Below are positions 1-64,000 of a stretch of 64,000 nucleotides of DNA, piece after piece. This DNA is from Clostridia bacterium (GTDB lineage Bacteria; Bacillota; DSM-521; Neomoorellales; SLTJ01). The stretch covers positions 124,001-188,000 of the forward strand of contig SLTJ01000028.1 in the NCBI GenBank assembly GCA_004347685.1, read 5' to 3'. The number at the start of each line of letters is the position of its first letter. Position 1 is the first letter of the stretch. The position numbers were made by a program, and so were the translations under genes. The notes below the pieces were generated by a model, which did not search any database, was not told the origin of the DNA, and saw nothing but the letters and a program-made list of their open reading frames with translations.

Positions 1-258
1 AGGATTACCGGGGCTGACAAGCTCCTCAAGCTCACCGTGGAACTAGGCGGCCAAGAGCGGACAGTGGTGGCCGGTATTGCCCGGCATTATCAGCCGCAGG
101 AGCTGGTGGGCAAGCAGGTGGTGGTGGTGGCCAATCTCAAGCCGGCCCGGTTGCGGGGGGTTACTTCCCAGGGGATGGTGCTGGCCGCCGTGGTCGGGGA
201 TGAACTAACCCTGGTGACCCCAGAAAAGGAAATCGCCAGCGGGGCGAAGGTGCGGTAA
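1..258 (+). CDS. metG: Methionyl-tRNA synthetase, C-terminal tRNA-binding domain (5' end outside window)
   Basis: The frame is open from the first base and ends with TAA at 256-258, so only the last 85 residues are present. They match the Trbp111-type OB-fold tRNA-binding domain appended to many bacterial methionyl-tRNA synthetases: GADKLLKL near the start, then VVAGIA, then VVVVANLKPARLRGV. The enzyme charges tRNA-Met in the cytosol, and this domain increases tRNA affinity. tatD starts two bases downstream, as in the metS-yabD order of Bacillus, which supports metG over a free-standing Trbp111 protein. The catalytic core cannot be seen here. Confidence 0.9.
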   Translation, partial: RITGADKLLKLTVELGGQERTVVAGIARHYQPQELVGKQVVVVANLKPARLRGVTSQGMVLAAVVGDELTLVTPEKEIASGAKVR

Positions 259-259
259 G

Positions 260-1030
260 ATGGAACTGATTGACAGCCACGCGCATCTCGACGATAAGCA
301 GTTTGCCGCGGATCTGGAAGCGGTGCTGGCCCGGGCTGAGGCCGGCGGGGTCAAGGCAATTGTTACCATGGGGGTAAATCTGGCCAGCTCCCGGCAGGCA
401 GTGGCCCTGGCGTCTCGTTATCCCCAGGTCTATGCGGCCGTGGGGATTCACCCCCACGAAGCCGCGGGGACAGAGGCGGCGGTCTGGGGGGAGCTGCGCC
501 AACTGGCCCGGTCACCAAAGGTGGTGGCCATCGGGGAAATAGGGCTTGACTACCACTACCACTACCCTGAACCCCAGGTACAGCAACATGTCCTGCGCCA
601 ACAACTTGATCTGGCCGTTGAAATGGGCTTACCAGTGGTAATTCACGACCGGGAGGCCCATGCGGATATCATGAATATGCTGGCCACCTCCGGGTACCGG
701 GAACGCGCCGGAGTCGTCCATTGTTTCTCCGGGGATACGGCCATGGCTCGCGAACTGATCAACCTGGGTTTTTGCCTTTCCTTTCCTGGCACCATTACCT
801 TTTCTCAGGCTGAGCTCACCCGCCGGGTGGCGGCCGGGGTGCCCCTGGAGGCGGTGCTGGTGGAGACGGACTGCCCCTACCTGAGCCCCGTGCCCTACCG
901 CGGCCGGCGCAACGAACCGGCCCGGGTGCGAGAAGTGGCCGCCTGTCTGGCCGGGCTGCGGTCGCTACCGATGGAAGAAATCGCCGCCATCACCTCGGCC
1001 AATGCCAGGACGTTATTTGGCGTAAATTAA
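260..1030 (+). CDS. tatD: TatD/YabD-family metal-dependent DNase
   Basis: A 256-residue protein of normal TatD length. The metal ligands of this TIM-barrel hydrolase family are visible: DSHAHLD at residues 5-11 (His7, His9), GEIGLDYHY near 93 (metal-bridging Glu), VIHDRE near 128 (His), VHCFSGD near 152 (His) and ETDCPYLSP near 202 (Asp). Family members are cytosolic 3'-5' deoxyribonucleases or phosphoesterases. The gene starts 2 bp after metG, so they are probably co-transcribed. The gene order metG-tatD-yabE-ksgA is typical of Firmicutes. The family assignment is firm; the natural substrate is not known from sequence. Confidence 0.95.
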   Translation: MELIDSHAHLDDKQFAADLEAVLARAEAGGVKAIVTMGVNLASSRQAVALASRYPQVYAAVGIHPHEAAGTEAAVWGELRQLARSPKVVAIGEIGLDYHYHYPEPQVQQHVLRQQLDLAVEMGLPVVIHDREAHADIMNMLATSGYRERAGVVHCFSGDTAMARELINLGFCLSFPGTITFSQAELTRRVAAGVPLEAVLVETDCPYLSPVPYRGRRNEPARVREVAACLAGLRSLPMEEIAAITSANARTLFGVN

Positions 1031-1161
1031 CAATTGAGTGGCTGAAAAACTAGCAGGAGATACCAGGTTGGCGGCGAATATAATATTGAGCGAGAGAAAA
1101 GGCGGGTCCCTTAAGACCTGGCCGCATGGGGCCTGAACGCCTGGGAACTGGAGGGGTTTTT

Positions 1162-2127
1162 TTGTCGCTGAAGGGCAGGAGCCGCTTGCTCTTTATCGTT
1201 CTAGCGGTAGGGGCAGTGGCGGTGCTGGCCTCCTGGTGGCTGGTGGAACAGGCTGGAAAAGAAGTCACCCTCACTGTGGATGACACCCGGGTCGAGGTAA
1301 AGACCTACAGCCGCACGATAGAGGACCTGCTGGTGGAGCAAGGGGTGGAGGTAGGGGCTCTAGACCTGGTGGCTCCGGCAAGAACCACGCCCTTGGCTGA
1401 CGGGATGGCAGTAAAGGTAGTGCATGCCTTTCCGGTCCGCCTCCTGGCCGACGGCCGGGAGTGGACGGTCAGGACCCTACCTGACAGCGTGGCCGGCCTC
1501 CTGGGCCGGGAGCAGGTGAAACTGGCCCCTCTGGACCGGGTGGACCCGGACCCAGGGGCCCAGGTGGAGCCGGGGATGGAGATTAAAGTAACCCGGGTAA
1601 CCCAGGAGCGGCTGCAGGTGGAAGAGGAGATACCTTTAACGGTGCGGCGGGAGGAAGATCCCACCCTGGAACGAGGCCTGCAGGTGGTGCGGCAGTCCGG
1701 GAAGCCGGGGCTGCGGCAGAAAATAATCGAGGTCACATACGAGGATGGGAAAGAAGTTTCCCGGCAGGTGATTGCGGACGAAGTGGTCCGGCCGGCCCGG
1801 GAGAAGGTGGTTGCGGTAGGGACCATGCGGCTGGCGGCCCGTGGGGGAGAGAATCTCCGCTTCAGTCGCGCCCTGGTGGTGACGGCCACGGCCTACAGCG
1901 GCGGCGGGGTAACGGCCACTGGGGTGGTGCCGCAAAGGGGTACGGTGGCTGTTGATCCCAAGGTAGTCCCCATGGGACAACGGGTTTATGTGGAAGGCTA
2001 CGGCTACGGGGTGGCGGCCGATGTCGGCTCTGCCATTCAAGGGCAGCGTATTGACGTGTATTTTCCCGATCCAAAACAAGCCACGCGCTGGGGCGTACGC
2101 CGGGTGAAAATGTATGTGCTGGAATAA
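1162..2127 (+). CDS. YabE/RpfB-like cell-wall protein with DUF348, G5 and 3D domains
   Basis: I chose the TTG at 1162 because GGAGGGG lies just upstream (about 1150-1157); it gives 321 residues. A single membrane anchor lies near residues 8-28. Two DUF348 (ubiquitin-like) repeats follow (about 35-65 and 85-115), then a G5 domain (about 150-225) and a C-terminal 3D domain with its three aspartates (VDP, AADVG, RIDVYF). Such proteins act outside the membrane on peptidoglycan; the 3D domain resembles the catalytic fold of RpfB and MltA-type lytic enzymes. It sits between tatD and ksgA as yabE does in Bacillus, but the usual rnmV (RNase M5) is missing from the order. A TATAAT lies at 1079-1084 without a convincing -35 box. 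Confidence 0.9.
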   Translation: MSLKGRSRLLFIVLAVGAVAVLASWWLVEQAGKEVTLTVDDTRVEVKTYSRTIEDLLVEQGVEVGALDLVAPARTTPLADGMAVKVVHAFPVRLLADGREWTVRTLPDSVAGLLGREQVKLAPLDRVDPDPGAQVEPGMEIKVTRVTQERLQVEEEIPLTVRREEDPTLERGLQVVRQSGKPGLRQKIIEVTYEDGKEVSRQVIADEVVRPAREKVVAVGTMRLAARGGENLRFSRALVVTATAYSGGGVTATGVVPQRGTVAVDPKVVPMGQRVYVEGYGYGVAADVGSAIQGQRIDVYFPDPKQATRWGVRRVKMYVLE

Positions 2128-2158
2128 GCAGGTTAAGAGTATCTAACCTGCTTTTTTG
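2127..2158 (+). terminator. Rho-independent terminator after the yabE-like gene
   Basis: AGCAGGTTA at 2127-2135 pairs with TAACCTGCT at 2144-2152 around an 8-nt loop and is followed by a run of T. The stop codon of the G5/3D gene forms part of the stem. Confidence 0.9.
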
Positions 2159-2205
2159 TTGGGCTGACGTCTTATGCCGCTCCTGGCAGGCACTTGGTAA
2201 ATGAT

Positions 2206-2234
2206 TTGCGGCCAGGAGTAAATTGTAGTATAAT
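2206..2234 (+). promoter_or_regulatory. Sigma-A-type promoter of ksgA
   Basis: TTGCGG at 2206-2211 and a perfect TATAAT at 2229-2234 are separated by 17 bp. Transcription would start about 10 nt before the ATG at 2251, leaving almost no 5' leader. Confidence 0.65.
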
Positions 2235-2250
2235 ACCCGTGGGCGAAGCT

Positions 2251-3117
2251 ATGAACTCAAGCGCGGAGATAAAACACCTTCTTGCCCGTCACGGCCTGGC
2301 CGCCAGGAAAAGCCTAGGCCAGAACTTCCTGACAGACAGCACCGTAGTAGCGAGGATAGTTGCGGCGGTGGACATCAAACCGCAGGACGTGGTGGTGGAG
2401 ATCGGCCCCGGAATAGGGGTTCTTACCCGCGCCCTGGCTGCGGCTGGGGCCAGAGTGGTGGCCATAGAGGTTGACCGGGGTCTGGCTGGGCTGGTGGCCC
2501 AAGAGCTGGCCTATAGCAACGTCCAGGTGGAGATCGCCGATGCGCTGGAGACTGACCTGGATGCGCTGGTACGGGGTTTGCAGGAGCGGGAGCAGAAGTA
2601 TAAGGTGGTAGGCAACCTCCCGTATTATGTCACATCCCCCTTGTTGCTGCACTTGTTGCAGCGGCAAAGGAATATGACCATGGCGGTGGTAATGGTCCAG
2701 CAAGAGGTGGCGGCGAGAATTCTGAGTGCTCCCGGCAGCCGGACATACGGGCCCCTATCGGTGGCGGTCCAGTTCCGTAGCTTACCAGAGCTGGTAACCA
2801 CGGTGTCCCGGGAGGCTTTCTGGCCTCAACCCAAGGTGGACTCGGCAGTGGTGCGGCTCGTGGTCCGCGAGCAGCCAGCGGTAGAGGTGCCTGATGAGGA
2901 GCTGTTTTTCCAGGTAGTGCGGGGAGCATTTACCCAGCGGCGCAAGACTATGGCCAATTCGCTGGCGGCTGTTCCCCTGGGTTTAAGTAAGGACGAGGCA
3001 AGGCAAGCCCTGGCTCAAGGAGGAATACCATGGGAGTACCGAGCAGAAAATTTGAGTCTCGCGCAGTGGGCGGCGCTAACGTGGCAATTGCAAAGGATCT
3101 TGTCCCGGCCCAGGTAA
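2251..3117 (+). CDS. ksgA: 16S rRNA (adenine1518/1519-N6)-dimethyltransferase
   Basis: The protein (RsmA/KsgA) dimethylates two adjacent adenines in the 3' terminal hairpin of 16S rRNA late in 30S assembly, using S-adenosylmethionine. Visible signatures are KSLGQNFL near residue 21, the SAM-binding VEIGPGIGVLT, and the catalytic NLPYYVTSPLL (N-L/I-P-Y motif IV). The ATG at 2251 gives 288 residues, close to the 292 of Bacillus KsgA; upstream in-frame codons would lie inside the promoter. The 3' end overlaps the next gene by 88 bp in another frame and carries that gene's ribosome binding site. Confidence 0.96.
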   Translation: MNSSAEIKHLLARHGLAARKSLGQNFLTDSTVVARIVAAVDIKPQDVVVEIGPGIGVLTRALAAAGARVVAIEVDRGLAGLVAQELAYSNVQVEIADALETDLDALVRGLQEREQKYKVVGNLPYYVTSPLLLHLLQRQRNMTMAVVMVQQEVAARILSAPGSRTYGPLSVAVQFRSLPELVTTVSREAFWPQPKVDSAVVRLVVREQPAVEVPDEELFFQVVRGAFTQRRKTMANSLAAVPLGLSKDEARQALAQGGIPWEYRAENLSLAQWAALTWQLQRILSRPR

Positions 3118-3596
3118 GTGCTTTGCCTTACTTTATCAGCCCGACCAAAGGCCGGCTGACCCTGGATGAAGTGTACGCTGATATGGTCGCCTTCATTGAC
3201 AGCAATCCGGAGGGCCGGTACAAGGTCATTATCGGCTCTGATTCACAGGTACGCAGCGAAACGTGCTTCGTGACCGCCATTATCGTCCACCAGGTAGGCA
3301 AGGGCGGTCGCTATTATTATCGCCGCCAGGTGCACCGCAAGATAGCCAGCCTCCGGCAAAGGATATTTTATGAAACCTCCCTCAGCCTGGACGCGGCCAG
3401 CCGTATCGCCCAGATGCTGGCCGAGAACGGCCACAGCGAGCTGGATGTGGAGATCCACCTGGATATCGGGTCCGGCGGGGCCACCAGGGACCTCATCCGC
3501 GAGATTGTAGGCATGGTAACCGGCAGCGGCTTTGACGCCAAGATAAAGCCGGAATCGTGCGGCGCCACCAAGGTAGCCGACAAGCATACGAAATAG
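3030..3596 (+). CDS. YkuK-family (DUF458) RNase H-like protein
   Basis: The protein has 188 residues. The core from about residue 35 matches the DUF458/YkuK family: PTKGRLTLDEVY, VIIGSDSQV, then a conserved C-terminal part with DIGSGGATRDLI and KPESCGATKVADKHT. The family is predicted to have an RNase H-like fold and its biochemical role is unknown. The ATG at 3030 has an excellent ribosome binding site (AAGGAGG at 3017-3023, 6-nt spacing), although both lie inside ksgA; GTG 3081 or TTG 3123 are weaker alternatives that would give a length nearer to Bacillus YkuK. Translation is probably coupled to ksgA. Confidence 0.85.
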   Translation: MGVPSRKFESRAVGGANVAIAKDLVPAQVSALPYFISPTKGRLTLDEVYADMVAFIDSNPEGRYKVIIGSDSQVRSETCFVTAIIVHQVGKGGRYYYRRQVHRKIASLRQRIFYETSLSLDAASRIAQMLAENGHSELDVEIHLDIGSGGATRDLIREIVGMVTGSGFDAKIKPESCGATKVADKHTK

Positions 3597-3621
3597 TGGC
3601 TCGAACCTCTCACCTTGATTT

Positions 3622-3660
3622 GCGCCGGTAGAATCCCAGTGGGTCTGCCGGCGCCTTTTT
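3622..3660 (+). terminator. Rho-independent terminator after the ykuK-like gene
   Basis: GCGCCGG at 3622-3628 pairs with CCGGCGC at 3648-3654, followed by a T-rich tract. It closes the ksgA-ykuK transcript. Confidence 0.7.
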
Positions 3661-3719
3661 CTTCCTACCTGTTTATTCCTTGCTACTTCTGGCCATACTC
3701 CAGTCAGGAGGTGGCTTTT

Positions 3720-3818
3720 TTGCGTAAGCGCATCAACCTGGACAATCCCTGGGCGCGCCGGTATATGCGCCGGCTGTTCTGGCAGGCGGCCCGTAAAATG
3801 CTGGTTGAACGTTCCTGA
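3720..3818 (+). CDS. Possible 32-residue basic protein
   Basis: A short frame starting at TTG 3720 is preceded by AGGAGG at 3706-3711 with 8-nt spacing. The product, starting MRKRINLDNPWARRY and ending KMLVERS, has about ten Arg/Lys in 32 residues and could form an amphipathic helix. It lies between a terminator and spoIID on the same strand. I recognise no family. The strong ribosome binding site is the main support; chance cannot be excluded for so short a frame. Confidence 0.4.
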   Translation: MRKRINLDNPWARRYMRRLFWQAARKMLVERS

Positions 3819-4110
3819 AGTTTCCGTTCTAGCCATTCGCTTCCCCTCATATAAGTTAACAGGGCCAGGCCACATGTAACTGATCTGGGCGGACGACCAT
3901 GGCGCTCTTGGCGCCAACAGCACAGAGACGAAGAGGGTGGCGAAGCTGGAGGCCACCAAATGGTTGGTTTGGAACTGAAGCCCGGCATTCAACCCGGGGC
4001 CTGCAAGGTGCTTTTCTGGTAATACCGCCGCCCGGCAGGCAATGTGGGTATCCAGTTGAGCGCCGGGTTCCTAAAAGATCCAACCTCTATGCTGAGGGGG
4101 AGGGAGTGGT
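3819..4110 (+). other. 292-bp leader region before spoIID, no recognised element
   Basis: The stretch has short inverted repeats, for example GGCGC/GCGCC at about 3900-3916, but no open frame with a good start. I looked for a c-di-AMP (ydaO) or c-di-GMP riboswitch core and did not find one. The spoIID promoter, probably sigma-E dependent by family precedent, should lie here, but I cannot point to its boxes. Confidence 0.4.
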
Positions 4111-5061
4111 TTGGCTCGCTATCTGGCCCTGGCCGTACTGGTTATTTTTCTGCTGGTGGTGGTTATCCCTTTCCTCATCGTCACCCTCTTCCCCAGTCAG
4201 CGGCAGGTCCCGGGAGAGGGCAGCCTAAAGGTACTGGTATCGGGCACCGGGCAGGTGGAGGAGATACCCCTGGAGGAGTACGTGGTGGGAGTGGTGGCTG
4301 CTGAAATGCCAGCCGGCTTCCCCCTGGAGGCCCTGAAGGCCCAAGCTGTGGCCGCCCGTACCTATGCCCTGAAGCGGAGCGGGCAGGGAGGCAGCCACCA
4401 CCCCGGCGCTGACCTCTGTACTGACCCCACCCACTGCCAGGCCTGGATTTCCGCGGCGGAAATGAAGGCCCGCTGGGGGTGGTGGGGGTACTGGCGCTAC
4501 CGCCGCAAGATCGAGACGGCTGTAGCTTCCACCCGCGGCCTGGTCCTGACCTATGACCGCCAGCTCATTGACCCGGTTTATCATGCCGCCTGCGGCGGGC
4601 GCACGGCTGCGGCCTCGGAGGTATGGGGGTATGATCTTCCCTACCTGCAGAGCGCCTCCTGTCCGGAAGAATCCTCCCCCTATCAAGGGATCCGGCAAAC
4701 CTTTTCCCCAGCCGAGCTGGTACGGAAACTGAACCTGGAAGCCGCCGATCTGGTCCCCGGGGGTGGCGCTTCCCCGGTGGAGGTGCTGGAGCTCACGCCC
4801 TCAGGCCGGGCCAGAACGGTGCGCATCGGCAGCAAGAACTTTTCCGCCCTGCAGTTGCGCCAGTTGTTGAAGTTAAATTCTACCCGCCTAGAGGTGGCGG
4901 GCGATGGAGACCGGATAGTTTTCACGACCTGGGGCTACGGGCACGGCGTCGGCCTGTGCCAGTATGGCGCCCGCGAGCAGGCCCTAAAGGGGCGAGATTT
5001 TTCCGCCATTCTGACTTATTATTACCATGGAGTGAAAATTGAGCCTTACCGTCAGTTATAG
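4111..5061 (+). CDS. spoIID: Stage II sporulation protein D (peptidoglycan lytic transglycosylase)
   Basis: SpoIID works with SpoIIM and SpoIIP at the engulfing mother-cell membrane, cutting glycan strands freed of stem peptides. The 316-residue protein has one N-terminal membrane segment (about 5-28) followed by the SpoIID domain: LEEYVVGVVAAEMP near residue 52 with the catalytic-type Glu, then AQAVAARTYAL, a CGG motif (AACGGRTAAASEVW) and a C-terminal GYGHGVGLCQYGA signature. The start is TTG 4111 behind GGGGGAGGGAG. The next gene encodes a LytM peptidase, matching the spoIID-spoIIQ order of Bacillus. Confidence 0.95.
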   Translation: MARYLALAVLVIFLLVVVIPFLIVTLFPSQRQVPGEGSLKVLVSGTGQVEEIPLEEYVVGVVAAEMPAGFPLEALKAQAVAARTYALKRSGQGGSHHPGADLCTDPTHCQAWISAAEMKARWGWWGYWRYRRKIETAVASTRGLVLTYDRQLIDPVYHAACGGRTAAASEVWGYDLPYLQSASCPEESSPYQGIRQTFSPAELVRKLNLEAADLVPGGGASPVEVLELTPSGRARTVRIGSKNFSALQLRQLLKLNSTRLEVAGDGDRIVFTTWGYGHGVGLCQYGAREQALKGRDFSAILTYYYHGVKIEPYRQL

Positions 5062-5101
5062 AATGGAATAATCTGGTTATAATATGGCCAGAGGTGATGA
5101 C

Positions 5102-5851
5102 ATGAAACCACTGGCCTTGCTGACGTATCCTAAGAAGTGGCTACCCCATTTTGGCCAGGTAGGGGCTCGGGTCAGGCATTGGTTTGGCCACCGGCATCTG
5201 CGCTACCGGCGGCTCGCCCTGGTGGGTCTGGCAGCGGCCGCGGTGGCCGCCGCCCTATGGTGGTATGGCGCGCAAATGCCGCGGGTAACCGTGGTTCCGC
5301 TGCCGGCCACGGAAACTAGTCCTCCTTCCCTGGCTCCTGGACAGGGGATTCCCGGAGCCGACTTTGGCGGGGCGGAAACAGCGCCAGCGCCGGCCGCCAT
5401 TGAAAAAAAGGATGAAAAAGCACCGGCTGAGGCCGCGGCGCAGTGGCCGGTCAACGGCGAAGTCCTGGCTACCTATGCCTTCGCCTATGCCCCGGTCTTC
5501 CAGGACTACCGCCTTCACCCCGGCGTGGATATCGCCGGGAGCGTGGGTGACCCGGTGAAGGCCGTGTGGTCCGGAAAGGTAACCAGGATTGCCTACAGTT
5601 CCCTGGACGGGTACAGTCTGACCCTGGAACATGCCAACGGGCTGCAGACAGTCTACACTTACCTGGGGGAGATCCGGGTAGCCAACGGCCACCAAGTTGA
5701 GGCCGGCGAAATCCTGGGCCAGATGGGCCCTCCCGGCCCGGCCGAGGCGGATCGGGGCCCGCACCTGCACCTGGAAGTTCACCGGGACGGGACGGCGGTA
5801 AATCCAGCCGATTATCTCGGCCCGGTGCCGGTGACGGCCCCGGCGTCCTAA
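5102..5851 (+). CDS. spoIIQ: SpoIIQ-like M23 (LytM) peptidase, membrane anchored
   Basis: The ATG at 5102 follows AGAGGTGA and gives 249 residues: a basic N-terminus, a membrane segment at about residues 40-58, a Pro/Ala/Glu-rich linker, and a LytM/M23 domain from about 130. Both zinc motifs are present, HPGVD (HxxxD) near 140 and HLHLE (HxH) near 223. Bacillus SpoIIQ has lost catalytic residues whereas clostridial SpoIIQ usually keeps them, so this protein is probably the forespore partner of SpoIIIAH and may be an active endopeptidase. The symbol rests on the M23 fold plus position after spoIID; a general cell-wall peptidase is the alternative. Confidence 0.8.
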   Translation: MKPLALLTYPKKWLPHFGQVGARVRHWFGHRHLRYRRLALVGLAAAAVAAALWWYGAQMPRVTVVPLPATETSPPSLAPGQGIPGADFGGAETAPAPAAIEKKDEKAPAEAAAQWPVNGEVLATYAFAYAPVFQDYRLHPGVDIAGSVGDPVKAVWSGKVTRIAYSSLDGYSLTLEHANGLQTVYTYLGEIRVANGHQVEAGEILGQMGPPGPAEADRGPHLHLEVHRDGTAVNPADYLGPVPVTAPAS

Positions 5852-5883
5852 AATAGAGGCGGACGCGCGCCAGGTGGTATAGG

Positions 5884-5931
5884 TGCCCTCCCTGCTTTTC
5901 GCGAAGGTTTTAGCAGGGCGGGCATTTTTTT
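5884..5931 (+). terminator. Rho-independent terminator after spoIIQ
   Basis: TGCCCTCCCTGC from 5884 pairs with GCAGGGCGGGCA ending near 5924 (one mismatched pair), followed by seven T. Confidence 0.85.
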
Positions 5932-6002
5932 GCCGTCTTTTGCTCTGCCGCCAATTATGGCGGAAGGTGCGGCTGCAAGCTCTCCGTCTCTCCGCTTCCT
6001 GA

Positions 6003-6031
6003 TTGACAATCACGCTCTTTTCCTTTAGACT
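6003..6031 (+). promoter_or_regulatory. Sigma-A-type promoter of the CCG/LUD gene pair
   Basis: A perfect TTGACA at 6003-6008 is separated by 17 bp from TAGACT at 6026-6031. The first gene starts 42 nt further on. Confidence 0.75.
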
Positions 6032-6073
6032 AAAGTCAGAGTTGGCTTATTGCCAACAGAAAGGGGGAGGGGT

Positions 6074-7084
6074 ATGGCCGTACCGGCAAGCGAAGCACTT
6101 AAATTACCTGCGGCTTTGGAAGTTATTCGTGGGAACATTAACAAGCACGGCAATCCCCTGGGCCTGAAGGGGCAGGAGGTGTCCGGGTGGGCCAAGGGAT
6201 TGGATCTGCCCAGGCGTGGCGACGTTCTCTTTTACACTGCCGGCGAGTACCAGATGCTTCCCTACATAGACAGCCTGGTAGGGGCGCTGGAGCGGATGCA
6301 GGAAGGCAGTATCGGCTTTTCCCTGATGATGGGGGTGCGCAACCTCTTTGACCGGGCCGGCATCAGCGCTGAGAAACTTTATGCCAGCGTGCTGGCCAAG
6401 GACCGGGATCGCTTCAACGCCATCGTCCGCAAGGCCGCCGAAGTGTTGCAGAAGATGGGGCTGGAGATATGCTGGCTGGGTGAGCAGGAACTTTACAGCG
6501 GCGCCCTGCTTTATGAGTTCGGCTACGGGGACGACCTGCGGCAGCATGCCCGCAAGGTCATAGACGGTTTCCGGTCCACCGGAGCCAAGACCATCATCAC
6601 CCTCTCGCCCCATACGGCTGAAGTCCTTACCCAGGTCTACCCCAAGCTGGACGATACCTTTGACTTTAAAGTTAAGACTTTCGTTGAGGCTGTCTGGGAG
6701 GTTATGCAGCAGTCGGACCAGCGGTGGCCGGCGGCCCGGATCAGCGGTTTGGTAACCATCCATGATGCCTGCCGGATGGCCCGCGAGCTGGGTATTACCG
6801 AGGAGATAAGAGGTATACTCGGGCGACTGGACGGCATCAGTATTGTCGAGGCCGAACAAAACCGGCGGTGGACCTCTTGCTGCGGCGGGCCGGGGAAGAT
6901 GGTTTTTCCTGAGATTTCCAAGAAAGTGGCGGCCCGCCGGGTGGCCGAACTGGCGGCTACCGGGGCGGCTACGGCTGTTTCTTTCTGTCCTTACTGTCTG
7001 GCCCAGCTTGATGCCGGACGTGGCGATACCAAACTGGAAGTGGTGGATTTTATTGAGCTGCTGGCAGGAGGGATGCTGGGATGA
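6074..7084 (+). CDS. CCG-domain (Fe-S oxidoreductase) protein, LutA/HdrD-like
   Basis: The ATG at 6074 follows GGGGGAGGGG and yields 336 residues. The C-terminal half carries cysteine-rich CCG motifs: HDACR near residue 233, then TSCCGGPGKM near 272 and SFCPYCLAQLD near 307. This is the domain type that binds noncubane [4Fe-4S] clusters in heterodisulfide reductase HdrB/D and in LutA/GlpC. No ferredoxin-type cluster motif is present in this protein. It overlaps the next gene by 4 bp (ATGA), so the two are translationally coupled, and the pair resembles lutA-lutB. Lactate or another 2-hydroxyacid as electron donor is an inference; lutC is absent here. Confidence 0.8.
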   Translation: MAVPASEALKLPAALEVIRGNINKHGNPLGLKGQEVSGWAKGLDLPRRGDVLFYTAGEYQMLPYIDSLVGALERMQEGSIGFSLMMGVRNLFDRAGISAEKLYASVLAKDRDRFNAIVRKAAEVLQKMGLEICWLGEQELYSGALLYEFGYGDDLRQHARKVIDGFRSTGAKTIITLSPHTAEVLTQVYPKLDDTFDFKVKTFVEAVWEVMQQSDQRWPAARISGLVTIHDACRMARELGITEEIRGILGRLDGISIVEAEQNRRWTSCCGGPGKMVFPEISKKVAARRVAELAATGAATAVSFCPYCLAQLDAGRGDTKLEVVDFIELLAGGMLG

Positions 7085-8286
7085 GCGCGGCGTCGGAGAA
7101 GATCTTCCGGGATTATGCCAAACAGTTGCACGAAGCGGCCAATGATCCGAGCATTTCCCTGGCCCTTTCCCGGGCCATCAAGTCTTACCGGGAAAACGTC
7201 AACAAAGCCTTGACCAAGTTTCCCCATACGGTAGAGCTGGCCGAAGAGGTCAGGGGCATCAAGGACCGGGCCATGGACCGGCTGGACGAGATGGTGGAGA
7301 CGGCCATCGCTTCCCTGGCGGACAACCACGCCCAGGGGTATTTTGCCAGTACCGCCGCGGACGCCCTGGAGATTGTTGATAAGCTGGTGGGGAGCGGCAA
7401 GACCATCGTCAAGTCCAAGAGTATGGTAGGTGAGGAAATAGGGCTGCGGGAGCACCTGGAGGAGAAGGGCAACCAGATCTGGGAGACCGACCTGGGGGAA
7501 TTTATCCAGCAACTGCGCCACGACCGGCCCATGCACATCCTTTCCCCGGCCATTCACGTGCCCCGGGAAGACGTGGCCAAACTGTTCACCAGCTTCTTCG
7601 GCAAGGAAGTGCCGCCGGACATTGCCGCCGAAGTGGGGACAGTACGGGAGTTCCTGCGGGAGAAGTATTTCCAGGCCGACATCGGCATGAGCGGGGCCAA
7701 TGTGGTGGCCGCTGACACCGGCTCGATTATCGTTATTGAAAACGAAGGCAACGCCCGCCTTTCCACCGGCGCGCCGCCGGTCCACATCGTCATTGTGGGC
7801 GTTGAAAAGCTCGTGCCCACTTTGCAGGAAGCCTTCAAGGTGGCCGAAGTCAACTGGCGGTATGCCCAGTATACCGTGCCGTCCTATGTGAACATTATCA
7901 GCGGCCCGAGCAAGACCGGTGACATCGAGAAGGTCACCACCTATGGCGCCCACGGGCCTAGGGAACTGCACGTCATTTTCCTGGATGCCGGCCGTAAGGC
8001 CATGGCTGCGGAGCCACTTTTCCGTCAGGCTTTATTCTGTATGCGCTGTGGCGGGTGTATGTACGAGTGTCCGGTATTCGCCCTGACGGCCGGCCGGTTT
8101 GGCTACCGCTACCTGGCGGGCATCGGCGCAGCTTGGACGGCCTTTGGTAGCGGGATGGAGTACGCCCTGCCCCTGACCTATACTTGCCTGCGCTGTGGCC
8201 GGTGCATGGAACGCTGTCCCATGAAAATAGATGTTCCCAGCATGATCGCCGAGCTGCGACGGCGCATGGCGGCCAGCGCCGGGTAA
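7081..8286 (+). CDS. LUD-domain, [4Fe-4S] ferredoxin-type protein, LutB-like
   Basis: A 401-residue protein. Residues about 60-300 match the LUD domain found in LutB/LutC lactate-utilisation proteins, including GEEIGLREHLE, MSGANVVAADTGSI and GPSKTGDIE. Two ferredoxin motifs follow, CMRCGGCMYECP near 321 and CLRCGRCMERCP near 370 (both C-x2-C-x2-C-x3-C), suited to two [4Fe-4S] clusters. With the CCG protein upstream it probably forms a cytosolic electron-transfer complex that oxidises an organic acid. Compared with B. subtilis LutB it is shorter at the C-terminus. Confidence 0.85.
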   Translation: MSAASEKIFRDYAKQLHEAANDPSISLALSRAIKSYRENVNKALTKFPHTVELAEEVRGIKDRAMDRLDEMVETAIASLADNHAQGYFASTAADALEIVDKLVGSGKTIVKSKSMVGEEIGLREHLEEKGNQIWETDLGEFIQQLRHDRPMHILSPAIHVPREDVAKLFTSFFGKEVPPDIAAEVGTVREFLREKYFQADIGMSGANVVAADTGSIIVIENEGNARLSTGAPPVHIVIVGVEKLVPTLQEAFKVAEVNWRYAQYTVPSYVNIISGPSKTGDIEKVTTYGAHGPRELHVIFLDAGRKAMAAEPLFRQALFCMRCGGCMYECPVFALTAGRFGYRYLAGIGAAWTAFGSGMEYALPLTYTCLRCGRCMERCPMKIDVPSMIAELRRRMAASAG

Positions 8287-8312
8287 GGGCCGGGATCAGC
8301 CCTGCAGTTCCG

Positions 8313-8359
8313 CGCGGCAGGTTGTGGCCATGCGATCAGGTGGCTGCATTCCTGCCGCG
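8313..8359. repeat. Inverted repeat with 29-nt loop
   Basis: CGCGGCAGG at 8313-8321 is the exact reverse complement of CCTGCCGCG at 8351-8359. There is no T tract, so it is not a standard terminator. It lies 27 bp after the LUD gene. Confidence 0.5.
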
Positions 8360-8397
8360 TCATTATGTAAGGGGCGCGCCGCGCCGAAAAGTTCTTG

Positions 8398-8426
8398 TTG
8401 CTTGAACGGGCGAGAGGCGTTATAAT
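8398..8426 (+). promoter_or_regulatory. Promoter of the exported-protein gene
   Basis: TTGCTT at 8398-8403 and a perfect TATAAT at 8421-8426 with a 17-bp spacer, 45 nt before the TTG start at 8472. Confidence 0.6.
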
Positions 8427-8471
8427 ATACCCACCAGGGGTATTAGACCAAGTCTTCCGGGAGGGGTCTTT

Positions 8472-8981
8472 TTGCGGCGGAGCGTACTGACCTGGCTTGT
8501 CCTGGGCCTGCTGGTGCTGGTGAGCATATGGGCCAGCACGGCCTACCTGGGCAAGCCGCATTTGCAGGCGGGCAACTTTCCCCACGAGGTGGCGGGGTTG
8601 TTTTTACAAGGCAATCCTGTCAGCGGCGAAGCAGCCAGACAGCAGGTTAATCAGTTGCACGGCACGGATATTTCGGTGCTGGAGGCATATATTGCCACCT
8701 ATGCCGGCCAGGGAGAAGAGGCGACCCTGTGGCTTTCGGAATCGGCCTCTGAGACCGAGGCCGAAGCTCTCCTGGCTGCCATGGACGCCGGTGTGCCTTC
8801 GGCCCCGGCCTTTTCCGGCTATGAGAAGATCCAGGACGGCACCGACGTCTATTACTATGTTCGGGGTATGGGGCAAGATCACTATTATTTTCAGGACGAC
8901 CACCGGGTATACTGGCTGAGCGTCAAGGCCGGCGATCCCTGGCAGGTAGCCCGGGAGTTTCGCCGGACTTTCAGGTATTAG
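8472..8981 (+). CDS. Membrane-anchored exported protein of unknown function
   Basis: The start is TTG 8472 behind GGGAGGGG; the product has 169 residues. An N-terminal hydrophobic segment (about residues 5-25) without a lipobox suggests a signal anchor. The rest looks like a small soluble alpha/beta domain with a tyrosine-rich stretch (DVYYYVRGMGQDHYYF) near 118-133. I recognise no family. It has its own promoter and ends 8 bp before the convergent glycosidase-like gene. Expression is likely, the role is unknown. Confidence 0.75.
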   Translation: MRRSVLTWLVLGLLVLVSIWASTAYLGKPHLQAGNFPHEVAGLFLQGNPVSGEAARQQVNQLHGTDISVLEAYIATYAGQGEEATLWLSESASETEAEALLAAMDAGVPSAPAFSGYEKIQDGTDVYYYVRGMGQDHYYFQDDHRVYWLSVKAGDPWQVAREFRRTFRY

Positions 8982-8989
8982 ATGTAAAG

Positions 8990-10039
8990 CTATACGGCCA
9001 CCCTGGCCTGCTGCCAGGCCTCCATGGCCAGCCGGCTCAGCAGGTAGGCCAGGAGGGACTCCGCGCCCTGGTTGGGGTTGACTCCGTTGGCCTGCAGCCC
9101 GTCACAGCAGCCACCGGTGGTTTCGTCATACAAGGGTAAGCCCTGGATGTTCTGGCCGAGGAACCAGTTAAAGGCGGTTTCGGCCAGGTGCCGGTATTGC
9201 CTTTGCCCGGTGACGTGGTGGGCGACGGTATAGGCCTGCACCAGGCAGCCGGCATCCACCGGCTGCTGGTCAAACAAGGCCATTTTCCTTCCCTTGGGAT
9301 ACCACCCGTTATTGCCGACCAGGTTAAAATAGCCGTCGGCCCATTGTACCCGGGTAAGAAACTCCAGCGTGCTCTTACCGGCCTGCAAGTACGCGCTAGC
9401 TTCGGTCACTTCATAGGCCAGGAGCAGGGACGTGGGCAGGATGGCGTTGGCATATACAAGGATATCCTCAAACCACTCCCAGTCCCGGTCGCGGGTGGCC
9501 TGGTAGGCGGCCACCAGGTCATCGGCCAGGCTTCGTATCAGCCGCGACGTGGCCGCGTTTTCACCCAATCCTTGGTAGTAATAGCTCAACCCCAGCAAGG
9601 TATAGGCCATGCCGCGCAGCGACCGCAATCTGGGGACGGCGGGCAGGGCCTTTTCGATCATGGCCTGGCTGGCCTGGCCCAGAAAGTGGTCGGGCATGGC
9701 CACGGTGGCGTAACCGCAGGCCCACAGGGAGCGGCCAAAGGAATCATCAGACCCGTCATCATCTAGATAGCGACGCTGGTAGTCAAAGAAATTATGGAAC
9801 CAGCCGGAAGGTTTCTGCGCCACGTGCAGGAAGGCCATGTAGGTTTCGGCCAGTTTTAAGAACTCGGGCTCGGGCCGGTAACGGTAAGCCTGCAGGCTTA
9901 CCAGCAGGGCCCGGGCATTGTCGTCAGTAGTATAGCCAGTCTGCCGGTTGGGTAAAGCGTAGGTAGCGTGTTGAATAATCCCGGTATCGTCGGTCAGGCG
10001 GAGAAGGTGGTTAAGCTTAAACTCTGGAAGACCAGTCAT
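8990..10039 (-). CDS. Six-hairpin (alpha/alpha-barrel) glycosidase-like protein
   Basis: The ATG at 10039 has AGAGGAG 8 nt upstream; another ATG at 10045 is too close to it. The 349-residue protein shows the (alpha/alpha)6 pattern of glycosidase-related proteins, with GYTTDDNARALL near residue 35, FHNFFDYQRRYLDD, SFGRSLWACGYA and GCCDGLQANGVNPNQGAESLLAY near the C-terminus. In some genomes such domains are fused to, or follow, a GT4 glycosyltransferase; here the GT4 gene lies 16 bp upstream in the same operon. The substrate cannot be read from the sequence; the divergent GDP-mannose genes suggest a mannose-containing glycan or oligosaccharide. Confidence 0.7.
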   Translation of the reverse strand: MTGLPEFKLNHLLRLTDDTGIIQHATYALPNRQTGYTTDDNARALLVSLQAYRYRPEPEFLKLAETYMAFLHVAQKPSGWFHNFFDYQRRYLDDDGSDDSFGRSLWACGYATVAMPDHFLGQASQAMIEKALPAVPRLRSLRGMAYTLLGLSYYYQGLGENAATSRLIRSLADDLVAAYQATRDRDWEWFEDILVYANAILPTSLLLAYEVTEASAYLQAGKSTLEFLTRVQWADGYFNLVGNNGWYPKGRKMALFDQQPVDAGCLVQAYTVAHHVTGQRQYRHLAETAFNWFLGQNIQGLPLYDETTGGCCDGLQANGVNPNQGAESLLAYLLSRLAMEAWQQARVAV

Positions 10040-10055
10040 AACCATATCTCCTCTT

Positions 10056-11213
10056 TCACGTGGCCAGGGGCTGGGGGAAGGCTTCCAGTGCTTCTCGGAA
10101 CAACCCGGTATAGCCGCGGCCTACCTCCGGCCATAGCATCTGGCGGCCGAATTCCCAGGCGCTGGCCTGCATTCTCTCCCGGTCCTGCGGATGCTCCAGG
10201 AGAAAGTTAATGGTGTCTGCCAGTTGCTGGCTGTCCTTGAACGGTACCAGGCATCCACGGCCGTCGGCGAGGATTTCGCGGGCGTAGAAATAAGGGGTGG
10301 AGATGACCGCTTTCCCCATGCTGACGGCGTAAGCCAGGGTGCCGCTGCAGATCTGCTCCTCACTCAGATATGGAGTGACATAAAGATCGGCCAAGGTGAG
10401 ATACTCCAGCAGTTCTTCTTTGGGTAAATAACGGTTCACGAAAAGGACATGGTTGGCGAGATCAAGCTCGTTTACCAAACCCTCCAGGTATTCCCGGTAA
10501 GCTTCGCCGCTATGTCTTTTCACCTCCGGGTGGGTTTCGCCTAGGATCAGGTAGAGAACCTCTGGGTGCCTGGCCACGACCTGCGGCAAAGCGCTGATGG
10601 CATACTCCAGGCCCTTCCCGGGATGGATAAGGCCAAAGGTGCATAATATGGTACGGTCATGGAGGTTATACTTGTCTTCCAGACTTCTCCGGGTGCAGTT
10701 GAGCGCTGGCGGGACGCCATGGTGGATAACCCTGATCTTGCTGGGGCTGATCTTATACTGGCGCACCAGTATCTCCCGGCCCTTTTCGGCCGGAACCACC
10801 ACCGCCGAGCAAGTGCTGGCGATTTCCTGAAGCAGGCTACGTTGGTGGGTGTGCGGCTGCACCAACACCGTATGAAAGGTAGCCACCGCAGGCTTTTGTA
10901 GCGAGGCCAGCAGGGTAAGGAGATAGCTGCCGTTACTGCCTCCGTAGATGCCGTATTCGTGCTGGATCAGCACCAGATCTATGGGTGCCCGGTTTATTGC
11001 CTGAGCTGCGGCCAGATACGACTGGCGGTCTTCCTGGACTATCTCCCGCCATACGCGCGTTGGATATGCGTACGAAACTCCTCTCCTGCTTACCGCCACT
11101 ACTTTGACCGGAGGAAATTTCCCCAGGCCGTCAATCGCCTCAACCAGATCCTCAGCAAAGGTTGCCAACCCACACTGCCGAGGGGGGAAGGTACTCACAC
11201 AGGCTACCTGCAT
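10056..11213 (-). CDS. GT4-family glycosyltransferase
   Basis: A 385-residue GT-B fold enzyme. The N-terminal half begins with STFPPRQCGLATFAEDL, which matches the glycine-rich acceptor-side loop of GT4 enzymes. The C-terminal half carries CTFGLIHPGKGLEYAI (nucleotide-sugar binding) near residue 210 and YLSEEQICSGTLAYAVSMGK near 300, the E-x7-E-like region contacting the donor. ATG 11213 follows AGGAGGAAAGGAA. It transfers a sugar from a nucleotide donor, plausibly GDP-mannose given the divergent operon (inference). It is likely cytosolic or membrane-associated. Confidence 0.85.
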   Translation of the reverse strand: MQVACVSTFPPRQCGLATFAEDLVEAIDGLGKFPPVKVVAVSRRGVSYAYPTRVWREIVQEDRQSYLAAAQAINRAPIDLVLIQHEYGIYGGSNGSYLLTLLASLQKPAVATFHTVLVQPHTHQRSLLQEIASTCSAVVVPAEKGREILVRQYKISPSKIRVIHHGVPPALNCTRRSLEDKYNLHDRTILCTFGLIHPGKGLEYAISALPQVVARHPEVLYLILGETHPEVKRHSGEAYREYLEGLVNELDLANHVLFVNRYLPKEELLEYLTLADLYVTPYLSEEQICSGTLAYAVSMGKAVISTPYFYAREILADGRGCLVPFKDSQQLADTINFLLEHPQDRERMQASAWEFGRQMLWPEVGRGYTGLFREALEAFPQPLAT

Positions 11214-11269
11214 TTCCTTTCCTCCTTAGTCTTTATTGTATGGAGCGCAACGGGTTTTTAAAACTAAAG

Positions 11270-11409
11270 GTAACTACTCAGCCTGGCGCCTATCTCGTTG
11301 ACGCCTGTACGCTGGGGGGCCGCTCCGGCTGTACGGAGCGGGGCGCAAGGAGCAACCCGGGCGAAGCCTCTCGTTTTCGCTAACTGGCGACAGGGTTCTG
11401 AGCAGTCAC
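11270..11409. mobile_element. MITE-like intergenic element, copy 1 (140 bp)
   Basis: The left end GTAACTACTCAG (11270-11281) and right end CTGAGCAGTCAC (11398-11409) are imperfect terminal inverted repeats (10 of 12). Inside are a perfect 8-bp hairpin, CCGCTCCG/CGGAGCGG (11320-11341), and GCAAGGAGCAAC (11345-11356), nearly identical to a segment of the element at 51.7 kb. There is no ORF. It lies between divergent operons. Calling it a mobile element is an inference from the ends and the related copies. Confidence 0.5.
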
Positions 11410-11648
11410 AACTAGAGAAAGAAAGGTGCTAGGTGGCTGAAACCGGTAACAGTGAGGATTAAGCAGGACGACAATACTAGCCTTCATGATTTTACCAACT
11501 ACCGTTAAGCTAATTGTAAGTTGTTAGTTGATAAAAAGCAAGGGGCTTGTACCGCTCCTGAAGCTTGTCTGAGCTGATTTCGCGCTGGCTGAGAGGAAAA
11601 TGGTGGGCATCCTGCAAGCAACGTTTTTTTTAAGGCTGCTAGTGGCCT

Positions 11649-11677
11649 TTGCGATTATTGTAGAAATGTGGTAGTAT
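11649..11677 (+). promoter_or_regulatory. Promoter of the GDP-mannose/nagA operon
   Basis: TTGCGA at 11649-11654 and TAGTAT at 11672-11677 are 17 bp apart, giving a leader of about 120 nt before the TTG start at 11806. The 240 bp upstream (11410-11648) is AT-richer than its surroundings; I see nothing definite in it. Confidence 0.55.
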
Positions 11678-11805
11678 ATACATTGTGTGGGTAAACTAGC
11701 GAGTGTGGCTGGCCCTTCCGCGGGGAAAAATCCTTGCTGAAACGGCTATTTTTGGTGCGGTCGGCTAATATCTATTGGAAGTAGCCCAAAAACGGAGGGG
11801 TAGAA

Positions 11806-13239
11806 TTGACTGAAGCAGAAATCCAGTTTGGCACAGACGGGTGGCGGGCGGTCATCAGCGATACCTTTACCATGGCCAATGTCCGTCGGGTGGCCCAGGC
11901 CTTGGCCGATTATGTGGTGTCCGGGCCGCATTCCACGCCGGTGGTGGCGGTGGGTTACGATACGCGGTTTCTTTCCCGGCGTTACGCCGAGGAGGTGGCC
12001 GGGGTCCTCGCCGCCAATGCCATAGGGGTGTTGTTCTCCGCCAGGGCGACTCCCAGCCCGGTGGTTTCTTTCGTCGTCAAGCACAGGCAACTGGCCGGAG
12101 GCGTGATGATTACGGCCAGCCACAATCCACCCGAATACAACGGCATAAAATTCAAGGGGGACTACGGCGGCTCGGCCCTGCCGGAAATGACCAGCCAGAT
12201 CGAAGCCAGACTCCAGGCCAATACCGCTGAAGGCCGGGAACCTTTGACCACCGATTTTTCCAGGGCCGTGGGCCGTGGCCAGGTCGAATTCATTGACCCC
12301 CGGCCGGAGTATTTTGCGCGCCTGCAGGAACTGGTAGATATGGAGAAGGTGCGCAGCCTGAAGTTGCCGGTGGTGATTGACCCCATGTACGGTGCGGGTC
12401 AGGGCTACTTGCGGGAGTTTCTGGCAGAGGACGGCCTCAAGGTGGTTGAGATCCGGGGGGAAATCAACCCGGCCTTTGGCGGCGTGAACCCGGAACCCAT
12501 CGCCAAGAACCTGGCCGCCCTGGCCACGGCCGTTCGGGAAGCGGGGGCTGTTGCCGGTTTTGCCACTGACGGCGATGCCGACCGGGTAGGGGCCATGGAT
12601 CACGAGGGCAACTTTGTCGACTCCCACCGCATTTTTGCCCTGCTGCTCCAGCACCTGGCTGGCCGCCGCGGCTGGGAGGGGGACGTGGTGAAAACCTTCT
12701 CCACCACGCAGATGGTGGATATCTTGGCCGGTCGTTACGGCCGCAAACTGCACATCACCCCTGTCGGTTTTAAATACATTTGTGAGTTGATGCTGGCCCA
12801 ACCCATTCTCATCGGCGGCGAGGAAAGCGGCGGTATCGGCATCACCCGGCACATCCCGGAGCGGGACGGGCTTTTTAACAGTCTTCTGCTCATGGAAATA
12901 ATGGCTGCTACCGGAAAGAACCTGCAGGAGCTGATTGTCGAGCTGATGGCCGCAATCGGCCCTCATTATTATGATCGCGTTGACCTGCACCTGGGACCGG
13001 AGGAGGATGAGGATTTTCGCCAGCATTTTGTCGAACGCCTGCCGGATCGCCTGGCCGGGCAGGTGGTGGAGCGATGCGATCGGCTCGACGGGGTCAAGCT
13101 TTTCCTGGCCGGGGGGCGGTGGATCCTGTTCCGGGCCTCGGGGACCGAACCGGTGGTGCGGGTTTACGCCGAGGCCCCTTCGCCAGATGAAGTGGCGGAA
13201 TTGCTGGCGGCTGGCCGGGAATTACTGGAAAGGCGGTGA
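11806..13239 (+). CDS. Phosphomannomutase/phosphoglucomutase (alpha-D-phosphohexomutase)
   Basis: TTG 11806 lies 5 nt after GGAGGGG and gives 477 residues. The four active-site elements are intact: the phosphoserine loop TASHNPPEYNG near residue 104, the metal loop TDGDADR near 256, the sugar-ring loop GGEESGG near 343, and the phosphate-binding RASGTEP near 444. The enzyme interconverts hexose 6-phosphate and hexose 1-phosphate in the cytosol. First gene of an operon with an isomerase cupin and a mannose-1-P guanylyltransferase, so mannose is the likely substrate, though dual specificity is common in the family. Confidence 0.9.
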   Translation: MTEAEIQFGTDGWRAVISDTFTMANVRRVAQALADYVVSGPHSTPVVAVGYDTRFLSRRYAEEVAGVLAANAIGVLFSARATPSPVVSFVVKHRQLAGGVMITASHNPPEYNGIKFKGDYGGSALPEMTSQIEARLQANTAEGREPLTTDFSRAVGRGQVEFIDPRPEYFARLQELVDMEKVRSLKLPVVIDPMYGAGQGYLREFLAEDGLKVVEIRGEINPAFGGVNPEPIAKNLAALATAVREAGAVAGFATDGDADRVGAMDHEGNFVDSHRIFALLLQHLAGRRGWEGDVVKTFSTTQMVDILAGRYGRKLHITPVGFKYICELMLAQPILIGGEESGGIGITRHIPERDGLFNSLLLMEIMAATGKNLQELIVELMAAIGPHYYDRVDLHLGPEEDEDFRQHFVERLPDRLAGQVVERCDRLDGVKLFLAGGRWILFRASGTEPVVRVYAEAPSPDEVAELLAAGRELLERR

Positions 13240-13242
13240 ACC

Positions 13243-13581
13243 ATGCGCATCGTAGATAAGCCTTGGGGCCGGGAAATATGGTGGGCGGTCACAGACAGGT
13301 ATGTGGGCAAGATCCTGGAGGTCAAGGCCGGCCAGGCCCTCAGTCTCCAGTATCACCGGGAGAAACTAGAGACCCTCCTCTTTTACCAGGGAGAGGGGAT
13401 TCTGGTTCTAGGGGAGGAGATGATGGCGGTGCACCCCATGGAAGCGTATACTATTCAGCCCGGGACCAGGCACCGGATCACGGCGACCAGCGATCTGACC
13501 GTTTTTGAGGTTTCTACCACCCAGGTGGATGATGTGGTGCGGCTGGAGGATTTGTACGGTCGGACGGAAGGGCAAAGTTGA
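13243..13581 (+). CDS. Mannose-6-phosphate isomerase-type cupin
   Basis: A 112-residue single-domain cupin matching the C-terminal isomerase half of bifunctional type II PMI-GMP enzymes: KPWGREIWW at residues 5-13, SLQYHREKLETLLFYQGEG with the metal-binding His/Glu, and IQPGTRHRITA. It converts fructose-6-P to mannose-6-P in that context. The partner guanylyltransferase is encoded separately just downstream, so the fused enzyme of other bacteria is split here. It starts 3 bp after the mutase stop. Confidence 0.85.
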   Translation: MRIVDKPWGREIWWAVTDRYVGKILEVKAGQALSLQYHREKLETLLFYQGEGILVLGEEMMAVHPMEAYTIQPGTRHRITATSDLTVFEVSTTQVDDVVRLEDLYGRTEGQS

Positions 13582-13594
13582 GGGTGCGAGGGGG

Positions 13595-14734
13595 ATGGGT
13601 TTGACCAGGGTAGCAATTATCATGGCAGGAGGCCGGGGGGAACGTTTCTGGCCGCTTAGCCGGGAGCACTTGCCCAAGCAGTTCTTGCGCCTGGCCGGTT
13701 CCGGCACCATGCTGCAGGATACGGTAGCCCGGGTACAATCCCTGGTTTCACCGGCCAATACTTACGTGATAACCGGGGCCAGGTTTGCCGGCCTGGTACG
13801 GCAACAGGTGGAAATACCGGCGGCCAACATTCTTCTGGAACCACAGGGACGGGATACGGCTCCGTGTGTCGGTCTGGCCACGGCGGTAATTCGGCACCGG
13901 TTTGGGGACGACGACCCGGTGGTGGTTGTTATCCCGGCCGACCACCTGATTCCTGATACCGCGGCCTTTATTGCCGCCGTGGACACAGCCGTGGCCTGGG
14001 CTGAACAGCATGATGCCCTGTTAACCATAGGCATACCTCCTACCCGGCCGGAAACCGGCTACGGTTACATAAAGTACAGTCCGGGGAGTGCCCTGTCGCC
14101 AGCGGGGGTTGGGAGCGACCACCCGGTGTACCAGGTGGAAAAGTTCACCGAGAAACCGGACTACGATACGGCTTTACAGTTTATCCGCGCGGGCCATTAC
14201 CTCTGGAACAGCGGCATGTTTATCTGGCGGGCCTCGGTGATCTGGGAGGCCATGGCCAGGTACTTACCGGATGTTTATCAGGGGTTGCAAGAAATTGCGG
14301 CTGCGGTTGACACCCCTTCCTTTGCCGGCGTGGTGGAGGGGGTTTTCCCAACTCTAGAAAAGACCTCTATTGACTTCGGCATTATGGAGAAGGCGGATAA
14401 CGTCTATGTCGTGCCGGGAAAGTTTGGCTGGGATGACGTGGGGGTTTGGTCAGCCCTGAGCCGGGTTTACCAGGCCGACGCTGATAACAATGTCGTGGCT
14501 GGGAGGCCCGGGTCCGGGCCGCCGGAGGGGGAGAGTGTCCCGGTCATTTTCCTTGATTCCAGCGAGTGCGTAGTCTACTGTAATCGGGAGCGATTACTTG
14601 CCACCATAGGAGTTTCCGACTTGATTATTGTTGACACTGAGGACGTGCTCCTGGTGTGCCACAAAAATCAGGAACAGCAGCTCAAACAACTCCTGGCCCA
14701 GCTCCAGACCCGGGGGCTGGAAAGGTATATGTAA
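13595..14734 (+). CDS. manC: Mannose-1-phosphate guanylyltransferase
   Basis: The ATG at 13595 follows GAGGG (about 13580-13584), and a second purine run abuts it; TTG 13601 is an alternative. The protein has 379 residues with the nucleotidyltransferase signature IIMAGGRGERFWPLSR at the start, the FTEKPD loop near 180 and FGIMEKADNVYVVPG near 260 with the catalytic-type Lys. It makes GDP-mannose from mannose-1-P and GTP. The C-terminal isomerase cupin of type II enzymes is missing because it is a separate upstream gene. The stop overlaps the nagA start (TAATG). Confidence 0.92.
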   Translation: MGLTRVAIIMAGGRGERFWPLSREHLPKQFLRLAGSGTMLQDTVARVQSLVSPANTYVITGARFAGLVRQQVEIPAANILLEPQGRDTAPCVGLATAVIRHRFGDDDPVVVVIPADHLIPDTAAFIAAVDTAVAWAEQHDALLTIGIPPTRPETGYGYIKYSPGSALSPAGVGSDHPVYQVEKFTEKPDYDTALQFIRAGHYLWNSGMFIWRASVIWEAMARYLPDVYQGLQEIAAAVDTPSFAGVVEGVFPTLEKTSIDFGIMEKADNVYVVPGKFGWDDVGVWSALSRVYQADADNNVVAGRPGSGPPEGESVPVIFLDSSECVVYCNRERLLATIGVSDLIIVDTEDVLLVCHKNQEQQLKQLLAQLQTRGLERYM

Positions 14735-15960
14735 TGTCCTTGCGCTGTAGGGTAAGTGCCGGCGTATATGTCATTCGCGGGGTGAAGTTGCTTTCCGGGG
14801 GAGAACCGGGACCCCAGGTTAACGTGCTGATCGCCGGGGATAAGATATCGGGTTTGTTGCCTGAAGGAGGGGCCTTTCCGGCCGGGGCCGAAGTGATTCC
14901 CGGAGAGGGGAAATGGTTACTTCCCGGTTTTATTGACCTGCACGTTCATGGTGGCGGCGGTGGGGATTTTTCTAGCGGCGACCCGGAAGAAATCGCGCGC
15001 ATTCTCCGTACCCACCTAGCCGGAGGTACCACGGCCATGCTGGCCACCATCCTGGCGGCAGACCCGGGTGCCACGGGCCGCGCCTTGAACGCCATCCTGG
15101 CCTTTCAGCGGCAGGCCGGCCTGGGAGCGGCCATTTTGGGGGTGCACTGGGAAGGCCCGCTGCTCGCCCCTCAGGCAGCCGGGGCCCAGACGCCTTACCC
15201 GTGGACCGTACCGGAAATAGAGGGGGTGATCACGAGATACCATCCGGCGATCCGGCTGGTCACCCTGGCTCCGGAAGAACCCGGCAGCGCCGAACTGATC
15301 CCCTGGCTAGTAAGCAGGAACATCATAGTTTCCCTGGGACACACCCGGGCTACCTGGGACCAGGCGCGGCAGGCAGTAGACCTAGGGGCGAGCCGCGTCA
15401 CCCACCTCTTCAACGCCATGCGTTCCTGGCACCACCGGGAACCGGGTCTGGCTGGGGAAGCGCTGCTGGATGACAGGGTGGTGGCTGAGGTAATCGCCGA
15501 CGGTATCCACCTTCACCCGGCAACCCTGCGTCTGGCTTACCGCCTCAAGGGGGCGACAGGATTGAACCTGGTGACGGATGCCATGGCCGCCTGTGGCATG
15601 TCCGACGGCACTTACACCCTGGGCCGGAATCAAGTAACGGTCCGGGACGGCCAGGCCCGAACCCACGGTGGCTACCTGGCCGGTAGCACCCTGACCATGT
15701 GGCGGGCGGTGCAGAACATGCGCCGCCTCGGGCAGACGCCCCTGGAAGAGGCGGTAGCGATGGCCACCCGCATCCCCGCCCGACAACTGGGCTTGGCCGG
15801 GACAAAGGGAGAAATAGCCCCCGGCAGCGACGCCGACCTGTTAATGCTGAACCGGCAGGGGGCGATAGAGCTAGTATTCCTCCAGGGTCGGCTGGTGCGC
15901 CTGCGCGGCAGCAGCCAAGGGGCAACGCAAGGGTCGGGAGATGCCCGGCCGCTGGTCTAG
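14734..15960 (+). CDS. nagA: N-acetylglucosamine-6-phosphate deacetylase
   Basis: The ATG at 14734 overlaps the manC stop; AAAGG lies 8 nt upstream. The 408-residue amidohydrolase has DLHVHGGGG near residue 68 (metal His-x-His), HWEGPLL near 138 (metal Glu), SLGHTRATW near 200, HLFNAMRSWHHREPG near 225, DGIHLHP near 256 and LVTDAMAACGM near 282 (catalytic Asp). It removes acetate from GlcNAc-6-P in amino-sugar recycling. Coupling to the GDP-mannose genes is unusual; no nagB is in view. Confidence 0.92.
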   Translation: MSLRCRVSAGVYVIRGVKLLSGGEPGPQVNVLIAGDKISGLLPEGGAFPAGAEVIPGEGKWLLPGFIDLHVHGGGGGDFSSGDPEEIARILRTHLAGGTTAMLATILAADPGATGRALNAILAFQRQAGLGAAILGVHWEGPLLAPQAAGAQTPYPWTVPEIEGVITRYHPAIRLVTLAPEEPGSAELIPWLVSRNIIVSLGHTRATWDQARQAVDLGASRVTHLFNAMRSWHHREPGLAGEALLDDRVVAEVIADGIHLHPATLRLAYRLKGATGLNLVTDAMAACGMSDGTYTLGRNQVTVRDGQARTHGGYLAGSTLTMWRAVQNMRRLGQTPLEEAVAMATRIPARQLGLAGTKGEIAPGSDADLLMLNRQGAIELVFLQGRLVRLRGSSQGATQGSGDARPLV

Positions 15961-16443
15961 TTCCAGCTCACACCGGCCGCTCCTTTGATAAATACAGGCA
16001 CAATCGCATATTGTGTCCGGCAACAGGATCACTCCTCTGCATAAACGCTCTTTTGGCGGGAGGTAGTCGGATAACCCTATTATTATTTGCCCCCAAAAAA
16101 GCCTTATGCAAGTGTCCCTATGGGGCTCCGGCCTAGGCGCTGACTTGGGGTGGGAGTCCGCTTTCAGGCAAGGCAGCCCCAGCCCGTCAGCCTAGGGTAC
16201 TGTTTCAGGCGCGTGTTACTAGGGCCTCTTTTTTGTCCGCCGTACTGGACCGGCTGTTTCCGCTCCGTAAGCAAGCGTTTCCTCGAGTCCCAGAAAGCGG
16301 CTGATGCTCCTATCAGCCGCTTAAAGCTTCCCGGTCGCCTCCTTCAGTAGAACTCGGGTAAAAGTTGAGGAAAGGCATACTCCTAGCCCCGGCCCGTTAC
16401 CCCAGTGCTGTTCCCGCCGGGGTGAAGGGGCCGCAGGCCAGTA
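15961..16443. other. Intergenic region between nagA and the arginine operon
   Basis: There is no credible gene in these 483 bp. Just after nagA a small hairpin is formed by CACAAT/ATTGTG (about 16000-16016). A much stronger hairpin is listed separately at 16295-16322. The remainder shows no recognised motif. Confidence 0.5.
16295..16322. terminator. Strong hairpin upstream of the arginine promoter
   Basis: AAGCGGCTGAT (16295-16305) and ATCAGCCGCTT (16312-16322) form a perfect 11-bp stem with a 6-nt loop. The flanking T runs are short on both strands, so it may be a weak bidirectional terminator isolating nagA from argC, or another structured element. Confidence 0.5.
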
Positions 16444-16472
16444 TTGCATTTTTATGCAACGTAGGGTATAAT
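16444..16472 (+). promoter_or_regulatory. Arginine operon promoter with overlapping ARG-box-like operator
   Basis: TTGCATTTTTATGCAA at 16444-16459 is a palindrome of the ARG-box form (TGNAT-W4-ATNCA) bound by ArgR/AhrC. Its first six bases serve as the -35 box (TTGCAT), and a perfect TATAAT follows at 16467-16472 after 17 bp. Occupancy by an arginine-loaded repressor would block RNA polymerase. The repressor gene is not in this window. A weaker half-site-like sequence (ATGCAGTGACGCA) starts just after the -10 box. Confidence 0.75.
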
Positions 16473-16538
16473 TATGCAGTGACGCAGCAACCTGGTCTTG
16501 ATTATTGGTCACGTTAGAAACTATCGGTGGTGAAGGCC

Positions 16539-17576
16539 ATGGTGAGAGTAAGTATTATCGGGGCCACGGGGTATACCGGGGTAGAACTGGTTCGCCTCCT
16601 GACCCGGCATCCGCAGGTGGAGGTGGCGGCCCTTACCAGCCAGAGCTATGCCGGCCGCAGGCTGGGGGAAGTGTATCCCCACCTGGCAGCGGCCCTGGGG
16701 GAAACCGTCCTTACCGACGATGTGGAGGCGGCAGTGGCGGGTGCCGGTTACGTTTTTCTGGCCATGCCCCACGGTCAGGCGGCGGAACCGGCGGCCCTGG
16801 CCCTGGCGGCCGGCAAACGGGTGATTGACCTGAGCGCCGATTTTCGTCTGCCGGGTGAGACTTATGCCGCCTGGTATGCCCAGGCGGCGCCGGCACCGGC
16901 TCTCCTGGATCAGGCGGTATACGGCCTGGCCGAACTCTACGGGCCGGAGGTGGCGGGGGCCAGGCTGGTGGCCAATCCCGGCTGCTACCCCACCAGTGCC
17001 CTGCTGGCTCTGGCCCCGGCTGTCCGGGCCAGCCTGGTTGATATTGGGAGTATTATCATTGACGCCAAGTCCGGCGTCTCCGGCTCCGGGCGGCAGCCGG
17101 CTCTAGGCAGCCTGTTCTGTGAGGCTGACGAGGGCCTGCATCCCTACGGCGTAGCCACCCACCGCCACACGCCGGAGATCGAGGCGCAGTTGTCCCGCCT
17201 GGCGGGTACCCCGGTAGTGGTTTCCTTTACCCCGCACCTGGTGCCCATGACCCGCGGCATCCTCTCCACCATCTACGCCGGTTTGCGCGGCGGGGTGGGG
17301 GAGGAGGAGGTGTCCCGGGTGTACATGGAGTTTTACCAGGATAAACCCTTTGTCCGGGTGCTGCCCCCCGGGACCTGGCCCCACACCAAATGGGTATACG
17401 GCAGCAATTACTGCCTTTTGGGACTGACGGTAGACAGAAGGACAAACCGCTTGGTCCTGGCCGCGGCTATAGATAACCTGGTCAAGGGGGCCAGCGGCCA
17501 GGCCGTGCAGAACTTCAACCTCATGGCCGGTTTCCCGGAGGCCGCCGGCCTGGAGGGTTTGGGGATATTCCCATAG
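16539..17576 (+). CDS. argC: N-acetyl-gamma-glutamyl-phosphate reductase
   Basis: The ATG at 16539 follows GGTGGTG; GTG codons at 16527 and 16530 are also in frame. The 345-residue enzyme has the NADP-binding GATGYTGVELVRLL at its N-terminus, the catalytic cysteine in NPGCYPTSALL near residue 149, and HRHTPEIE near 209. It reduces N-acetylglutamyl-phosphate to the semialdehyde, the third step of arginine synthesis. First gene of the nine-gene arg/car operon, about 65 nt after the -10 box. Confidence 0.96.
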   Translation: MVRVSIIGATGYTGVELVRLLTRHPQVEVAALTSQSYAGRRLGEVYPHLAAALGETVLTDDVEAAVAGAGYVFLAMPHGQAAEPAALALAAGKRVIDLSADFRLPGETYAAWYAQAAPAPALLDQAVYGLAELYGPEVAGARLVANPGCYPTSALLALAPAVRASLVDIGSIIIDAKSGVSGSGRQPALGSLFCEADEGLHPYGVATHRHTPEIEAQLSRLAGTPVVVSFTPHLVPMTRGILSTIYAGLRGGVGEEEVSRVYMEFYQDKPFVRVLPPGTWPHTKWVYGSNYCLLGLTVDRRTNRLVLAAAIDNLVKGASGQAVQNFNLMAGFPEAAGLEGLGIFP

Positions 17577-17592
17577 GTGGCGGTGGACCCAA

Positions 17593-18816
17593 GTGAGTTT
17601 ACAGGAAATTGCCGGCGGCATCACAGCCGCCACGGGATTTGTGGCCGCCGGCGTGGCGGCCGGGATCAAGAAGGAAGCTGGGCAGTTGGATGTGGCTATG
17701 GTATATAGCCCCGAGCCGGCCACGGCGGCTGGTGTTTTTACCCAAAACCGGCTCCAGGGGGCGCCGGTGATCGTCAGCCGGGAGCACCTCGCCTCCGGCC
17801 GGGCGCGGGCCATTGTGGCCACCAGCGGCGTGGCCAATACCTGTACTGGGGTCCGGGGGCTGGCGGACGCCCGGGAAATGGCTGTCCTGGCAGGCGGTTT
17901 GCTGAAGATACCTCCCAGCGAGGTGGCGGTGGCTTCCACCGGGGTGATCGGTGTGCCGCTGCCCATGGAGAAGGTGAGGCACGGCATTGCCGCGGCCGCG
18001 GCCAGCCTTTCCCCCCAGGGGGGAACGCAGGCGGTCCGGGCCATCATGACCACAGACACGCGGCCCAAGGAAGTGGCCCTCAGGGCCACGCTAGGGGGCG
18101 TGCCAGTGACGGTAGGAGGGATGGCCAAGGGGGCCGGGATGATCCATCCGGACCTGGCCACCATGCTGGTATTCCTGGCCACCGATGCGGCCGTGTCCCC
18201 GGAGATGCTGCGGCGATCCCTCAGGCTGGCCGCCGACACCACCTTTAATATGCTCACCGTGGACGGCGACACCAGCCCGAATGATATGGTGGTCGTCCTG
18301 GCCAACGGCCGGGCCGGGAACCAGCCCCTTACTGCCCCCGGGCCGGCCTGGGAGGAATTCACCCGGTTACTGGAGGAGGCCTGTGTCCGTCTGACCCGGA
18401 TGCTGGCCGCAGATGCCGAAGGGGCGACCCGGCTGATCGAGGTGCGGGTGCGGGGCGCGGCTACCCTGGCCGACGCCCGCACGGCGGCGCGGGCCGTGGC
18501 CGGCTCCAACCTGGTGAAGGCCGCCGTTTTTGGCCGGGATGCCAACTGGGGCCGGATTATCAATGCCGTGGGCTATTCCGGGGCCTCTTTTACCCCGGAG
18601 GCGGTAGATATCGTCCTGGCCTCGCATGCCGGCCAGGAGCAGGTGGCCCGAGGGGGATGCGGCCTGGCCTTCGACGAGGAGCGGGCCAGGGAGATCCTGG
18701 GGGGGCCGGAGGTGCGGGTCATCATTGACCTACACCAGGGGGAGGCCGTGGCCACGGCCTTCGGCTGTGATCTTTCCTACGATTACGTGCGTATTAACGC
18801 TGACTACAGGTCGTAG
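17593..18816 (+). CDS. argJ: Glutamate N-acetyltransferase / amino-acid acetyltransferase
   Basis: A 407-residue protein starting at GTG 17593. It matches ArgJ throughout: an N-terminal GGITAATGFVAAGV, the autoproteolysis region KGAGMIHPDLATML near residues 178-191 with the nucleophilic Thr, and the C-terminal GRDANWGRIINAVGYSGA. Self-cleavage before that Thr yields alpha and beta subunits. ArgJ recycles acetyl groups from acetylornithine to glutamate, so no argE is needed; whether it also uses acetyl-CoA cannot be told from sequence. Second gene of the operon. Confidence 0.96.
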   Translation: MSLQEIAGGITAATGFVAAGVAAGIKKEAGQLDVAMVYSPEPATAAGVFTQNRLQGAPVIVSREHLASGRARAIVATSGVANTCTGVRGLADAREMAVLAGGLLKIPPSEVAVASTGVIGVPLPMEKVRHGIAAAAASLSPQGGTQAVRAIMTTDTRPKEVALRATLGGVPVTVGGMAKGAGMIHPDLATMLVFLATDAAVSPEMLRRSLRLAADTTFNMLTVDGDTSPNDMVVVLANGRAGNQPLTAPGPAWEEFTRLLEEACVRLTRMLAADAEGATRLIEVRVRGAATLADARTAARAVAGSNLVKAAVFGRDANWGRIINAVGYSGASFTPEAVDIVLASHAGQEQVARGGCGLAFDEERAREILGGPEVRVIIDLHQGEAVATAFGCDLSYDYVRINADYRS

Positions 18817-18891
18817 GAAGCGTGTTGAACAACCCGGCTTGGGGTGCAGGGCTTCCGAGCCGAAGCGACCTTGGAGGGGAGGGGAGAAACC

Positions 18892-19770
18892 GTGGAATTT
18901 ACGGCAGGGGAAAAAGCCGCTGTCCTGGTCGAGGCCCTTCCCTATATCAAGAGCTTCTACGGCCAGACGGTGGTTGTCAAATACGGCGGCCATGCCATGA
19001 CCGACCCGGCCCTGAAGCAGGGGGTCATGCAGGACATCATTCTGATGAAATACGTGGGCATGAACCCGGTGCTGGTCCACGGCGGGGGGCCGGAAATCAC
19101 CGGTTGGCTGGCCCGGCTGGGGCGAGAATCGAACTTCGTCTCCGGCCAGCGGGTTACCAACGCCGCGGACATGGAAGTGGTGGGCATGGTGCTGGCTGGG
19201 AAGGTGAATAAGGAACTGGTGGCCGCCATCGCTCACCTGGGCGGCCGGGCCATCGGGCTTTGCGGCCACGACGGCCGGCTCCTGGAGGCGGAAAAGAAAC
19301 TGGTTGACGGGCAGGACCTGGGTTATGTGGGCGACGTGACCCGGGTTAACGCCGGCATCCTTCATACCCTGATGGCTGAAGGCTATATCCCGGTAGTGGC
19401 CTCCATCGGCGCCGGCCGGGACGGGGAGAGTTACAACATCAACGCCGACTTCGTGGCGGCCGAAGTCGCCGGGGCCCTGCAGGCAGCCAAGTTGGTCTTG
19501 CTCACCGACGTGACCGGGGTCCTGGCCGAACCGGGGAACCCCGCGTCCCTCCTCTCGTCTGTTACCGCCGGGGAGGTGGCGGAACTGATCGGGCGGGGCG
19601 TGATTTCGGCCGGCATGATCCCCAAGGTCCAGTGCTGTCTGCGCGCCCTGGAGGCCGGGGTAGGGCGGGCCCACATCATTGACGGCCGCCTGCCGCACGC
19701 CATCCTGCTCGAGATATTCACCAACGAAGGCATCGGCACCATGGTAGTGAGGGGGGAAGGGATTTGTTGA
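18892..19770 (+). CDS. argB: Acetylglutamate kinase
   Basis: GTG 18892 lies a few bases after GGAGGGGAGGGGAG and yields 292 residues; an earlier in-frame codon at 18844 lacks such a site. Signatures are VVKYGGHAM near residue 25 (phosphate-binding Lys), VLVHGGGPEITGWL near 62, and NINADFVAAEVAGAL near 180. It phosphorylates N-acetylglutamate, usually the arginine-inhibited step. The N-terminal extension before the kinase core (EKAAVLVEALPYI) is the type seen in hexameric feedback-inhibited enzymes. It overlaps argD by 7 bp. Confidence 0.96.
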   Translation: MEFTAGEKAAVLVEALPYIKSFYGQTVVVKYGGHAMTDPALKQGVMQDIILMKYVGMNPVLVHGGGPEITGWLARLGRESNFVSGQRVTNAADMEVVGMVLAGKVNKELVAAIAHLGGRAIGLCGHDGRLLEAEKKLVDGQDLGYVGDVTRVNAGILHTLMAEGYIPVVASIGAGRDGESYNINADFVAAEVAGALQAAKLVLLTDVTGVLAEPGNPASLLSSVTAGEVAELIGRGVISAGMIPKVQCCLRALEAGVGRAHIIDGRLPHAILLEIFTNEGIGTMVVRGEGIC

Positions 19771-20963
19771 CCAACGCGGAGATCATCGAACGTGGGAATC
19801 GCTATGTTATGTCAACCTACGGCCGGGCGCCGGTGGCCCTGGTGCGGGGGGAGGGGATAAGGGTGTGGGATGCCGACGGGAAATGCTACCTGGATTTTGT
19901 CGGTGGCCTGGCGGTGAACTCCCTGGGCCACTGCCACCCTAAGGTGGCTGCCTCCCTGGCCGCCCAGGCCCGCACCCTCATCCACTGCTCCAACCTCTAC
20001 TGGATCGAGCCCCAGGTGCGGCTGGCGCAGAGGCTGGTGGAGCTTTCCGGCCTGGGCCAGGCCTTCTTTTGCAATAGCGGCACCGAGGCCAACGAGGCGG
20101 CCATCAAGCTGGCCCGCAAGTACGCCCGCAGCCAAGGTGGCCCGGAGCGGTATGAGATTATCGCCATGGAGAAATCATTTCACGGCCGCACCTTGGGTGC
20201 CCTGGCCGCCACCTGGCAGCCAAAGCTGCGGGAGGCCTTTGAACCGCTTGTACCCGGGTTCAAATTCGTGCCTCTCAACGATCTTTCAGCCCTGGAAGCG
20301 GCTATAGACGAGAAGACGTGTGCGGTAATGCTGGAGCCGGTCCAGGGCGAAGGCGGCGTGCACATGGCCGCCCCTGATTACCTGAAAGAGGTAAGCCGGC
20401 TCTGCCGGGAAAAAGGTTTACTCCTCATCTTCGATGAGGTACAATGTGGCCTGGGCCGCACAGGCCGCCTCTTTGCCTGGCAGCATGGCGAGGTGAGGCC
20501 TGACATTATGACCCTGGCCAAGGCTTTGGGCGGAGGCGTGCCTATCGGCGCCATGCTGGCCGGCGAGGCTGTTGCCAGGGCCTTTGTCCCCGGGGACCAC
20601 GGCAGCACCTTTGGGGGCAACCCCCTGGCCTGCGCGGCGGCCCTGGCGTATCTCGAGGTTCTGGAGGAAGAAGACCTGGTGGGCAATGCGGCCCGGGTAG
20701 GGGTATATTTTCAGGAGCGGCTGCAAGAGTTGGCGGCCCGTTTCCCCCTGTGCCAGGAAGTGCGCGGCCGGGGCTTGATTTTAGGCATGGAACTCTCCCG
20801 TCCGGCCGCACCCCTGGTGGACGCGGCCCGGGAAGCCGGGTTGCTGATCAATGCCACCAGCGGCAACGTCTTGCGGTTTCTGCCGCCTCTCGGAGTACAA
20901 CCGTCCGACGTGGACGAGGCCATGGAAATAATGTACCGGGTGTTTGAGGGAATAGAAGCTTGA
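19764..20963 (+). CDS. argD: Acetylornithine aminotransferase
   Basis: Tandem TTG codons at 19764 and 19767 follow GGGGGGAAGGG; either may start the roughly 399-residue protein, and both overlap the argB stop. This class-III PLP aminotransferase shows NSGTEANEAAIKLARK near residue 102, FDEVQCGLGRTG near 222 (PLP Asp) and LAKALGGGVPIGAM near 251 with the Schiff-base Lys, then GSTFGGNPLACAAAL. It converts N-acetylglutamate semialdehyde to N-acetylornithine and may also act in lysine synthesis, as many ArgD enzymes do. Confidence 0.95.
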   Translation: MLTNAEIIERGNRYVMSTYGRAPVALVRGEGIRVWDADGKCYLDFVGGLAVNSLGHCHPKVAASLAAQARTLIHCSNLYWIEPQVRLAQRLVELSGLGQAFFCNSGTEANEAAIKLARKYARSQGGPERYEIIAMEKSFHGRTLGALAATWQPKLREAFEPLVPGFKFVPLNDLSALEAAIDEKTCAVMLEPVQGEGGVHMAAPDYLKEVSRLCREKGLLLIFDEVQCGLGRTGRLFAWQHGEVRPDIMTLAKALGGGVPIGAMLAGEAVARAFVPGDHGSTFGGNPLACAAALAYLEVLEEEDLVGNAARVGVYFQERLQELAARFPLCQEVRGRGLILGMELSRPAAPLVDAAREAGLLINATSGNVLRFLPPLGVQPSDVDEAMEIMYRVFEGIEA

Positions 20964-21027
20964 TTGTATGAGCTTCGCTGTGAGGGTGGCAGGGTCTGGC
21001 GGCCGAGCGACTTTAGGGCGGAGGGTA

Positions 21028-21156
21028 ACCGGACCAGGCGAGGAGAGGAGCGAGGCCGGACCCGGAGGCATGGAGGCCGGAGAGCGGCAATTTGAGGCAT
21101 GGATGCCGAATTGGCCGCGTAGTGCGGCCGAGCCCGAAGCCGAGCCGTAGTCCGGT
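21028..21156. other. Structured GC-rich element between argD and carA
   Basis: The 269-bp gap inside the operon contains a nested hairpin element. Outer arms ACCGGAC (21028-21034) and GTCCGGT (21150-21156) pair. Inside, a near-repeat of GAGGCATGGAGGCCG and GAGGCATGGATGCCG occurs, the second forming a stem within AATT arms. It has no credible ORF. It may be a folded leader RNA of carA or a dispersed repeat; I could not match it to a riboswitch class. Confidence 0.45.
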
Positions 21157-21232
21157 CCTAACGCCCGCTGGAGCGAGGCGCCAGCCCTGCCGCCTGAGAC
21201 TTGGGTACACCTGCGTAAGGGGAGATGGATTT

Positions 21233-22330
21233 TTGGCTATTCCTGCCATACTCGTTCTGGAGGACGGTACCTCTTTCATCGGTCAGGGCTTTGGTGCCCA
21301 GGGCCGGTCCTTTGGGGAGGCAGTCTTTAATACCGGCATGACCGGCTACCAGGAGGTCCTCACCGACCCTTCCTATGCCGGCCAGATAGTCACCATGACC
21401 TATCCGTTGATCGGCAACTATGGCATAAACGAAGAAGACGCGCAGTCGGAGCAGCCGCAGGTGCGGGGATTTGTGGTGCGGGAGGCCGCAAGCTTTCCCA
21501 GCAACTGGCGCAGTCAGGAGAGTTTGGAGCAATATTTGCGCCGGCACGGGATAATCGGCCTGATGGGGGTTGATACGCGCGCCCTTACCCGGCGCCTGCG
21601 CCAGCACGGGACCATGCGGGGGATAATTTCCACCCGGCCGGAAGATGTGGCCGCGCCCGCGGGCCTGGCCGAAGAAGCCAGGAATACGGCCTTTGCCGGG
21701 CCGGCCCTGGTGCCCTCGGTCAGCACCCGCCGGGCCTATGAAATTCCCGGTTCTGGCTACCGGGTGGTGGTGCTGGATTTCGGTATCAAGCGGAGCATCC
21801 TGAAATCCCTCGCGTCCCTGGGCTGCCACCTCATGGTGCTGCCGTGGAATACCACGGCCGATGCGGTGATGGCCCTGCGGCCGGACGGAGTTTTTCTCTC
21901 CAACGGCCCCGGGGACCCCAAAGACGTGCCCCAGGCGGCGGCCACGTTGCGGCAGTTGCTCGGGCGCTACCCTATTTTCGGCATCTGCTTGGGGCACCAG
22001 ATTCTGGGGCTGGCCCTGGGTGCCGACACCTACAAGCTGAAATTCGGCCACCGGGGGGCCAACCACCCGGTCAAAGAACTGGCCAGTTCCCGGGTCTACA
22101 TCACCTCCCAGAACCACGGCTATGCCATTGCCCCGGAGAGTCTGCCGCCAGAACTACGCATCACCCACCTGAACTTGAACGACGGCACGGTGGAAGGCCT
22201 GGAGCACACCGACCTGCCTGTCTACAGCGTTCAGTACCACCCTGAGGCTGCCCCCGGCCCCTGGGATTCCACCTATCTCTTCCAGCGCTTTCTGGACTAC
22301 ATGGCAAGGGGCAGGAAGGCCTATGCCTAA
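21233..22330 (+). CDS. carA: Carbamoyl-phosphate synthase, small (glutaminase) subunit
   Basis: TTG 21233 sits just after GGGGAGATGG and gives 365 residues, the usual CarA length; the frame extends further upstream only through the structured leader. The N-terminal half starts [20 protein letters not shown]. The C-terminal class-I glutamine amidotransferase has the nucleophile in [15 protein letters not shown] near residue 247 and the His/Glu pair in [13 protein letters not shown] near 330. It hydrolyses glutamine and channels ammonia to CarB. It overlaps carB by 8 bp. Confidence 0.96.
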
Positions 22331-25300
22331 GCGCCGTGACCTGGGCAAGGTAATGGTCATCGGTTCCGGTCCTATCGTTATCGGTCAGGCGGCCGAGTTC
22401 GACTATGCCGGCACCCAGGCCTGCAAAGCCCTGGCTGAGGAAGGGCTGCAGGTGGTGCTGGTGAACAGCAACCCGGCTACCATCATGACTGATACCAACA
22501 TAGCCGACCGGGTTTACCTGGAGCCTTTGACCGTGGAGGCGGTGAGCCGTATCCTGCGGCGGGAGCGGCCCGACGGCCTGCTGCCTACCCTGGGCGGCCA
22601 GACCGGGCTGAACCTGGCCATGGAGCTGGGCCAGGCAGGCGTACTGGAGGAACTGGGAGTAGAATTGCTGGGCACGCCCCTGGAAACCATCGCCCGGGCC
22701 GAGGACCGGCAGAGGTTCAAGGATACCATGCTGGCCATCGGTGAGCCGGTACCTGAAAGCGCGGTGGTCAGCGCGGCGGCCGAAGCCCTGAAATTTGCCG
22801 CCCGCCACGGTTACCCGGTGGTGCTGCGGCCGGCCTACACCCTGGGGGGCAGCGGCGGCGGCCTGGCGGTTGACGAGCAGGAGATGCTGGACATCCTGGC
22901 CCGCGGTCTGGCCGCCAGCCCCGTGCACCAGGTGCTGCTGGAAAAGAGCCTGGCCGGCTGCAAAGAAATAGAATACGAAGTCATGCGGGATGCCGGTGAT
23001 AACTGCATCACCGTCTGTAATATGGAAAACCTGGACCCCATGGGCATCCATACCGGGGACAGCATAGTGGTGGCGCCTTCCCAGACCTTGAGCGACCGGG
23101 AATACCAGATGCTGCGGTCGGCGGCCCTGAAGATCATCCGCGCCCTAGGCGTCGCCGGGGGCGGCAACATCCAGTTTGCCCTCGACCCCAAGAGCTTTAA
23201 GTACTATGTCATTGAGGTCAACCCCCGGGTCAGCCGCTCCAGCGCCCTGGCTTCCAAGGCCACCGGCTACCCAATAGCCAAGGTGGCGGCCAAGATCGCC
23301 GTGGGACTGGGGCTGGACGAGATAACCAACCCGGTGACGGGTAAGACCTGCGCCTGTTTCGAGCCGGCCCTGGACTACGTGGTGGTGAAAATACCCCGCT
23401 GGCCCTTTGACAAGTTTGCCACCGGCGACCGCTTCCTCACCACCCAAATGAAATCCACCGGAGAAGTGATGGCCATCGGTCGCTCCTTCGCGAGCGCCCT
23501 GCTCAAGGCCTTGCGCTCTCTGGAAACCGGGATCTTGACCCTGCGGCACCCGGATATCCTCAGGCTTTCCGACATGGAACTGGAGCACAAGCTGGATCAC
23601 CCCCAGGACGACCGCCTCTGGGCCCTGGCCGAAGCCTTTCGCCGTTCCTGGGGGTTAACCGAAGTGGCCCTCCTCACCGGCTTTGACCCCTTCTTCCTGG
23701 CTGAGATCCGCAGCCTGGTGCAGGTGGAGGAAGAACTGCTTTCCCGGCCCTTGACTCGGGACCGGCTGCTCGCAGCCAAGGAAATGGGCTTTTCCGATTA
23801 CCAGATCGCCAAGCTGCGGGGCACCACGGCCGCGGCCATCCGCGATCTGCGCTGGCAGGAGCGGGTGCAGCCGGCGTATCGCATGGTGGATACCTGCGCG
23901 GGCGAATTCCCGGCCGCCACCCCCTACTATTACTCGGCCTACGGGGAGGAAAACGAAGTCCCGCGCCGCCAGGGCCGGAAGGTGCTGGTCATCGGCTCCG
24001 GGCCTATCCGCATCGGCCAGGGAATCGAGTTTGACTATTGCTCGGTGCACGCGGTCTGGGCCCTGCGGGAGGCTGGGTACGAGGCCATCATCATCAACAA
24101 CAACCCGGAAACGGTGAGTACTGATTTCGACACGGCTGACAAACTCTATTTCGAGCCTCTGGCCCTGGAGGACGTTTTGAACGTGATTGACCTGGAAGAT
24201 CCCGAAGGCGTGATGGTGCAGTTCGGCGGGCAGACCGCCATTAACCTGGCGCCCGGCCTGGCCGAGTACGGCGTCCCGGTGCTGGGCACCCCGGTGGCGG
24301 CTATTGACATGGCCGAGGACCGGCGCAAGTTCGGCGAGTTCCTGGACAGCCTTGGCATCCCCCAGTCGCAGGGCCACTCGGCCACCACCGTGGGAGAGGC
24401 CTTGGCGGCCGGGAGCGACCTCGGTTTCCCGGTACTGGTGCGGCCTTCCTACGTCATCGGCGGCCGGGCGATGGAGGTGGTGGCGAGTGAGGCGGAGATG
24501 ACCGAGTACATGCGGAGCGCAGTGCAGGTTTCCCCCAAGTACCCGGTCCTCATTGACAAGTACATACCCGGCAAGGAAGTGGAGGTTGACGCCGTCAGCG
24601 ATGGGGAAGAGACCCTCATCGCCGGCATTATGGAGCACGTGGAGCGGGCCGGGGTGCATTCCGGGGACAGCATGGCCGTCTATCCGCCCCAGGACCTCTT
24701 CCCGGACGCGGTGGAGAATATCGTTCATTACACCCTTGCCATTGCCCGCGCCCTCGGGGTAAGGGGTTTGCTTAACATCCAGTTTGTGGTGGCCGACGGC
24801 CGGGTTTACGTGCTGGAAGTCAATCCCCGGGCTTCCCGCACTGTCCCCATCCTGAGCAAGGTTACCGGGTTGCCCCTGGTGAAAATAGCTACCAATATCA
24901 TGTTGGGCGCTACCCTGGCGGACCAAGGATACGCCGCTGGCCTCTGGCCGCCCCCGCCCTACGTCACGGTCAAGGCCCCGGTCTTTTCCTTCGGCAAGCT
25001 GCCCTTGGTGGACGTGGCCCTGGGGCCGGAGATGAAGTCTACCGGAGAGGTGCTGGGTCTGGACCGGGCGTTTGACCGGGCCCTGGGCAAGGCCTTTCTG
25101 GCCGCCGGGGTCGCGCCGCGCCGTTGCCCGGTCCTCTTTTCCCTGGCCGACCGGGACAAGAGGGAAGGGGTGGCGGTGGCCCGCCGTCTGAGCTGCCTCG
25201 GCTGGGATCTGGCCGCCACCCCGGGCACGGCCCGGGCCCTGGCCGCCGCCGGTCTGCCGGTGGTCGTCTGGGAATGGGACGAAGCCGGGCGTCGGGTAAA

Positions 25301-25523
25301 GGAGGCGGGCCTGGTTATCAATACGGCTGCCAAAGGAAAAATTCCCGGCCGCCGGGGTTTTGCCCTCCGCCGCCAGGCCGTGGAGATGGGGGTGCCGTGC
25401 CTGACCAGCCTGGATACGGCCCGGGCCCTGGCCGCGGCCCTGCCACTGCCGGACGGAGGTGGCGGGGAGTATCTGTCACTGGGGGAATACCTCGCGGGTG
25501 GGAAGTTGGAGGTTAGAAGTTAG
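22323..25523 (+). CDS. carB: Carbamoyl-phosphate synthase, large subunit
   Basis: A 1066-residue protein with two homologous ATP-grasp halves: the first begins [20 protein letters not shown], the second [19 protein letters not shown] near residue 553. A C-terminal MGS-like allosteric domain starts at about 930. It makes carbamoyl phosphate from bicarbonate, ammonia and 2 ATP for both arginine and pyrimidines. The last seven or so residues (GKLEVRS) and the TAG stop are read from a 7-bp repeat array (25500-25541), so the C-terminus looks recently replaced or extended. Confidence 0.96.
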
Positions 25524-25541
25524 AAGTTGGGGGTTGGAGAT
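25500..25541 (+). repeat. Heptamer array A (six 7-bp units) across carB end and argF ribosome binding site
   Basis: Six consecutive units can be read: GGGAAGT, TGGAGGT, TAGAAGT, TAGAAGT, TGGGGGT, TGGAGAT, followed by A and the argF ATG. The first unit TAGAAGT supplies the carB stop, and TTGGAGAT acts as the argF ribosome binding site. Confidence 0.8.
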
Positions 25542-25542
25542 A

Positions 25543-26499
25543 ATGGAAGACAGAGAACTCAACGCCAGGCTCAGGGGTCGGGACTTCCTCACCCTGGCCG
25601 ACTTTACTCCGGAGGAGATCGCCGGGCTCCTGGACGTGGCCGCCGGGTTCAAGGCCGGCTGCCCGGCGGCGCCCTTGGCGGGCAAGACGGTGGGGCTGCT
25701 GTTCCGCAAGGCTTCCACCCGCACCCGGGTTTCTTTTGAGGTGGCCGTCTACCAGCTTGGCGGGCATTCTCTTTTTCTCACTAATCAGGACCTGCAACTG
25801 GGCCGGGGGGAACCGGTGGCCGACACCGCCCGCGTCCTTTCCCGCTACCTGCAGGCTTTGGTGGTACGGACCTTCGCCCATGAAGAGCTGGAGGAATTGG
25901 CGCGGTACGCGGACATCCCGGTGATAAACGGCCTCACGGATTTGCTCCACCCCTGCCAGGTGCTGGCCGATCTCCTGACGGTCAGGGAGAAGAAGGGGAA
26001 GCTGGCCGGGGTGAAGCTGGCCTTTATCGGCGACGGCAACAATATGGCTCACTCCCTGCTGCTGGGCGGGGTCCTGGCCGGGATGGAGGTACGGGTGGCC
26101 ACCCCGCCAGGGTACGGGCCCCAGCCCCGCATCGTGGCCCGGGCGGAGGAGATAGCCCGGCAAACAGGGGCGGCCATCGCAGTGACGGCCGACCCGCGCC
26201 AGGCTGCCGCCGGGGCCGACGTGCTCTATACCGACGTTTGGGCCAGCATGGGCCAGGAGACCGAGGCTGAGGCCAGGCGTAATGATTTTGCCGGCTACCA
26301 GATAAATGACACCCTCCTGGCGGCGGCGGCCCCGGAAGCGGTGGTCATGCACTGTCTGCCCGCCCACCGGGGCGAGGAGATTACGGCGGGGGTGCTCGCA
26401 GGCCCCCAGGCGGTGGTCTGGGATCAGGCCGAGAACCGCCTGCACGCCCAGAAGGCCATCCTGGCCATGTTGTTGGGAGAAGAAGGCTCTATGAGTTAA
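25543..26499 (+). CDS. argF: Ornithine carbamoyltransferase
   Basis: The ATG at 25543 is placed by GGAG in the preceding repeat array and gives 318 residues. Carbamoyl-phosphate binding residues are in KASTRTRVSFEV near 53 and in HPCQVLAD near 141; the ornithine loop includes DVWASMGQE near 232, and the catalytic Cys is in HCLPAHRGEEI near 269. It makes citrulline from ornithine and carbamoyl phosphate, the point where the arg and car branches of this operon meet. Confidence 0.97.
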   Translation: MEDRELNARLRGRDFLTLADFTPEEIAGLLDVAAGFKAGCPAAPLAGKTVGLLFRKASTRTRVSFEVAVYQLGGHSLFLTNQDLQLGRGEPVADTARVLSRYLQALVVRTFAHEELEELARYADIPVINGLTDLLHPCQVLADLLTVREKKGKLAGVKLAFIGDGNNMAHSLLLGGVLAGMEVRVATPPGYGPQPRIVARAEEIARQTGAAIAVTADPRQAAAGADVLYTDVWASMGQETEAEARRNDFAGYQINDTLLAAAAPEAVVMHCLPAHRGEEITAGVLAGPQAVVWDQAENRLHAQKAILAMLLGEEGSMS

Positions 26500-26553
26500 G
26501 CACGCACCGGTCAGGTAAGTCAGCTACAGCTACAGAAGAACAGGAGGATTGCG

Positions 26554-27758
<1,205 letters not shown>

Positions 27759-27762
<4 letters not shown>

Positions 27763-29159
27763 AGCTCTGGGACGGGCGCTTCCGGGAGAATCTCGAGGCT
27801 GGGGCCGAAACCTTCGGTGCCTCCATTGACTTTGACCAGCGCCTGTGGCGCCAGGACATCCGTGGCTCCATAGCCCATGCCCGGATGCTCGCGGCCTGCG
27901 GCCTGATCAGCCGGGAGGAAATGGAGCAGATTGTGGCCGGGCTGGAAAGCATTGCCGCCGATTTGGAGGCCGGTCAGGTGGAGTTGCGCCGCGAAGCTGA
28001 GGACATCCATATGAACATCGAGGAGCTGCTCACGGCCAGAATCGGGGAGGCCGGGGCCAAACTGCATACGGCCAGAAGCCGTAACGACCAGGTGGTCCTG
28101 GACCTGCGCCTCTACGCAAAGGCCGAACTAGCTCAGGTGGCTGCAGTATTATGTAAACTTCAGGAAGTTCTGTTGGAACAAGCCAAAAACCACCTGGATA
28201 CCCTGATGCCCGGCTATACCCACCTGCAACGGGCCCAGCCGGTGACCCTGGCCCATCACCTTCTGGCCTACTTCGCCATGCTCCAGCGCGATTTCGGCCG
28301 CCTGAGCCACGCCTATGACGCGGCCGACGTGTGCCCGCTGGGGGCCGGGGCCCTGGCCGCCACCACCCTGCCCATTAACCGGGAAATGGTGGCCAGGGAG
28401 CTCTGCTTCAGCCGCGTGGCTGAAAACAGCCTGGACGCGGTCAGCGACCGGGATTTCGTGCTGGAATTCACCGGCGCCGCCTGCCTGATCATGATGCACC
28501 TGAGCCGCCTGGCTGAGGAGATCATCCTCTGGGCCACGGAGGAATTCGGGTTTGTGGAACTACCGGACGCGTACAGCACCGGCTCCAGCATGATGCCCCA
28601 GAAGAAAAACCCGGATGTGGCCGAGCTTATTCGGGGCAAGACCGGGAGGGTTTACGGGCACCACCTGGCCCTGCTCACCGTACTCAAGGGCCTGCCCCTG
28701 GCTTATAACAAGGACCTGCAGGAGGACAAGGAAGCCCTGTTCGATACGGTAGATACGGTCAAAGCCTGCCTGGAGGTTTGCGCCGGTCTCTTGCAGGCTC
28801 TGCGCTTCCGCCGGGAGGTCATGGCCGAAGCTGCCGGCGGTTTTACCCTGGCCACCGATCTGGCGGAATACCTGGTGCGCCGCGGTCTCCCCTTCCGCCA
28901 GGCCCACCGCGTGGTGGGCCGCCTGGTGGGCTATTGCCTGGAGCAGGGGCGGGCTCTGGCCGATTTGACTCTGGACGAATACCGCCGGTTTTCCCCGGAG
29001 TTCGGCCCGGACGTGCTGGCCGTGGGCGATCCGCGCCGCTCCCTGGAGCGGCGCGACCTCCCGGGCGGGCCGGCTCCGGAACAGGTGCGCCTGGCGTGCG
29101 CGCGCGCCCGGGAGCAATTGGCAGGCAACCGGAGCCACCCCATGTTCGCCGGGGAGTAG
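27759..29159 (+). CDS. argH: Argininosuccinate lyase
   Basis: GTG 27759 overlaps the argG stop (GTGA). The 466-residue fumarase/aspartase-superfamily enzyme shows [17 protein letters not shown] near residue 108, [14 protein letters not shown]-like [13 protein letters not shown] near 151, and the superfamily signature [12 protein letters not shown] near 275 with the mobile catalytic serine. It releases arginine and fumarate. Last gene of the operon; no clear terminator follows, only an imperfect AT-rich inverted repeat at about 29221-29270. Confidence 0.97.
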
Positions 29160-29220
29160 GTGCCGGTGGTAGCAGAGGACCCTTAGTCCAGGAGAAAAAT
29201 TTTGCCGGGTTAGCAGGAAA

Positions 29221-29270
29221 TTGGCTATGCTATATCGAATCAAACCGGCATATAGTGTAGCATATATTGG
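29221..29270. repeat. Imperfect AT-rich inverted repeat after argH
   Basis: TTGGCTATGCTATAT at 29221-29235 is mirrored by ATATAGTGTAGCATATATTGG ends near 29270, with a 3-bp insertion in one arm. It could be a weak terminator, an operator or an end of an old insertion. Function not assigned. Confidence 0.4.
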
Positions 29271-29280
29271 TTAATGAGCC

Positions 29281-29403
29281 GTAGCTACTCAGGATCCTTC
29301 CAAGGCGCGCGGTCAGTGGTCCAGGTCGCGGCTGGCGTTGATCCCAGCAGCCGAGCTGACGCTTGCCGCAGGCCACATACCTGCTAGGCAGGCTGGCGGT
29401 TAC
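29281..29403. mobile_element. MITE-like intergenic element, copy 2 (about 123 bp)
   Basis: It begins with GTAGCTACTCAG (29281-29292), the same end motif as copies at 11.3 and 51.7 kb, and finishes with GCTGGCGGTTAC (to 29403). Its segment 29326-29344, read on the minus strand, matches 51743-51761 (GGATCAACGCCAACCGCGA) at 18 of 19 positions. It has no ORF and ends two bases before an ATG that is in frame with fbp. Confidence 0.45.
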
Positions 29404-29434
29404 AATGAACCTTAACAAAGGGGGTTTCTCTGAT

Positions 29435-30562
29435 TTGGAGAAGATGACCTTATCCGTGATTAAGGCCGACGTGGGCGGCTTTATCGGGCATTCAAGCGTT
29501 CATCCCGAGCTCCTGGAAAAGGCCAGGGAGAGCCTGGAGGGCAGCAAGCTGCTTATTGACTATCATGTCGGCCATGTGGGCGACGATATCGCCCTGATCA
29601 TGACTCACCGTGGTGGCAGTGATTGCGAGGAGATACATAAGCTCTCCTGGGATACCTTTGTGGCCTGTACCGAGGTGGCGAAAAAGTTGAAGCTGTACGG
29701 AGCTGGTCAGGACCTCTTGGCTGATGCCTTCAGCGGCAACGTCCGCGGTATGGGGCCCGGGGTGGCCGAAATGGAACTTACCGAGCGGCCGAGCGAGCCG
29801 GTCATTATCTTCCTCGCCGACAAGACGGAGCCCGGGGCCTGGAACCTGCCGCTGTACAAAATGTTCGCCGATCCTTTTAACACCATCGGCCTGGTCATTG
29901 ATCCCAAGATGCACTCGGGCTTCATATTTGAGGTGCTGGATCTTATCGAGCATAAATACGTGCATTTTTCCCTGCCCGATGCCCTGTACGATATGCTGAT
30001 CTTTATCGGGGCGCCGGGAAGATACTGTGTCCGTCACATTTACAGCAAGACCACCGGGGATATAGCGGCCGTTTCCAGCACCCAGCGGCTGAACCTCATG
30101 GCCGGCAGGTATATCGGTAAGGACGACCCGGTTTGCATTGTGCGCTGCCAGAGCGGCTTCCCGGCGGTCGGTGAGGCCCTGGAACCGTTTGCCAATCCCC
30201 ACCTGGTGGCCGGGTGGATGCGCGGCTCCCACCACGGGCCGCTGATGCCGGTATCGGTGGCGCAAGCCACTCCCACGCGTTTTGACGGGCCGCCCCGAGT
30301 GGTGGGCCTGGGCTTTCAATTGTGTGGCGGCAGGCTGATCGGGCCGCAAGATCTTTTTGCTGATCCGGCCTTTGACCGGGCCCGGGCCAAGGCGAATGAG
30401 CTGGCTGACTACCTGCGCACCCTGGGACCCTTTGAGCCGCACCGCCTGCCTCTGGACGAAATGGAATATACTACCATGCCAGAGGTTAAGGAGAGGCTGA
30501 AGCACAGGTTCATGAGCGTCAATCCCGAGGAGTTGCTGGCTGAGGCTGCGGCCGGGGAGTAA
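29435..30562 (+). CDS. fbp: Bifunctional fructose-1,6-bisphosphate aldolase/phosphatase (type V FBPase)
   Basis: I chose TTG 29435, about 10 nt after AAAGGGGG, giving an N-terminus MEKMTLSVIKADVGG like characterised members; ATG 29405 and ATG 29444 are alternatives. The 375-residue protein matches the archaeal-type enzyme: VIKADVGGFIGHSS, DYHVGHVGDDIALIMTH and GSHHGPLMPV, carrying the acidic Mg-binding residues. It condenses triose phosphates and dephosphorylates the product to fructose-6-P, committing carbon to gluconeogenesis. It is found mainly in archaea and deep-branching or thermophilic, autotrophic bacteria, which fits a thermophilic acetogen-like host. Confidence 0.94.
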   Translation: MEKMTLSVIKADVGGFIGHSSVHPELLEKARESLEGSKLLIDYHVGHVGDDIALIMTHRGGSDCEEIHKLSWDTFVACTEVAKKLKLYGAGQDLLADAFSGNVRGMGPGVAEMELTERPSEPVIIFLADKTEPGAWNLPLYKMFADPFNTIGLVIDPKMHSGFIFEVLDLIEHKYVHFSLPDALYDMLIFIGAPGRYCVRHIYSKTTGDIAAVSSTQRLNLMAGRYIGKDDPVCIVRCQSGFPAVGEALEPFANPHLVAGWMRGSHHGPLMPVSVAQATPTRFDGPPRVVGLGFQLCGGRLIGPQDLFADPAFDRARAKANELADYLRTLGPFEPHRLPLDEMEYTTMPEVKERLKHRFMSVNPEELLAEAAAGE

Positions 30563-30586
30563 CGAAACCCGGCGTCGTGGAAACGG

Positions 30587-30626
30587 GCGGGGAAAGCCAT
30601 CTGGCTCCCCGCTTTTATCTTTTTCC
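30587..30626 (+). terminator. Rho-independent terminator of fbp
   Basis: GCGGGGAAAGCC (from 30587) pairs with GGCTCCCCGC (to 30612), followed by TTTTATCTTTTT. Confidence 0.85.
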
Positions 30627-30866
30627 GCCTCCCAGGGGAGTGTTGCCAAACTCCACCTGGGGCTGCGGCCACCGGGTTGGGGTGCCTGAGGTAGTCCTTC
30701 CAGGAGAGCCGGCCTGACCAGCCGAAATGCCTTCCCAAACCGTCAAAACAACTTCTTCAAACCCCGCCTAACTGCTTTTTGCCGTACCTGGCGGAGGGGC
30801 CGGGGCAACTTTTTGCCTTTCGCGCTGGCAGGACTTCCCTCTGTTTATGTAGAATCCACCCGCATC

Positions 30867-31181
30867 ATGCAGAAGAAAGGATTTTGCCTTCATGGTATAG
30901 CAGCGCTCCTGCTTCTGGCCGCGCTCCTGATAACTCTTTCCGGCTGCGCCGGTGAGCCTGCGGGCGGCCCGGCCGGAGGTGCGGCGGGTCAGGGAGCGGG
31001 ACCAGACGGGACAGCGGCAGGAAAAACAGGGGTGACAGAACCCCCTGGCACCGCCATCCAGAGCCTACCGGCTCCATACCGGGCCGTCCCCCAGCCCGGG
31101 TTAGGCTGGGCTCAACAGGCGGCAGGCCCACCCGGGCAGGCAGAACCGAGCCACACCGCGTTATACCTATCAGTGGAGTAA
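30867..31181 (+). CDS. Putative lipoprotein, low-complexity linker, possibly truncated
   Basis: ATG 30867 opens a 104-residue frame with a basic N-terminus, a hydrophobic stretch and a lipobox (LSGCAG, Cys near residue 28), so export and lipidation are predicted. The remainder is Gly/Ala/Pro-rich, without a recognisable domain, and ends two bases before the decayed phosphatase frames. It may be the N-terminal remnant of a longer lipoprotein cut at the edge of the accessory region. No ribosome binding site stands out, so the call is tentative. Confidence 0.4.
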   Translation: MQKKGFCLHGIAALLLLAALLITLSGCAGEPAGGPAGGAAGQGAGPDGTAAGKTGVTEPPGTAIQSLPAPYRAVPQPGLGWAQQAAGPPGQAEPSHTALYLSVE

Positions 31182-31183
31182 AA

Positions 31184-31656
31184 GTTCCGGGTGAGTTATA
31201 TTGGGTTATTGGCCCACCAGTGCCGCTTGCTGGAATGCAGTACCCGCGTGAAGATTTTCCGTGGTCCAATCTCGCGGCAGCCGGATTCGCCGCAGTTGTG
31301 TCGCTACATCCAGGAAGCTACAATCCTGCGCCGCTACAGCGTTTTTTCCGAGAATTTAGAGGACCTGTACCACGGTGGATCGCCTTGCGATGCGGATAGG
31401 GAAAAAGAGACTATTAGACGAGCAGTCCAAGCAACGCTCTCTTCCGTTACATAAGAAAAAAGGTGTTGTAATTCATTGTTGGGGAGGGCGGGGCAGAACC
31501 GGCACGGTCCTGGGTTGTGTTCTGCGTGAACTTGGTTACGAGGTGGACACAGTTATCGCCTATCTGGATTGTGTTCATAAAGTGCAAGGCAAAGAAGGAT
31601 GGCCTGAATCTACCTGGCAAGAGGAGTTGGTCCGCCATTGGAAGCTAGATACCTAA
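31184..31656 (+). pseudogene. Dual-specificity/tyrosine phosphatase pseudogene (two frameshifts)
   Basis: Three frames in succession encode pieces of one protein. Frame one gives YWVIGPPVPLAGMQYPREDF from 31199, running to about 31345. The next piece, ENLEDLYHGGSPCDADRE, is in a second frame, the shift falling at a run of six T (31342-31347). The third, GVVIHCWGGRGRTGTVLGC, is in another frame from about 31440 and holds the cysteine phosphatase loop (HC-x5-R-T). It ends at TAA 31656. Each piece is clearly related to cyanobacterial/Firmicute dual-specificity phosphatase-like proteins, so this is a decayed gene unless sequencing errors explain the shifts. Confidence 0.7.
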
Positions 31657-31657
31657 C

Positions 31658-32005
31658 TACCGGCTAGGGGACCAGAAGAACAGATCCAAGGACATCTTAG
31701 TTCGGGTTTATGATTGCTTCCCTGGCCAGTTTGCCGGTGCCGAAGGCAAGAAAGGTGGCCAATTCTATACACCTGGCTGTATCGTGAAGCTCTTGGTGGA
31801 AATGATCGCGCCTTACAAGGGCCGGGTATATTACCCGTGCTGTGGTTTCGGCGGTATGTTTGGGCAGAGTGAAAGGTTCATTGAAGAGCACGGTGGACTC
31901 AAGGGTGATATTTCTATCTATGGACAGAAAACCAACCTCACCACTTGGGGGCTATGCAAAACGAACCTTGCCATCCGCGGCATCGAGGAGATCTTGGGCA
32001 TATGA
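31658..32005 (+). pseudogene. N6-adenine DNA methyltransferase (HsdM) remnant
   Basis: The frame reads [20 protein letters not shown], then [27 protein letters not shown] and GGMFGQS, a clear piece of a type I HsdM. The SAM-binding motif normally reads DPCCGSGGMF; here Asp and Ser are replaced by Tyr and Phe. The N-terminal bundle, the NPPF catalytic motif and the C-terminus are missing. The stop overlaps the ATG of the SNF2 gene by 4 bp. No proper start is visible. Non-functional as a methyltransferase; a short residual peptide starting at ATG 31784 may still be made. Confidence 0.75.
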
Positions 32006-34884
32006 GCACCGACTACCACGCTAAGTACTTCGCCCATGAGCTCACGAAACACTGCGCCTCCGATAGCATTGAGAAACTCGCCACGGTGCTGGCCGATGCG
32101 CAGGTAGACCTAAATCCGCACCAGGTCGAGGCCGCGCTTTTTGCTTTCCGCAGCCCCTTCTCTAAAGGCGCGATCCTCGCCGATGAGGTTGGCCTGGGCA
32201 AGACCATCGAGGCCGGTCTCTTGCTCGCGCAAAAGTGGGCCGAGCGCAAGCGCCGGTTGCTGGTGATCGTACCGGCCAACCTGCGCAAGCAGTGGGAGCA
32301 GGAACTTGCCGACAAGTTCTACCTGCCTTCGGTGATTCTCGAAGCCCGTAGCTTCAACGAGGCCATCCGGGCCGGTAATCTAAACCCGTTCCAGCAGGAC
32401 GTCATCGTCCTCTGCTCGTATCAATTTGCGCGGGCCAAGGAGCCCTATCTCAGGCAGATAGCATGGGACCTGGTCGTGATCGATGAAGCACACCGACTGC
32501 GTAATGTTTACAAGAATACGAGCAAGATTGCCCTTTCCATCAAGCAGGCAGTGGCCCCGTTTCCCAAGGTGCTGCTCACGGCCACGCCGCTGCAAAACTC
32601 GCTGCTGGAGCTCTACGGGTTGGTGAGCATCATCGACGACTTCACTTTCGGTGATCTGAAGAGCTACCGCACTCGCTTTGCCCGCCTCGGTAACGACGCC
32701 GATTTCACCGAACTAAAGGAGCGCCTCAAGCCCCTCTGCAAGCGCACGCTGCGGCGGCAGGTGCTTGAGTATGTGAAGTACACCAACCGCCACGCGCTGG
32801 TACAGGAGTTCGTCCCCTCCGAAGACGAACAGCGGCTCTATGATCTCGTTTCGGACTACCTCCAGCGACCAACACTCTTCGCCCTTCCGGCCAGCCAGCG
32901 CCAGCTTATGACGTTGATACTGCGTAAACTGCTGGCCTCGTCCACCTACGCCATCTCGGGCACACTCGAAGGCCTCGTACACCGGCTAGAAGCAGCGGAG
33001 GCGGCCGCTGCGGCTGTCCATGCGCTGCCGGAGGAACTGCCGCAGGATTGGGAGTCACTCGACGAACTGGCCGACGAGTGGGAGGACGACGACAGCGGTG
33101 CTGCCAAGCCCGAACGGGCACGCCTTACGCCCGGGCAATTAGCGGAACTGCGGCGGGAAATGGAACAGCTTCGGCAATTCCACGCTCTTGCCAAATCGAT
33201 CATCAAGAACTCCAAGGGCGAGGTGCTGCTGACCGCCCTACGCCGTGGTTTCGCCGCCGCCGCCGAGGCGCAGAAGAGCCAGGGCGCCGCAACGCTTCAG
33301 CAAAAGGCCGTTATCTTTACTGAATCCCGCCGCACGCAGGAGTACCTCTTCCGCGTGCTGGAGCAGACCGAGTTCGCCGGCAAGGTTATGCTTTTCAACG
33401 GGACGAACACCGACCCCACCTCCAGGGCCATCTACCAGCGTTGGCTGGAAAAACACGCCGGCACAGACCGCATCAGCGGCTCAACCACGGCAGACATGCG
33501 GGCTGCGTTGGTGGAACACTTCCGCGATGAAGCGACGATCATGATTGCTACGGAAGCGGCGGCCGAAGGTATTAACTTCCAGTTCTGCAATCTGGTGGTC
33601 AACTATGACCTACCCTGGAACCCGCAGCGTATTGAGCAGCGCATCGGCCGTTGCCATCGTTATGGTCAGAAGTTCGACGTGGTGGTGGTCAACTTTCTCA
33701 ACAAGAACAACGCCGCCGACCAAAGGGTGTACGAGCTGCTCGATCAAAAGTTCCGCCTCTTCAACGGCGTCTTTGGCGCCAGCGACGAGGTGCTGGGCGC
33801 GGTGGAAACGGGCGTAGACTTCGAAAAGCGCATCGCCGCCATCTACCAGCAATGCCGCACGCCGGAGCAGATCCAGTTCGAGTTCGACCAGCTTCAGCGC
33901 GAACTGGAGGCCCAAATCGCCGAGAGCCAGCGTGACGCCCGCGAGAAGCTACTGAACAACTTCGACCAGGAAGTCGTTGAGAAGGTGCGCATCCAGAGCC
34001 ATGACGTGCTCGACCGCTTTAACGAGCAGCTTTGGCGGCTCACCCGCTACCTGCTGGCTGGTTATGCGTACTTCGACGACCACGGGTACAGCTTCACCCT
34101 TCACACCAACCCGTTCCCCGGGGAGGCTATCCGCCCGGGGCCGTACCGCATGGGTAAGGACGTACAAGATGCCAACACCTATCGCGTCGGGCACCCGCTG
34201 GCGCAACGAGTCCTGGAATGGGGCAAGAACGTGGTCACGCCGCCGGCGGAGGTGACATTCGATTACGCCGGCAGTGGCAAGAACATTGCCATTCTGAAAC
34301 CCCTGCGCGGCCGACGCGGCTGGCTGGTGTGCGCCCGCCTGACGGTGAGCGCGCTGGAAACCGAGGACCTGCTTATCTTTGCCGGAATCACCGATGACGG
34401 CATGGCGCTAGAAGAAGCGCAGTGCCGCCGCCTCTTCGACCTTTCGGCGACACAGGGCAGCCCGTGCACGCTGCCCGTAGCGGTTGCCGCCGTTCTCGAC
34501 GAAGCCCGGGCGCGCCGCCGGCAAGCGTTGCTGGAAGAAATGACTGACCGTAACGCTCGGTGGTTCGACACCGAAATGGACAAGCTTGATCGTTGGGCTG
34601 AAGACCGCCGCACCTCCCTCAAGGCTGAGCTGGCGGAGCTGGACGAGGCCCTGAAAGAAGCCAGGAAAGGGGCACGGCTGGCTCCCACGCTCCCGGAGAA
34701 GCTGGAGCGGCAGCGCGCCATTCGCACGCTCGAAGGCAAACGTGAGGAAGCCTGGCGCGCCTACGACGTAGCCAGCCGCGAGATAGACCGGCAGAAAGAC
34801 GCGTTACTCGACGAGATCAGCCATCGCCTGGAACAGCGTATTGAGGAGGAGCAACTCTTTACCTTGCGGTGGGCGTTGGTTTGA
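32002..34884 (+). CDS. SNF2-family helicase-like ATPase with C-terminal coiled coil
   Basis: A 960-residue protein starting at ATG 32002, overlapping the HsdM remnant. N-terminal RecA domain: Walker A DEVGLGKT at about 61-68, VIDEAH (Walker B) near 158, TATPLQNS near 193. C-terminal RecA domain: [11 protein letters not shown] near 436 and the motif V/VI block [12 protein letters not shown] to [10 protein letters not shown] at about 517-555. Residues about 830-950 are charged and helical, probably a coiled coil. It should translocate on double-stranded DNA. Such ATPases occur beside methyltransferases in restriction and DISARM-like systems. Head of the intact defence block; composition resembles that of Res. 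Confidence 0.9.
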
Positions 34885-34931
34885 CGACGCGATAACGCTA
34901 CATGAGGGAAACAGAAAAGAAGGTGTACATA

Positions 34932-37900
34932 ATGATTCACAACAGCCTAATCACCGAGAATCAATTAAATGAATGGGTGCGTGGCAACGCCCAGCAAGCT
35001 CAGGGTGTGATTGTTGAGCTTGTCTGGCGTCTGGTAGCGGCGTCGTCCCCCAAACCCAAAGATCGACGCTTCCCGCTTGGTGACAGCATCACACAACCCG
35101 GGCCCGATGGATTCTTGCATACGGACTTCGGATTTGACCCGTTCGTGCCGGATGGGATATCATTCTGGGAAATCGGTACCGGTGATGCTAGGGCCAAAGC
35201 GACATCCGACTACGGGGACCTAACACACGCAACACCTGAAGCGGTAAGACGCAAATCCACATTCGTCTTCGTCACGCCATTATCTGGAAGAAGGGATTGG
35301 CCTTACACATGGAAAGAGGACGCGCAAGCCAGATGGTTGGAGGAGCGGCGCCAGCGAAACGAGTGGCAAGACGTTCGTGTTATCGACGGATCAAAGCTGA
35401 TCGATTGGCTGCATTGCTTTCCTGCTGTTGAACAATGGCTCGCCGTCAAGATGGGCATCCCGTCTCAGCAAGTACAGACCCCGGAGCAGCGTTGGGCTGA
35501 GTTGAGAACCATCGGTGATCCGCCACCTCTCACCCCGCATGTGTTTCTCGCGAACCGTGACGCAGCGTGCGCGAAACTGAATGAGGTGTTTTCTAGGACG
35601 ATACTTCAGCTAAAGATTGATACGCATTTCCCTCGCCAAGTAGCGGACTTCGTCGCTGCTTATGTGGCAACCATGGACGAAGACACCAAGGTCGATGCCA
35701 TCGGTCGCTGTCTCATCATATCGAGTGCCGAAGGCTGGAATGCGATAACGACCCTTCGTGAGGCACATGTTTTGGTTGCAGATTTCGACCTGGATGACGC
35801 TGACTCGGCAGGAACGAGACTCCTCGAAAAAGCCCGTAGGGCAGGTCATGCGGTCATCTTCGCAGGGATGCCCGGCGGTATACCGCACCCGAATCGGGTC
35901 TCCCTCCCAAGTCCGAAGAGTTATCAGATCAAGGAGGCTCTGGAGAAGGCGGGCTACAAGGAGGAACGTGCCCGCATTCTTGCGCAGAAGAGCGATGGTA
36001 ACTTGAGTTCTTTGCTCAGGTGCCTCCAAAACCTCTCATTGATGCCGGAGTGGGCCCAAGGAACAGACGCAGCGGAACTTGCGATTGCAGAGCTTCTGGG
36101 CGCATGGAGGGAACATTCTGAGGCCGACAAAGCAGTTGTGGAGAAACTCTCGGGAAATCCCTATGGGGAGTGGCTCGGAAAGATGCGTGAAATTGCGCTC
36201 CGTCCGGGCACTCCCCTGGTTCAGCGGGACGGTGCGTGGAAAGTTGTTGCGCGCTACGAGGGATGGTATGCGCTTGGACCGAGGATATTTGACGAGCATC
36301 TGGATCGGCTGAAAGAAGTCGCCGTCAGTGTCCTGCGCGAGCGGGATCCGCAGTTCGAGTTGTCCCCTGATGAGCGATACGCGGCCAGTATTCACGGTAA
36401 GGTTCTAACCCATTCACGCTTGCTGCGAAACGGTTTGGCGGAGAGTTTAGCCCTCCTTGGCAGTCATCCCAAAGCGCTTGCATCGTGCTCCTTCGGCAAG
36501 GCTGAGGCGACTGCCGTTCTTGCGGTGCGGGAGGTCCTGGCTGGCGCAGACTGGGTGCTTTGGGCCAGTCTGAACGACCTCTTGCCATTGCTGGCTGAGG
36601 CTGCTCCTGGGGAGTTCCTTGACGCCGTGGAGAACGCATTGAATAGCGATCCCTGCCCCTTCGACACGGTCTTTGCGCAAGAGGGAGCTGGGATTTGGGG
36701 TAGCAACTACATGACTGGTCTACTCTGGGCGCTAGAAACGCTGGCCTGGGATGCTGAGTATCTCACCCGTACGGTCGTTATCCTCGGCGAACTGGCCGCG
36801 AGGGACCCCGGCGGGAACTGGGCCAATCGGCCAGCCAATTCTCTTTCAACAATTCTATTGCCCTGGTTGCCGCAGACTTGTGCGCCAGTACCAAAGAGGC
36901 GGGCCGCTGTGGCGACTCTACTGAATGAGCTCCCGGACGTTGCTTGGAAACTGCTGCTAGCTCTCCTGCCCAGCTCTCATCAGGTATCTTCGGGCTCGTG
37001 CAAGCCGGTATGGAGGGAGATGATTACCGACGATTGGTCGAGAGGTGTAACGCAGCGAGAGTATTGGGAACAGATAGCCGCTTATGCGGAATTGGCGATC
37101 GGTGCAGCAAAACAAGATCTTTCGAGGCTTGCTGAGCTCATTGACCGCCTGGATGATCTTCCGCCTCCCGTACGTGATCAACTTCTCGCTTACCTGCGTT
37201 CGGACACGGTCGTTTCTATGCCGCAAGCAGACCGGCTCCGGTTGTGGACCGAGCTCGTCGATCTGGTTTCAAAGCACAGAAGATTCGCGGATGCCGAATG
37301 GGCCATGAAGCCGGAGGTAGTGGATGAGATCGCTGCGGTCGCCGAATGCCTGGCACCTGATGCGCCAATTTACCGTCACCAGCGGCTCTTCAGTGAGCGT
37401 GATTTCGATCTATTTGAGGAAAAGGGGAATTATGAGGAACAGCGCAAAAAGCTCGAAGAACGACGGCAAAAGGCCGCCAATGAGGTTTTTGCGGCTGGGG
37501 GTGTGGAAGCGGTTCTGGAATTTGCCCAGGCAGTCGAAACGCCCTGGCGCGTAGGCGTTACCTTCAGTATGATAGCATCGAATGATGCTCAGGGAAAGAT
37601 ACTTCCGGCGTTACTGGAGTCGGAAACCAAGTCTCTTGCGCAGTTCGCGGGAGGGTTTGTCCGGGGGATGTTTCGGGGGCGGGGGTGGCAATGGGTTGAC
37701 AGCATCGACACGTCTCAGTGGACACCGTCGCAAAAAGGGCAGCTTCTGGCTTATCTCCCGTTTACCCCTGACACTTGGAAACGAGTTGCTCGGCTCCTGG
37801 AAGAGGACGAGTCGCCATATTGGTCCAAAACCAACGCGAACCCCTATGAAGCCGAGGAGGGTCTTGAAAGGGCTGTTGATTGCCTGGTCCAATATGGCCG

Positions 37901-38741
37901 GCCGCATGAAGCGATTAGATGTCTTGAACACTTAAGACACACCAAACGGCCCTTGGATAGTCAGCAAGCCGTCCGTGTGCTTCAAGCAGTGCTTCATTCC
38001 TCAGAAGATGCTCATGCCATGGATGTGCACGCCATTGTCGAGGTTATTAAGGCGCTGCAAGATGACTCGGGCACAAACCCCGATGACCTTTTTCAAATTG
38101 AATGGGCGTTTCTACCCCTTCTCGATCGACACCACGGAGCGGCCCCGAGGCTATTAGAGCAGCGGATGGCCGACGATCCCGCTTTCTTTTGTGAGGTCAT
38201 CCGCACTGTGTTTCGGTCCAAGAAGGAGAAGCACCCTGTTGAAGAACCCACTGAGCAACAGAAAAACATCGCGACGAACGCTTACCGTCTGCTTAGCGAG
38301 TGGAGGACGCCTCCCGGTAGCCAGAAAGATGGGACGTTCAACGGCGCCGCACTGACTGCTTGGTTGGAGGAGGTCAAAGCCGCCTGTGTGGAATCCGGCC
38401 ATTTGGAGGTCGCGCTCACCATGGTTGGTCGTGTCCTCATCTATACCCCGCCTGATCCCGACGGCCTTTGGTTGCATCATTCGGCAGCAGCGGCGCTGAA
38501 TGCCAAAGACGCTAAGGATATGCGGGACGGTTTTCGAACCGAGCTGTTCAACTCACGTGGTGTTCATTGGGTTGATCCAGAGGGTCGAGAAGAGCGGAAG
38601 CTGGCTGAAAAGTATCGGACACAAGCCGAACAGGTCGAGGCCCGCGGATACCATCGTTTGGCCAGTTCCCTAAAAAAGTTGGCCGCCTCCTATGAGCGCG
38701 GCGCTGAACGGCAGGCGTCCGGAGACCCCTTTGATGATTAA
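34932..38741 (+). CDS. 1269-residue protein with PD-(D/E)XK-like N-terminus and large helical body
   Basis: ATG 34932 has AAGGTG 7 nt upstream; ATG 34902 has none. Residues 1-180 look like a Mrr-type nuclease: Glu29 in the first helix, PDG (Asp59 or Asp74), WEIGTG with Glu80, Lys89 in KATSDYGD, then FVFVTPLSGR and KLIDWLHCFPAVEQWL. Residues about 200-400 resemble a STAND-like NTPase module, but I see no Walker A. The rest, to 1269, appears as helical repeats, perhaps a sensor. There is no membrane segment. Gap 47 bp after the SNF2 gene and 87 bp before mod, same strand. GC and codon use are lower than in the flanking genes, suggesting a different origin. Not matched to a named family. Confidence 0.75.
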   Translation: MIHNSLITENQLNEWVRGNAQQAQGVIVELVWRLVAASSPKPKDRRFPLGDSITQPGPDGFLHTDFGFDPFVPDGISFWEIGTGDARAKATSDYGDLTHATPEAVRRKSTFVFVTPLSGRRDWPYTWKEDAQARWLEERRQRNEWQDVRVIDGSKLIDWLHCFPAVEQWLAVKMGIPSQQVQTPEQRWAELRTIGDPPPLTPHVFLANRDAACAKLNEVFSRTILQLKIDTHFPRQVADFVAAYVATMDEDTKVDAIGRCLIISSAEGWNAITTLREAHVLVADFDLDDADSAGTRLLEKARRAGHAVIFAGMPGGIPHPNRVSLPSPKSYQIKEALEKAGYKEERARILAQKSDGNLSSLLRCLQNLSLMPEWAQGTDAAELAIAELLGAWREHSEADKAVVEKLSGNPYGEWLGKMREIALRPGTPLVQRDGAWKVVARYEGWYALGPRIFDEHLDRLKEVAVSVLRERDPQFELSPDERYAASIHGKVLTHSRLLRNGLAESLALLGSHPKALASCSFGKAEATAVLAVREVLAGADWVLWASLNDLLPLLAEAAPGEFLDAVENALNSDPCPFDTVFAQEGAGIWGSNYMTGLLWALETLAWDAEYLTRTVVILGELAARDPGGNWANRPANSLSTILLPWLPQTCAPVPKRRAAVATLLNELPDVAWKLLLALLPSSHQVSSGSCKPVWREMITDDWSRGVTQREYWEQIAAYAELAIGAAKQDLSRLAELIDRLDDLPPPVRDQLLAYLRSDTVVSMPQADRLRLWTELVDLVSKHRRFADAEWAMKPEVVDEIAAVAECLAPDAPIYRHQRLFSERDFDLFEEKGNYEEQRKKLEERRQKAANEVFAAGGVEAVLEFAQAVETPWRVGVTFSMIASNDAQGKILPALLESETKSLAQFAGGFVRGMFRGRGWQWVDSIDTSQWTPSQKGQLLAYLPFTPDTWKRVARLLEEDESPYWSKTNANPYEAEEGLERAVDCLVQYGRPHEAIRCLEHLRHTKRPLDSQQAVRVLQAVLHSSEDAHAMDVHAIVEVIKALQDDSGTNPDDLFQIEWAFLPLLDRHHGAAPRLLEQRMADDPAFFCEVIRTVFRSKKEKHPVEEPTEQQKNIATNAYRLLSEWRTPPGSQKDGTFNGAALTAWLEEVKAACVESGHLEVALTMVGRVLIYTPPDPDGLWLHHSAAAALNAKDAKDMRDGFRTELFNSRGVHWVDPEGREERKLAEKYRTQAEQVEARGYHRLASSLKKLAASYERGAERQASGDPFDD

Positions 38742-38828
38742 CGCTCTTGATGCTAGACCCTCGACGAATCCGTTATTCAAGCCCCCATTAGGCGGTGGGG
38801 CCTGACATGAGATGGAGGCGACGCCTAG

Positions 38829-40775
38829 ATGACTGACCAACCTGAAAAACTCGACCTGCGTTCTTTCGATATCGCCGAAGACAAGCGGCAGGAACTGTTG
38901 CGCCTCTTCCCGGAGGTTCGCACGGAGGGCGGCAAGATCGACTTCGAGCGCTTGAGGCTTGCCCTGGGCGAGACGGTGGACGTGGGTAAGGAGCGCTACG
39001 GCATGAACTGGCCCGGCAAGGCCGACTGTTTCAAGACCATCCAGGTGCCGAGCCTGGGGACCCTGCGGCCATGCCCGGAGGAGAGCGTCAATTTCGACAC
39101 AACCGAGAACCTGATAATCGAGGGCGACAACCTGGAGGTGCTTAAGCTATTACAAAAATCCTATCTGGGCAAAGTGAAGATGATATACATCGATCCGCCC
39201 TACAACACAGGCAACGACTTCATCTACCCCGACAACTATACCGAGTCCTTGCAGACCTACCTGGAATACACCGGGCAGGTGGACGGCAATGGGAAGAAGT
39301 TCAGTACCAATACAGACACCGACGGGCGCTTCCATTCCAAGTGGCTGAACATGATGTACCCGCGGCTGTACCTGGCGAGGAATTTGCTGCGGGAGGATGG
39401 GGCCATTTTCGTTAGTCTTGATGATACCGAATCATCACAACTGCACTTTTTGATGAATGAGATCTTTGGTGAAGAAAACTTTGTTGGTGTTTTCCCTTGG
39501 CGCTCTCGTACCGCCAAGGCAGATGTCCCGTTTGGTGTATCAAAGGACGTTGAATGGGTCATCTCCTATGCAAAACCGGGTTTTTTCGCTGGGCGTATGG
39601 GTGAACGGAAATACTACAAGTCAGAGGACTATAAAGACAGATGGCGGCTGTCAGACCTTACGACAAACAAGACAGCAGAACAACGTCCGAATTCATTTTT
39701 CGTAATGGTCAACCCTAAAACGCAAGAACAATACCCATCTGATCCAACTCGCACGTGGGCCGTTACGCAAGATACATTCTTCGAATACTATCAAAAAGGG
39801 AAAATAGTTTTCCCAGGTGATTATCCCTTCTTAAATATCACCAAACCATATTTTCGTGTTTTTGAAAGTGAAGATAAAGAAAAAGCACTGTTAAAACACG
39901 GGACTGAAGAAGTGCGCATGTCTATTTCCACATACTTGCCCGAGAAGGAAGTTGGCAGAACCGAAGACGGTTCCAAAGAAATCAGGAGCTTGTTTGGAAG
40001 CCAAGTCTTTTCTTATCCAAAGCCGGTTGGGTTACTCCAATTCTTTATCAAAAATACAAGCCAAAAGGACGACATCATCCTTGACTTTTTCGCCGGATCC
40101 GGCACTACTGCTCAAGCCGTCCTCGAGTTGAACAAGCAAGACGGCGGTAATCGTAAGTTTATCCTGGTGCAGCTTCCCGAGCAGCTTGACCCCAATGACA
40201 ACGATCAGAAGACCGCGTCGGACTTCTGCGACTCCATTGGTAAGCCGCGGAATATCGCGGAGATCACCAAGGAGCGCGTCCGCCGCGTCATTAAGAAGCT
40301 GAACGACGAGGATGCCGCCAGGGAGCCTAGCCTGTTCGACGAAAACAGGCCAGAGCAGGACCGCGGGTTCCGCGTCTTCAAACTGGCCGAGTCCAACTTC
40401 AAACCCTGGAACGCCGGGGTGCCGCACGACGAAAAGGTGCTGGCGCAACAGCTCGAACTGCACATCGACCACATCCGCCAGGGGCGGACGCAAGAGGACA
40501 TCCTCTACGAGATCCTGCTTAAGAGTGGCTTCCCGCTCACCGCGCCGGTCGAGAGACTCACACTGGCAGGCAAGACCGTCTACAGCGTGGCGGAGGGCGC
40601 GCTCTTCATCTGCCTGGAGCGGCAGTTGACGCTGGAGCTTATCCGCGCCATGGCTGAGAGGAGACCCGAGCGGGTGGTCTGCCTGGACGAGGGCTTTGCC
40701 GGCAACGACCAGCTCAAGGCCAACGCCGTTCAGGTCTTCAAGACCAAGGGCGTCACCAGCTTCAAGACGGTGTGA
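38829..40775 (+). CDS. Type III restriction-modification methyltransferase (Mod)
   Basis: A 648-residue beta-class DNA methyltransferase, with catalytic DPPYNTG at about residue 122 preceding the SAM motif LDFFAGSGTT at about 417, the order expected for Mod. Between them lies the target-recognition region. The product probably methylates N6 of adenine in an asymmetric site and forms the Mod2Res complex with the downstream nuclease. The recognition region (about 39400-40090) is clearly AT-richer than both ends of the gene, a sign of past specificity exchange. ATG 38829 follows GGAGGCGACGCC, an acceptable site. Confidence 0.93.
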   Translation: MTDQPEKLDLRSFDIAEDKRQELLRLFPEVRTEGGKIDFERLRLALGETVDVGKERYGMNWPGKADCFKTIQVPSLGTLRPCPEESVNFDTTENLIIEGDNLEVLKLLQKSYLGKVKMIYIDPPYNTGNDFIYPDNYTESLQTYLEYTGQVDGNGKKFSTNTDTDGRFHSKWLNMMYPRLYLARNLLREDGAIFVSLDDTESSQLHFLMNEIFGEENFVGVFPWRSRTAKADVPFGVSKDVEWVISYAKPGFFAGRMGERKYYKSEDYKDRWRLSDLTTNKTAEQRPNSFFVMVNPKTQEQYPSDPTRTWAVTQDTFFEYYQKGKIVFPGDYPFLNITKPYFRVFESEDKEKALLKHGTEEVRMSISTYLPEKEVGRTEDGSKEIRSLFGSQVFSYPKPVGLLQFFIKNTSQKDDIILDFFAGSGTTAQAVLELNKQDGGNRKFILVQLPEQLDPNDNDQKTASDFCDSIGKPRNIAEITKERVRRVIKKLNDEDAAREPSLFDENRPEQDRGFRVFKLAESNFKPWNAGVPHDEKVLAQQLELHIDHIRQGRTQEDILYEILLKSGFPLTAPVERLTLAGKTVYSVAEGALFICLERQLTLELIRAMAERRPERVVCLDEGFAGNDQLKANAVQVFKTKGVTSFKTV

Positions 40776-40783
40776 GGGGGGCA

Positions 40784-41593
40784 ATGATTATGCGCAAAGA
40801 TATGCAGCCTTGGGCAGGCGACATTCTTCTTTATGCAACTGAGGACGGAGCTGCGCGGATCGAGGTTTTTTTTCAAGACGAAACATTTTGGTTGACCATG
40901 AACCGCATGGCCGATTTGTTTGGCGCCACTAAGCAGGCAATTAGTTATCATCTTCAGAGGATATATGAAACTAACGAGTTACAGCGGGAGGCAACTGTCA
41001 AAGAAATTTTGACAGTTCAAGTAGAAGGTGGCCGCGAAGTATCCCGTAAACTTGAGTATTACAACCTGGACGCTATCATCGCCGCCAAGGATGCCGAGAT
41101 CACCCAAACCTTCTTCAAGACGGTGCAGAACAAATTGCATTGGGCCATTACCGGCCAAACGGCGGCGGAAATCATCGCCGGGCGGGCTGGCGCGGACAAG
41201 GCAAACATGGGATTGACCACGTGGAAGAATGCACCCCACGGTAAGATACTGAAGTCCGATGTGTCCATTGCCAAGAACTACCTGTCAGAACCGGAGATCA
41301 AGGAGCTCGAGCGCATCGTCACCATGTTTTTGGACTACGCTGAAAATCAGGCGGCGCGGCAGATTCCAATGCGCATGGAGGACTGGGTTAACAAACTCGA
41401 TGGCTTTTTGCAGTTCAACGAGTACGACATTCTGACCAATGCCGGTAAGGTTTCCCACGAAGTGGCCCGGCGGCTGGCTGAGGACGAATACGCGAAGTTT
41501 CGTGTAATCCAGGACCACGATTATGAGAGTGATTTCGAACGAGCAGCGAAGAAAATTACTGCGAAAATCCGGCGGAAGAAGGAAGATAGTTGA
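40784..41593 (+). CDS. RhuM-family protein, internally shortened
   Basis: It starts at ATG 40784 or 40790 just after GAGGGGGG, giving about 269 residues. The N-terminus (WLTMNRMADLFGATKQAISYH) looks like a DNA-binding segment, and the C-terminal half (NMGLTTWKNA, DVSIAKNYLSEPEI, MRMEDWVNKLDGFL, ILTNAGKVSHEVA) is typical RhuM. After YYNLDAII the familiar VGYRVNS...FRIWA block and what follows are absent; the frame is kept, so about 60-70 residues seem to be deleted compared with members I recall. RhuM proteins are common beside restriction systems, with no established activity. Only 8 bp follow mod, and the stop overlaps res. Confidence 0.8.
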   Translation: MIMRKDMQPWAGDILLYATEDGAARIEVFFQDETFWLTMNRMADLFGATKQAISYHLQRIYETNELQREATVKEILTVQVEGGREVSRKLEYYNLDAIIAAKDAEITQTFFKTVQNKLHWAITGQTAAEIIAGRAGADKANMGLTTWKNAPHGKILKSDVSIAKNYLSEPEIKELERIVTMFLDYAENQAARQIPMRMEDWVNKLDGFLQFNEYDILTNAGKVSHEVARRLAEDEYAKFRVIQDHDYESDFERAAKKITAKIRRKKEDS

Positions 41594-44568
41594 AGATTCA
41601 ATTCGACGCCAACCAGCAGTTCCAACTCGACGCCGTCGCTGCCGTCACCGACCTCTTCGCGGGCCAACCGCAGGGCGCACCGGAGTACGCCGTCATCAAC
41701 CTGGGCGGGTGGGGCGGGATGTTCGCGGGGCAGGACCGCACCGAGCTGGGCGTGGGTAACCGGCTGCTCTTGGACGAAGAAAAGCTGCGGCAAAACACCC
41801 GCATGGTACAGCTACGTAACGACATCGAGGTGGCCGACCCGGCCGCGCCCCTGGAGGCATGGGAGCTGTTCGACACCCCGGCCAACCAGGCGCGGCGCTG
41901 CCCGCATTTTTCGGTGGAGATGGAGACCGGCACGGGCAAGACCTACGTCTACCTGCGCACCATATTTGAGCTGTCGCAGCGCTATGGCTTCTCCAAGTTC
42001 GTCATTGTAGTGCCAAGCGTAGCCATCCGCGAGGGCGTGCTCAAGAACATCGAGATCACCGCCGGGCATTTCCGTGCCCTCTATAACAACATGCCCTTCG
42101 AGCACTTCGTCTACGACGCCAAAAAGGTCAACCGCCTGCGGCAATTCGCCATCAGCAACATGCTGCAGGTTATGGTCATCAACATCGACGCCTTCCGCAA
42201 GAACTTCACCGGCACCGAGGAGGAGCAGAAAAGCAACGTCATCTACAAGGAGAGCGACAGGCTCTCCGGTCGCCAGCCCATCGAGTTCGTGCAGGCGGCG
42301 CGGCCCATCGTCATCATTGACGAGCCGCAAAGCGTGGACTCCACGGATAAGTCCCAGGAGGCCATCAAGGCGCTCAACCCGCTGTGCACCCTGCGCTACT
42401 CCGCCACCCACCGCAACCAGTACAACCTGGTCTACCGGCTCGACCCGGTGCGCGCCTTCGAGCTCAAGCTGGTGAAGCAGATCGTGGTGGCCAGCGCCGC
42501 GGCCGAGGGCGCGGCCAATGACGCCTTCGTGCGCGTAGAACAGATCGACTACAAGAAGGGAATCAAGGCCAAGCTGCGCATCCACGTGCAGACGGCCGAC
42601 GGGCCGAAGGAGAAGTCGGTTACGGTCAAGCATGGCGCCGACCTTTATGCGCTCTCCAACGAGCGGGCCAACTACCGTGATGGCTTCGAGGTGGCCGAGA
42701 TCAACGCCGAACCTGGCAGCGAGTTCATCCGCTTCTCCAGCGGCCGTACCCTGCGACTGGGTGAGGAGATGGGCGGCCTGCGCGAGGACTTATGGCGCGC
42801 CCAGATCAAGCACACCATTAAGCGGCATCTGGAAAAGGAGCTGCAAGTACAGGGGCGCGGCATTAAAGTGCTGTCGCTTTTCTTCATCGACCGCGTGGCC
42901 AACTACCGCGACTACGACGAAACGGGCCGGCCGGTGCCGGGTAAGTTCGCCCAAGCCTTCGAGGAGGAACTGGCGGCGCTAGCCAGGGAAGAACGTTACC
43001 GGGACCTGGCGTGGCTCCGGGCGCCGGTGGAGAGGCTGCACAACGGCTACTTCGCCCAGGATAAGAAAGGGGTGCTCAAGGACACCCGCGGCGACACCCA
43101 GGCCGACGACGAGGTCTACAACCTGATCATGAAGGAGAAGGAGCGCCTGCTCTCCCTTGACGAGCCACTACGCTTCATCTTCAGCCACTCCGCGCTGCGC
43201 GAGGGCTGGGACAACCCCAACGTCTTCCAGGTCTGCACGCTCAACGAAACGAAAAGCGCGGTCAAGAAGCGGCAAGAAATCGGCCGCGGGCTGCGCCTGC
43301 CGGTGGACCAGGATGGCCGGCGGGTTTTTGATGAATCGGTGAATAAGCTCTACGTCATGGCTAACGAGAGCTACGAGGACTTTGCCCGTACTATGCAAAC
43401 CGAGTACGAGGAAGACTGCGGCGTCACCTTTGGCAAGGTACCTATTACGGCCATTGCCAAACTGGCGCGGGTGGTCGACGGTGCAGATAAACCCATCGGG
43501 CGTCCGGCTGCCGAGGCGATTCGTGATGCGTTGGTGTCACAGGGGATGCTTGATACGGATGGGCGGATACAGCCCGCCTTCGATCCCAGGCGCAAGGACT
43601 TCAAGTTGGAACTGCCGGAGGCGCAGCGCGACCTCACACCCGCCGTGATCGACCTGCTTTCCAGCTACCAGATCCAGCGACATATCCGCCGCGAACGCGA
43701 CGACGGCCCCAACCGGCTCAAGAAGGAAGTCACCCTCAGTCCCGAATTCCAGGCCCTTTGGGAGCGCATCAAGCCCAAGACTACCTACCGGGTGGAATTC
43801 GAGACAGAGACCCTGGTGCGCCATGCCGTGGAAGCGATCAAGCGCATGGAGCATATTGAGAGGCCACGGATTCGCGTAGCCGCCGGGCAGCTCGGTATCG
43901 AAAAGGGCGGGATCACCACTGCCGCCGTAAGCGTGGCGGAGGAACGGGTGGAGTACGGCAGCCGTCCCGTTCCCGATATTCTCGCCTACCTCCAGAACGA
44001 AACCGAGCTGACCCGTTCAACGCTGGTACGCATCCTCAAGGAATCCGGTCGGCTAGCGGAGTTTTTCAACAACCCGCAGCGGTTCATGGACACGGTAGCG
44101 TCCATTCTCAAATGCGAGCTGCACCGGCTGCTGGTGGACGGCATCAAATACGAGCGGATTGATGGTATCGGGGCCGCGGCGGAATGGGAGATGCTGCTCT
44201 TCAAGAACGAAGAGCTGATCAACTACCTTACAGCCCTGCAGGTGAATAAGTCGGTTTATGAGTATATAGTGTATGACTCGGAAGTGGAGCGCGAGTTCGC
44301 CCGGCGACTGGACGAGCGGGAGGACATCAAGCTCTTCGTGAAGCTGCCCGGCTGGTTCAAAATCGATACACCAGTCGGCGAGTACAATCCCGACTGGGCC
44401 ATCGTCAAGCACGACGGCCAGGCGATCTATCTGGTGCGCGAGACCAAGGGTACCCGCGACTTCCTAAAACTGCGTACCAGCGAGGCCGACAAGGTACGCT
44501 GCGGAAAAAAGCACTTCGAGGCGCTGGGCGTGCCGTTTGCGGTGGCGGTGACCGCGGAGGAAGTGTGA
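41590..44568 (+). CDS. Type III restriction enzyme (Res): SF2 helicase with C-terminal nuclease
   Basis: TTG 41590 overlaps the RhuM stop by 4 bp (TTGA), with GGAAGATAG as a possible ribosome binding site; 992 residues. Helicase motifs: METGTGKT at about 110-117, IIDEPQ near 242, RYSATH near 262, FSHSALREGWDNPNV near 529 and EIGRGLRLP near 559. A C-terminal PD-(D/E)XK nuclease has NPDWAIV near 932 and YLVRETKG near 946. Res uses ATP to signal along DNA and cuts near two convergent unmethylated sites, with Mod providing specificity. All catalytic motifs look intact. Confidence 0.92.
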   Translation: MKIQFDANQQFQLDAVAAVTDLFAGQPQGAPEYAVINLGGWGGMFAGQDRTELGVGNRLLLDEEKLRQNTRMVQLRNDIEVADPAAPLEAWELFDTPANQARRCPHFSVEMETGTGKTYVYLRTIFELSQRYGFSKFVIVVPSVAIREGVLKNIEITAGHFRALYNNMPFEHFVYDAKKVNRLRQFAISNMLQVMVINIDAFRKNFTGTEEEQKSNVIYKESDRLSGRQPIEFVQAARPIVIIDEPQSVDSTDKSQEAIKALNPLCTLRYSATHRNQYNLVYRLDPVRAFELKLVKQIVVASAAAEGAANDAFVRVEQIDYKKGIKAKLRIHVQTADGPKEKSVTVKHGADLYALSNERANYRDGFEVAEINAEPGSEFIRFSSGRTLRLGEEMGGLREDLWRAQIKHTIKRHLEKELQVQGRGIKVLSLFFIDRVANYRDYDETGRPVPGKFAQAFEEELAALAREERYRDLAWLRAPVERLHNGYFAQDKKGVLKDTRGDTQADDEVYNLIMKEKERLLSLDEPLRFIFSHSALREGWDNPNVFQVCTLNETKSAVKKRQEIGRGLRLPVDQDGRRVFDESVNKLYVMANESYEDFARTMQTEYEEDCGVTFGKVPITAIAKLARVVDGADKPIGRPAAEAIRDALVSQGMLDTDGRIQPAFDPRRKDFKLELPEAQRDLTPAVIDLLSSYQIQRHIRRERDDGPNRLKKEVTLSPEFQALWERIKPKTTYRVEFETETLVRHAVEAIKRMEHIERPRIRVAAGQLGIEKGGITTAAVSVAEERVEYGSRPVPDILAYLQNETELTRSTLVRILKESGRLAEFFNNPQRFMDTVASILKCELHRLLVDGIKYERIDGIGAAAEWEMLLFKNEELINYLTALQVNKSVYEYIVYDSEVEREFARRLDEREDIKLFVKLPGWFKIDTPVGEYNPDWAIVKHDGQAIYLVRETKGTRDFLKLRTSEADKVRCGKKHFEALGVPFAVAVTAEEV

Positions 44569-44607
44569 TATATAGCTAGCAGCTTCAATTCTACTTACGC
44601 TGTAGTG

Positions 44608-45333
44608 CTAGACTTCCCTGACACCGGTAGCCGCTGTCAGCACCACCACCTCCTTGGCCCCGGCGTCCAGGAGGACGCGGGTGCAGCAGGAGGCCGTGGC
44701 CCCGGTGGTAAAAACGTCGTCTACCAGGAGTACCGTCCGGCCGCGCAGGCGGCCTGCCTGCGGCCCGGAAGCAAAAGAGCCGTCGAGGTTACGCAACCGT
44801 TCCGGTCGGGGCAGGCCTACCTGGTCCGGGGTGGGCCGGGCCTTGACCAGGGCCTGCGCATGTACAGGCAGGTCCAGAATCCGGCCCAGGGAACGAGAAA
44901 GAAGTTCTGCCTGGTTGAACCCGCGTTCGGCCAGGCGGCTTTTGTGGATGGGTACCGGCACCATGGCCTGGACGGCAAAATTCTCCTCTTGGTGGGTGGA
45001 TTTCATGAGTCGGGCCAGGGCTGGGGCCAGTTTTACCTCCCCTCGGTATTTCAGGCGGTGGATCGCCAGCCGCAGGAGGCCGGTATAGGGGCCGGCGGCC
45101 CTGGCCGCGGCAAAGGGTCGCGGTTCTCGCCGGCAGTCAGGGCACAGGCCCTTGGCGGTTGCCAGGCGGCCGCAGGCCGGACAGGCGAAATACCTTTCCC
45201 GCCAGCCGGCCAGCATCTGACGGCAGGCCGGGCAGAGCTCACCGCCGGCCTCCAGGTTTTCCTGGCAGAGCCAGCATAGCCCCCGGGTTGGAAAGATCAG
45301 CCGTAGGACGCCGTCCAGCAGGTCCGGTTTCAT
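44608..45333 (-). CDS. comFC: ComFC-type phosphoribosyltransferase-like competence protein
   Basis: A 241-residue protein. The N-terminus has paired CxxC motifs (CWLC, CPAC, CPACG, CPDC) forming a zinc ribbon of the ComF kind; the C-terminus holds a phosphoribosyltransferase fold with the PRPP loop VLLVDDVFTTGATA near residue 204. ComFC is a cytosolic factor needed for natural transformation in several bacteria, where it handles incoming single-stranded DNA. It lies immediately after the restriction island, convergent with res (39 bp apart). comFA is not nearby. Confidence 0.9.
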   Translation of the reverse strand: MKPDLLDGVLRLIFPTRGLCWLCQENLEAGGELCPACRQMLAGWRERYFACPACGRLATAKGLCPDCRREPRPFAAARAAGPYTGLLRLAIHRLKYRGEVKLAPALARLMKSTHQEENFAVQAMVPVPIHKSRLAERGFNQAELLSRSLGRILDLPVHAQALVKARPTPDQVGLPRPERLRNLDGSFASGPQAGRLRGRTVLLVDDVFTTGATASCCTRVLLDAGAKEVVVLTAATGVREV

Positions 45334-45350
45334 TCTCCTCCTCCCCTTTT

Positions 45351-45387
45351 TAGAGGTTAGAAGTCAGAGGTTAGAGGTTGGATCTCG
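45351..45387 (+). repeat. Heptamer array B at the end of the GGDEF gene
   Basis: Units TAGAGGT, TAGAAGT, CAGAGGT, TAGAGGT, TGGATCT then CG. Read on the minus strand it encodes the last residues (EIQPLTSDF) of the GGDEF protein, and the TAA stop spans the junction of the first two units. It equals array D plus exactly one 7-bp unit. Confidence 0.8.
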
Positions 45388-46511
45388 TACCCGGCGTCCG
45401 GGTAGAACCGGATGTTGTTCCTCCCGGCTTCTTTGGCGATATATAGGGCCTGGTCCGCATGGCTGACCAGGTCGTCCCGGGTATGGGCGTCGCGGCAGTA
45501 CACGGAAATGCCGACGCTGGCAGTGAGTTTCATGGTTTCCCCGCCGGTGAAGGTGAACTCATGCTCCCCCACGGCCTGGCGGATTCGCTCCGCTACCTGC
45601 AGCGCCCCAGTTTTCTCGGTTTCGGGCAGGATAATGGCAAATTCTTCTCCACCATAACGGGTGACTATATCTCCCTCGCGGACATTATCCTGCAATAGAT
45701 TGGAAAATTCAACCAGGACCCGGTTCCCCTCTTCGTGGCCGAACCGGTCATTAACCTGCTTGAACCAGTCCACGTCCAGCATCAGCAGGGCCAGGGATCT
45801 CTGTTCGTGCCGGTGAATCTCCTGCTCCAGGCGTGACTGGAAGTACCGGAAGTTAAACAGCTCGGTAAGGTCATCGGTTATGGCCATACGCTCAAGCTGG
45901 CTGTTCAATTCCTCGATCCGCCGGGTATAGGCCTGCAGGGACTGGTGGTTTTCACTCAGTTCTTGATAGGCCTGGTGTAGTTGCTCGGCCAAATCCTGTT
46001 TTTCGGCATTTGCCCTGCGTTCGACCTGAATTAAATGGCCCATAACCAGTCCGACCACCAGGAGGGCGATCAGCTCGCTGATGATGCTGGTTGGCGTCAA
46101 TCCGGTCACTGGGCCATACTGGTAAATAAGAGCCAGGGAGATGGCCCAGATCGCCCCTGAAATGGCCAAGGACCCGGTTAGGGTACTTCCTGGAAAGAGG
46201 ATGGCGGCAACCAGCGGCAGAAAGAAGATGTGGGGAAAGAATGGGCTGTCCAAACCGCCGGTAAGCATAACCCAGAGGGTGGCCAGGACCAGATTGGCGC
46301 CGATACTGAAAATGCGCTTCCACCTCTGGCCGTCGTTCGCCAGCAGGGCAAAGGGGATGAACCAGCCGTCACACAGGGCAACCGCCGTGGCCATGAGGGC
46401 CAAACTCAGCGGGTCCGGGGCCACTGGTGAGAGCCAAGCCAGTACGGCGAATGACAGGCTGGCGATGCCGATAGCCAGCCAGAGCAGGCGTCTTACTTCC
46501 CCGTTAACCAT
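45357..46511 (-). CDS. Membrane GGDEF diguanylate cyclase
   Basis: ATG 46511 is preceded by GGAAGTGG and gives 384 residues; an upstream in-frame start at 46589 lacks a site. About six hydrophobic segments (residues 8-160) form a membrane sensor region, followed by a coiled coil (about 165-215) and a GGDEF domain. The active site reads RYGGEEFAII and the inhibitory I-site RxxD (REGD) sits exactly five residues before it, so an active, product-inhibited c-di-GMP synthase is predicted. No EAL or HD-GYP domain. The C-terminal residues and stop derive from heptamer array B. Confidence 0.9.
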   Translation of the reverse strand: MVNGEVRRLLWLAIGIASLSFAVLAWLSPVAPDPLSLALMATAVALCDGWFIPFALLANDGQRWKRIFSIGANLVLATLWVMLTGGLDSPFFPHIFFLPLVAAILFPGSTLTGSLAISGAIWAISLALIYQYGPVTGLTPTSIISELIALLVVGLVMGHLIQVERRANAEKQDLAEQLHQAYQELSENHQSLQAYTRRIEELNSQLERMAITDDLTELFNFRYFQSRLEQEIHRHEQRSLALLMLDVDWFKQVNDRFGHEEGNRVLVEFSNLLQDNVREGDIVTRYGGEEFAIILPETEKTGALQVAERIRQAVGEHEFTFTGGETMKLTASVGISVYCRDAHTRDDLVSHADQALYIAKEAGRNNIRFYPDAGYEIQPLTSDF

Positions 46512-46603
46512 ATTTGCCACTTCCAGTAGATTTTTGTCACAGTCCGGCAGTGCTTCCTGGTAGTATAAGTTTAACACAGGAGGCTGCAAATGACCATCTA
46601 AAA

Positions 46604-46629
46604 ATGCTTTATGCTAATGCTTCATGCTA
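46604..46629. repeat. 13-bp tandem repeat (two copies)
   Basis: ATGCTTTATGCTA (46604-46616) is followed directly by ATGCTTCATGCTA (46617-46629), 12 of 13 identical. It lies between the GGDEF gene and the small membrane protein gene. Confidence 0.7.
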
Positions 46630-46633
46630 ATCT

Positions 46634-46933
46634 TCAAGACAGCTCCCCGGTCTCGAGGACTTGAAAAGTACGGTGTTGCCGGCTTAGGCGGTGAACCACC
46701 GGAGCGCTGCGGTCAAAGGGCCCGACAACCACCACCAGCCGGCCGGCGACATGTCCCCAGAAGTATCGTCTCTCCAAGGTGCGGATATACCCCTCGGCCA
46801 GTTCCACCCGGTTACCGAAATATACGCAGATCAGGGGAGGGTTCTCCCGGCTTACCTGGCGCCAGCCGCAGGCCATAATGATGGCCGTGGCTACTAGGGC
46901 GGCCGCGAGAACAAGATATGGTAAGTTAAGCAT
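46634..46933 (-). CDS. Small membrane-anchored protein of unknown function
   Basis: ATG 46933 follows GAGGTGGAAGG with good spacing; 99 residues. One hydrophobic N-terminal segment (about 3-22) precedes a short basic soluble domain (VYFGNRVELAEGYIRTLERR, then VVVVGPFDRS). I recognise no family. Same strand as the GGDEF gene downstream, but separated from it by about 120 bp that include a tandem repeat, so co-transcription is possible, not proven. Confidence 0.65.
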   Translation of the reverse strand: MLNLPYLVLAAALVATAIIMACGWRQVSRENPPLICVYFGNRVELAEGYIRTLERRYFWGHVAGRLVVVVGPFDRSAPVVHRLSRQHRTFQVLETGELS

Positions 46934-47117
46934 GGCCCTTCCACCTCTGCTTTATTCTATGCGCCAGCCCGTCTGCCGGGTTAAAGATGGCAGAACATTC
47001 CAGGCTTGACCGCGGCGGGTGCGGCCATAATAAAGGGTATGAAGACGGCGCGGTGATAGAGGGTGGCAGAGACGGGAGTTAAGATCTGGAATGGGCGCAG
47101 CCGGTTACAACAAGTGT

Positions 47118-47149
47118 CCCACCTCCCACTTCCCACCTCTCACCTCTAT
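47118..47149 (-). repeat. Heptamer array E
   Basis: Read on the minus strand: TAGAGGT, GAGAGGT, GGGAAGT, GGGAGGT, GGGA. The same 7-bp design as arrays A-D, but with G at the first position in most units. It lies in the gap between two divergently transcribed small genes. Confidence 0.7.
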
Positions 47150-47172
47150 TTTCAGGGCAGGGGGGACAGACG

Positions 47173-47340
47173 GTGGTTGTTGCGGATAAGTGTGTCAAGT
47201 GTGGAGGGTCCATCAGCCTGATAAGCGCCATCGTGGACGAAGATCCGGTAGCTGCGTGCCAGGGAGGCGAGCTCTGTCCGGCCTGTTACCAAAGCTTAAG
47301 CCCCGAGGAATATCAGTATTACCTGGGAGGTAAAAGCTGA
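47173..47340 (+). CDS. 55-residue zinc-ribbon-like protein
   Basis: GTG 47173 is preceded by AGGGGGG (47159-47165) with 7-nt spacing. The product contains DKCVKCGG near residue 6 and CQGGELCPACYQ near 33, two CxxC pairs suited to one zinc ion, and ends SPEEYQYYLGGKS. No family is recognised. It is the only plus-strand gene in an otherwise minus-strand stretch. Two cysteine pairs and a strong ribosome binding site in so short a frame make it likely to be real. Confidence 0.6.
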   Translation: MVVADKCVKCGGSISLISAIVDEDPVAACQGGELCPACYQSLSPEEYQYYLGGKS

Positions 47341-47424
47341 AACTCCGGCGAGATACAGGCCGGGCCAGAGGAGCTGACACGTGAGGGGCAGGGCGTATTA
47401 GCGAAGGAAGGAGCGCTTGAGCCC

Positions 47425-48180
47425 CTATTTCTTTGCCTTCGGCAGCCGGGGAGGGGCCGGGGGCATATCGGTGATATCAATGGGGGTGGTAAGGTTATCA
47501 GCCTTTTTATCTACATATAGGTGACCCTGGGTATCGAGGACGGCCAGGGACACCTGGTTTAGATCGGTAACTCCCTGACCGGCCAGTTGCTCCTGCAGCC
47601 AGTTTTCGTCCAGCCGGAGTTGCTCCAGGTTGGGGTGGATTATCTGGCCGTCTTCCACCAGTTCCACGGAAATCCCCTCATACTCCGTCGGGAGGTTTAG
47701 GTCTGCCGGGGTTAACGGCCGTTTCTGCGATTTTAGCAGCACGCTCAGGTCACCGTCTGGTTCCATGATGGCATATTCAACATCACTGAGGTTAAATACA
47801 TTTTTCTGGCGTAACTGCATGAGCAGTTCGTCCATGTTGTAACGCATTTTCCGCATGTTTTGCTCGAGGGTTTTTCCATTATGCACCACGATGGTGGGTT
47901 CGCCGGAAATCAGCTTGCGGGCCGGACGGCTGATCAGGGAGAGATAGCCCATGGAAAAGGTGAGGCCGGCAAAAATGGTCAAACCGATAAAATGAGTCAG
48001 GGTACGGCCGACCCCGATATCCGTGGCCAGCACCCCGGCTATACTGCCAAAGGTTATCCCGTTGATGTACTCAAAAAAAGTAAGCTGCCCGATCTGTTGC
48101 TTGCCCAGGATACGGGTATAGATGAGGATGGCGCCGAAGGCCAGCAGAGTCTGCAGGGCCACCTCGAGAACGACGATCAA
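47425..48180 (-). CDS. DUF421/YetF-family membrane protein
   Basis: TTG 48180 lies 8 nt after GGGAGGT; 251 residues. Three membrane segments occupy about residues 4-85, with the family motif GKQQIGQLTFFEYINGITFGSIA between the first two (shown here as residues about 26-48). A cytosolic part follows containing GEPTIVVHNGKTLEQNMRK and DLLMQLRQ-like DELLMQLRQKNV, the duplicated YetF domain. The family is widespread in spore formers, where some members are tied to spore revival, but its molecular function is not established. A Pro/Lys-rich tail ends the protein. Confidence 0.9.
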   Translation of the reverse strand: MIVVLEVALQTLLAFGAILIYTRILGKQQIGQLTFFEYINGITFGSIAGVLATDIGVGRTLTHFIGLTIFAGLTFSMGYLSLISRPARKLISGEPTIVVHNGKTLEQNMRKMRYNMDELLMQLRQKNVFNLSDVEYAIMEPDGDLSVLLKSQKRPLTPADLNLPTEYEGISVELVEDGQIIHPNLEQLRLDENWLQEQLAGQGVTDLNQVSLAVLDTQGHLYVDKKADNLTTPIDITDMPPAPPRLPKAKK

Positions 48181-48223
48181 AGGATCTAACCTCCCACATC
48201 AGGCGGAGTTTCGCGGGCAGACC

Positions 48224-48316
48224 CTAGAGGAGCTCGCGGCGGTGCAGATAATACAGCACCCCCACCCCCACCACAATAAAGACCACGATACTCACTGCCT
48301 CGATAATCAGCCGCAT
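48224..48316 (-). CDS. Possible 30-residue single-span membrane peptide
   Basis: ATG 48316 follows AAGGAG at normal spacing. The product, MRLIIEAVSIVVFIVVGVGV followed by LYYLHRRELL, is one hydrophobic helix with a basic end on the predicted cytosolic side. It lies 43 bp upstream of the DUF421 gene on the same strand and could be a small partner. No homologue family recalled; length alone leaves doubt. Confidence 0.45.
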   Translation of the reverse strand: MRLIIEAVSIVVFIVVGVGVLYYLHRRELL

Positions 48317-48455
48317 CTGCACGCTCCTTACTTTTCCCTTGTTAGTATAACCACCGGCCCGGACAACATGACAGAAAAACAAAAGCCCGGAACTAGCATC
48401 CGGGCCCGGCACCTGCACCAAGGCGTGCGAAAGATACCCGTAACCCATAACCCGT

Positions 48456-48980
48456 TCACGGTCCGGCAGGGAAAAGGTAGCTGATGCCCGGATATTCTTT
48501 GAGTTTTTGCTTCGGAGCCGGCTTGACCACGTAAATATGCCAGTACCTTTCGTGTACCATAGTTGCCGCGGCGACGAAACTCTCAATCCGGCGCAGGCTA
48601 TGGTAGGCCGTAAGGCTACGACCGTCGGTAAAATAGAGGCGGCTGACCCCGGGCCCTGTCCCCTGGTACATGAGCAGGTGTTTGCGGACCACGTAGCCAC
48701 AAGCCAGTCTGGCCCTTACCGGGAAAGGATGCAGACGCATTGGTAGCAGGAGAAAATCCCGCTGCAAAGGCAGGGGCAGGAAATGGCTGCGCCCGAGGAT
48801 CTCCCGGCTCCGTTGCCGGCAGACCGCCAGGTCCGAGCCGAGGAAGTGGGCCAGGTCGGCGGTAATTTCAGGTACGGGCCGTGGATCGTGGTATTGGGAA
48901 TGGTTCACCACGAGGATCTCCGTGCTATCTTCCCCGGGGATCAAGGCTACAATTCTCTCCCATATCTTCATAACGTCCAA
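48456..48980 (-). CDS. Hypothetical protein with weak ComK-like pattern
   Basis: TTG 48980 has AGGTGA 6 nt upstream; 174 residues, no membrane segment. The middle part, GRSHFLPLPL, LLPMRLHPFPVRARLACGYV, LYFTDGRSLTAYHSL and VAAATMVHERY, is arranged like ComK, the Bacillus competence transcription factor (FPT...CGWI, then F-x-NG-x-x-L, then an R-rich end). The match is by eye and loose, so the function is not assigned. It starts 6 bp after the radical SAM gene stop, so probably the same transcript. Found about 3 kb from comFC. Confidence 0.6.
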   Translation of the reverse strand: MDVMKIWERIVALIPGEDSTEILVVNHSQYHDPRPVPEITADLAHFLGSDLAVCRQRSREILGRSHFLPLPLQRDFLLLPMRLHPFPVRARLACGYVVRKHLLMYQGTGPGVSRLYFTDGRSLTAYHSLRRIESFVAAATMVHERYWHIYVVKPAPKQKLKEYPGISYLFPAGP

Positions 48981-48986
48981 ACAGGT

Positions 48987-50330
48987 TCACCTGCTTAATT
49001 TAGGTATGGCTTGCAAATAGATCTTTAGGCCGTCGGCCACCTCCTTTAAGCGTGAGAGGCGGCCGTAAAAACTGATGTAGGCTTTGATGGTTTCAGTGGC
49101 TATCTCCCTGCGGGTCAGGTGCTCCGTATTCAGGACGGCGTGGGCTCCGTCGTAGAGGGACCAGTCATAGGAGGCAATACGTTGTTGCTCACGGGCCTGG
49201 TGAAACAAGGCCGTGCCCGGGAAAGGGGTGAGGATGGAAAACTCGGCGATGTCCACCTCCAGCATTTTAGCATACTGCACCGTCTGGCGAATGTTTTCCC
49301 GCGTCTCGTTCATCCCGCCGATGATAAAGCTCCCCCATACCCTGATGCCGTATTTTTTCAGGATTTCCACCGCTCTGGCGGCCACGTCGGTAGTAAAGCC
49401 CTTGCCGTAACTGTTGAGCATCGCCTGGCTGGCGTTTTCCAGGCCCAGGAAGATCATTTTGGCGCCGGCTCGGGCCATGTCCTCGATCATGGCCTCGTTC
49501 TTGACAACGGTATCCACCCGGGAGAAGCACCACCAAAAGACGTCCAGCCCCCGCCGCATTATTTCCTGGCAAATTTCTCTTACCCGGTTCGGATTGATAG
49601 TAAAATTGTCGTCCATGAAGGCCACGGCGCTGAAATTGTACCTGGATACCACCTCTTCAATCTCGTCCACGATCTTTTGGGGCTGGCGGGAACGCCACTT
49701 GATGCCGGCAAACTGGGAAGAGGAGCAAAAGGAGCAGTTATGCGGGCAACCGCGGCTGGTGACCAGAGTCGTCAGCGGCCGGCCGTTGAGCTTGCGCGTC
49801 CGGTACCGGCGCATGGGCAGCAGGTCTCGAGCCGGCGGCGGGAGATTATCCAGGTCGTTCACCGGGACGGAATTCGGGTTCCGCACCATCACGCCGTCTA
49901 CCAGGTAGGAAAGCCCGGGGACATGGCTGACATCCCCCTCGCTGGCCAGGCATTCCAGCAGCTCCACAAAGCTCTGCTCCCCCTCGCCCCGGAGGACATA
50001 ATCCACGTAGCCGCTCTCCAGGGTTTCGGCGTCCATGAAGGTGGCGTGGTAACTCCCCAGGACCACTGTTTTTCCGGCTTCCTTGGCCTGCCGGGCTATT
50101 TCCAGGGCCGCCGGGTGGCGGCTAGTATCCCCAGAAACGCCTACTACCTCCCATTCATTCCAGGGCGGATTCTTCAGGGCCTCCCGGTCAACGTTAAGAT
50201 CCACAATATCCACGTGATGGCCGTGTTCGCGCAGGGCCGCGGCCAGGTAGCCGAGCCCCAAGGGTGGAAGGAACAGTCCCAGGCGGTAATAGATACCGCG
50301 CGAAGGGGGGTTCACCAGCAAGACGCGCAT
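48987..50330 (-). CDS. B12-binding-domain radical SAM protein
   Basis: ATG 50330 follows GGGAGTGA; 447 residues. Domains: N-terminal cobalamin-binding Rossmann fold (LVNPPSRGIYYRLGLFLPPL, then a VVLGSYHATF loop) to about residue 150, and a radical SAM barrel with SRGCPHNCSFCSSSQF (C-x3-C-x2-C) near 190 that binds the [4Fe-4S] cluster. The arrangement is that of BchE/HpnP-type class B enzymes, many of which are methyltransferases or cyclases. No substrate is evident from the neighbours. Confidence 0.9.
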   Translation of the reverse strand: MRVLLVNPPSRGIYYRLGLFLPPLGLGYLAAALREHGHHVDIVDLNVDREALKNPPWNEWEVVGVSGDTSRHPAALEIARQAKEAGKTVVLGSYHATFMDAETLESGYVDYVLRGEGEQSFVELLECLASEGDVSHVPGLSYLVDGVMVRNPNSVPVNDLDNLPPPARDLLPMRRYRTRKLNGRPLTTLVTSRGCPHNCSFCSSSQFAGIKWRSRQPQKIVDEIEEVVSRYNFSAVAFMDDNFTINPNRVREICQEIMRRGLDVFWWCFSRVDTVVKNEAMIEDMARAGAKMIFLGLENASQAMLNSYGKGFTTDVAARAVEILKKYGIRVWGSFIIGGMNETRENIRQTVQYAKMLEVDIAEFSILTPFPGTALFHQAREQQRIASYDWSLYDGAHAVLNTEHLTRREIATETIKAYISFYGRLSRLKEVADGLKIYLQAIPKLSR

Positions 50331-50420
50331 AAGCTTCACTCCCATCTAACAGCCTTGCCTACAGAATCTCGCCTGCCTTTGTCGGGCTACCCCTGAAGTG
50401 GGCTTACAAGTCCTGGGTAA

Positions 50421-50450
50421 ATTCTAGCACATTTGGCGTGCTATTGACAA
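50421..50450 (-). promoter_or_regulatory. Promoter of the radical SAM gene
   Basis: On the minus strand TTGTCA (50450-50445) and TAGAAT (50426-50421) are separated by 18 bp, about 90 nt upstream of the ATG at 50330. Confidence 0.55.
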
Positions 50451-50501
50451 GAAATTGTCTCTAATAGCACAAGGATAGGGAGAGGGTGTCGGCAAGGCCC
50501 A

Positions 50502-51548
50502 CTACATCTGGCGGGTTAATTCTGAGGATACCCGGTGGTGGCTGGCCGCCCGTACTAGATAGCAGCCTACGGCCACCATGGCCAAGATCACCACCAGAAG
50601 CAATATTCCCTGGGCCGGGGGCAGGAGGTTCAGGAGAATGGCACACGCTCCCAGGCACCCGTCTAAGATGTAAACTACCAGCACTGCCTGGCGTTGCGAC
50701 AAGCCCAGGTTGAGCAACTGGTGGTGCAGGTGCTGCTTGTCAGGAGCCATAATGGGTTGGTGGTTGCGGTAGCGTCGCAGGATAGCCCAGAAGGTATCAA
50801 TAATAGGCCAGCCAAGAATTACCACCGGAACCAAGAAGGAGATGATGGTGGCGGTCTTGGTGAGGCCCATGATGGCCAGAATGGCCAGATTGAAGCCTAG
50901 AAACATGGAGCCGGTATCGCCCATGAAGATTTTGGCGGGGAAGAAATTATAGCGCAGGAACCCCAGGGCGCACAGGGACAGGGCCAGGGCATAAAACGCC
51001 GCCGTGGGCTGGCCCTCCATCCAGGCCACCACCGCCACCGTAACCGCGGCAATGGCCGCCGTACCACCCGCCAGGCCGTCGAGGCCGTCAATGAGGTTGA
51101 GGGCGTTGGTTATGCCGACAATCCATATCACCGTAACCGGAGCCGCGAGAGCGCCGAGAAAGATTAAGCCGTCAAAGGGGTTGGTGAAGAAGTCCACCCG
51201 GATGCCGAAAACAACCACCACCACGGCGGCAGCGACCTGGGCGGCCAGTTTAACCTTGGCGGAAAGTTCGCGGCAGTCGTCCCAGATACCGACGAGCACT
51301 ATCAGGGTGCTGCCCAGGGTCAGGCCGGTCACCGGGGGTGCCCAAGGCCGGCTTAGAAGAAGAACCAGCAGGAAACCGCCGTATATGGCTAAGCCGCCCA
51401 GACGGGGGATTGGCTGCCGGTGGACCTTGCGTGCCGCCGGCATGTCTACCGCCCCCAGGTATACCGCCAGGCGGCGTACCGTCGGGGTCAACAGCAGAAC
51501 AACCACAAATCCCGCTACCAGGATAACAATGGTAGTTGTCAGGCTCAT
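50502..51548 (-). CDS. Undecaprenyl-phosphate GlcNAc-1-phosphate transferase (TagO/WecA family)
   Basis: A 348-residue polytopic protein with about ten membrane helices. Family motifs are present: HRQPIPRLGGLAI near residue 43, GIWDD near 88 (Mg-binding Asp pair), NALNLIDGLDGLAGG near 148 and FMGDTGSMFLGF near 208; the HLHHQLL motif of the WecA/TagO branch lies near 275. It loads GlcNAc-1-P (or a related sugar) on undecaprenyl phosphate at the inner membrane face, the first step of teichoic-acid or secondary cell-wall polymer synthesis. Its neighbours fabZ, murJ and csaB fit that role. Confidence 0.92.
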   Translation of the reverse strand: MSLTTTIVILVAGFVVVLLLTPTVRRLAVYLGAVDMPAARKVHRQPIPRLGGLAIYGGFLLVLLLSRPWAPPVTGLTLGSTLIVLVGIWDDCRELSAKVKLAAQVAAAVVVVVFGIRVDFFTNPFDGLIFLGALAAPVTVIWIVGITNALNLIDGLDGLAGGTAAIAAVTVAVVAWMEGQPTAAFYALALSLCALGFLRYNFFPAKIFMGDTGSMFLGFNLAILAIMGLTKTATIISFLVPVVILGWPIIDTFWAILRRYRNHQPIMAPDKQHLHHQLLNLGLSQRQAVLVVYILDGCLGACAILLNLLPPAQGILLLVVILAMVAVGCYLVRAASHHRVSSELTRQM

Positions 51549-51681
51549 TTCCTCTCCCGTATCCTCCCTGTTTTCATCGCGTAGTTAACATGGTGCCTCT
51601 TCCCTGGTATTCGACAAGAGTTCGCCTATCCCTTTTGCCCGGAGAAAAAACTCCCGTGTGGTGCTGATAACTAAAAACGAA

Positions 51682-51811
51682 GTAACTGCTCAGCCAGCCT
51701 CGCGAGTATGCGGCCTCCACCAAGCGTTAGCTTGGTCTGCAAGGATCAACGCCAACCGCGATGGAGACTACTGATCGGTCCAACTAAGAAGGAAGGAGCC
51801 GAGGTAGTGAC
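51682..51811. mobile_element. MITE-like intergenic element, copy 3 (about 130 bp)
   Basis: It begins with GTAACTGCTCAG (51682-51693) and ends in CCGAGGTAGTGAC (51799-51811), a poorer inverted copy. Inside are a perfect hairpin ACCAAGC-GTTA-GCTTGGT (51719-51736), then GCAAGGATCAAC (51739-51750), and a 19-bp segment shared, inverted, with copy 2 (18 of 19). It lies between tagO and fabZ, interrupting the envelope cluster without touching a gene. Confidence 0.5.
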
Positions 51812-51829
51812 TTTTGCTCCAGGAATCTC

Positions 51830-52258
51830 TTAGCCCGGGGCAATGGCAAAAGTTATTTCGCCGGCGGCCACCAGGTTTTCCCCCACGTAGGCCGCGGCTC
51901 GGGTCCGACCGGCGTTGCTGCGCCGGTGCAGGATCTCCACCTCTAGGCGCAACTGGTCCCCCGGGAAAACCTGGCGGCGGAAGCGCACCTTGTCCAGCCC
52001 GGCAAACAATGGCAGCTTGCCGGCGTTCTCCGGCAGGGACATCAGGGCTACCGCTCCCACCTGGGCCAGGGCCTCCAGGATCAGAACCCCGGGCATTACC
52101 GGGTTGCCAGGGAAGTGTCCAGCGAAAAAGGGCTCGTTAATGGTGACGTTTTTCCACCCTACGGCCCGTTTTCCTGCTTCCATTTCGCTGATCCCGTCCA
52201 CCAGCAGGAAGGGATAGCGGTGCGGGATAAGGGCCATGATTTCCTTTGTAGTTAACAT
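51830..52258 (-). CDS. fabZ: 3-hydroxyacyl-ACP dehydratase
   Basis: A 142-residue hot-dog-fold enzyme. ATG 52258 follows GGAGGATG. The active-site His is in [13 protein letters not shown] near residue 49 and the Glu in [12 protein letters not shown] near 63, both as in FabZ and unlike FabA. It dehydrates 3-hydroxyacyl-ACP during fatty-acid elongation. It is separated from other fab genes and placed with cell-envelope genes, 33 bp after murJ. Confidence 0.95.
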
Positions 52259-52291
52259 AATACATCCTCCCTATAGGCGATAAAAGCGTGT

Positions 52292-53941
52292 CTATCCCTT
52301 TGGCCGGGAGAAAAAACTCCTGGTCAGCAGGGAAATCTCGGGCACGCGCAGGATACGGGCGCTCAAAAGAAAGATGGCGGCTCCCAGCAGCGCGGCGGCT
52401 GCCACCCAGAGGAGCAGGGCCAGCGATCCGGCCGGTGGGGGGAAGGACTGGACCAGGCGGCCCACCAGGACGCCCATGACCAGGGAGGCCACTATCGTCT
52501 GGGTGAGAGAAAAGAGCACCGGTCCATAAGAGGTGGTTGGCAGGTAGCGCCGCACCAGCCAGAGGAGCAGCGCCAGATCAAAGGTGGCGGCTACCGAATT
52601 GGCCAGGGCCAGCCCGCCGTGCCCCAGGATAGGCAGCCACCACCAGCTCAATCCTATATCCACAGCCACCGAAGCCAGGCCGGTGGCCAGGGGGACGCGG
52701 TAGCGGCCCAGGGCGTAATACGTCCGGGTGATAAGCATCTTGGCCGCCAGGGCCGGCAGGCCGAGGGCAAAATATAAGAGGGCGGTGGCGGTCAGGGCCG
52801 TGGCCCCGGCTCCGAAGGCACCACGGCCGAAAAGCAACTGAATCAGGGGCGAGGCCAGCACCATCATGCCTACGGTCACGGGCAGGCTGAGGAAAAATAC
52901 CAGACCCAGGCCGGCGCTGCTGGCCCGGGCCAGTTCCTCCTTGCGGCCAGCCGCGGCCTGGCTGGCCATGACTGGAAAGATGACGGTGGCGATGGCCGCG
53001 GCGACGATGCCGATGGGCAGGTTGAGTACCCTGTTGGCCAGATCCAGGGCGGTGATGCGGCCCGGGTCCAGCCCGGAGGCCAGGGCCCGGTTAATGGCCA
53101 GATAAATCTGGTTGATGGAAGTAGCCAGGGCCACCGGCAGCAGTGAGGCCACCACCCGGCCCACCTCCGGCCGGTCTCCGGCCCAGGTAAAGACATAGCG
53201 AAACCCTAGTCTCCGTAGGGCCGGCCACTGAATCAGGAAGAAGGCCACAAATCCCAGCAGCGTGCCCCAGGCCAGGCTGTGGATCCAAAAACGCCGCCCG
53301 GCCAGGACCACTGCCAGGATAACCAGCAGGTTGGCTGCGGCCGGGGCCGCGGCCGGCAAGGCGAAGACGCGGCACGCATTGAGGATGCCGGTGAGGAGCA
53401 TCCCCAGGCCCACCAGTACCAGGGACGGGAACATGATGCGGGTGAGTTCGCCGGCGAGGGCGGCCTGCCCGGGGGCGAATCCCGGCGCCATCAGGCTGAT
53501 GAGCTGCGGGGTGAATGCTATCCCCGCCGCGGTCACTGCCACTAGCAACAGGGCCACGCGGTTGAAGATGCCGCTAGCCAGGTACCAGGCTTCTTGCTCT
53601 CGGTCCTGCGCCAGGGAGGCGGTGACCACCGGCACCATGACGGTGATAAAGGCCATGCCCAGCACCGATTGCAGCAGGTAGGGCAAGGTATAGGCCACCA
53701 TAAAGGCGTCGGTGGCCGGAGTAGCTCCGTAAGCAGAGGCAATGACCATGTCCCGGACAAAGCCCAGGGCGCGGCTGGCCAGGTTTACTATGAAAACGGC
53801 CCCGGCGGCCCGGGCGAGGCCGGCACCGGCGGCAGGGGCCGGCGTAGGCTGCGGCTCCCGGTCTTGGGGGTAGCGGTCACGTGGGGCCTGGACGCGCCAA
53901 CGCCGGCCTCCAGTGGGGTTAGGGTTGCGGTTGCTGACCAT
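52292..53941 (-). CDS. murJ: Lipid II flippase MurJ (MOP/MVF family)
   Basis: A 549-residue protein with roughly 14 membrane helices. After a 40-residue Pro/Arg-rich N-terminal tail comes FIVNLASRALGFVRDMVIAS and ATDAFMVAYTLP, the MurJ signature, then a repeated MVF pattern. It exports lipid-linked precursors. Here it may serve lipid II or the polymer made by the TagO/CsaB cluster. ATG 53941 lies 23 bp inside the end of the upstream propeller gene, so the two are coupled. Confidence 0.92.
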   Translation of the reverse strand: MVSNRNPNPTGGRRWRVQAPRDRYPQDREPQPTPAPAAGAGLARAAGAVFIVNLASRALGFVRDMVIASAYGATPATDAFMVAYTLPYLLQSVLGMAFITVMVPVVTASLAQDREQEAWYLASGIFNRVALLLVAVTAAGIAFTPQLISLMAPGFAPGQAALAGELTRIMFPSLVLVGLGMLLTGILNACRVFALPAAAPAAANLLVILAVVLAGRRFWIHSLAWGTLLGFVAFFLIQWPALRRLGFRYVFTWAGDRPEVGRVVASLLPVALATSINQIYLAINRALASGLDPGRITALDLANRVLNLPIGIVAAAIATVIFPVMASQAAAGRKEELARASSAGLGLVFFLSLPVTVGMMVLASPLIQLLFGRGAFGAGATALTATALLYFALGLPALAAKMLITRTYYALGRYRVPLATGLASVAVDIGLSWWWLPILGHGGLALANSVAATFDLALLLWLVRRYLPTTSYGPVLFSLTQTIVASLVMGVLVGRLVQSFPPPAGSLALLLWVAAAALLGAAIFLLSARILRVPEISLLTRSFFSRPKG

Positions 53942-55277
53942 TATTTTCCCCGGTGCGGAAATCCAGCCGGCCCTCCTCTTGGTTGTAGCTCGACTCTATG
54001 CCCTGCAGGTAGCCAAAGGCTTCGGCCGGGACATAACTGGTGCCGTGGCGGAGCTGCAGGGCCTGGGACAATGTCACCGGCTGCCCGTTGCGCAGGGCCT
54101 GAGGCTGGTCCAGGGTGAGGACCAGGGACTGATCTCCCCGGAACATGGTCAGGGTCTTAGTGTTCCCGTCCCAGTGCAGGGTGATCCGCAACCGTTCGGC
54201 CACGGGCCGGGCCGGGACCAGGAGCACACCGTCCCGGACCAAGGGAAGTTCTTCAGGGTAGAGCCATTCGTTGTTCACGTAGACCTGTACTCCCGGGGGT
54301 GAAGTGACCAGGAACAGGGAGCTGCCGCTGGTGAGGGTGGCTGACAGGTAGAGAGTCTTATTCTCCACCCAGCCGGCCCAGGTGTTGAGTACCGGGAATT
54401 TCTGGTATACCTCGAGAAAGCCTGTTACCGCCACCGGGCGGCCCTCCGGGTCCACCTCCAGCCAGCGGTAGGCCCCAGAGTCCAGGATGATCGTGTCTCC
54501 GTTCTCCAGCCTCCAGGCACCGGTGGGGCGGGTCAACTGGCCCACGGCTGTTCCGGCGCTCCCGTCCCCATAGGCCCAGACAACGGCCGCGTCCGAGCTG
54601 ACTTCCAGCACGCGGCCGCCGTTAAACCCGGCATCCACAATGAGGGTGTTGCCGTTTTCCAGGCGGGTGGCCCGGGCCGGGTAGACCAGCCCCTGGGAAA
54701 AGGACCAGACGGTTTTCCCGGCCGGGTCCACCTCTAGCACGCCCCGGGCGGTGGTGATCAGGGTGTGGCCGTTTTCCAGCCGCTCGGCATAGCGCGGGGC
54801 CCGGCCACGGCCTGGGAGGCGGTATTCCCAGACCGTCTCGCCGGCCGGAGTGACCTCGACCACGCGGGGGTAAAAGGGGGCGGCCGGAGCTCCGGAATCG
54901 GCGATCAGGGTGTTTCCGTTCTCCAGTCGCAGAGCGCTGGCCGCCTGGATATTCTTCTCCTCCCAGACCACCTCTCCAGCCGGCGTAACTTCCACTACCG
55001 AAGGGCCGCTATAGGCATTACGGCAGACCAGCACGTTCCCGTTGGGCAGGGGGGTGAGGAAGCCGGGGTGGGCGGGAGGGTTGGGGTCCCGCCACTGCCA
55101 TTCGGTAGCCTGAGCCTTCCCAGGTAGCAAAAGCAGGAACAAAAGAAACAAGACCCAGCCCATGGCCATCTGGCCCGGCCTCGGGCCCGGGCCTGTTTGG
55201 CGGGAACGGGTGGTTCGCCCCTCTCTGCCGCTCCCAACCTTGTCGCCAGGCCCGGCCGGCCGCCGGAAAAGTAACAC
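53919..55277 (-). CDS. Exported beta-propeller protein with copper-amine-oxidase N-terminal-like domain
   Basis: AGGAGGT followed by 8 nt leads to GTG 55277, which I prefer over the ATG at 55295 that overlaps this site; 452 residues. A long basic N-region precedes a hydrophobic signal segment (about 38-56). Residues about 60-320 hold repeats of the form RLENGNTLI...GxVVEVTPAGETVWEY, the arylsulfotransferase/PQQ-like propeller pattern. From about 330 the sequence (VYVNNEWLYPEELPLVRDGV, FVPAEAFGYL) is a stalk domain seen in many Firmicute surface proteins. No catalytic residues can be assigned. The same stalk occurs in the next gene. Confidence 0.8.
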   Translation of the reverse strand: MLLFRRPAGPGDKVGSGREGRTTRSRQTGPGPRPGQMAMGWVLFLLFLLLLPGKAQATEWQWRDPNPPAHPGFLTPLPNGNVLVCRNAYSGPSVVEVTPAGEVVWEEKNIQAASALRLENGNTLIADSGAPAAPFYPRVVEVTPAGETVWEYRLPGRGRAPRYAERLENGHTLITTARGVLEVDPAGKTVWSFSQGLVYPARATRLENGNTLIVDAGFNGGRVLEVSSDAAVVWAYGDGSAGTAVGQLTRPTGAWRLENGDTIILDSGAYRWLEVDPEGRPVAVTGFLEVYQKFPVLNTWAGWVENKTLYLSATLTSGSSLFLVTSPPGVQVYVNNEWLYPEELPLVRDGVLLVPARPVAERLRITLHWDGNTKTLTMFRGDQSLVLTLDQPQALRNGQPVTLSQALQLRHGTSYVPAEAFGYLQGIESSYNQEEGRLDFRTGENNGQQPQP

Positions 55278-55334
55278 TTCAAAATACCTCCTCATACGTT
55301 ATTGTAAATTATGCCAGGGTACAGCCCCGGAAGC

Positions 55335-56996
55335 CTATTGGCCGAGACTGTCCCCACCGGCGCGAGAAGGTCTGGGCGTCTCGTCCCCACGGGCGGTGCG
55401 GATGTAGATGGCCGGCCCCTGGGGGTCCCACTCTACTGCCGCCCCCAGGGCCTCACTCACCATGCGCAGCGGCACCAGGGTGCGGCCGCCGGTTATCTTC
55501 GGGGCGGCCTCCAGGCTTATCAACTCCCCGTTGACGTAAGCCGTATTTTGCCCTACGGTTAATTCCACGGTCACCCCTGTCGCTATCCCGGGGCCGGTGG
55601 CCAGCACCTGCTGGGTTTCCTCCCGCCACTGGACTTCAGCCCCTAGGGCGGCGAAGATTTTTCGGAAGGGTACCAGTGTCCGGCCGTTTTCGATCACCGG
55701 GGGCACGTCAAAGAGGAGCCGCTGGCCGTTCAGGTAGACCGGGATCTGGGCCAGCACCAGCAACCCGTTGGGGAGCAGACGTTCGCTCCCGTCCGAAGGC
55801 CGGTTGACCACCCGACCCTGCACCCACATCTCCGTGGACCCGCCGCCATCCAGGGCCACCGCTGTCCGAGCCCCGAGCTGGACCATGAGCAGGGCTAGTT
55901 CCTCCAGTATCAGCCCTTCACTGTATCCGGGCTGGCGCCCGTCCACCGTTACCAGGAGGATGCGCCCCCCGGCATCGCTGCCTATGGCGGTGCGCGGCCC
56001 CCGGGAGTAAATGGTGCCGGTGAAGCCTTCCATGACCGCCTGAAAAACAGGTTCGCCGTCCTCTACCAGCAAGGGTCCGCCGGTGAGAGCATGGCTTACT
56101 TCCTCCCATCCCGGCGGGAGCTTGTACTGCAGGTTCACAGGGCTGCCGGCCGGGAGAGACTGCGCAGCCGGTCCGCTGATCACATAACCTCCCGGCGGGA
56201 TCGGGCTGCTCCCTTCCAGGCTAAAGCGGCCGGGGCCGCCGTCAAACACCAGCTCCGGGGTGCCGGCAGGAGTGCCGGTGGTCAGCCCCCACTCGGAAGT
56301 GTAAAGGTGCGTGTGTCCCGGCTGGTAGGGCAGATTTACCCTCTCCACCGGGATTTCCTGTCCCCCAGCCTCCAGCACCGGCCGGGGGTCCAGGTAGCTT
56401 ACCAGCAGCCGGCCATCCTTGGTCAGCCCCAGGGTGGGCCGCAGTAGGTCCCCGGCTGCCTGCAACTGCCCGTCAATGATGATGTTACCTATGGAGGTGG
56501 TCCGACCGCCATTGCGGGTAAAGTAGCCGCCGTTAATGCCTGCCACCGCGGCCGCCTTTTTGGCCATGCTGCTTAAGTGTTCTCCCCCTGGCGTGCCAGC
56601 CAAGACGGGCCTGATTTCCACCAGCGGTGCCGCCGGGTCAATCTTGAGGACCTGGCCGGCCAGGGGTTGTCCGGTGGCTGCTTTCCCGGTCCACGGCTGC
56701 CAGGTGACCCCGGGGGCCAGTACCTGGGGAGCCTTTAATTCAATTACGGGCCAGGGCAGACCTGCCGCGCTGGAGCTAGAGGTTGGAGGTTGGAGGTTGG
56801 AGGTTGGATCTTGGAGGAACTGGCCAGGCCAGTTCCAGATCGAAGTCGGGGCCTCTGACTCTGCCACCAGTGTCATTCTTGTGCTGGTGTCGAGGCCGGC
56901 GTCGTGGGCCTGGGCGCGAGAATAGCCGGAGATGGGCATAACCATGATCGTTATCCCTAGCAACCATGGAATCGCTTTTTGGATGCTCCTGAACAC
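55335..56996 (-). CDS. Exported phosphodiester glycosidase (NAGPA domain) with stalk domain
   Basis: GAGGTGG followed by 6 nt leads to GTG 56996; 553 residues. A signal peptide (about 1-30, MFRSIQKAIPWLLGITIMVM then AQA) is followed by a low-complexity insert (TSNLQPPTSSSS, about residues 65-78) encoded by heptamer array C. The NAGPA domain (about 85-420) has AGINGGYFTRNG, GPRTAIG and VALDGGGSTEMW. Two copper-amine-oxidase N-terminal-like segments end the protein. NAGPA-type enzymes cleave GlcNAc-1-phosphodiester bonds; with TagO and CsaB nearby it may trim wall polymers (inference). Confidence 0.85.
   Translation of the reverse strand: MFRSIQKAIPWLLGITIMVMPISGYSRAQAHDAGLDTSTRMTLVAESEAPTSIWNWPGQFLQDPTSNLQPPTSSSSAAGLPWPVIELKAPQVLAPGVTWQPWTGKAATGQPLAGQVLKIDPAAPLVEIRPVLAGTPGGEHLSSMAKKAAAVAGINGGYFTRNGGRTTSIGNIIIDGQLQAAGDLLRPTLGLTKDGRLLVSYLDPRPVLEAGGQEIPVERVNLPYQPGHTHLYTSEWGLTTGTPAGTPELVFDGGPGRFSLEGSSPIPPGGYVISGPAAQSLPAGSPVNLQYKLPPGWEEVSHALTGGPLLVEDGEPVFQAVMEGFTGTIYSRGPRTAIGSDAGGRILLVTVDGRQPGYSEGLILEELALLMVQLGARTAVALDGGGSTEMWVQGRVVNRPSDGSERLLPNGLLVLAQIPVYLNGQRLLFDVPPVIENGRTLVPFRKIFAALGAEVQWREETQQVLATGPGIATGVTVELTVGQNTAYVNGELISLEAAPKITGGRTLVPLRMVSEALGAAVEWDPQGPAIYIRTARGDETPRPSRAGGDSLGQ
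56777..56818 (+). repeat. Heptamer array C inside the phosphodiester glycosidase gene
   Basis: Six units: TAGAGGT, three TGGAGGT, TGGATCT, TGGAGGA. The 42 bp correspond to 14 codons, so the minus-strand reading frame stays open and gives a Pro/Ser/Thr-rich linker. Confidence 0.8.
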
Positions 56997-57011
56997 TGCA
57001 TACCACCTCAA

Positions 57012-57041
57012 TAGAGGTTAGAAGTTAGAGGTTGGATCTCG
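57012..57041 (+). repeat. Heptamer array D upstream of the phosphodiester glycosidase gene
   Basis: Units TAGAGGT, TAGAAGT, TAGAGGT, TGGATCT, then CG. Adjacent to the 5' end of the gene, it would lie in its leader. The 190 bp between this array and csaB (57042-57231) show nothing recognisable. Confidence 0.75.
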
Positions 57042-57231
57042 TGGAAACCCGGCACTCAACCCGACATTTGCCAACATACCTTACTCGGAGTACTACCGTT
57101 CGTGAAGATAGGATATCGTAGAGAGTGCCATGTTAGAGTGCCAGGTTCCAAATCGAGGTCCACGCCTCCTACCCCACCGCCGTTTTCATCCTTCTGATGG
57201 TACCGGGGCGCCGAGCCCCGGCATGGTGGTC

Positions 57232-58332
57232 TCAATGAAAGATTCCTGGCCACACCTGGCCCAGCCGTTCCATGCCGGCGCGGGCCTGGTGGCGGAGCAC
57301 TCTTACCTGACTGTTTACCTGGAGTATAATGCTTTTCTGTGCCGCCAGCAGTTCCGTGACCAGCGGCAGCAGCTTGCCTTCTCCCCATTCCGGCGGCCCC
57401 AGGCCGGGCAGCCCGGCCTGGGCGAGAAAGCTTTTCACCTTCGGGTCGTACACCAGGCCCACCGCAGGTATTTCCAGGAGGGCGGCCAGGATTAAGGCGT
57501 GTAACCGCATCCCAATCATCAGGTTCATGTTGCCCACCAGCCCGATCAGGGACGGCAGTTGCGACCAGGTCAGTACCACGGCGCCGGCGCCGCACTGCCG
57601 GGCCAATTGCTGACTGATCCCGGCATCCTGAGGCGGTTGGAAGGGAAGGAAAACCACCTGCCAGCCATGATCCTGCAGCCACCGCGCCGTGGCGACCACC
57701 TCCCCGGCCACCCTTTCCCAGCCGGGCCAGGGCCGCAAAGCGAAGGCGGCCAGCTTCCGGTCAGAGGCTAAGCCTTGGGCCACCAAGCTCTGCCTTTCCG
57801 CCGCGACGTTTGCCGCGACTGCCTCTGGGTCGAGGAGAAATACCGGGTCAGCGTAAACTTCCACCGGGTGTATTACCCCAATTTTTTTCAGAAGCTGGGC
57901 ACTGTCCTGGTCGCGCACGCTGAGGAGATCTACCTTGTCCAGTACCCGGGGTACCAGGCGGCGGCTCAGACCGCTTTCCAGGGGACCCATACCCTGGCAG
58001 AACACGGCCACCGGCTTGCCCAAACGCCGGGCCAGGTGGATTACGCCCAAGTAGTAGAGCAGGCTTGGCAGTCCGGTGGTATCCTGCAGCAGGCTGCCGC
58101 CGCCGTGCACCAGCACCTCCACCTGCCGCAAAGCTGCGGCTAGTTGCGGGAGGGGCCAGCGGGGAGCCGCCTCCACCTGATAGGCCCTGCGGGTGGCTTC
58201 CGGGTCGGCGGAAAGGACCAAGGGCTCGCACCCCGGGTAAAGGGTGCGCCAGGCACGAAGCATGGCGTACAGCACAGCCTCATCCCCGGCATTGTTAAAG
58301 CCGAAATAACCGCAGACGGCCGCCCGGCTCAT
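57232..58332 (-). CDS. csaB: Polysaccharide pyruvyl transferase CsaB
   Basis: ATG 58332 overlaps the upstream stop (ATGA); 366 residues. It begins SRAAVCGYFGFNNAGDEAVL, the nucleotide-type N-terminus of the PS_pyruv_trans family, and has HGGGSLLQD near residue 74 and MIGMRLHALILAAL near 275, also typical. CsaB adds pyruvate ketals to the secondary cell-wall polymer, making the ligand recognised by SLH domains of S-layer proteins. It is cytosolic, acting on lipid-linked precursors. The gene order with DUF5693, murJ and tagO supports the call. Confidence 0.92.
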   Translation of the reverse strand: MSRAAVCGYFGFNNAGDEAVLYAMLRAWRTLYPGCEPLVLSADPEATRRAYQVEAAPRWPLPQLAAALRQVEVLVHGGGSLLQDTTGLPSLLYYLGVIHLARRLGKPVAVFCQGMGPLESGLSRRLVPRVLDKVDLLSVRDQDSAQLLKKIGVIHPVEVYADPVFLLDPEAVAANVAAERQSLVAQGLASDRKLAAFALRPWPGWERVAGEVVATARWLQDHGWQVVFLPFQPPQDAGISQQLARQCGAGAVVLTWSQLPSLIGLVGNMNLMIGMRLHALILAALLEIPAVGLVYDPKVKSFLAQAGLPGLGPPEWGEGKLLPLVTELLAAQKSIILQVNSQVRVLRHQARAGMERLGQVWPGIFH

Positions 58333-60275
58333 GTTCCGCTGGCTGCATCTTTCAGGGGCGGGAACCAGGCTCTGAGCAGCCGGGCCAGCAGTTCCCAGAC
58401 CAGGATCAATACCAGCCCCAGGATCATTCCGAGCCACAGCCCGTGGACCAGGCGCAGGGCCGAGACGGCCAGCGGGGTATGGACGTGGGCAAAGGTGTTC
58501 ACCAGCGATACCTGGCCGATGCTGCCGACGAGCAAGAGCGGCAGGTACCGGTCACGGTAGCCGGTGTACATGGCCAGGAGCATGAAGGGATGGCCGATGA
58601 GGAACTCCTTGGTTCGCGGCCGCACCCCCAGCCAGTTGTCCAGGAAGTGACGCAGGGCCAGTTCCACCCCGGAGACGCTGGCGGCTTCGTTACCTGTCCT
58701 GGTTATGTAAACCAGACCAACTACGGCCAGGATGACCGCCACGACTACGTATTTTACCAGCACCCGGGCTTGCCAGAAGTCCCGCAGCCGCCGGCTCCAG
58801 AGCCGGGGTTCCTCTCGGAGTAGCCAGAAGTAGAGGGCCACCAGGACCAGGGGTACGGCATGGGCCGGCTTGACACCCCGGAATTCGTTCAGCTTGAGCA
58901 TGAAACCCACGTCGCTGATCAAGCCCACCATGAGCAAGGCCCCTAGGAGGGAAAGGGCGGTCATGGGGAGCAGGCGGATAAGAGCCGCGGTCCGCGGCAA
59001 GGGCCGGCGCGGGAAGAGAAGGCAGATGGAGAGGGTGGGGAAGATCACCACCGCGGCAAAGGCCATGGCCTGGCGGGCCGGCAGCAATTGCCAGCCGCTG
59101 GCCAGGACGCCGGCCCACCCCAAAACGGCCAAGAGACCTAGAGCGAGTCCCAGGCGGGGAAGGCTGGCCAGGCGCAGCAGCCATATCCCGCCCGCGATGA
59201 CCGCCAGTCCGGCCAGGAGCAGGGTTATTCTGGATACGGGGAGGTCCCCGAACGGCTCCGGCGCCCCGAGGATAAAGCCGTCTGCCCGCAGGCGGGCCGC
59301 CAGGCCATCAATAAATGATAGGTTTGTCGCCACCGGATCTCCGGGGCGGTCGGTGAAAAAGCGGATGAGGAGGACGCGGATATTCCGTTCAGTTACCGCC
59401 AGCTCCATCCGCTCCGTCACTTCGCCAGGCGACATTACTTTCATCTCGCCGGGGGAAACGGCATGCAGGCGCGTGGCATCCTTGTCCAGGATGCGGGCCA
59501 ACTGGGTCAGGCCTTCCTGGGGGAAGAACTCGACGAGCCCCACCGGGGCCTGCAGGGCCCGGATACCTGCGGATAGTTCCGGTAAGGCTTCCGGGTATCC
59601 GGGCAGCCGGGCGTCATTGAAAAATACCGCCGCAAGGCTGCCCTGATATGGGGAAAAGGATTCTAGTGTCTGTTGCACCCGGGCCGGCGTGGCCCGGGGC
59701 CAGGAGCGTACCTGGATCATGAGGCCCAGCCCCAGCCGCTCCGCCTCGTTCATGGCCTCCCGGGGAAAACCCAGGCCGACGGCGCTCAGGGCGTTAGGCG
59801 AAAGGGGCACGCCCACGACAAAGCGGGAGGGGTCTACCGGTCCCAGGTCGGTGAAGCCAGGCACCTTAATGGCTAGCTGTTCCCGCACCTGGTGGTAGGT
59901 GGACTCGTCCCAGATAACCAGATATGTAAAGTCGGGATTGACTGGCAAACGCCGGGTGCGGATGGTTTCTTCCCACCCGGGGTCAGCCAGCAAAGAGTAG
60001 CCGCTGCGTGTTTCCAATTTCTGGCCTGCGAGGTCGCCTAGGGTCTGCTCTTTAAAAAAGACGGCAGTAATCCCGTGCTCGTGCAGGTCACGGAAGATCT
60101 CAGGGTCGGTCAGGCCGGCATACCTGGCCAGTTCGCCCGCCGACGCGTATTCTGCGGCCAGGGACACTGTCTTGTTGGCCTGTTCAACCCGGTATCTGGC
60201 TAGGCCCTGGCCCAGGGACGCTATTGCCCCTAGAACCAAAATTATTGCCAGGAGCGCAGATATCCATTTGGGCAT
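58329..60275 (-). CDS. DUF5693-family polytopic membrane protein
   Basis: A 648-residue protein. An N-terminal membrane segment (about 5-22) precedes a large extracytoplasmic domain (to about 340; VFFKEQTLGDLAGQKLE, DLGPVDPSRFVVGVPLS), then about eight membrane helices. The family accompanies csaB in many Clostridia and is suspected of a role in handling the pyruvylated polymer, for example as polymerase or transporter, but this is not demonstrated. It overlaps csaB by 4 bp. Confidence 0.85.
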   Translation of the reverse strand: MPKWISALLAIILVLGAIASLGQGLARYRVEQANKTVSLAAEYASAGELARYAGLTDPEIFRDLHEHGITAVFFKEQTLGDLAGQKLETRSGYSLLADPGWEETIRTRRLPVNPDFTYLVIWDESTYHQVREQLAIKVPGFTDLGPVDPSRFVVGVPLSPNALSAVGLGFPREAMNEAERLGLGLMIQVRSWPRATPARVQQTLESFSPYQGSLAAVFFNDARLPGYPEALPELSAGIRALQAPVGLVEFFPQEGLTQLARILDKDATRLHAVSPGEMKVMSPGEVTERMELAVTERNIRVLLIRFFTDRPGDPVATNLSFIDGLAARLRADGFILGAPEPFGDLPVSRITLLLAGLAVIAGGIWLLRLASLPRLGLALGLLAVLGWAGVLASGWQLLPARQAMAFAAVVIFPTLSICLLFPRRPLPRTAALIRLLPMTALSLLGALLMVGLISDVGFMLKLNEFRGVKPAHAVPLVLVALYFWLLREEPRLWSRRLRDFWQARVLVKYVVVAVILAVVGLVYITRTGNEAASVSGVELALRHFLDNWLGVRPRTKEFLIGHPFMLLAMYTGYRDRYLPLLLVGSIGQVSLVNTFAHVHTPLAVSALRLVHGLWLGMILGLVLILVWELLARLLRAWFPPLKDAASGT

Positions 60276-60345
60276 CTCTATCTCGCCTCAAGTTGTGGTT
60301 TTTATGAACTTCACCTGGGCTAGCCGCCTGGGCTCACGTGCGCAA

Positions 60346-60368
60346 AGATACGCTGCACTCGCGTATCT
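60346..60368. repeat. Perfect hairpin between DUF5693 and the small coiled-coil gene
   Basis: AGATACGC (60346-60353) and GCGTATCT (60361-60368) pair perfectly around a 7-nt loop. A second GC-rich stem (GCCCC/GGGGC) lies at about 60397-60409. Without a T run, it may be a weak transcription barrier or repeat. Confidence 0.55.
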
Positions 60369-60423
60369 GCATCGCCTTTGGCTAAGATGTTCTCGCGCCC
60401 CTCCGGGGCGTCTGCACCATCCT

Positions 60424-60741
60424 CTAGGCCTGCGAGGCTACTTCCCCTTGGGCCGTGGCCCCGGTGAGCTCGGCCAGCTTCTTTTGCCAGTAAGCCAGGC
60501 GCGTCTGCATATCGTCTACCAGGCGGCGGTCCACATCGGTGTTGTAGCCGGTTTCGGCTCTGGACTTGGCCTCCGCCAGGTACTCCTGATAAACATTGAG
60601 GGCCTGCTGGTAGAGCGTTAACGCATAGCGGGCCCTCTGTCTTTCATGTTCCCAGGGAGAACGGTACCATTCCCTGATAACTGCTTTTAACATGTCCAGG
60701 AAAATCTCGCCGTCGGTGAGAATATTAATTGACACCTGCAA
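60424..60741 (-). CDS. Small alpha-helical protein of unknown function
   Basis: TTG 60741 follows GGGAGGGA at 6 nt; 105 residues. From residue 15 on, the sequence is charged and heptad-like (REWYRSPWEHERQRARYALT, RLVDDMQTRLAYWQKKLAEL), so a helical bundle or coiled coil is likely. No membrane segment or motif. It lies between the ABC exporter genes and DUF5693, same strand. No family recognised. Confidence 0.65.
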   Translation of the reverse strand: MQVSINILTDGEIFLDMLKAVIREWYRSPWEHERQRARYALTLYQQALNVYQEYLAEAKSRAETGYNTDVDRRLVDDMQTRLAYWQKKLAELTGATAQGEVASQA

Positions 60742-60822
60742 TGTAAATCCCTCCCGGGCGATTTAGTGGTAGTTTTTACCTCGGACCGGTCGTTTAAACA
60801 CTCTTTAACATAGTTTTCTCCC

Positions 60823-62655
60823 CTAAGGGCCAAAACCCTTCCCGGCGGACTGCAAAATTTTTTCTTCCTGGTCCGCCAGTTGCCACAGGCGCCAGTACAG
60901 GCCCCGGACGGCAAGCAACTGCCCGTGGGTGCCCTGCTCTACTATCTCCCCGTGATTCACCACCACGATGCGGGAGGCGTTTTGAATGGTGGAAAGGCGG
61001 TGAGCAATGACGATGGTGGTCCGGCCGGCTGTGGCCCGGGCCAGGGCCTGCTGGATGAGCTGCTCCGTCTGGCTGTCCACGCTGGCAGTGGCTTCGTCCA
61101 GGATAAGCACCGGCGGGTCTACCGCCAGGGCGCGGGCCAGGGCCAGCAACTGCCGCTGCCCCAGGCTAAGGTTCACCCCGCGTTCCCCCACCCGGGCTTC
61201 CAGCCCGCCCGGCAAGTCCCAGACGAAATCAGCCTGGGCCGCTTCAATGGCCCGGATGATACGGTCGCGGCTGGTGTCCGGGTTGCCCAGGATCAGGTTC
61301 TCGGCAATGGTGCCGGAAAAAAGGGAGACATCCTGCAGCACCAGGCCGATCTGGCGGCGCAGCAGTCCTTGCGGCATCTGGCGGATGTCCACGCCGTCCA
61401 GCCGGATTTCCCCCTGCTGAACGTCGTAAAAGCGCGTGATGAGGCTGGCCATGGAGGTCTTGCCGGCCCCGGTAGGGCCGACCAGGGCCAGGGTCTCCCC
61501 CGGCCGGACAGCAAAGGTGATATCCCGCAGAACCCAGTGTGGCGGCTGGTAGGCAAACCAGACGTGGTCAAATTCGATTTCCCCCCGCCAGCGGGGCCGG
61601 ACGATTACCTCCGGTGCGTCAACCACCGCCGGTTTTTCCTGCAAAAGCCCTAAGACCTTTTCCGCCGCGGCCATGGCCGCCTGCATGATAGTATACTTCT
61701 CGGCCATATCGTTAATGGGGCGGAAAAACTGCTGGGTGTAGTTGATCATGGCGTACAGCACCCCGAAGGTGACCAGATTCTGGATGACCTGACCGCCGCC
61801 GTACCAGACCAGCAGAGCAATCACCAGGGAATTGATCAGGTCCATGGTGGGCCGGAAGACGGCGCTTACGGTTAATTCCTGCATGGTGGCCTGGTAGTAA
61901 TCCTGGTTGACCCGGGTGAATTGCTCGAAGTTGGCCCTTTCGCGTCCGAAGGCCTGGATCAGGCGCATGGCGGAAAGGTGCTCCTGGAGAAAGGAATTCA
62001 CCCCGGCCAGGTGTAGGCGCACCTGGCGGTAAGCCTTGCGCGCCAGGTGGCGGTAAAGGGCGGTGGAAAGGGTGATCAGCGGGACGCCGACCAGGGCCAG
62101 GAGGGCCAGACGAGGGGCCAGGCTGAGCATGGCTATAGTTATGCCTACCAGGAGGAAGATGTCCTTAAAGAGGGTCACCAATACCTCGGTATAAAGCTGG
62201 TTCAGGGCCTGGGTGTCATTGGCCACCCGGGTCACCAGTTGCCCCACGGGACGGGTATCAAAGAAGGAGAGGGAGAGACGCTGCAGGTGGCTGAAGACCG
62301 CCTGACGCAGGCGGTAAATAACCCTCTGGCCGGCTAGTTGCAGCAGATAAGCCTGCCAGTAGTTGGTAAGAAAGACCCCGGCGGTGATCCCCAGATATAT
62401 GCCGGCCAGGCGCACCAGGCCGGCCTGGGCCGCGACCGGGGGCCTGAGGAGGTAGTTGTCAATGGCGATCTTGAGAATATAGGGCGGGGCCAGTTCCAGC
62501 CCGGTGGAAGCCAGGATGAGGACACCAGCCAGGGCAAAGAGATGCCAGTCGGCGCGGGCGTAGCTCAAGAGCCGCCACAACAACCACAAGTCGAAGCCCC
62601 TTTTTTCTTCTTCTGCCAGGCCTGCCAGGCCTAAGCCCCTCTGATGGGGAGCCAC
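60823..62655 (-). CDS. ABC exporter half-transporter, catalytic-site subunit (fused membrane and ATPase domains)
   Basis: GTG 62655 follows GGAGGGA; 610 residues. Six membrane helices (about 35-330) precede the ATPase domain: Walker A GPTGAGKTS near 405, Walker B LILDEATASVD with the catalytic Glu near 529, and the H-loop IAHRLST near 562. The signature motif reads LSLGQRQ rather than LSGGQ. Together with the next gene it forms a heterodimeric exporter of the YheH/YheI, BmrCD or TM287/288 type. Likely substrates are lipids, drugs or peptides; the sequence does not tell which. Confidence 0.92.
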   Translation of the reverse strand: MAPHQRGLGLAGLAEEEKRGFDLWLLWRLLSYARADWHLFALAGVLILASTGLELAPPYILKIAIDNYLLRPPVAAQAGLVRLAGIYLGITAGVFLTNYWQAYLLQLAGQRVIYRLRQAVFSHLQRLSLSFFDTRPVGQLVTRVANDTQALNQLYTEVLVTLFKDIFLLVGITIAMLSLAPRLALLALVGVPLITLSTALYRHLARKAYRQVRLHLAGVNSFLQEHLSAMRLIQAFGRERANFEQFTRVNQDYYQATMQELTVSAVFRPTMDLINSLVIALLVWYGGGQVIQNLVTFGVLYAMINYTQQFFRPINDMAEKYTIMQAAMAAAEKVLGLLQEKPAVVDAPEVIVRPRWRGEIEFDHVWFAYQPPHWVLRDITFAVRPGETLALVGPTGAGKTSMASLITRFYDVQQGEIRLDGVDIRQMPQGLLRRQIGLVLQDVSLFSGTIAENLILGNPDTSRDRIIRAIEAAQADFVWDLPGGLEARVGERGVNLSLGQRQLLALARALAVDPPVLILDEATASVDSQTEQLIQQALARATAGRTTIVIAHRLSTIQNASRIVVVNHGEIVEQGTHGQLLAVRGLYWRLWQLADQEEKILQSAGKGFGP

Positions 62656-62683
62656 ATTTTTCCCTCCAGCAAACCAGATAGTC

Positions 62684-64000
62684 TTATTCTTCGACCGGCC
62701 GGGTGCGGGCCGGACGCGGCCCAGCCTTCAGCCCTCCCAGGGCGAGTTTCTCTTCTTCCAGTAATTGCTGCTGCCGCAGGTGATAGTATAGACCCCGGCG
62801 GCGGTCGAGTTCGGCCGGTGTCCCGGCTTCCAGCAGCCGGCCGCCTTCCAGCACCAGCACATAATCGGCGTCCTCCACCGCAGCGACCCGGTGGGTAATG
62901 AAAATAGTTGTCCTGCCGGAGCGCAAGGTCTTGATATTGGCCAGGATCCGGGCCTCGGTACTGGTATCTACTGCTGACAAGCAGTCGTCCAGGAGCAGCA
63001 AGGGCGCGTTCCGAACCAGGGCCCGGGCCAGGGTGACGCGCTGGCGCTGTCCGCCGGAAAGGGTAAGGCCCCGCTCCCCCACCAGCGTATCCAGGCCGTC
63101 CGGGAAACCGGCCAGGTCTTCTTCCAGGCAGGCGGCCCGCACTGCGGCCGCAATATCTTCCGGGCCGAAGTCTCCGGCAAAAGCGATGTTCTCCCGGATG
63201 GGGGTGGAAAAGAGAAAGCCCTCCTGCGGCACCCAGGCCACGTTTTCCCTGATAGAAGCCAATGCCAGGTCCCGCACGTCTTGGCCGTCAAGGAACACCT
63301 GGCCTGGGGCCGGATCATAGAGACGGAGGATAAGGGCCGCCAGGGTGGACTTGCCGCTACCGGTACGGCCCACCACTCCTACCAGTTGCCCGGGTCGGAG
63401 GCTGAAACTGACCTCCTCCAGGGCCGGTCGCCGGTCCGGGGCATAGGAAAAGGTGACGTGGTTAAAAGCCACCTCCCCCGATAGCCTTTCGAGGTGGAGT
63501 GCCCCAGGGGCGTCCATGATGGCCGGCGGCGTGGTGAGGACGGCCTGGATGCGCTCCAGGGAGGCCGTACCCCGCTGGATTACGTTTATCACCCAGCCGA
63601 TGGCCATGACCGGCCAGGAAAGCAACCCCAGGAAGCCGTTGAAGGTTACGAAGTCCCCCAGGCTCAGGGTACCGGCCACCACCCGGTTGCCGCCGTAGAA
63701 CAGAGTGATCACCTGGCTAAGGCCGGCGAAAAACTGGATCAGCGGGAAGAGGACGGCTGATACCCGGGCCAGGCTGACGTTGGCCTGCACGTTATCCTGG
63801 TTGACCCGGGTAAAGGCCTCGATTTGCGCCTCCTCCCGGGCGAAGGCCTTGACAATGCGGATTTGGGACAGGTTCTCCTGGGCAAATTCCGTCAGGTGGC
63901 CGAAGTGCTCCTGCACCAGGGTAAAGCGGCGGTGGATGACCCGGCCCAGGACCAGCGCCGCCAAGGCCATAAAAGGGAAGGGCAGGAGGGCCAGGCCGGT
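62684..64000 (-). CDS. ABC exporter half-transporter, degenerate-site subunit (5' end outside window)
   Basis: The frame is open to the window edge, so the start and the first membrane helices are missing; about 438 residues are visible. The ATPase domain has Walker A GRTGSGKST, a canonical LSGGQRQRV signature, Walker B LLLLDDCLSAVD in which the catalytic Glu is Asp, and ITHRVAAV. This Glu-to-Asp change pairs with the LSLGQ of the partner encoded 28 bp downstream, so both changes fall in the same composite nucleotide site. That is the standard asymmetry of heterodimeric exporters. Confidence 0.92.
   Translation of the reverse strand, partial: TGLALLPFPFMALAALVLGRVIHRRFTLVQEHFGHLTEFAQENLSQIRIVKAFAREEAQIEAFTRVNQDNVQANVSLARVSAVLFPLIQFFAGLSQVITLFYGGNRVVAGTLSLGDFVTFNGFLGLLSWPVMAIGWVINVIQRGTASLERIQAVLTTPPAIMDAPGALHLERLSGEVAFNHVTFSYAPDRRPALEEVSFSLRPGQLVGVVGRTGSGKSTLAALILRLYDPAPGQVFLDGQDVRDLALASIRENVAWVPQEGFLFSTPIRENIAFAGDFGPEDIAAAVRAACLEEDLAGFPDGLDTLVGERGLTLSGGQRQRVTLARALVRNAPLLLLDDCLSAVDTSTEARILANIKTLRSGRTTIFITHRVAAVEDADYVLVLEGGRLLEAGTPAELDRRRGLYYHLRQQQLLEEEKLALGGLKAGPRPARTRPVEE

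What the first reader, a model, noticed from the sequence alone, without database searches (positions are those of the whole stretch)
32002..44568. Candidate new defence system: SNF2 ATPase + large PD-(D/E)XK-like protein + type III Mod/RhuM/Res
Five intact same-strand genes form one block: SNF2 ATPase, 1269-residue protein with nuclease-like N-terminus, Mod, RhuM and Res. Gaps are 47, 87, 8 and -4 bp. A classical type III system needs only Mod and Res. The SNF2 ATPase and the large protein resemble parts of other antiviral systems (DISARM-type ATPases, STAND-like nuclease proteins), but DISARM core genes drmA/B/C are absent, as are BREX genes. One reading is that Mod marks self while two independent effectors (Res, and SNF2 plus nuclease) act on foreign DNA. 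The large gene also has lower GC, which fits modular assembly.
Basis: partly seen in the sequence, partly recalled or inferred. Interest (0 to 1): 0.8.

Follow-up and report, generated by a model that had tools for sequence, protein, structure and literature searches.

The report
SNF2 motor wedded to type III restriction
A bacterial DNA-cutting defence operon of the type III kind carries a conserved extra DNA motor (SNF2) that travels with it in many bacteria, while the large nuclease-like gene noticed beside it is only a passenger; how the motor helps is untested.

Summary
The five intact same-strand genes are real, but they are not one five-gene system. The core is SNF2 + Mod + Res. Of SNF2-family loci with at least 7.5 kb downstream, 46 of 52 have Mod and Res on the same strand within 12 kb, against 0 of 18 for distant SNF2 proteins. 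The SNF2 family is well conserved (median identity 45%) and pairs with three very different Mod-Res types. SNF2-linked Res of the window's type form their own clade. The 1269-residue protein and RhuM are cargo. A relative in the same phylum has SNF2-Mod-Res without either. None of 40 other loci of the large protein has SNF2 or Res in the fetched DNA, and 1 of 67 SNF2 loci (this one) has the large protein. The two gaps hold varied, often defence-type genes elsewhere. The SNF2 is RapA/DrmD-like; one DISARM locus carries Mod-Res directly after DrmD. I infer a three-component restriction system in which an SNF2 translocase works with Mod-Res. Ten searches of open papers found no description of it. 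Function is untested.

The parts
31685..31998 (+). remnant of a type I methyltransferase gene (HsdM, N6_Mtase profile positions 2-110, then TGA) whose stop overlaps the SNF2 start; a homologous stretch precedes SNF2 in G129
   Evidence: PF02384 100.7 bits; alignment with L043 from 31716 on
32002..34884 (+). SNF2/RapA-like ATPase, core gene; motor motifs intact
   Evidence: PF00176 110.6 bits, Helicase_C 76.2 bits; nearest named family DISARM_DrmD_b 672 bits, below its cut-off of 950; model closest to RapA
34866..34873 (.). GCGGTGGG, left border repeat of the inserted large-protein cassette
   Evidence: read from sequence, comparison with L043
34932..38741 (+). large protein (1269 aa), cargo: N-terminal alpha/beta domain, AAA+/STAND fold without Walker A, long C-terminal part; possible distant relative of PD-Lambda-4_A
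38791..38810 (+). left-behind 3' end of the ancestral SNF2 gene (18 of 20 bases as in L043), containing the right border repeat GCGGTGGG (38792-38799)
38829..40775 (+). type III Mod methyltransferase, core gene
   Evidence: PADLOC MTase_III 673.9 bits, PF01555 112 bits
39432..40070 (+). exchanged middle of Mod (putative target recognition region), GC 0.427; no blastn alignment to L043 although both flanks align at 80-90%
40784..41593 (+). RhuM-family protein, cargo in the Mod-Res slot (about 810 bp against 8 bp in L043)
   Evidence: PF13310 215.5 bits
41590..44568 (+). type III Res (helicase plus C-terminal endonuclease), core gene
   Evidence: PADLOC REase_III 1026.6 bits, PF19778 128.1 bits

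Best explanation
The locus is a mobile three-component restriction system, SNF2-Mod-Res, carrying two passenger genes. Mod methylates host DNA at its site and gives the complex its specificity; Res is the ATP-driven endonuclease that cuts unmethylated invading DNA (general knowledge of type III enzymes, inferred here from family and motifs). The SNF2 protein is most likely a double-strand DNA translocase that works with the Mod-Res pair of its own operon, for example by clearing or remodelling proteins on phage DNA so that Res can reach a second site, or by moving the complex along DNA. The gaps SNF2-Mod and Mod-Res are plug-in slots where unrelated, often defence-type genes sit; here they hold an Avs-like protein and RhuM. 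Shown here: the conserved linkage, exchange of Mod-Res types under one SNF2 family, a separate clade of SNF2-linked Res of the window's type, the cargo insertions, intact motor and nuclease motifs. Inferred: antiviral function, physical contact, and the step at which SNF2 acts.
For: Linkage: 46 of 52 SNF2-family loci with >=7.5 kb downstream have Mod and Res on the same strand within 12 kb; the viral-contig part, from which no profile was built, gives 27 of 31; at 90% clustering 42 of 47; controls (distant SNF2 from the same scan) 0 of 18 (Fisher p 5.8e-12). Without three DrmD-branch loci (L148, whose SNF2 is a full-length DrmD; L147, a DISARM locus; L145, which joins L148 in the tree) it is 44 of 49, or 40 of 44 clusters. 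Order can vary (Mod-Res-SNF2 in L047 and L136). One SNF2 family (median 45%, minimum 30% identity in 42 loci) serves three Mod-Res types; Res are 18% identical at the median; the SNF2 tree needs 5 type changes where 2 is the minimum. Type I Res linked to SNF2 form one side of a branch with SH-aLRT 100 against 21 and then 15 SNF2-less rows. Distances correlate: SNF2-Res r 0.43, SNF2-Mod 0.34, p 0.0002. G129 has the operon without the large gene and RhuM. Motifs intact. SNF2 model best matches RapA (6bog, E 8.1e-26, 1063 alignment columns). L148 has DrmMII, DrmD, Mod, Res and DrmA in a row.
Against: Mod-Res does not need SNF2: in two searches of 299 genomes of the phylum (same n and same tallies, taken as one draw), 6 genomes have the SNF2 and 38 a window-type Res at E <= 1e-100; only G000 and G129 have both, and in G129 the SNF2 is broken while Mod and Res are open. 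Six of 52 loci lack the full set on one strand (L036, where Mod is present and the fetched DNA ends; L051; L139, opposite strand; L143; L146, broken SNF2; L147). One of all 27 control loci, L181 (under 7.5 kb downstream, so outside the 18), does hold Mod and Res, on the other strand and beside a second distant SNF2. Labels follow phylogeny, so related loci are not independent; the p values ignore this. RapA resemblance also fits a role at RNA polymerase. SNF2-less Res rows came from one phylum plus four plasmids, and L136 is a long branch. No experiment, complex prediction or phage test was possible.
Confidence: 0.7

Rival explanations
1. SNF2 is a regulator of the operon, not a restriction component: like RapA it acts at RNA polymerase and times expression of Res after Mod when the operon enters a new host.
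For: Best structural match is RapA; SNF2 is the first of the three genes in nearly all complete loci, and a small HTH gene ending at the SNF2 start was found by profile in 10 of 62 loci (more were seen by eye).
Against: Its nearest PADLOC profiles are defence motors (DrmD, BrxHI/BrxHII, HmaA, DpdE, ZorD); SNF2 follows Mod-Res in L047 and L136; SNF2-linked type I Res is a separate lineage, which regulation alone would not call for.
Confidence: 0.15
2. Plain type III restriction operon; SNF2 is one more independent passenger gene that settled next to Mod-Res.
For: 36 of 38 genomes with a window-type Res lack the SNF2 at E <= 1e-100; SNF2 is broken beside intact Mod-Res in G129.
Against: Passengers vary from locus to locus (47 cargo frames with only seven related pairs) while SNF2 stays; 46 of 52 SNF2 loci have Mod-Res; SNF2-linked type I Res is one clade.
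Confidence: 0.12
3. One reading: Mod marks self and two effectors act, Res and an SNF2-plus-large-nuclease pair.
For: Gene order and short gaps in this window only.
Against: No SNF2 or Res in the fetched DNA (7-24 kb each) of 40 of 40 other loci of the large protein, and the large protein in only 1 of 67 SNF2 loci; insertion scar of the large gene in the SNF2 3' end; G129 lacks it.
Confidence: 0.03

Closest known systems
Type III restriction-modification (EcoP15I-like Mod2Res1; abstract of PMC4490356 seen)
   Same: Mod and Res with the motifs looked for; Mod-Res order; middle of Mod exchanged between relatives
   Different: a conserved SNF2 ATPase as further operon member; three Mod-Res types share one SNF2 family
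DISARM (DrmD SNF2 helicase)
   Same: DrmD is the nearest named SNF2 (PADLOC DrmD 664 bits, NCBIfam DrmD_b 672 bits); a DISARM locus, L148, carries Mod-Res directly after DrmD
   Different: below the DrmD_b cut-off of 950 bits; no MZB/DUF1998 domain in the whole genome; a type III Mod instead of Drm methylases
BREX-related / Hma systems (SNF2 helicase + N6-MTase + DUF499 ATPase), PMC12839542 (passages and section 28 read)
   Same: three-part layout of SNF2-type helicase, N6 methyltransferase and a third ATP-using partner
   Different: third partner is a type III Res endonuclease; no DUF499 protein among the 15 window proteins scanned; HmaA profile only 172 bits
Avs (antiviral STAND) proteins and PD-Lambda-4, for the cargo protein only
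   Same: AAA+/STAND fold behind an N-terminal domain; Foldseek first hit Avs3, Avs4 at Z 8.4; PADLOC PD-Lambda-4_A matches 7 of 12 members, best 8.8e-6
   Different: no Walker A motif seen in the 12 aligned members; about 10% identity to Avs; PD-Lambda-4_A match of the window protein itself only E 0.0087

Membership tests
Type III restriction-modification | Mod methyltransferase with DPPY and F.GSG motifs | tested here: met
   MTase_III 673.9 bits; DPPY at 122, FAGSG at 421
Type III restriction-modification | Res with SF2 helicase and C-terminal PD-(D/E)XK endonuclease | tested here: met
   REase_III 1026.6 bits, PF19778; TGTGKT, DEPQ, PDW...ETK
Type III restriction-modification | cleavage needs ATP and unmethylated asymmetric sites | not testable with these tools
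   biochemistry
DISARM | core genes drmA and drmB | tested here: not met
   no MZB/DUF1998 in the own genome (the same search is positive in 8 of 14 control genomes); no such domain among the 15 window proteins scanned by Pfam
DISARM | SNF2 reaching the DrmD model cut-off | tested here: not met
   672 bits against 950
BREX / BREX-related (Hma) | BrxC/PglZ, or a DUF499 ATPase, with the methyltransferase and helicase | tested here: not met
   none among the 15 window proteins scanned by Pfam; the rest of the genome was not searched for them
SNF2-Mod-Res (proposed here) | family SNF2 with Mod and Res within 12 kb on the same strand | tested here: met
   window, one of the 46 of 52 loci
Avs/STAND (large cargo protein) | active STAND NTPase with Walker A | tested here: not met
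   no GxxxxGK[ST] at the expected place in alignment A3, judged by eye
Avs/STAND (large cargo protein) | N-terminal nuclease or other effector domain | tested here: inconclusive
   invariant D, E and K residues; no nuclease family match; the structure comparison hardly tested residues 1-177
PD-Lambda-4_A (large cargo protein) | significant full-length match to the PADLOC model | tested here: inconclusive
   weak and short: E 0.0087 in the window protein over about 70 residues; 7 of 12 family members match, best 8.8e-6

The most novel reading that the evidence does not exclude
SNF2-Mod-Res is a distinct, widespread class of restriction system in which a RapA/DrmD-like double-strand DNA motor is the constant part and different Mod-Res pairs are exchangeable specificity-and-cutting modules. 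It is a missing link between type III restriction and DISARM (which in L148 holds Mod-Res next to DrmD), and its two gene gaps are standing docking sites for other defence genes.
Probability: 0.4. Interest if true: 0.8.

Novelty: new variant of a known kind. Interest (0 to 1): 0.6.

Why it matters
Type III restriction is described as a two-protein (Mod, Res) system. A conserved SNF2 partner, seen here with both genes in Pseudomonadota, Deinococcota and Planctomycetota plasmids, in the window's phylum and in viral contigs (and with Mod alone in the fetched part of a Bacteroidota plasmid), would add a motor whose role can be tested directly, would give DISARM's DrmD a simpler relative to study, and would give a sequence rule (the SNF2-Mod and Mod-Res gaps) for finding new defence genes.

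Tried and rejected
Five-gene system: rejected. Membership in DISARM: rejected. Sequence relatives of the large protein among solved structures: profile search gave only a de novo designed ATPase at E 0.0087 and a repressor at E 0.96. Insertion site between housekeeping genes: in six relatives fetched, FBPase is conserved but the window's downstream genes were not found near it, so no empty site was found there. Phage records: one partial match each for SNF2 and for the large protein. HTH partner: only 10 of 62 loci by profile, and none found in the window, so not counted as core. Fold lists: in the second look at Foldseek's hits no nuclease fold was listed for residues 1-177, but that part was barely tested. 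Literature: all 10 searches (listings seen, passages read in ten papers, of PMC12839542 also its outline and section 28) found no paper describing SNF2 with type III Mod-Res as a system. One genome paper, PMC12757443 (one passage seen), lists a Res, a Mod and an SNF2 helicase among the genes of one Cronobacter element without linking them. The library holds open-licence PMC papers only.

Rows dropped before counts: four SNF2 fragments (L149, L151, L153, L154; scores 302-516, neither core nor control), and 15 of 67 core and 9 of 27 control loci with under 7.5 kb downstream; of the 9, L181 holds Mod and Res. Broken-SNF2 loci L043, L052 and L146 were kept in the counts. Plasmid loci: 17 of 51 matching records were fetched; 33 of the 51 are Salmonella, Klebsiella, Providencia or Escherichia records. 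The distance test and SNF2 tree used 42 loci, one per 90% cluster with long enough frames. The profiles were built from the window and annotated plasmid loci, which are also among the loci counted. Of 47 cargo frames, 20 were scanned by Pfam.
Full report
What is there. The window holds five intact same-strand genes: SNF2 ATPase (32002-34884), a 1269-residue protein (34932-38741), Mod (38829-40775), RhuM (40784-41593) and Res (41590-44568). Family searches name SNF2 as closest to DISARM DrmD (672 bits, cut-off 950), Mod and Res as type III enzymes, RhuM as PF13310, and give only a weak match for the large protein (PD-Lambda-4_A, E 0.0087). The motifs looked for in SNF2, Mod and Res are present. 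The flanking genes scanned are housekeeping or ordinary genes: carAB, argG, argH and FBPase upstream; ComF-like, GGDEF, YetF, radical SAM and glycosyltransferase genes downstream. No further defence gene was found among those ten, so a wider island does not explain the grouping.

The large protein is a passenger. Its relatives occur on plasmids, in genomes and in viral contigs. None of 40 such loci has a family SNF2 or Res in the fetched DNA (7-24 kb each), one has a weak Mod-like hit (41.6 bits), and among 67 SNF2 loci only the window has the large protein. Even the relative at 83% identity (L005, an 11.8 kb contig) shows no SNF2. Genome G129 of the same phylum has a locus at 88-92% DNA identity in its longer aligned parts with SNF2, Mod and Res but neither the large gene nor RhuM. 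Comparison shows the scar: the last bases of the ancestral SNF2 gene survive downstream of the large gene (38791-38810, 18 of 20 bases as in G129), and GCGGTGGG stands at both borders (34866-34873 and 38792-38799), its only two places between 34000 and 39000. RhuM replaces 8 bp between Mod and Res by about 810 bp. The middle of Mod was exchanged too: 39432-40070 gives no blastn alignment to G129 and has GC 0.427.

What the passenger is. A model of residues 1-510 is good (pLDDT 86.8). Residues 178-369 have the AAA+/STAND fold (Z up to 9.8), with Avs3 the first Foldseek hit (E 2.8e-5) and Avs4 matched over residues 6-375 at Z 8.4 with high rmsd. No Walker A motif is seen in 12 aligned members. 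PADLOC's PD-Lambda-4_A matches 7 of 12 members weakly (best 8.8e-6). Some members carry an N-terminal HTH (Pfam HTH_3 in 4 of 12). It is most likely a stand-alone, Avs-like sensor-effector with a degenerate NTPase (inference); whether its N-terminal domain is a nuclease was not settled.

SNF2, Mod and Res belong together. Annotated plasmid neighbours first suggested it. I then built profiles for the three proteins from the window and annotated plasmid loci and scored 67 SNF2-family loci: the window, 5 genomes of the phylum, 17 of 51 plasmid records, and 44 viral-contig loci found with an SNF2 alignment alone. Of 52 loci with at least 7.5 kb downstream, 46 have Mod and Res on the same strand within 12 kb (47 on any strand); the viral part alone gives 27 of 31; one per 90% cluster gives 42 of 47. 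Distant SNF2 proteins from the same scan give 0 of 18 (Fisher p 5.8e-12, which ignores relatedness). Exceptions: L036 (Mod present, fetched DNA ends), L051, L143, L146 (broken SNF2), L139 (Mod-Res on the other strand) and L147 (a DISARM locus with a Mod). Without the DrmD-branch loci L145, L147 and L148 the counts are 44 of 49 loci and 40 of 44 clusters. One control locus outside the 18, L181, has Mod and Res on the other strand beside a second distant SNF2, so other SNF2 families may also do this.

The linkage is one-sided. In the phylum draw of 299 genomes, 6 have the SNF2 and 38 a window-type Res, with only G000 and G129 in both lists. The other four SNF2 genomes carry a Mod and a Res frame of other types next to it (one of them, L042, with a short Res frame). 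Over 42 loci the SNF2 family is conserved (median pairwise identity 45%, minimum 30%), while its partners fall into three types (9, 21 and 12 loci) and Res are 18% identical at the median. On the SNF2 tree the types need 5 changes, 2 being the minimum, so Mod-Res types appear to have been exchanged under SNF2 (a quick tree). Within type I, the SNF2-linked Res form one side of a branch (SH-aLRT 100) against 21 SNF2-less Res of the phylum, and again in a second tree with 15 SNF2-less rows, four of them from plasmids. The sampling of SNF2-less rows is uneven and one row (L136) is a long branch. Of the four SNF2-less plasmid rows, L211 and L214 do carry a different, distantly SNF2-like helicase.

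Cargo slots. Among 52 core loci with all three genes, the SNF2-Mod gap is 250 bp or more in 20 and the Mod-Res gap in 11; some of these reflect broken core genes or insertion sequences. 47 cargo frames were listed, the window's two included, with only seven related pairs, one of them transposases. Of the 20 scanned by Pfam, 13 have a match: GmrSD/DUF262 (three), AIPR, SIR2 with HerA, PLD/NgoFVII, Abi_2, Abi_C, AAA_21 with DUF4276, and two SMC-like ATPases; seven have none. The AAA-DUF4276 pair sits in the Mod-Res slot in L045 and in the SNF2-Mod slot in L046.

Relation to known systems. The SNF2 model (pLDDT 78.4, pTM 0.63) is closest to RapA. PADLOC's DrmD is its nearest named family. One viral-contig locus, L148, has DrmMII, a full-length DrmD (1541 bits), Mod, Res and DrmA in a row, so the SNF2-Mod-Res neighbourhood also exists inside DISARM. 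The window's genome has no MZB/DUF1998 domain, so it is not DISARM. BREX-related (Hma) systems have the same three-part plan with a DUF499 ATPase instead of Res (PMC12839542, passages and section 28 read). The ten literature searches gave no description of SNF2-Mod-Res; this covers open-licence PMC papers only.

Mechanism. Shown: conserved linkage, intact enzymes, module exchange, cargo slots. Inferred: Mod marks self, Res cuts unmarked DNA, and SNF2, a double-strand DNA translocase by family, assists restriction on the same DNA. Against a strict requirement: Mod-Res mostly occurs without this SNF2 in the phylum, and in G129 SNF2 is broken while Mod and Res are open. This fits SNF2 as an aid to restriction rather than a safety component. 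A regulatory role, as RapA has at RNA polymerase, remains the main rival. Confidence that the three genes are one functional unit is about 0.8; in the specific translocase role about 0.35; 0.70 is given to the explanation as a whole (lowered slightly on recheck because of L181 and the unsampled SNF2-less rows).

Noticed in passing
L148:8626-20168: DISARM locus (DrmMII, DrmD, DrmA) with a type III Mod-Res pair between DrmD and DrmA; whether L145 is the same was not checked.
   Followed up: partly
L211 and L214 (plasmids of Methanomethylovorans and Paraburkholderia): Another helicase (in L214 1081 aa, PADLOC best C3a139 HKD+Snf2) plus a DUF4391 protein upstream of Mod-Res: a possible second helicase-associated type III layout.
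   Followed up: partly
L181:1-12718: A distant SNF2 protein followed by Mod and Res on the minus strand, next to a second SNF2 gene on the plus strand; other SNF2 families may pair with Mod-Res too.
   Followed up: no
window 31200-31655: Remains of a protein-phosphatase-like gene (HCWGGRGRTG, recalled as a phosphatase-loop-type motif) apparently split over two frames between FBPase and the HsdM remnant.
   Followed up: no
L051:11986-15687: Thioclava plasmid SNF2 of about 1233 aa whose match to the window SNF2 ends at residue 844 and which has no Mod-Res nearby: possible fusion or replaced partner.
   Followed up: no
NZ_CP041435.1 and NZ_AP027899.1, about 67-77 kb: HTH, SNF2, DUF262/DUF1524, Mod and Res annotated together in 2 of 5426 complete E. 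coli genomes; the related L052 record lies near dinD.
   Followed up: partly
L083-L106: Relatives of the large protein in 24 IMG/VR viral contigs, so the family may travel on prophages.
   Followed up: no
L014, L016, L018 (annotated), L009 and L022 (by eye in the alignment): Relatives of the large protein with an N-terminal HTH domain, suggesting self-regulation.
   Followed up: no

Follow-up and report, generated by a model that had tools for sequence, protein, structure and literature searches.

The open reading frame at positions 34902 to 38741 of the window, by which we mean the whole stretch of 64,000 nucleotides analysed here, encodes a P-loop-less protein that resembles PD-λ-4A. We consider it probable, at roughly 0.62, that this is a single-gene effector-sensor immune protein and a diverged sister of that anti-phage protein. 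An effector-sensor layout had already been proposed in the preliminary description of this DNA. Support for it now comes from the remote homology to PD-λ-4A and from the swapping of N-terminal modules among relatives.

Gene and domain organization

The open reading frame has 1,279 codons for amino acids. The ATG at 34932, which gives a protein of 1,269 amino acids, is the likelier start, because the ribosome-binding-like stretch AGAAGGTG, read from the sequence, lies upstream of residue 11, and because residues 1-13 have a pLDDT below 50 in the AlphaFold2 model. Residue numbers refer to the frame of 1,279 amino acids. Those of the preliminary description are lower by 10, so that its Glu29, Asp59, Glu80 and Lys89 are E39, D69, E90 and K99 here. 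The features of the gene are:

34902-38741, + strand: open reading frame of the window protein (P-loop-less, PD-λ-4A-like), with the ATG at 34932 as the probable start codon
34944-35516, + strand: PD-(D/E)XK-like nuclease head, residues 15-205 (order of the AlphaFold2 model, D69/E90/K99, profile match, shared head in L066)
35106-35108, 35169-35171 and 35196-35198, + strand: codons of D69, E90 and K99 in the nuclease head
35517-36056, + strand: pseudo-STAND α/β core, residues 206-385 (Foldseek, alignment with the PD-λ-4A STAND, ω)
35610-35651, + strand: residues 237-250, β1-turn-α1 motif that stands where Walker A would be (consensus A-[DE]-S-x2-E-[AV]-x2-F)
36057-36311, + strand: helical linker and winged-helix-like domain, residues 386-470 (AlphaFold2, alignment with the PD-λ-4A segment)
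36312-38738, + strand: α-solenoid (HEAT-like), putative sensor, residues 471-1279 (AlphaFold2, Foldseek, module sharing)

The AlphaFold2 models were built from a family alignment of 24 rows, with plasmid loci left out. The model of residues 1-470 (pLDDT 86.9, pTM 0.85) has a P-loop-type α/β core plus a winged helix at residues 206-470, with the strands of the winged-helix-like domain at β439-442 and β445-448. The model of residues 378-1279 (pLDDT 88.3, pTM 0.64) is all-helical, with a solenoid that spans about 800 residues. In Foldseek searches, the first model had Avs3 as its top match, followed by ORC, AAA+ and RFC, and then by Apaf-1, CED-4 and 2qen, and the solenoid half had HEAT-type matches to CAND1 and karyopherins; the TM-scores are low, so these placements are statements about fold class and not close matches. 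A STAND-like middle at residues 200-400 and some 850 residues of helical repeats had been read from the sequence, and the models agree with both. An effector, a STAND-type core and a repeat sensor are common to the window protein, the Avs (AVAST) proteins and other STAND receptors. However, no sequence match between Avs and the window protein was found, and the latter has no Walker A, whereas Avs proteins need an NTP-binding STAND.

The window protein matches no Pfam or NCBIfam model at its cut-off and no named defence system, and PADLOC reports just a weak PD-Lambda-4_A match (E 0.0087). In sequence searches against solved structures, neither the single sequence nor the profiles gave a significant match. 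The initial impression of a very large protein of no recognised family is therefore apt with one amendment, as the protein falls over its full length in PHROG 18693 (E 1e-161; "unknown function"). This unnamed cluster, which carries no assigned function or domain description, is also matched by the E. coli homologue and by the two other architectures described below.

Relationship to PD-λ-4A

PD-λ-4 was identified in E. coli by an experimental selection for anti-phage systems (Vassallo et al. 2022, PMC9519451) and is listed with a P-loop NTPase (PMC10952713). Literature searches retrieved neither a mechanism for PD-λ-4 nor a phage test of any member of the window subfamily. We collected PD-λ-4A-like proteins through the PADLOC models and compared their profile with that of the window family. 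The hhalign matches reach 99.1-99.4 % over 969-1,117 columns, with E 6e-21 to 2e-21 for those at 99.3-99.4 %, and still 97-98 % when the E. coli lineage is removed from the PD-λ-4A side or from both sides. Controls with reversed, column-shuffled or unrelated profiles stay at or below 0.6 %. Matches of single-sequence profiles are weak (4.8 % for L071 alone), so that the claim of homology needs family profiles. Judged from these profiles, the window family is a full-length remote sister of PD-λ-4A.

The window protein and PD-λ-4A (PADLOC PDLC03989-03991) have the same length and the same domain order, with a nuclease head, a STAND-type core, a winged helix and helical repeats. The PD-λ-4A relatives keep Walker A (GLSGVGKT, GISGMGKT or GEAGLGKT), which occurs in each of those that have a complete STAND region, whereas the window family is without it. 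The heads differ as well, with a PDGG...QAK-type motif in the PD-λ-4A relatives and DG...WExG...KA in the window family. In E. coli, PD-λ-4A is followed by PD-λ-4B, while the window gene has SNF2, Mod, RhuM and Res as neighbours and no PD-λ-4B beside it. Another candidate for comparison, the prophage ATPase GiPD474 (PMC12724215), is ParA-like and unrelated to the window protein, and was rejected.

The nuclease-like head

According to DSSP, the secondary structure elements of the modelled head are α30-48, β54-56, β70-74, β85-91, α96-110 and β119-124. This is an αβββαβ core order, with an Asp at β2 and a Glu on β3. D69, G70, E90, K99 and A100 are present in 30/30 relatives, and E39 in 12/30. The canonical Lys of PD-(D/E)XK enzymes sits on β-strand 3. 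It is missing from this strand in the window family, where position 92 is Gly in 26/30 relatives. The invariant Lys99, located at the start of the helix that follows β3, may be the catalytic-type lysine in a migrated position.

The profile of the head matches the PD-λ-4A head at 93.5 % (E 2e-7). In an Azospirillum protein (L066:652-3609), the same head is found on a STAND with an intact P-loop, AGEGGTGKT. Foldseek results for the 470-residue model are dominated by AAA+/STAND matches; for the head there was no significant PD-(D/E)XK fold match, and a single Mrr-domain match was weak (E 0.15). A Pfam scan of 25 nuclease heads did not call a nuclease family. We regard the head as PD-(D/E)XK-like because of its topology, its invariant residues and its remote relationship to the head of PD-λ-4A. 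The Mrr/PD-(D/E)XK-like layout first read from the sequence is thus retained for the topology and for D69, E90 and K99, but not for E39. Structure prediction and fold search, which had been suggested along with it, recovered a degenerate STAND core, but not a high-confidence PD-(D/E)XK match.

Absence of the nucleotide binding site

A Walker A motif had not been visible in the window protein, and the family alignment extends this observation: GxxxxGK[ST] is absent from the site in 30/30 aligned relatives, which come from several phyla. Of the β1-α1 loop, only a short turn is left. Its motif is conserved, and in 30/30 sequences residue 241 is A or T, residue 246 is E, D or Q, and residue 250 is F. 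The PD-λ-4A motif GLSGVGKT aligns with the DTHFPRQV region of the window protein. The Walker B position has no conserved acid (D294 in 7/30). The window protein therefore shares a P-loop-type α/β core and a following winged helix with STAND NTPases, but has a degenerate core without Walker A and B and without a nucleotide site. Since STAND proteins generally have a P-loop, the economical reading is that it was lost from an NTP-binding ancestor, and we infer this direction of change. In the tree of the C-terminal module, PD-λ-4A is present only as a long outgroup branch.

The pseudo-STAND core has an ω of 0.13-0.18 in comparisons with L001 and L002, as low as elsewhere in the protein, which indicates that it is maintained and not decaying. 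Purifying selection acts over every domain. This selection, together with the invariant catalytic-type residues, speaks against a non-defensive regulator or an inactive relic, and so do the exchange of N-terminal effectors and the mobile or defence-island context of the genes. We consider such a role very improbable, even though HTH-fused relatives are annotated as transcriptional regulators and IS3 disrupts the E. coli copies that rank highest.

Relatives and exchange of N-terminal modules

Searches of genomes, plasmids, viral contigs and whole-genome data identified relatives in Pseudomonadota, Bacteroidota, Actinomycetota, Latescibacterota and the window's own phylum. Relatives with 81-83 % identity are found in two MAGs labelled deltaproteobacterium and Methanosarcinales, which may have been binned incorrectly. 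Relatives are infrequent, with 20/398 genomes in one phylum and 9/398 in that of the window, and several of these are short HTH-only matches. In E. coli, the gene is present, whole or in part, in 204 of 5,426 complete genomes (about 4 %).

The C-terminal module, which starts at residue ~381 and includes the winged helix and the solenoid, also occurs in other architectures. It is 45-53 % identical in proteins that have a different N-terminus and no STAND core (L008, L025-L029), and L032 and L055 are also listed as having the sensor module with the other nuclease-like N-terminus and no STAND. The alternative N-terminal domain, with the pattern NPFSTGGGG...DTDDLIV...QIKHS, may be nuclease-like, as judged by motif. 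In a further architecture, the module is 38-40 % identical in separate short-tailed proteins encoded just downstream of a HetE-N protein. The effector and sensor genes of these pairs are L009:11522-11851 and 11860-14625, and L030:7540-7884 and 7875-10694, with HetE-N called by Pfam in L009 (E 1.5e-40) and by phmmer in L030. In other conflict systems, HetE-N is a swapped effector (PMC8195603). Both pairs carry QNHSGTGDN-like tags at the C-terminus of the effector and at the N-terminus of the sensor, with the shared pattern QNH(S/T)GxGxN, and 0/2,000 shuffles reach the score. The shared tag appears similar to the amyloid signalling motifs that are paired between NLRs and their effectors (PMC8086366). 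In the tree of the C-terminal module, the STAND-less and HetE-N forms are nested inside the proteins with nuclease and pseudo-STAND (a 100/99 clade within a 98/98 clade).

A STAND with an eroded NTP site is also known from iSTAND and iSTAND2 (Kaur et al. 2020, 2021: PMC7159879, PMC8195603), conflict-system proteins that have swapped N-termini like the window family. These are third components of MoxR-vWA ternary systems, whereas in the window family the effector is in the same chain, and neither MoxR nor vWA partner genes were found among the scanned genes adjacent to the window gene. It has been proposed that iSTAND binds nucleic acid (PMC8195603), and by analogy the inactive STAND of the window family could bind nucleic acid instead. 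The protein might then be a direct restriction factor, with the dead STAND and/or the HEAT-like solenoid binding foreign DNA or RNA, the nuclease cutting it, and no protein trigger being involved. Apart from the proposal that inactive STAND modules are nucleic-acid receptors (PMC8195603), the N-terminal Xre/HigA-type HTH of many relatives would fit such a role, but the window clade lacks this HTH, which may serve autoregulation. Moreover, no DNA-binding family was found in the solenoid, and the sensor module persists in proteins that have another domain, or none, in the place of nuclease and STAND (L008, L009, L025-L030), so that sensing seems to lie in the solenoid. We therefore consider direct restriction unlikely.

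Genomic context

The window gene lies in a type III restriction-modification operon, with the following features in its surroundings:

31945-34884, + strand: SNF2/DrmD-like helicase of the host restriction-modification operon (context, not partner)
34866-34872, + strand: GCGGTGG, left junction of the cassette at the 3' end of the SNF2 gene (empty site in L105)
38792-38798, + strand: GCGGTGG, right junction, followed by the SNF2 3'-end leftover GGCCTGACATGA (AGCCTGACATGA in L105)
38829-40775, + strand: type III Mod methyltransferase (context)
40772-41593, + strand: RhuM family protein (context; missing from L105 as well)
41590-44568, + strand: type III Res (context)

The gene is a cassette inserted into this operon, as is evident from the GCGGTGG at both junctions and from the remnant of the SNF2 3' end that precedes Mod. 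In five other genomes, an SNF2 homologue is directly followed by Mod, mostly together with Res, and the gene is missing. One of these operons, in genome G129 (L105), has a near-identical empty site, with SNF2 88-91 % and Res 93 % identical. The SNF2 and Mod matches are 41 bp apart there, whereas the window has 3,956 bp between them. RhuM is missing from L105 as well, with about 14 bp between Mod and Res there. RhuM entered the SNF2-Mod-Res operon in the same way, as the second of two separate insertions. Window positions 39481-40071, in the middle of Mod, have no blastn match to the L105 Mod, which is otherwise 81-86 % identical. This suggests an exchanged target-recognition domain. Next to the empty-site operon, L105:9814-15000 has open reading frames that, by eye, read like CRISPR type III RAMP/Cas10 genes.

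The preliminary description had supposed that ATP hydrolysis was handed to the adjacent SNF2 ATPase. This idea has to be given up. A homologue of this SNF2 was found by blastp beside the gene in 0/36 other neighbourhoods (a few of them truncated or near-duplicates), and the loss of Walker A is family-wide and cannot depend on a partner found only in the window. In the same 36 neighbourhoods, there is no Res homologue and just one 55-residue match to Mod. For these reasons, and because the operon exists without the gene, we see hardly any room for a dedicated component of an SNF2-type III restriction-modification operon that draws its ATPase power from SNF2, even though the window gene follows SNF2 closely and on the same strand. 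Components of DISARM or of type III restriction-modification would be expected to stay linked with a DrmD-like SNF2, Mod and Res, and such a linkage is not seen for the window gene.

Elsewhere, type I restriction-modification-like genes, read from the open reading frames, neighbour relatives in L082 and L093, and Abi, SIR2 and TA genes are found near relatives on plasmids. In the E. coli ssrA island, the gene is adjacent and divergent to PD-λ-4 A/B. This arrangement, and the description in another system of an active STAND paired with an eroded one (PMC8195603), would suit a heteromer in which NTP hydrolysis comes from PD-λ-4A, with the P-loop-less protein as a passive subunit. However, the pairing is seen only in one E. 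coli lineage (L031/L037), and PD-λ-4A proper is absent beside other relatives and in the window neighbourhood. The gene, whole or in part, is present in 204 E. coli genomes, compared to 151 with PD-λ-4A, so that the two look separable. A heteromer half is thus improbable. The E. coli homologue, as at the ssrA integration site of E. coli GE3 (L068), is interrupted by IS3 elements in 12/12 of the genomes listed, whereas the adjoining PD-λ-4 A/B genes are intact in the one genome examined. This contrast hints at a cost of the gene.

Possible mechanism and implications

For the effector-sensor immune protein that we favour, the following sequence of events may be envisaged. The C-terminal α-solenoid, with the winged helix, would bind an invader-derived signal, and binding would shift the contact among the solenoid, the winged helix and the P-loop-less STAND core. 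This change could release or assemble the N-terminal PD-(D/E)XK-like nuclease, which would then cut nucleic acid and so stop the infection. As the nucleotide site is gone family-wide, the switch would depend on the binding of a ligand and on a change of conformation or oligomeric state, and not on NTP exchange. Phage defence, the activity and target of the nuclease, the ligand of the solenoid and the nucleotide-free activation are all presumed in this scheme.

A wider view is more tentative, and we would put it at somewhat below even odds. The family may represent a widespread class of NLR-like receptors that work without nucleotide, in which the conserved turn replaced the P-loop of a PD-λ-4A-like ancestor. 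A nested branch would then have swapped the nuclease-STAND half for another nuclease-like domain, or for HetE-N acting in trans through the short shared tag, while the solenoid was kept. The recurrence of the sensor half in fusions or pairs with other killing domains suggests that this immune receptor has no need of ATP.

The usual account of STAND/NLR receptors treats them as NTP switches. Here, the architecture and the selection on it have been kept, while the nucleotide site has been dropped in every sampled relative. Together with its active sister PD-λ-4A and with the STAND-free cousins that have the same sensor, the family forms a natural series for questions about the role of NTP binding. 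The proposed scheme also offers a testable function for an uncharacterised family that occurs in E. coli at the frequency given above.
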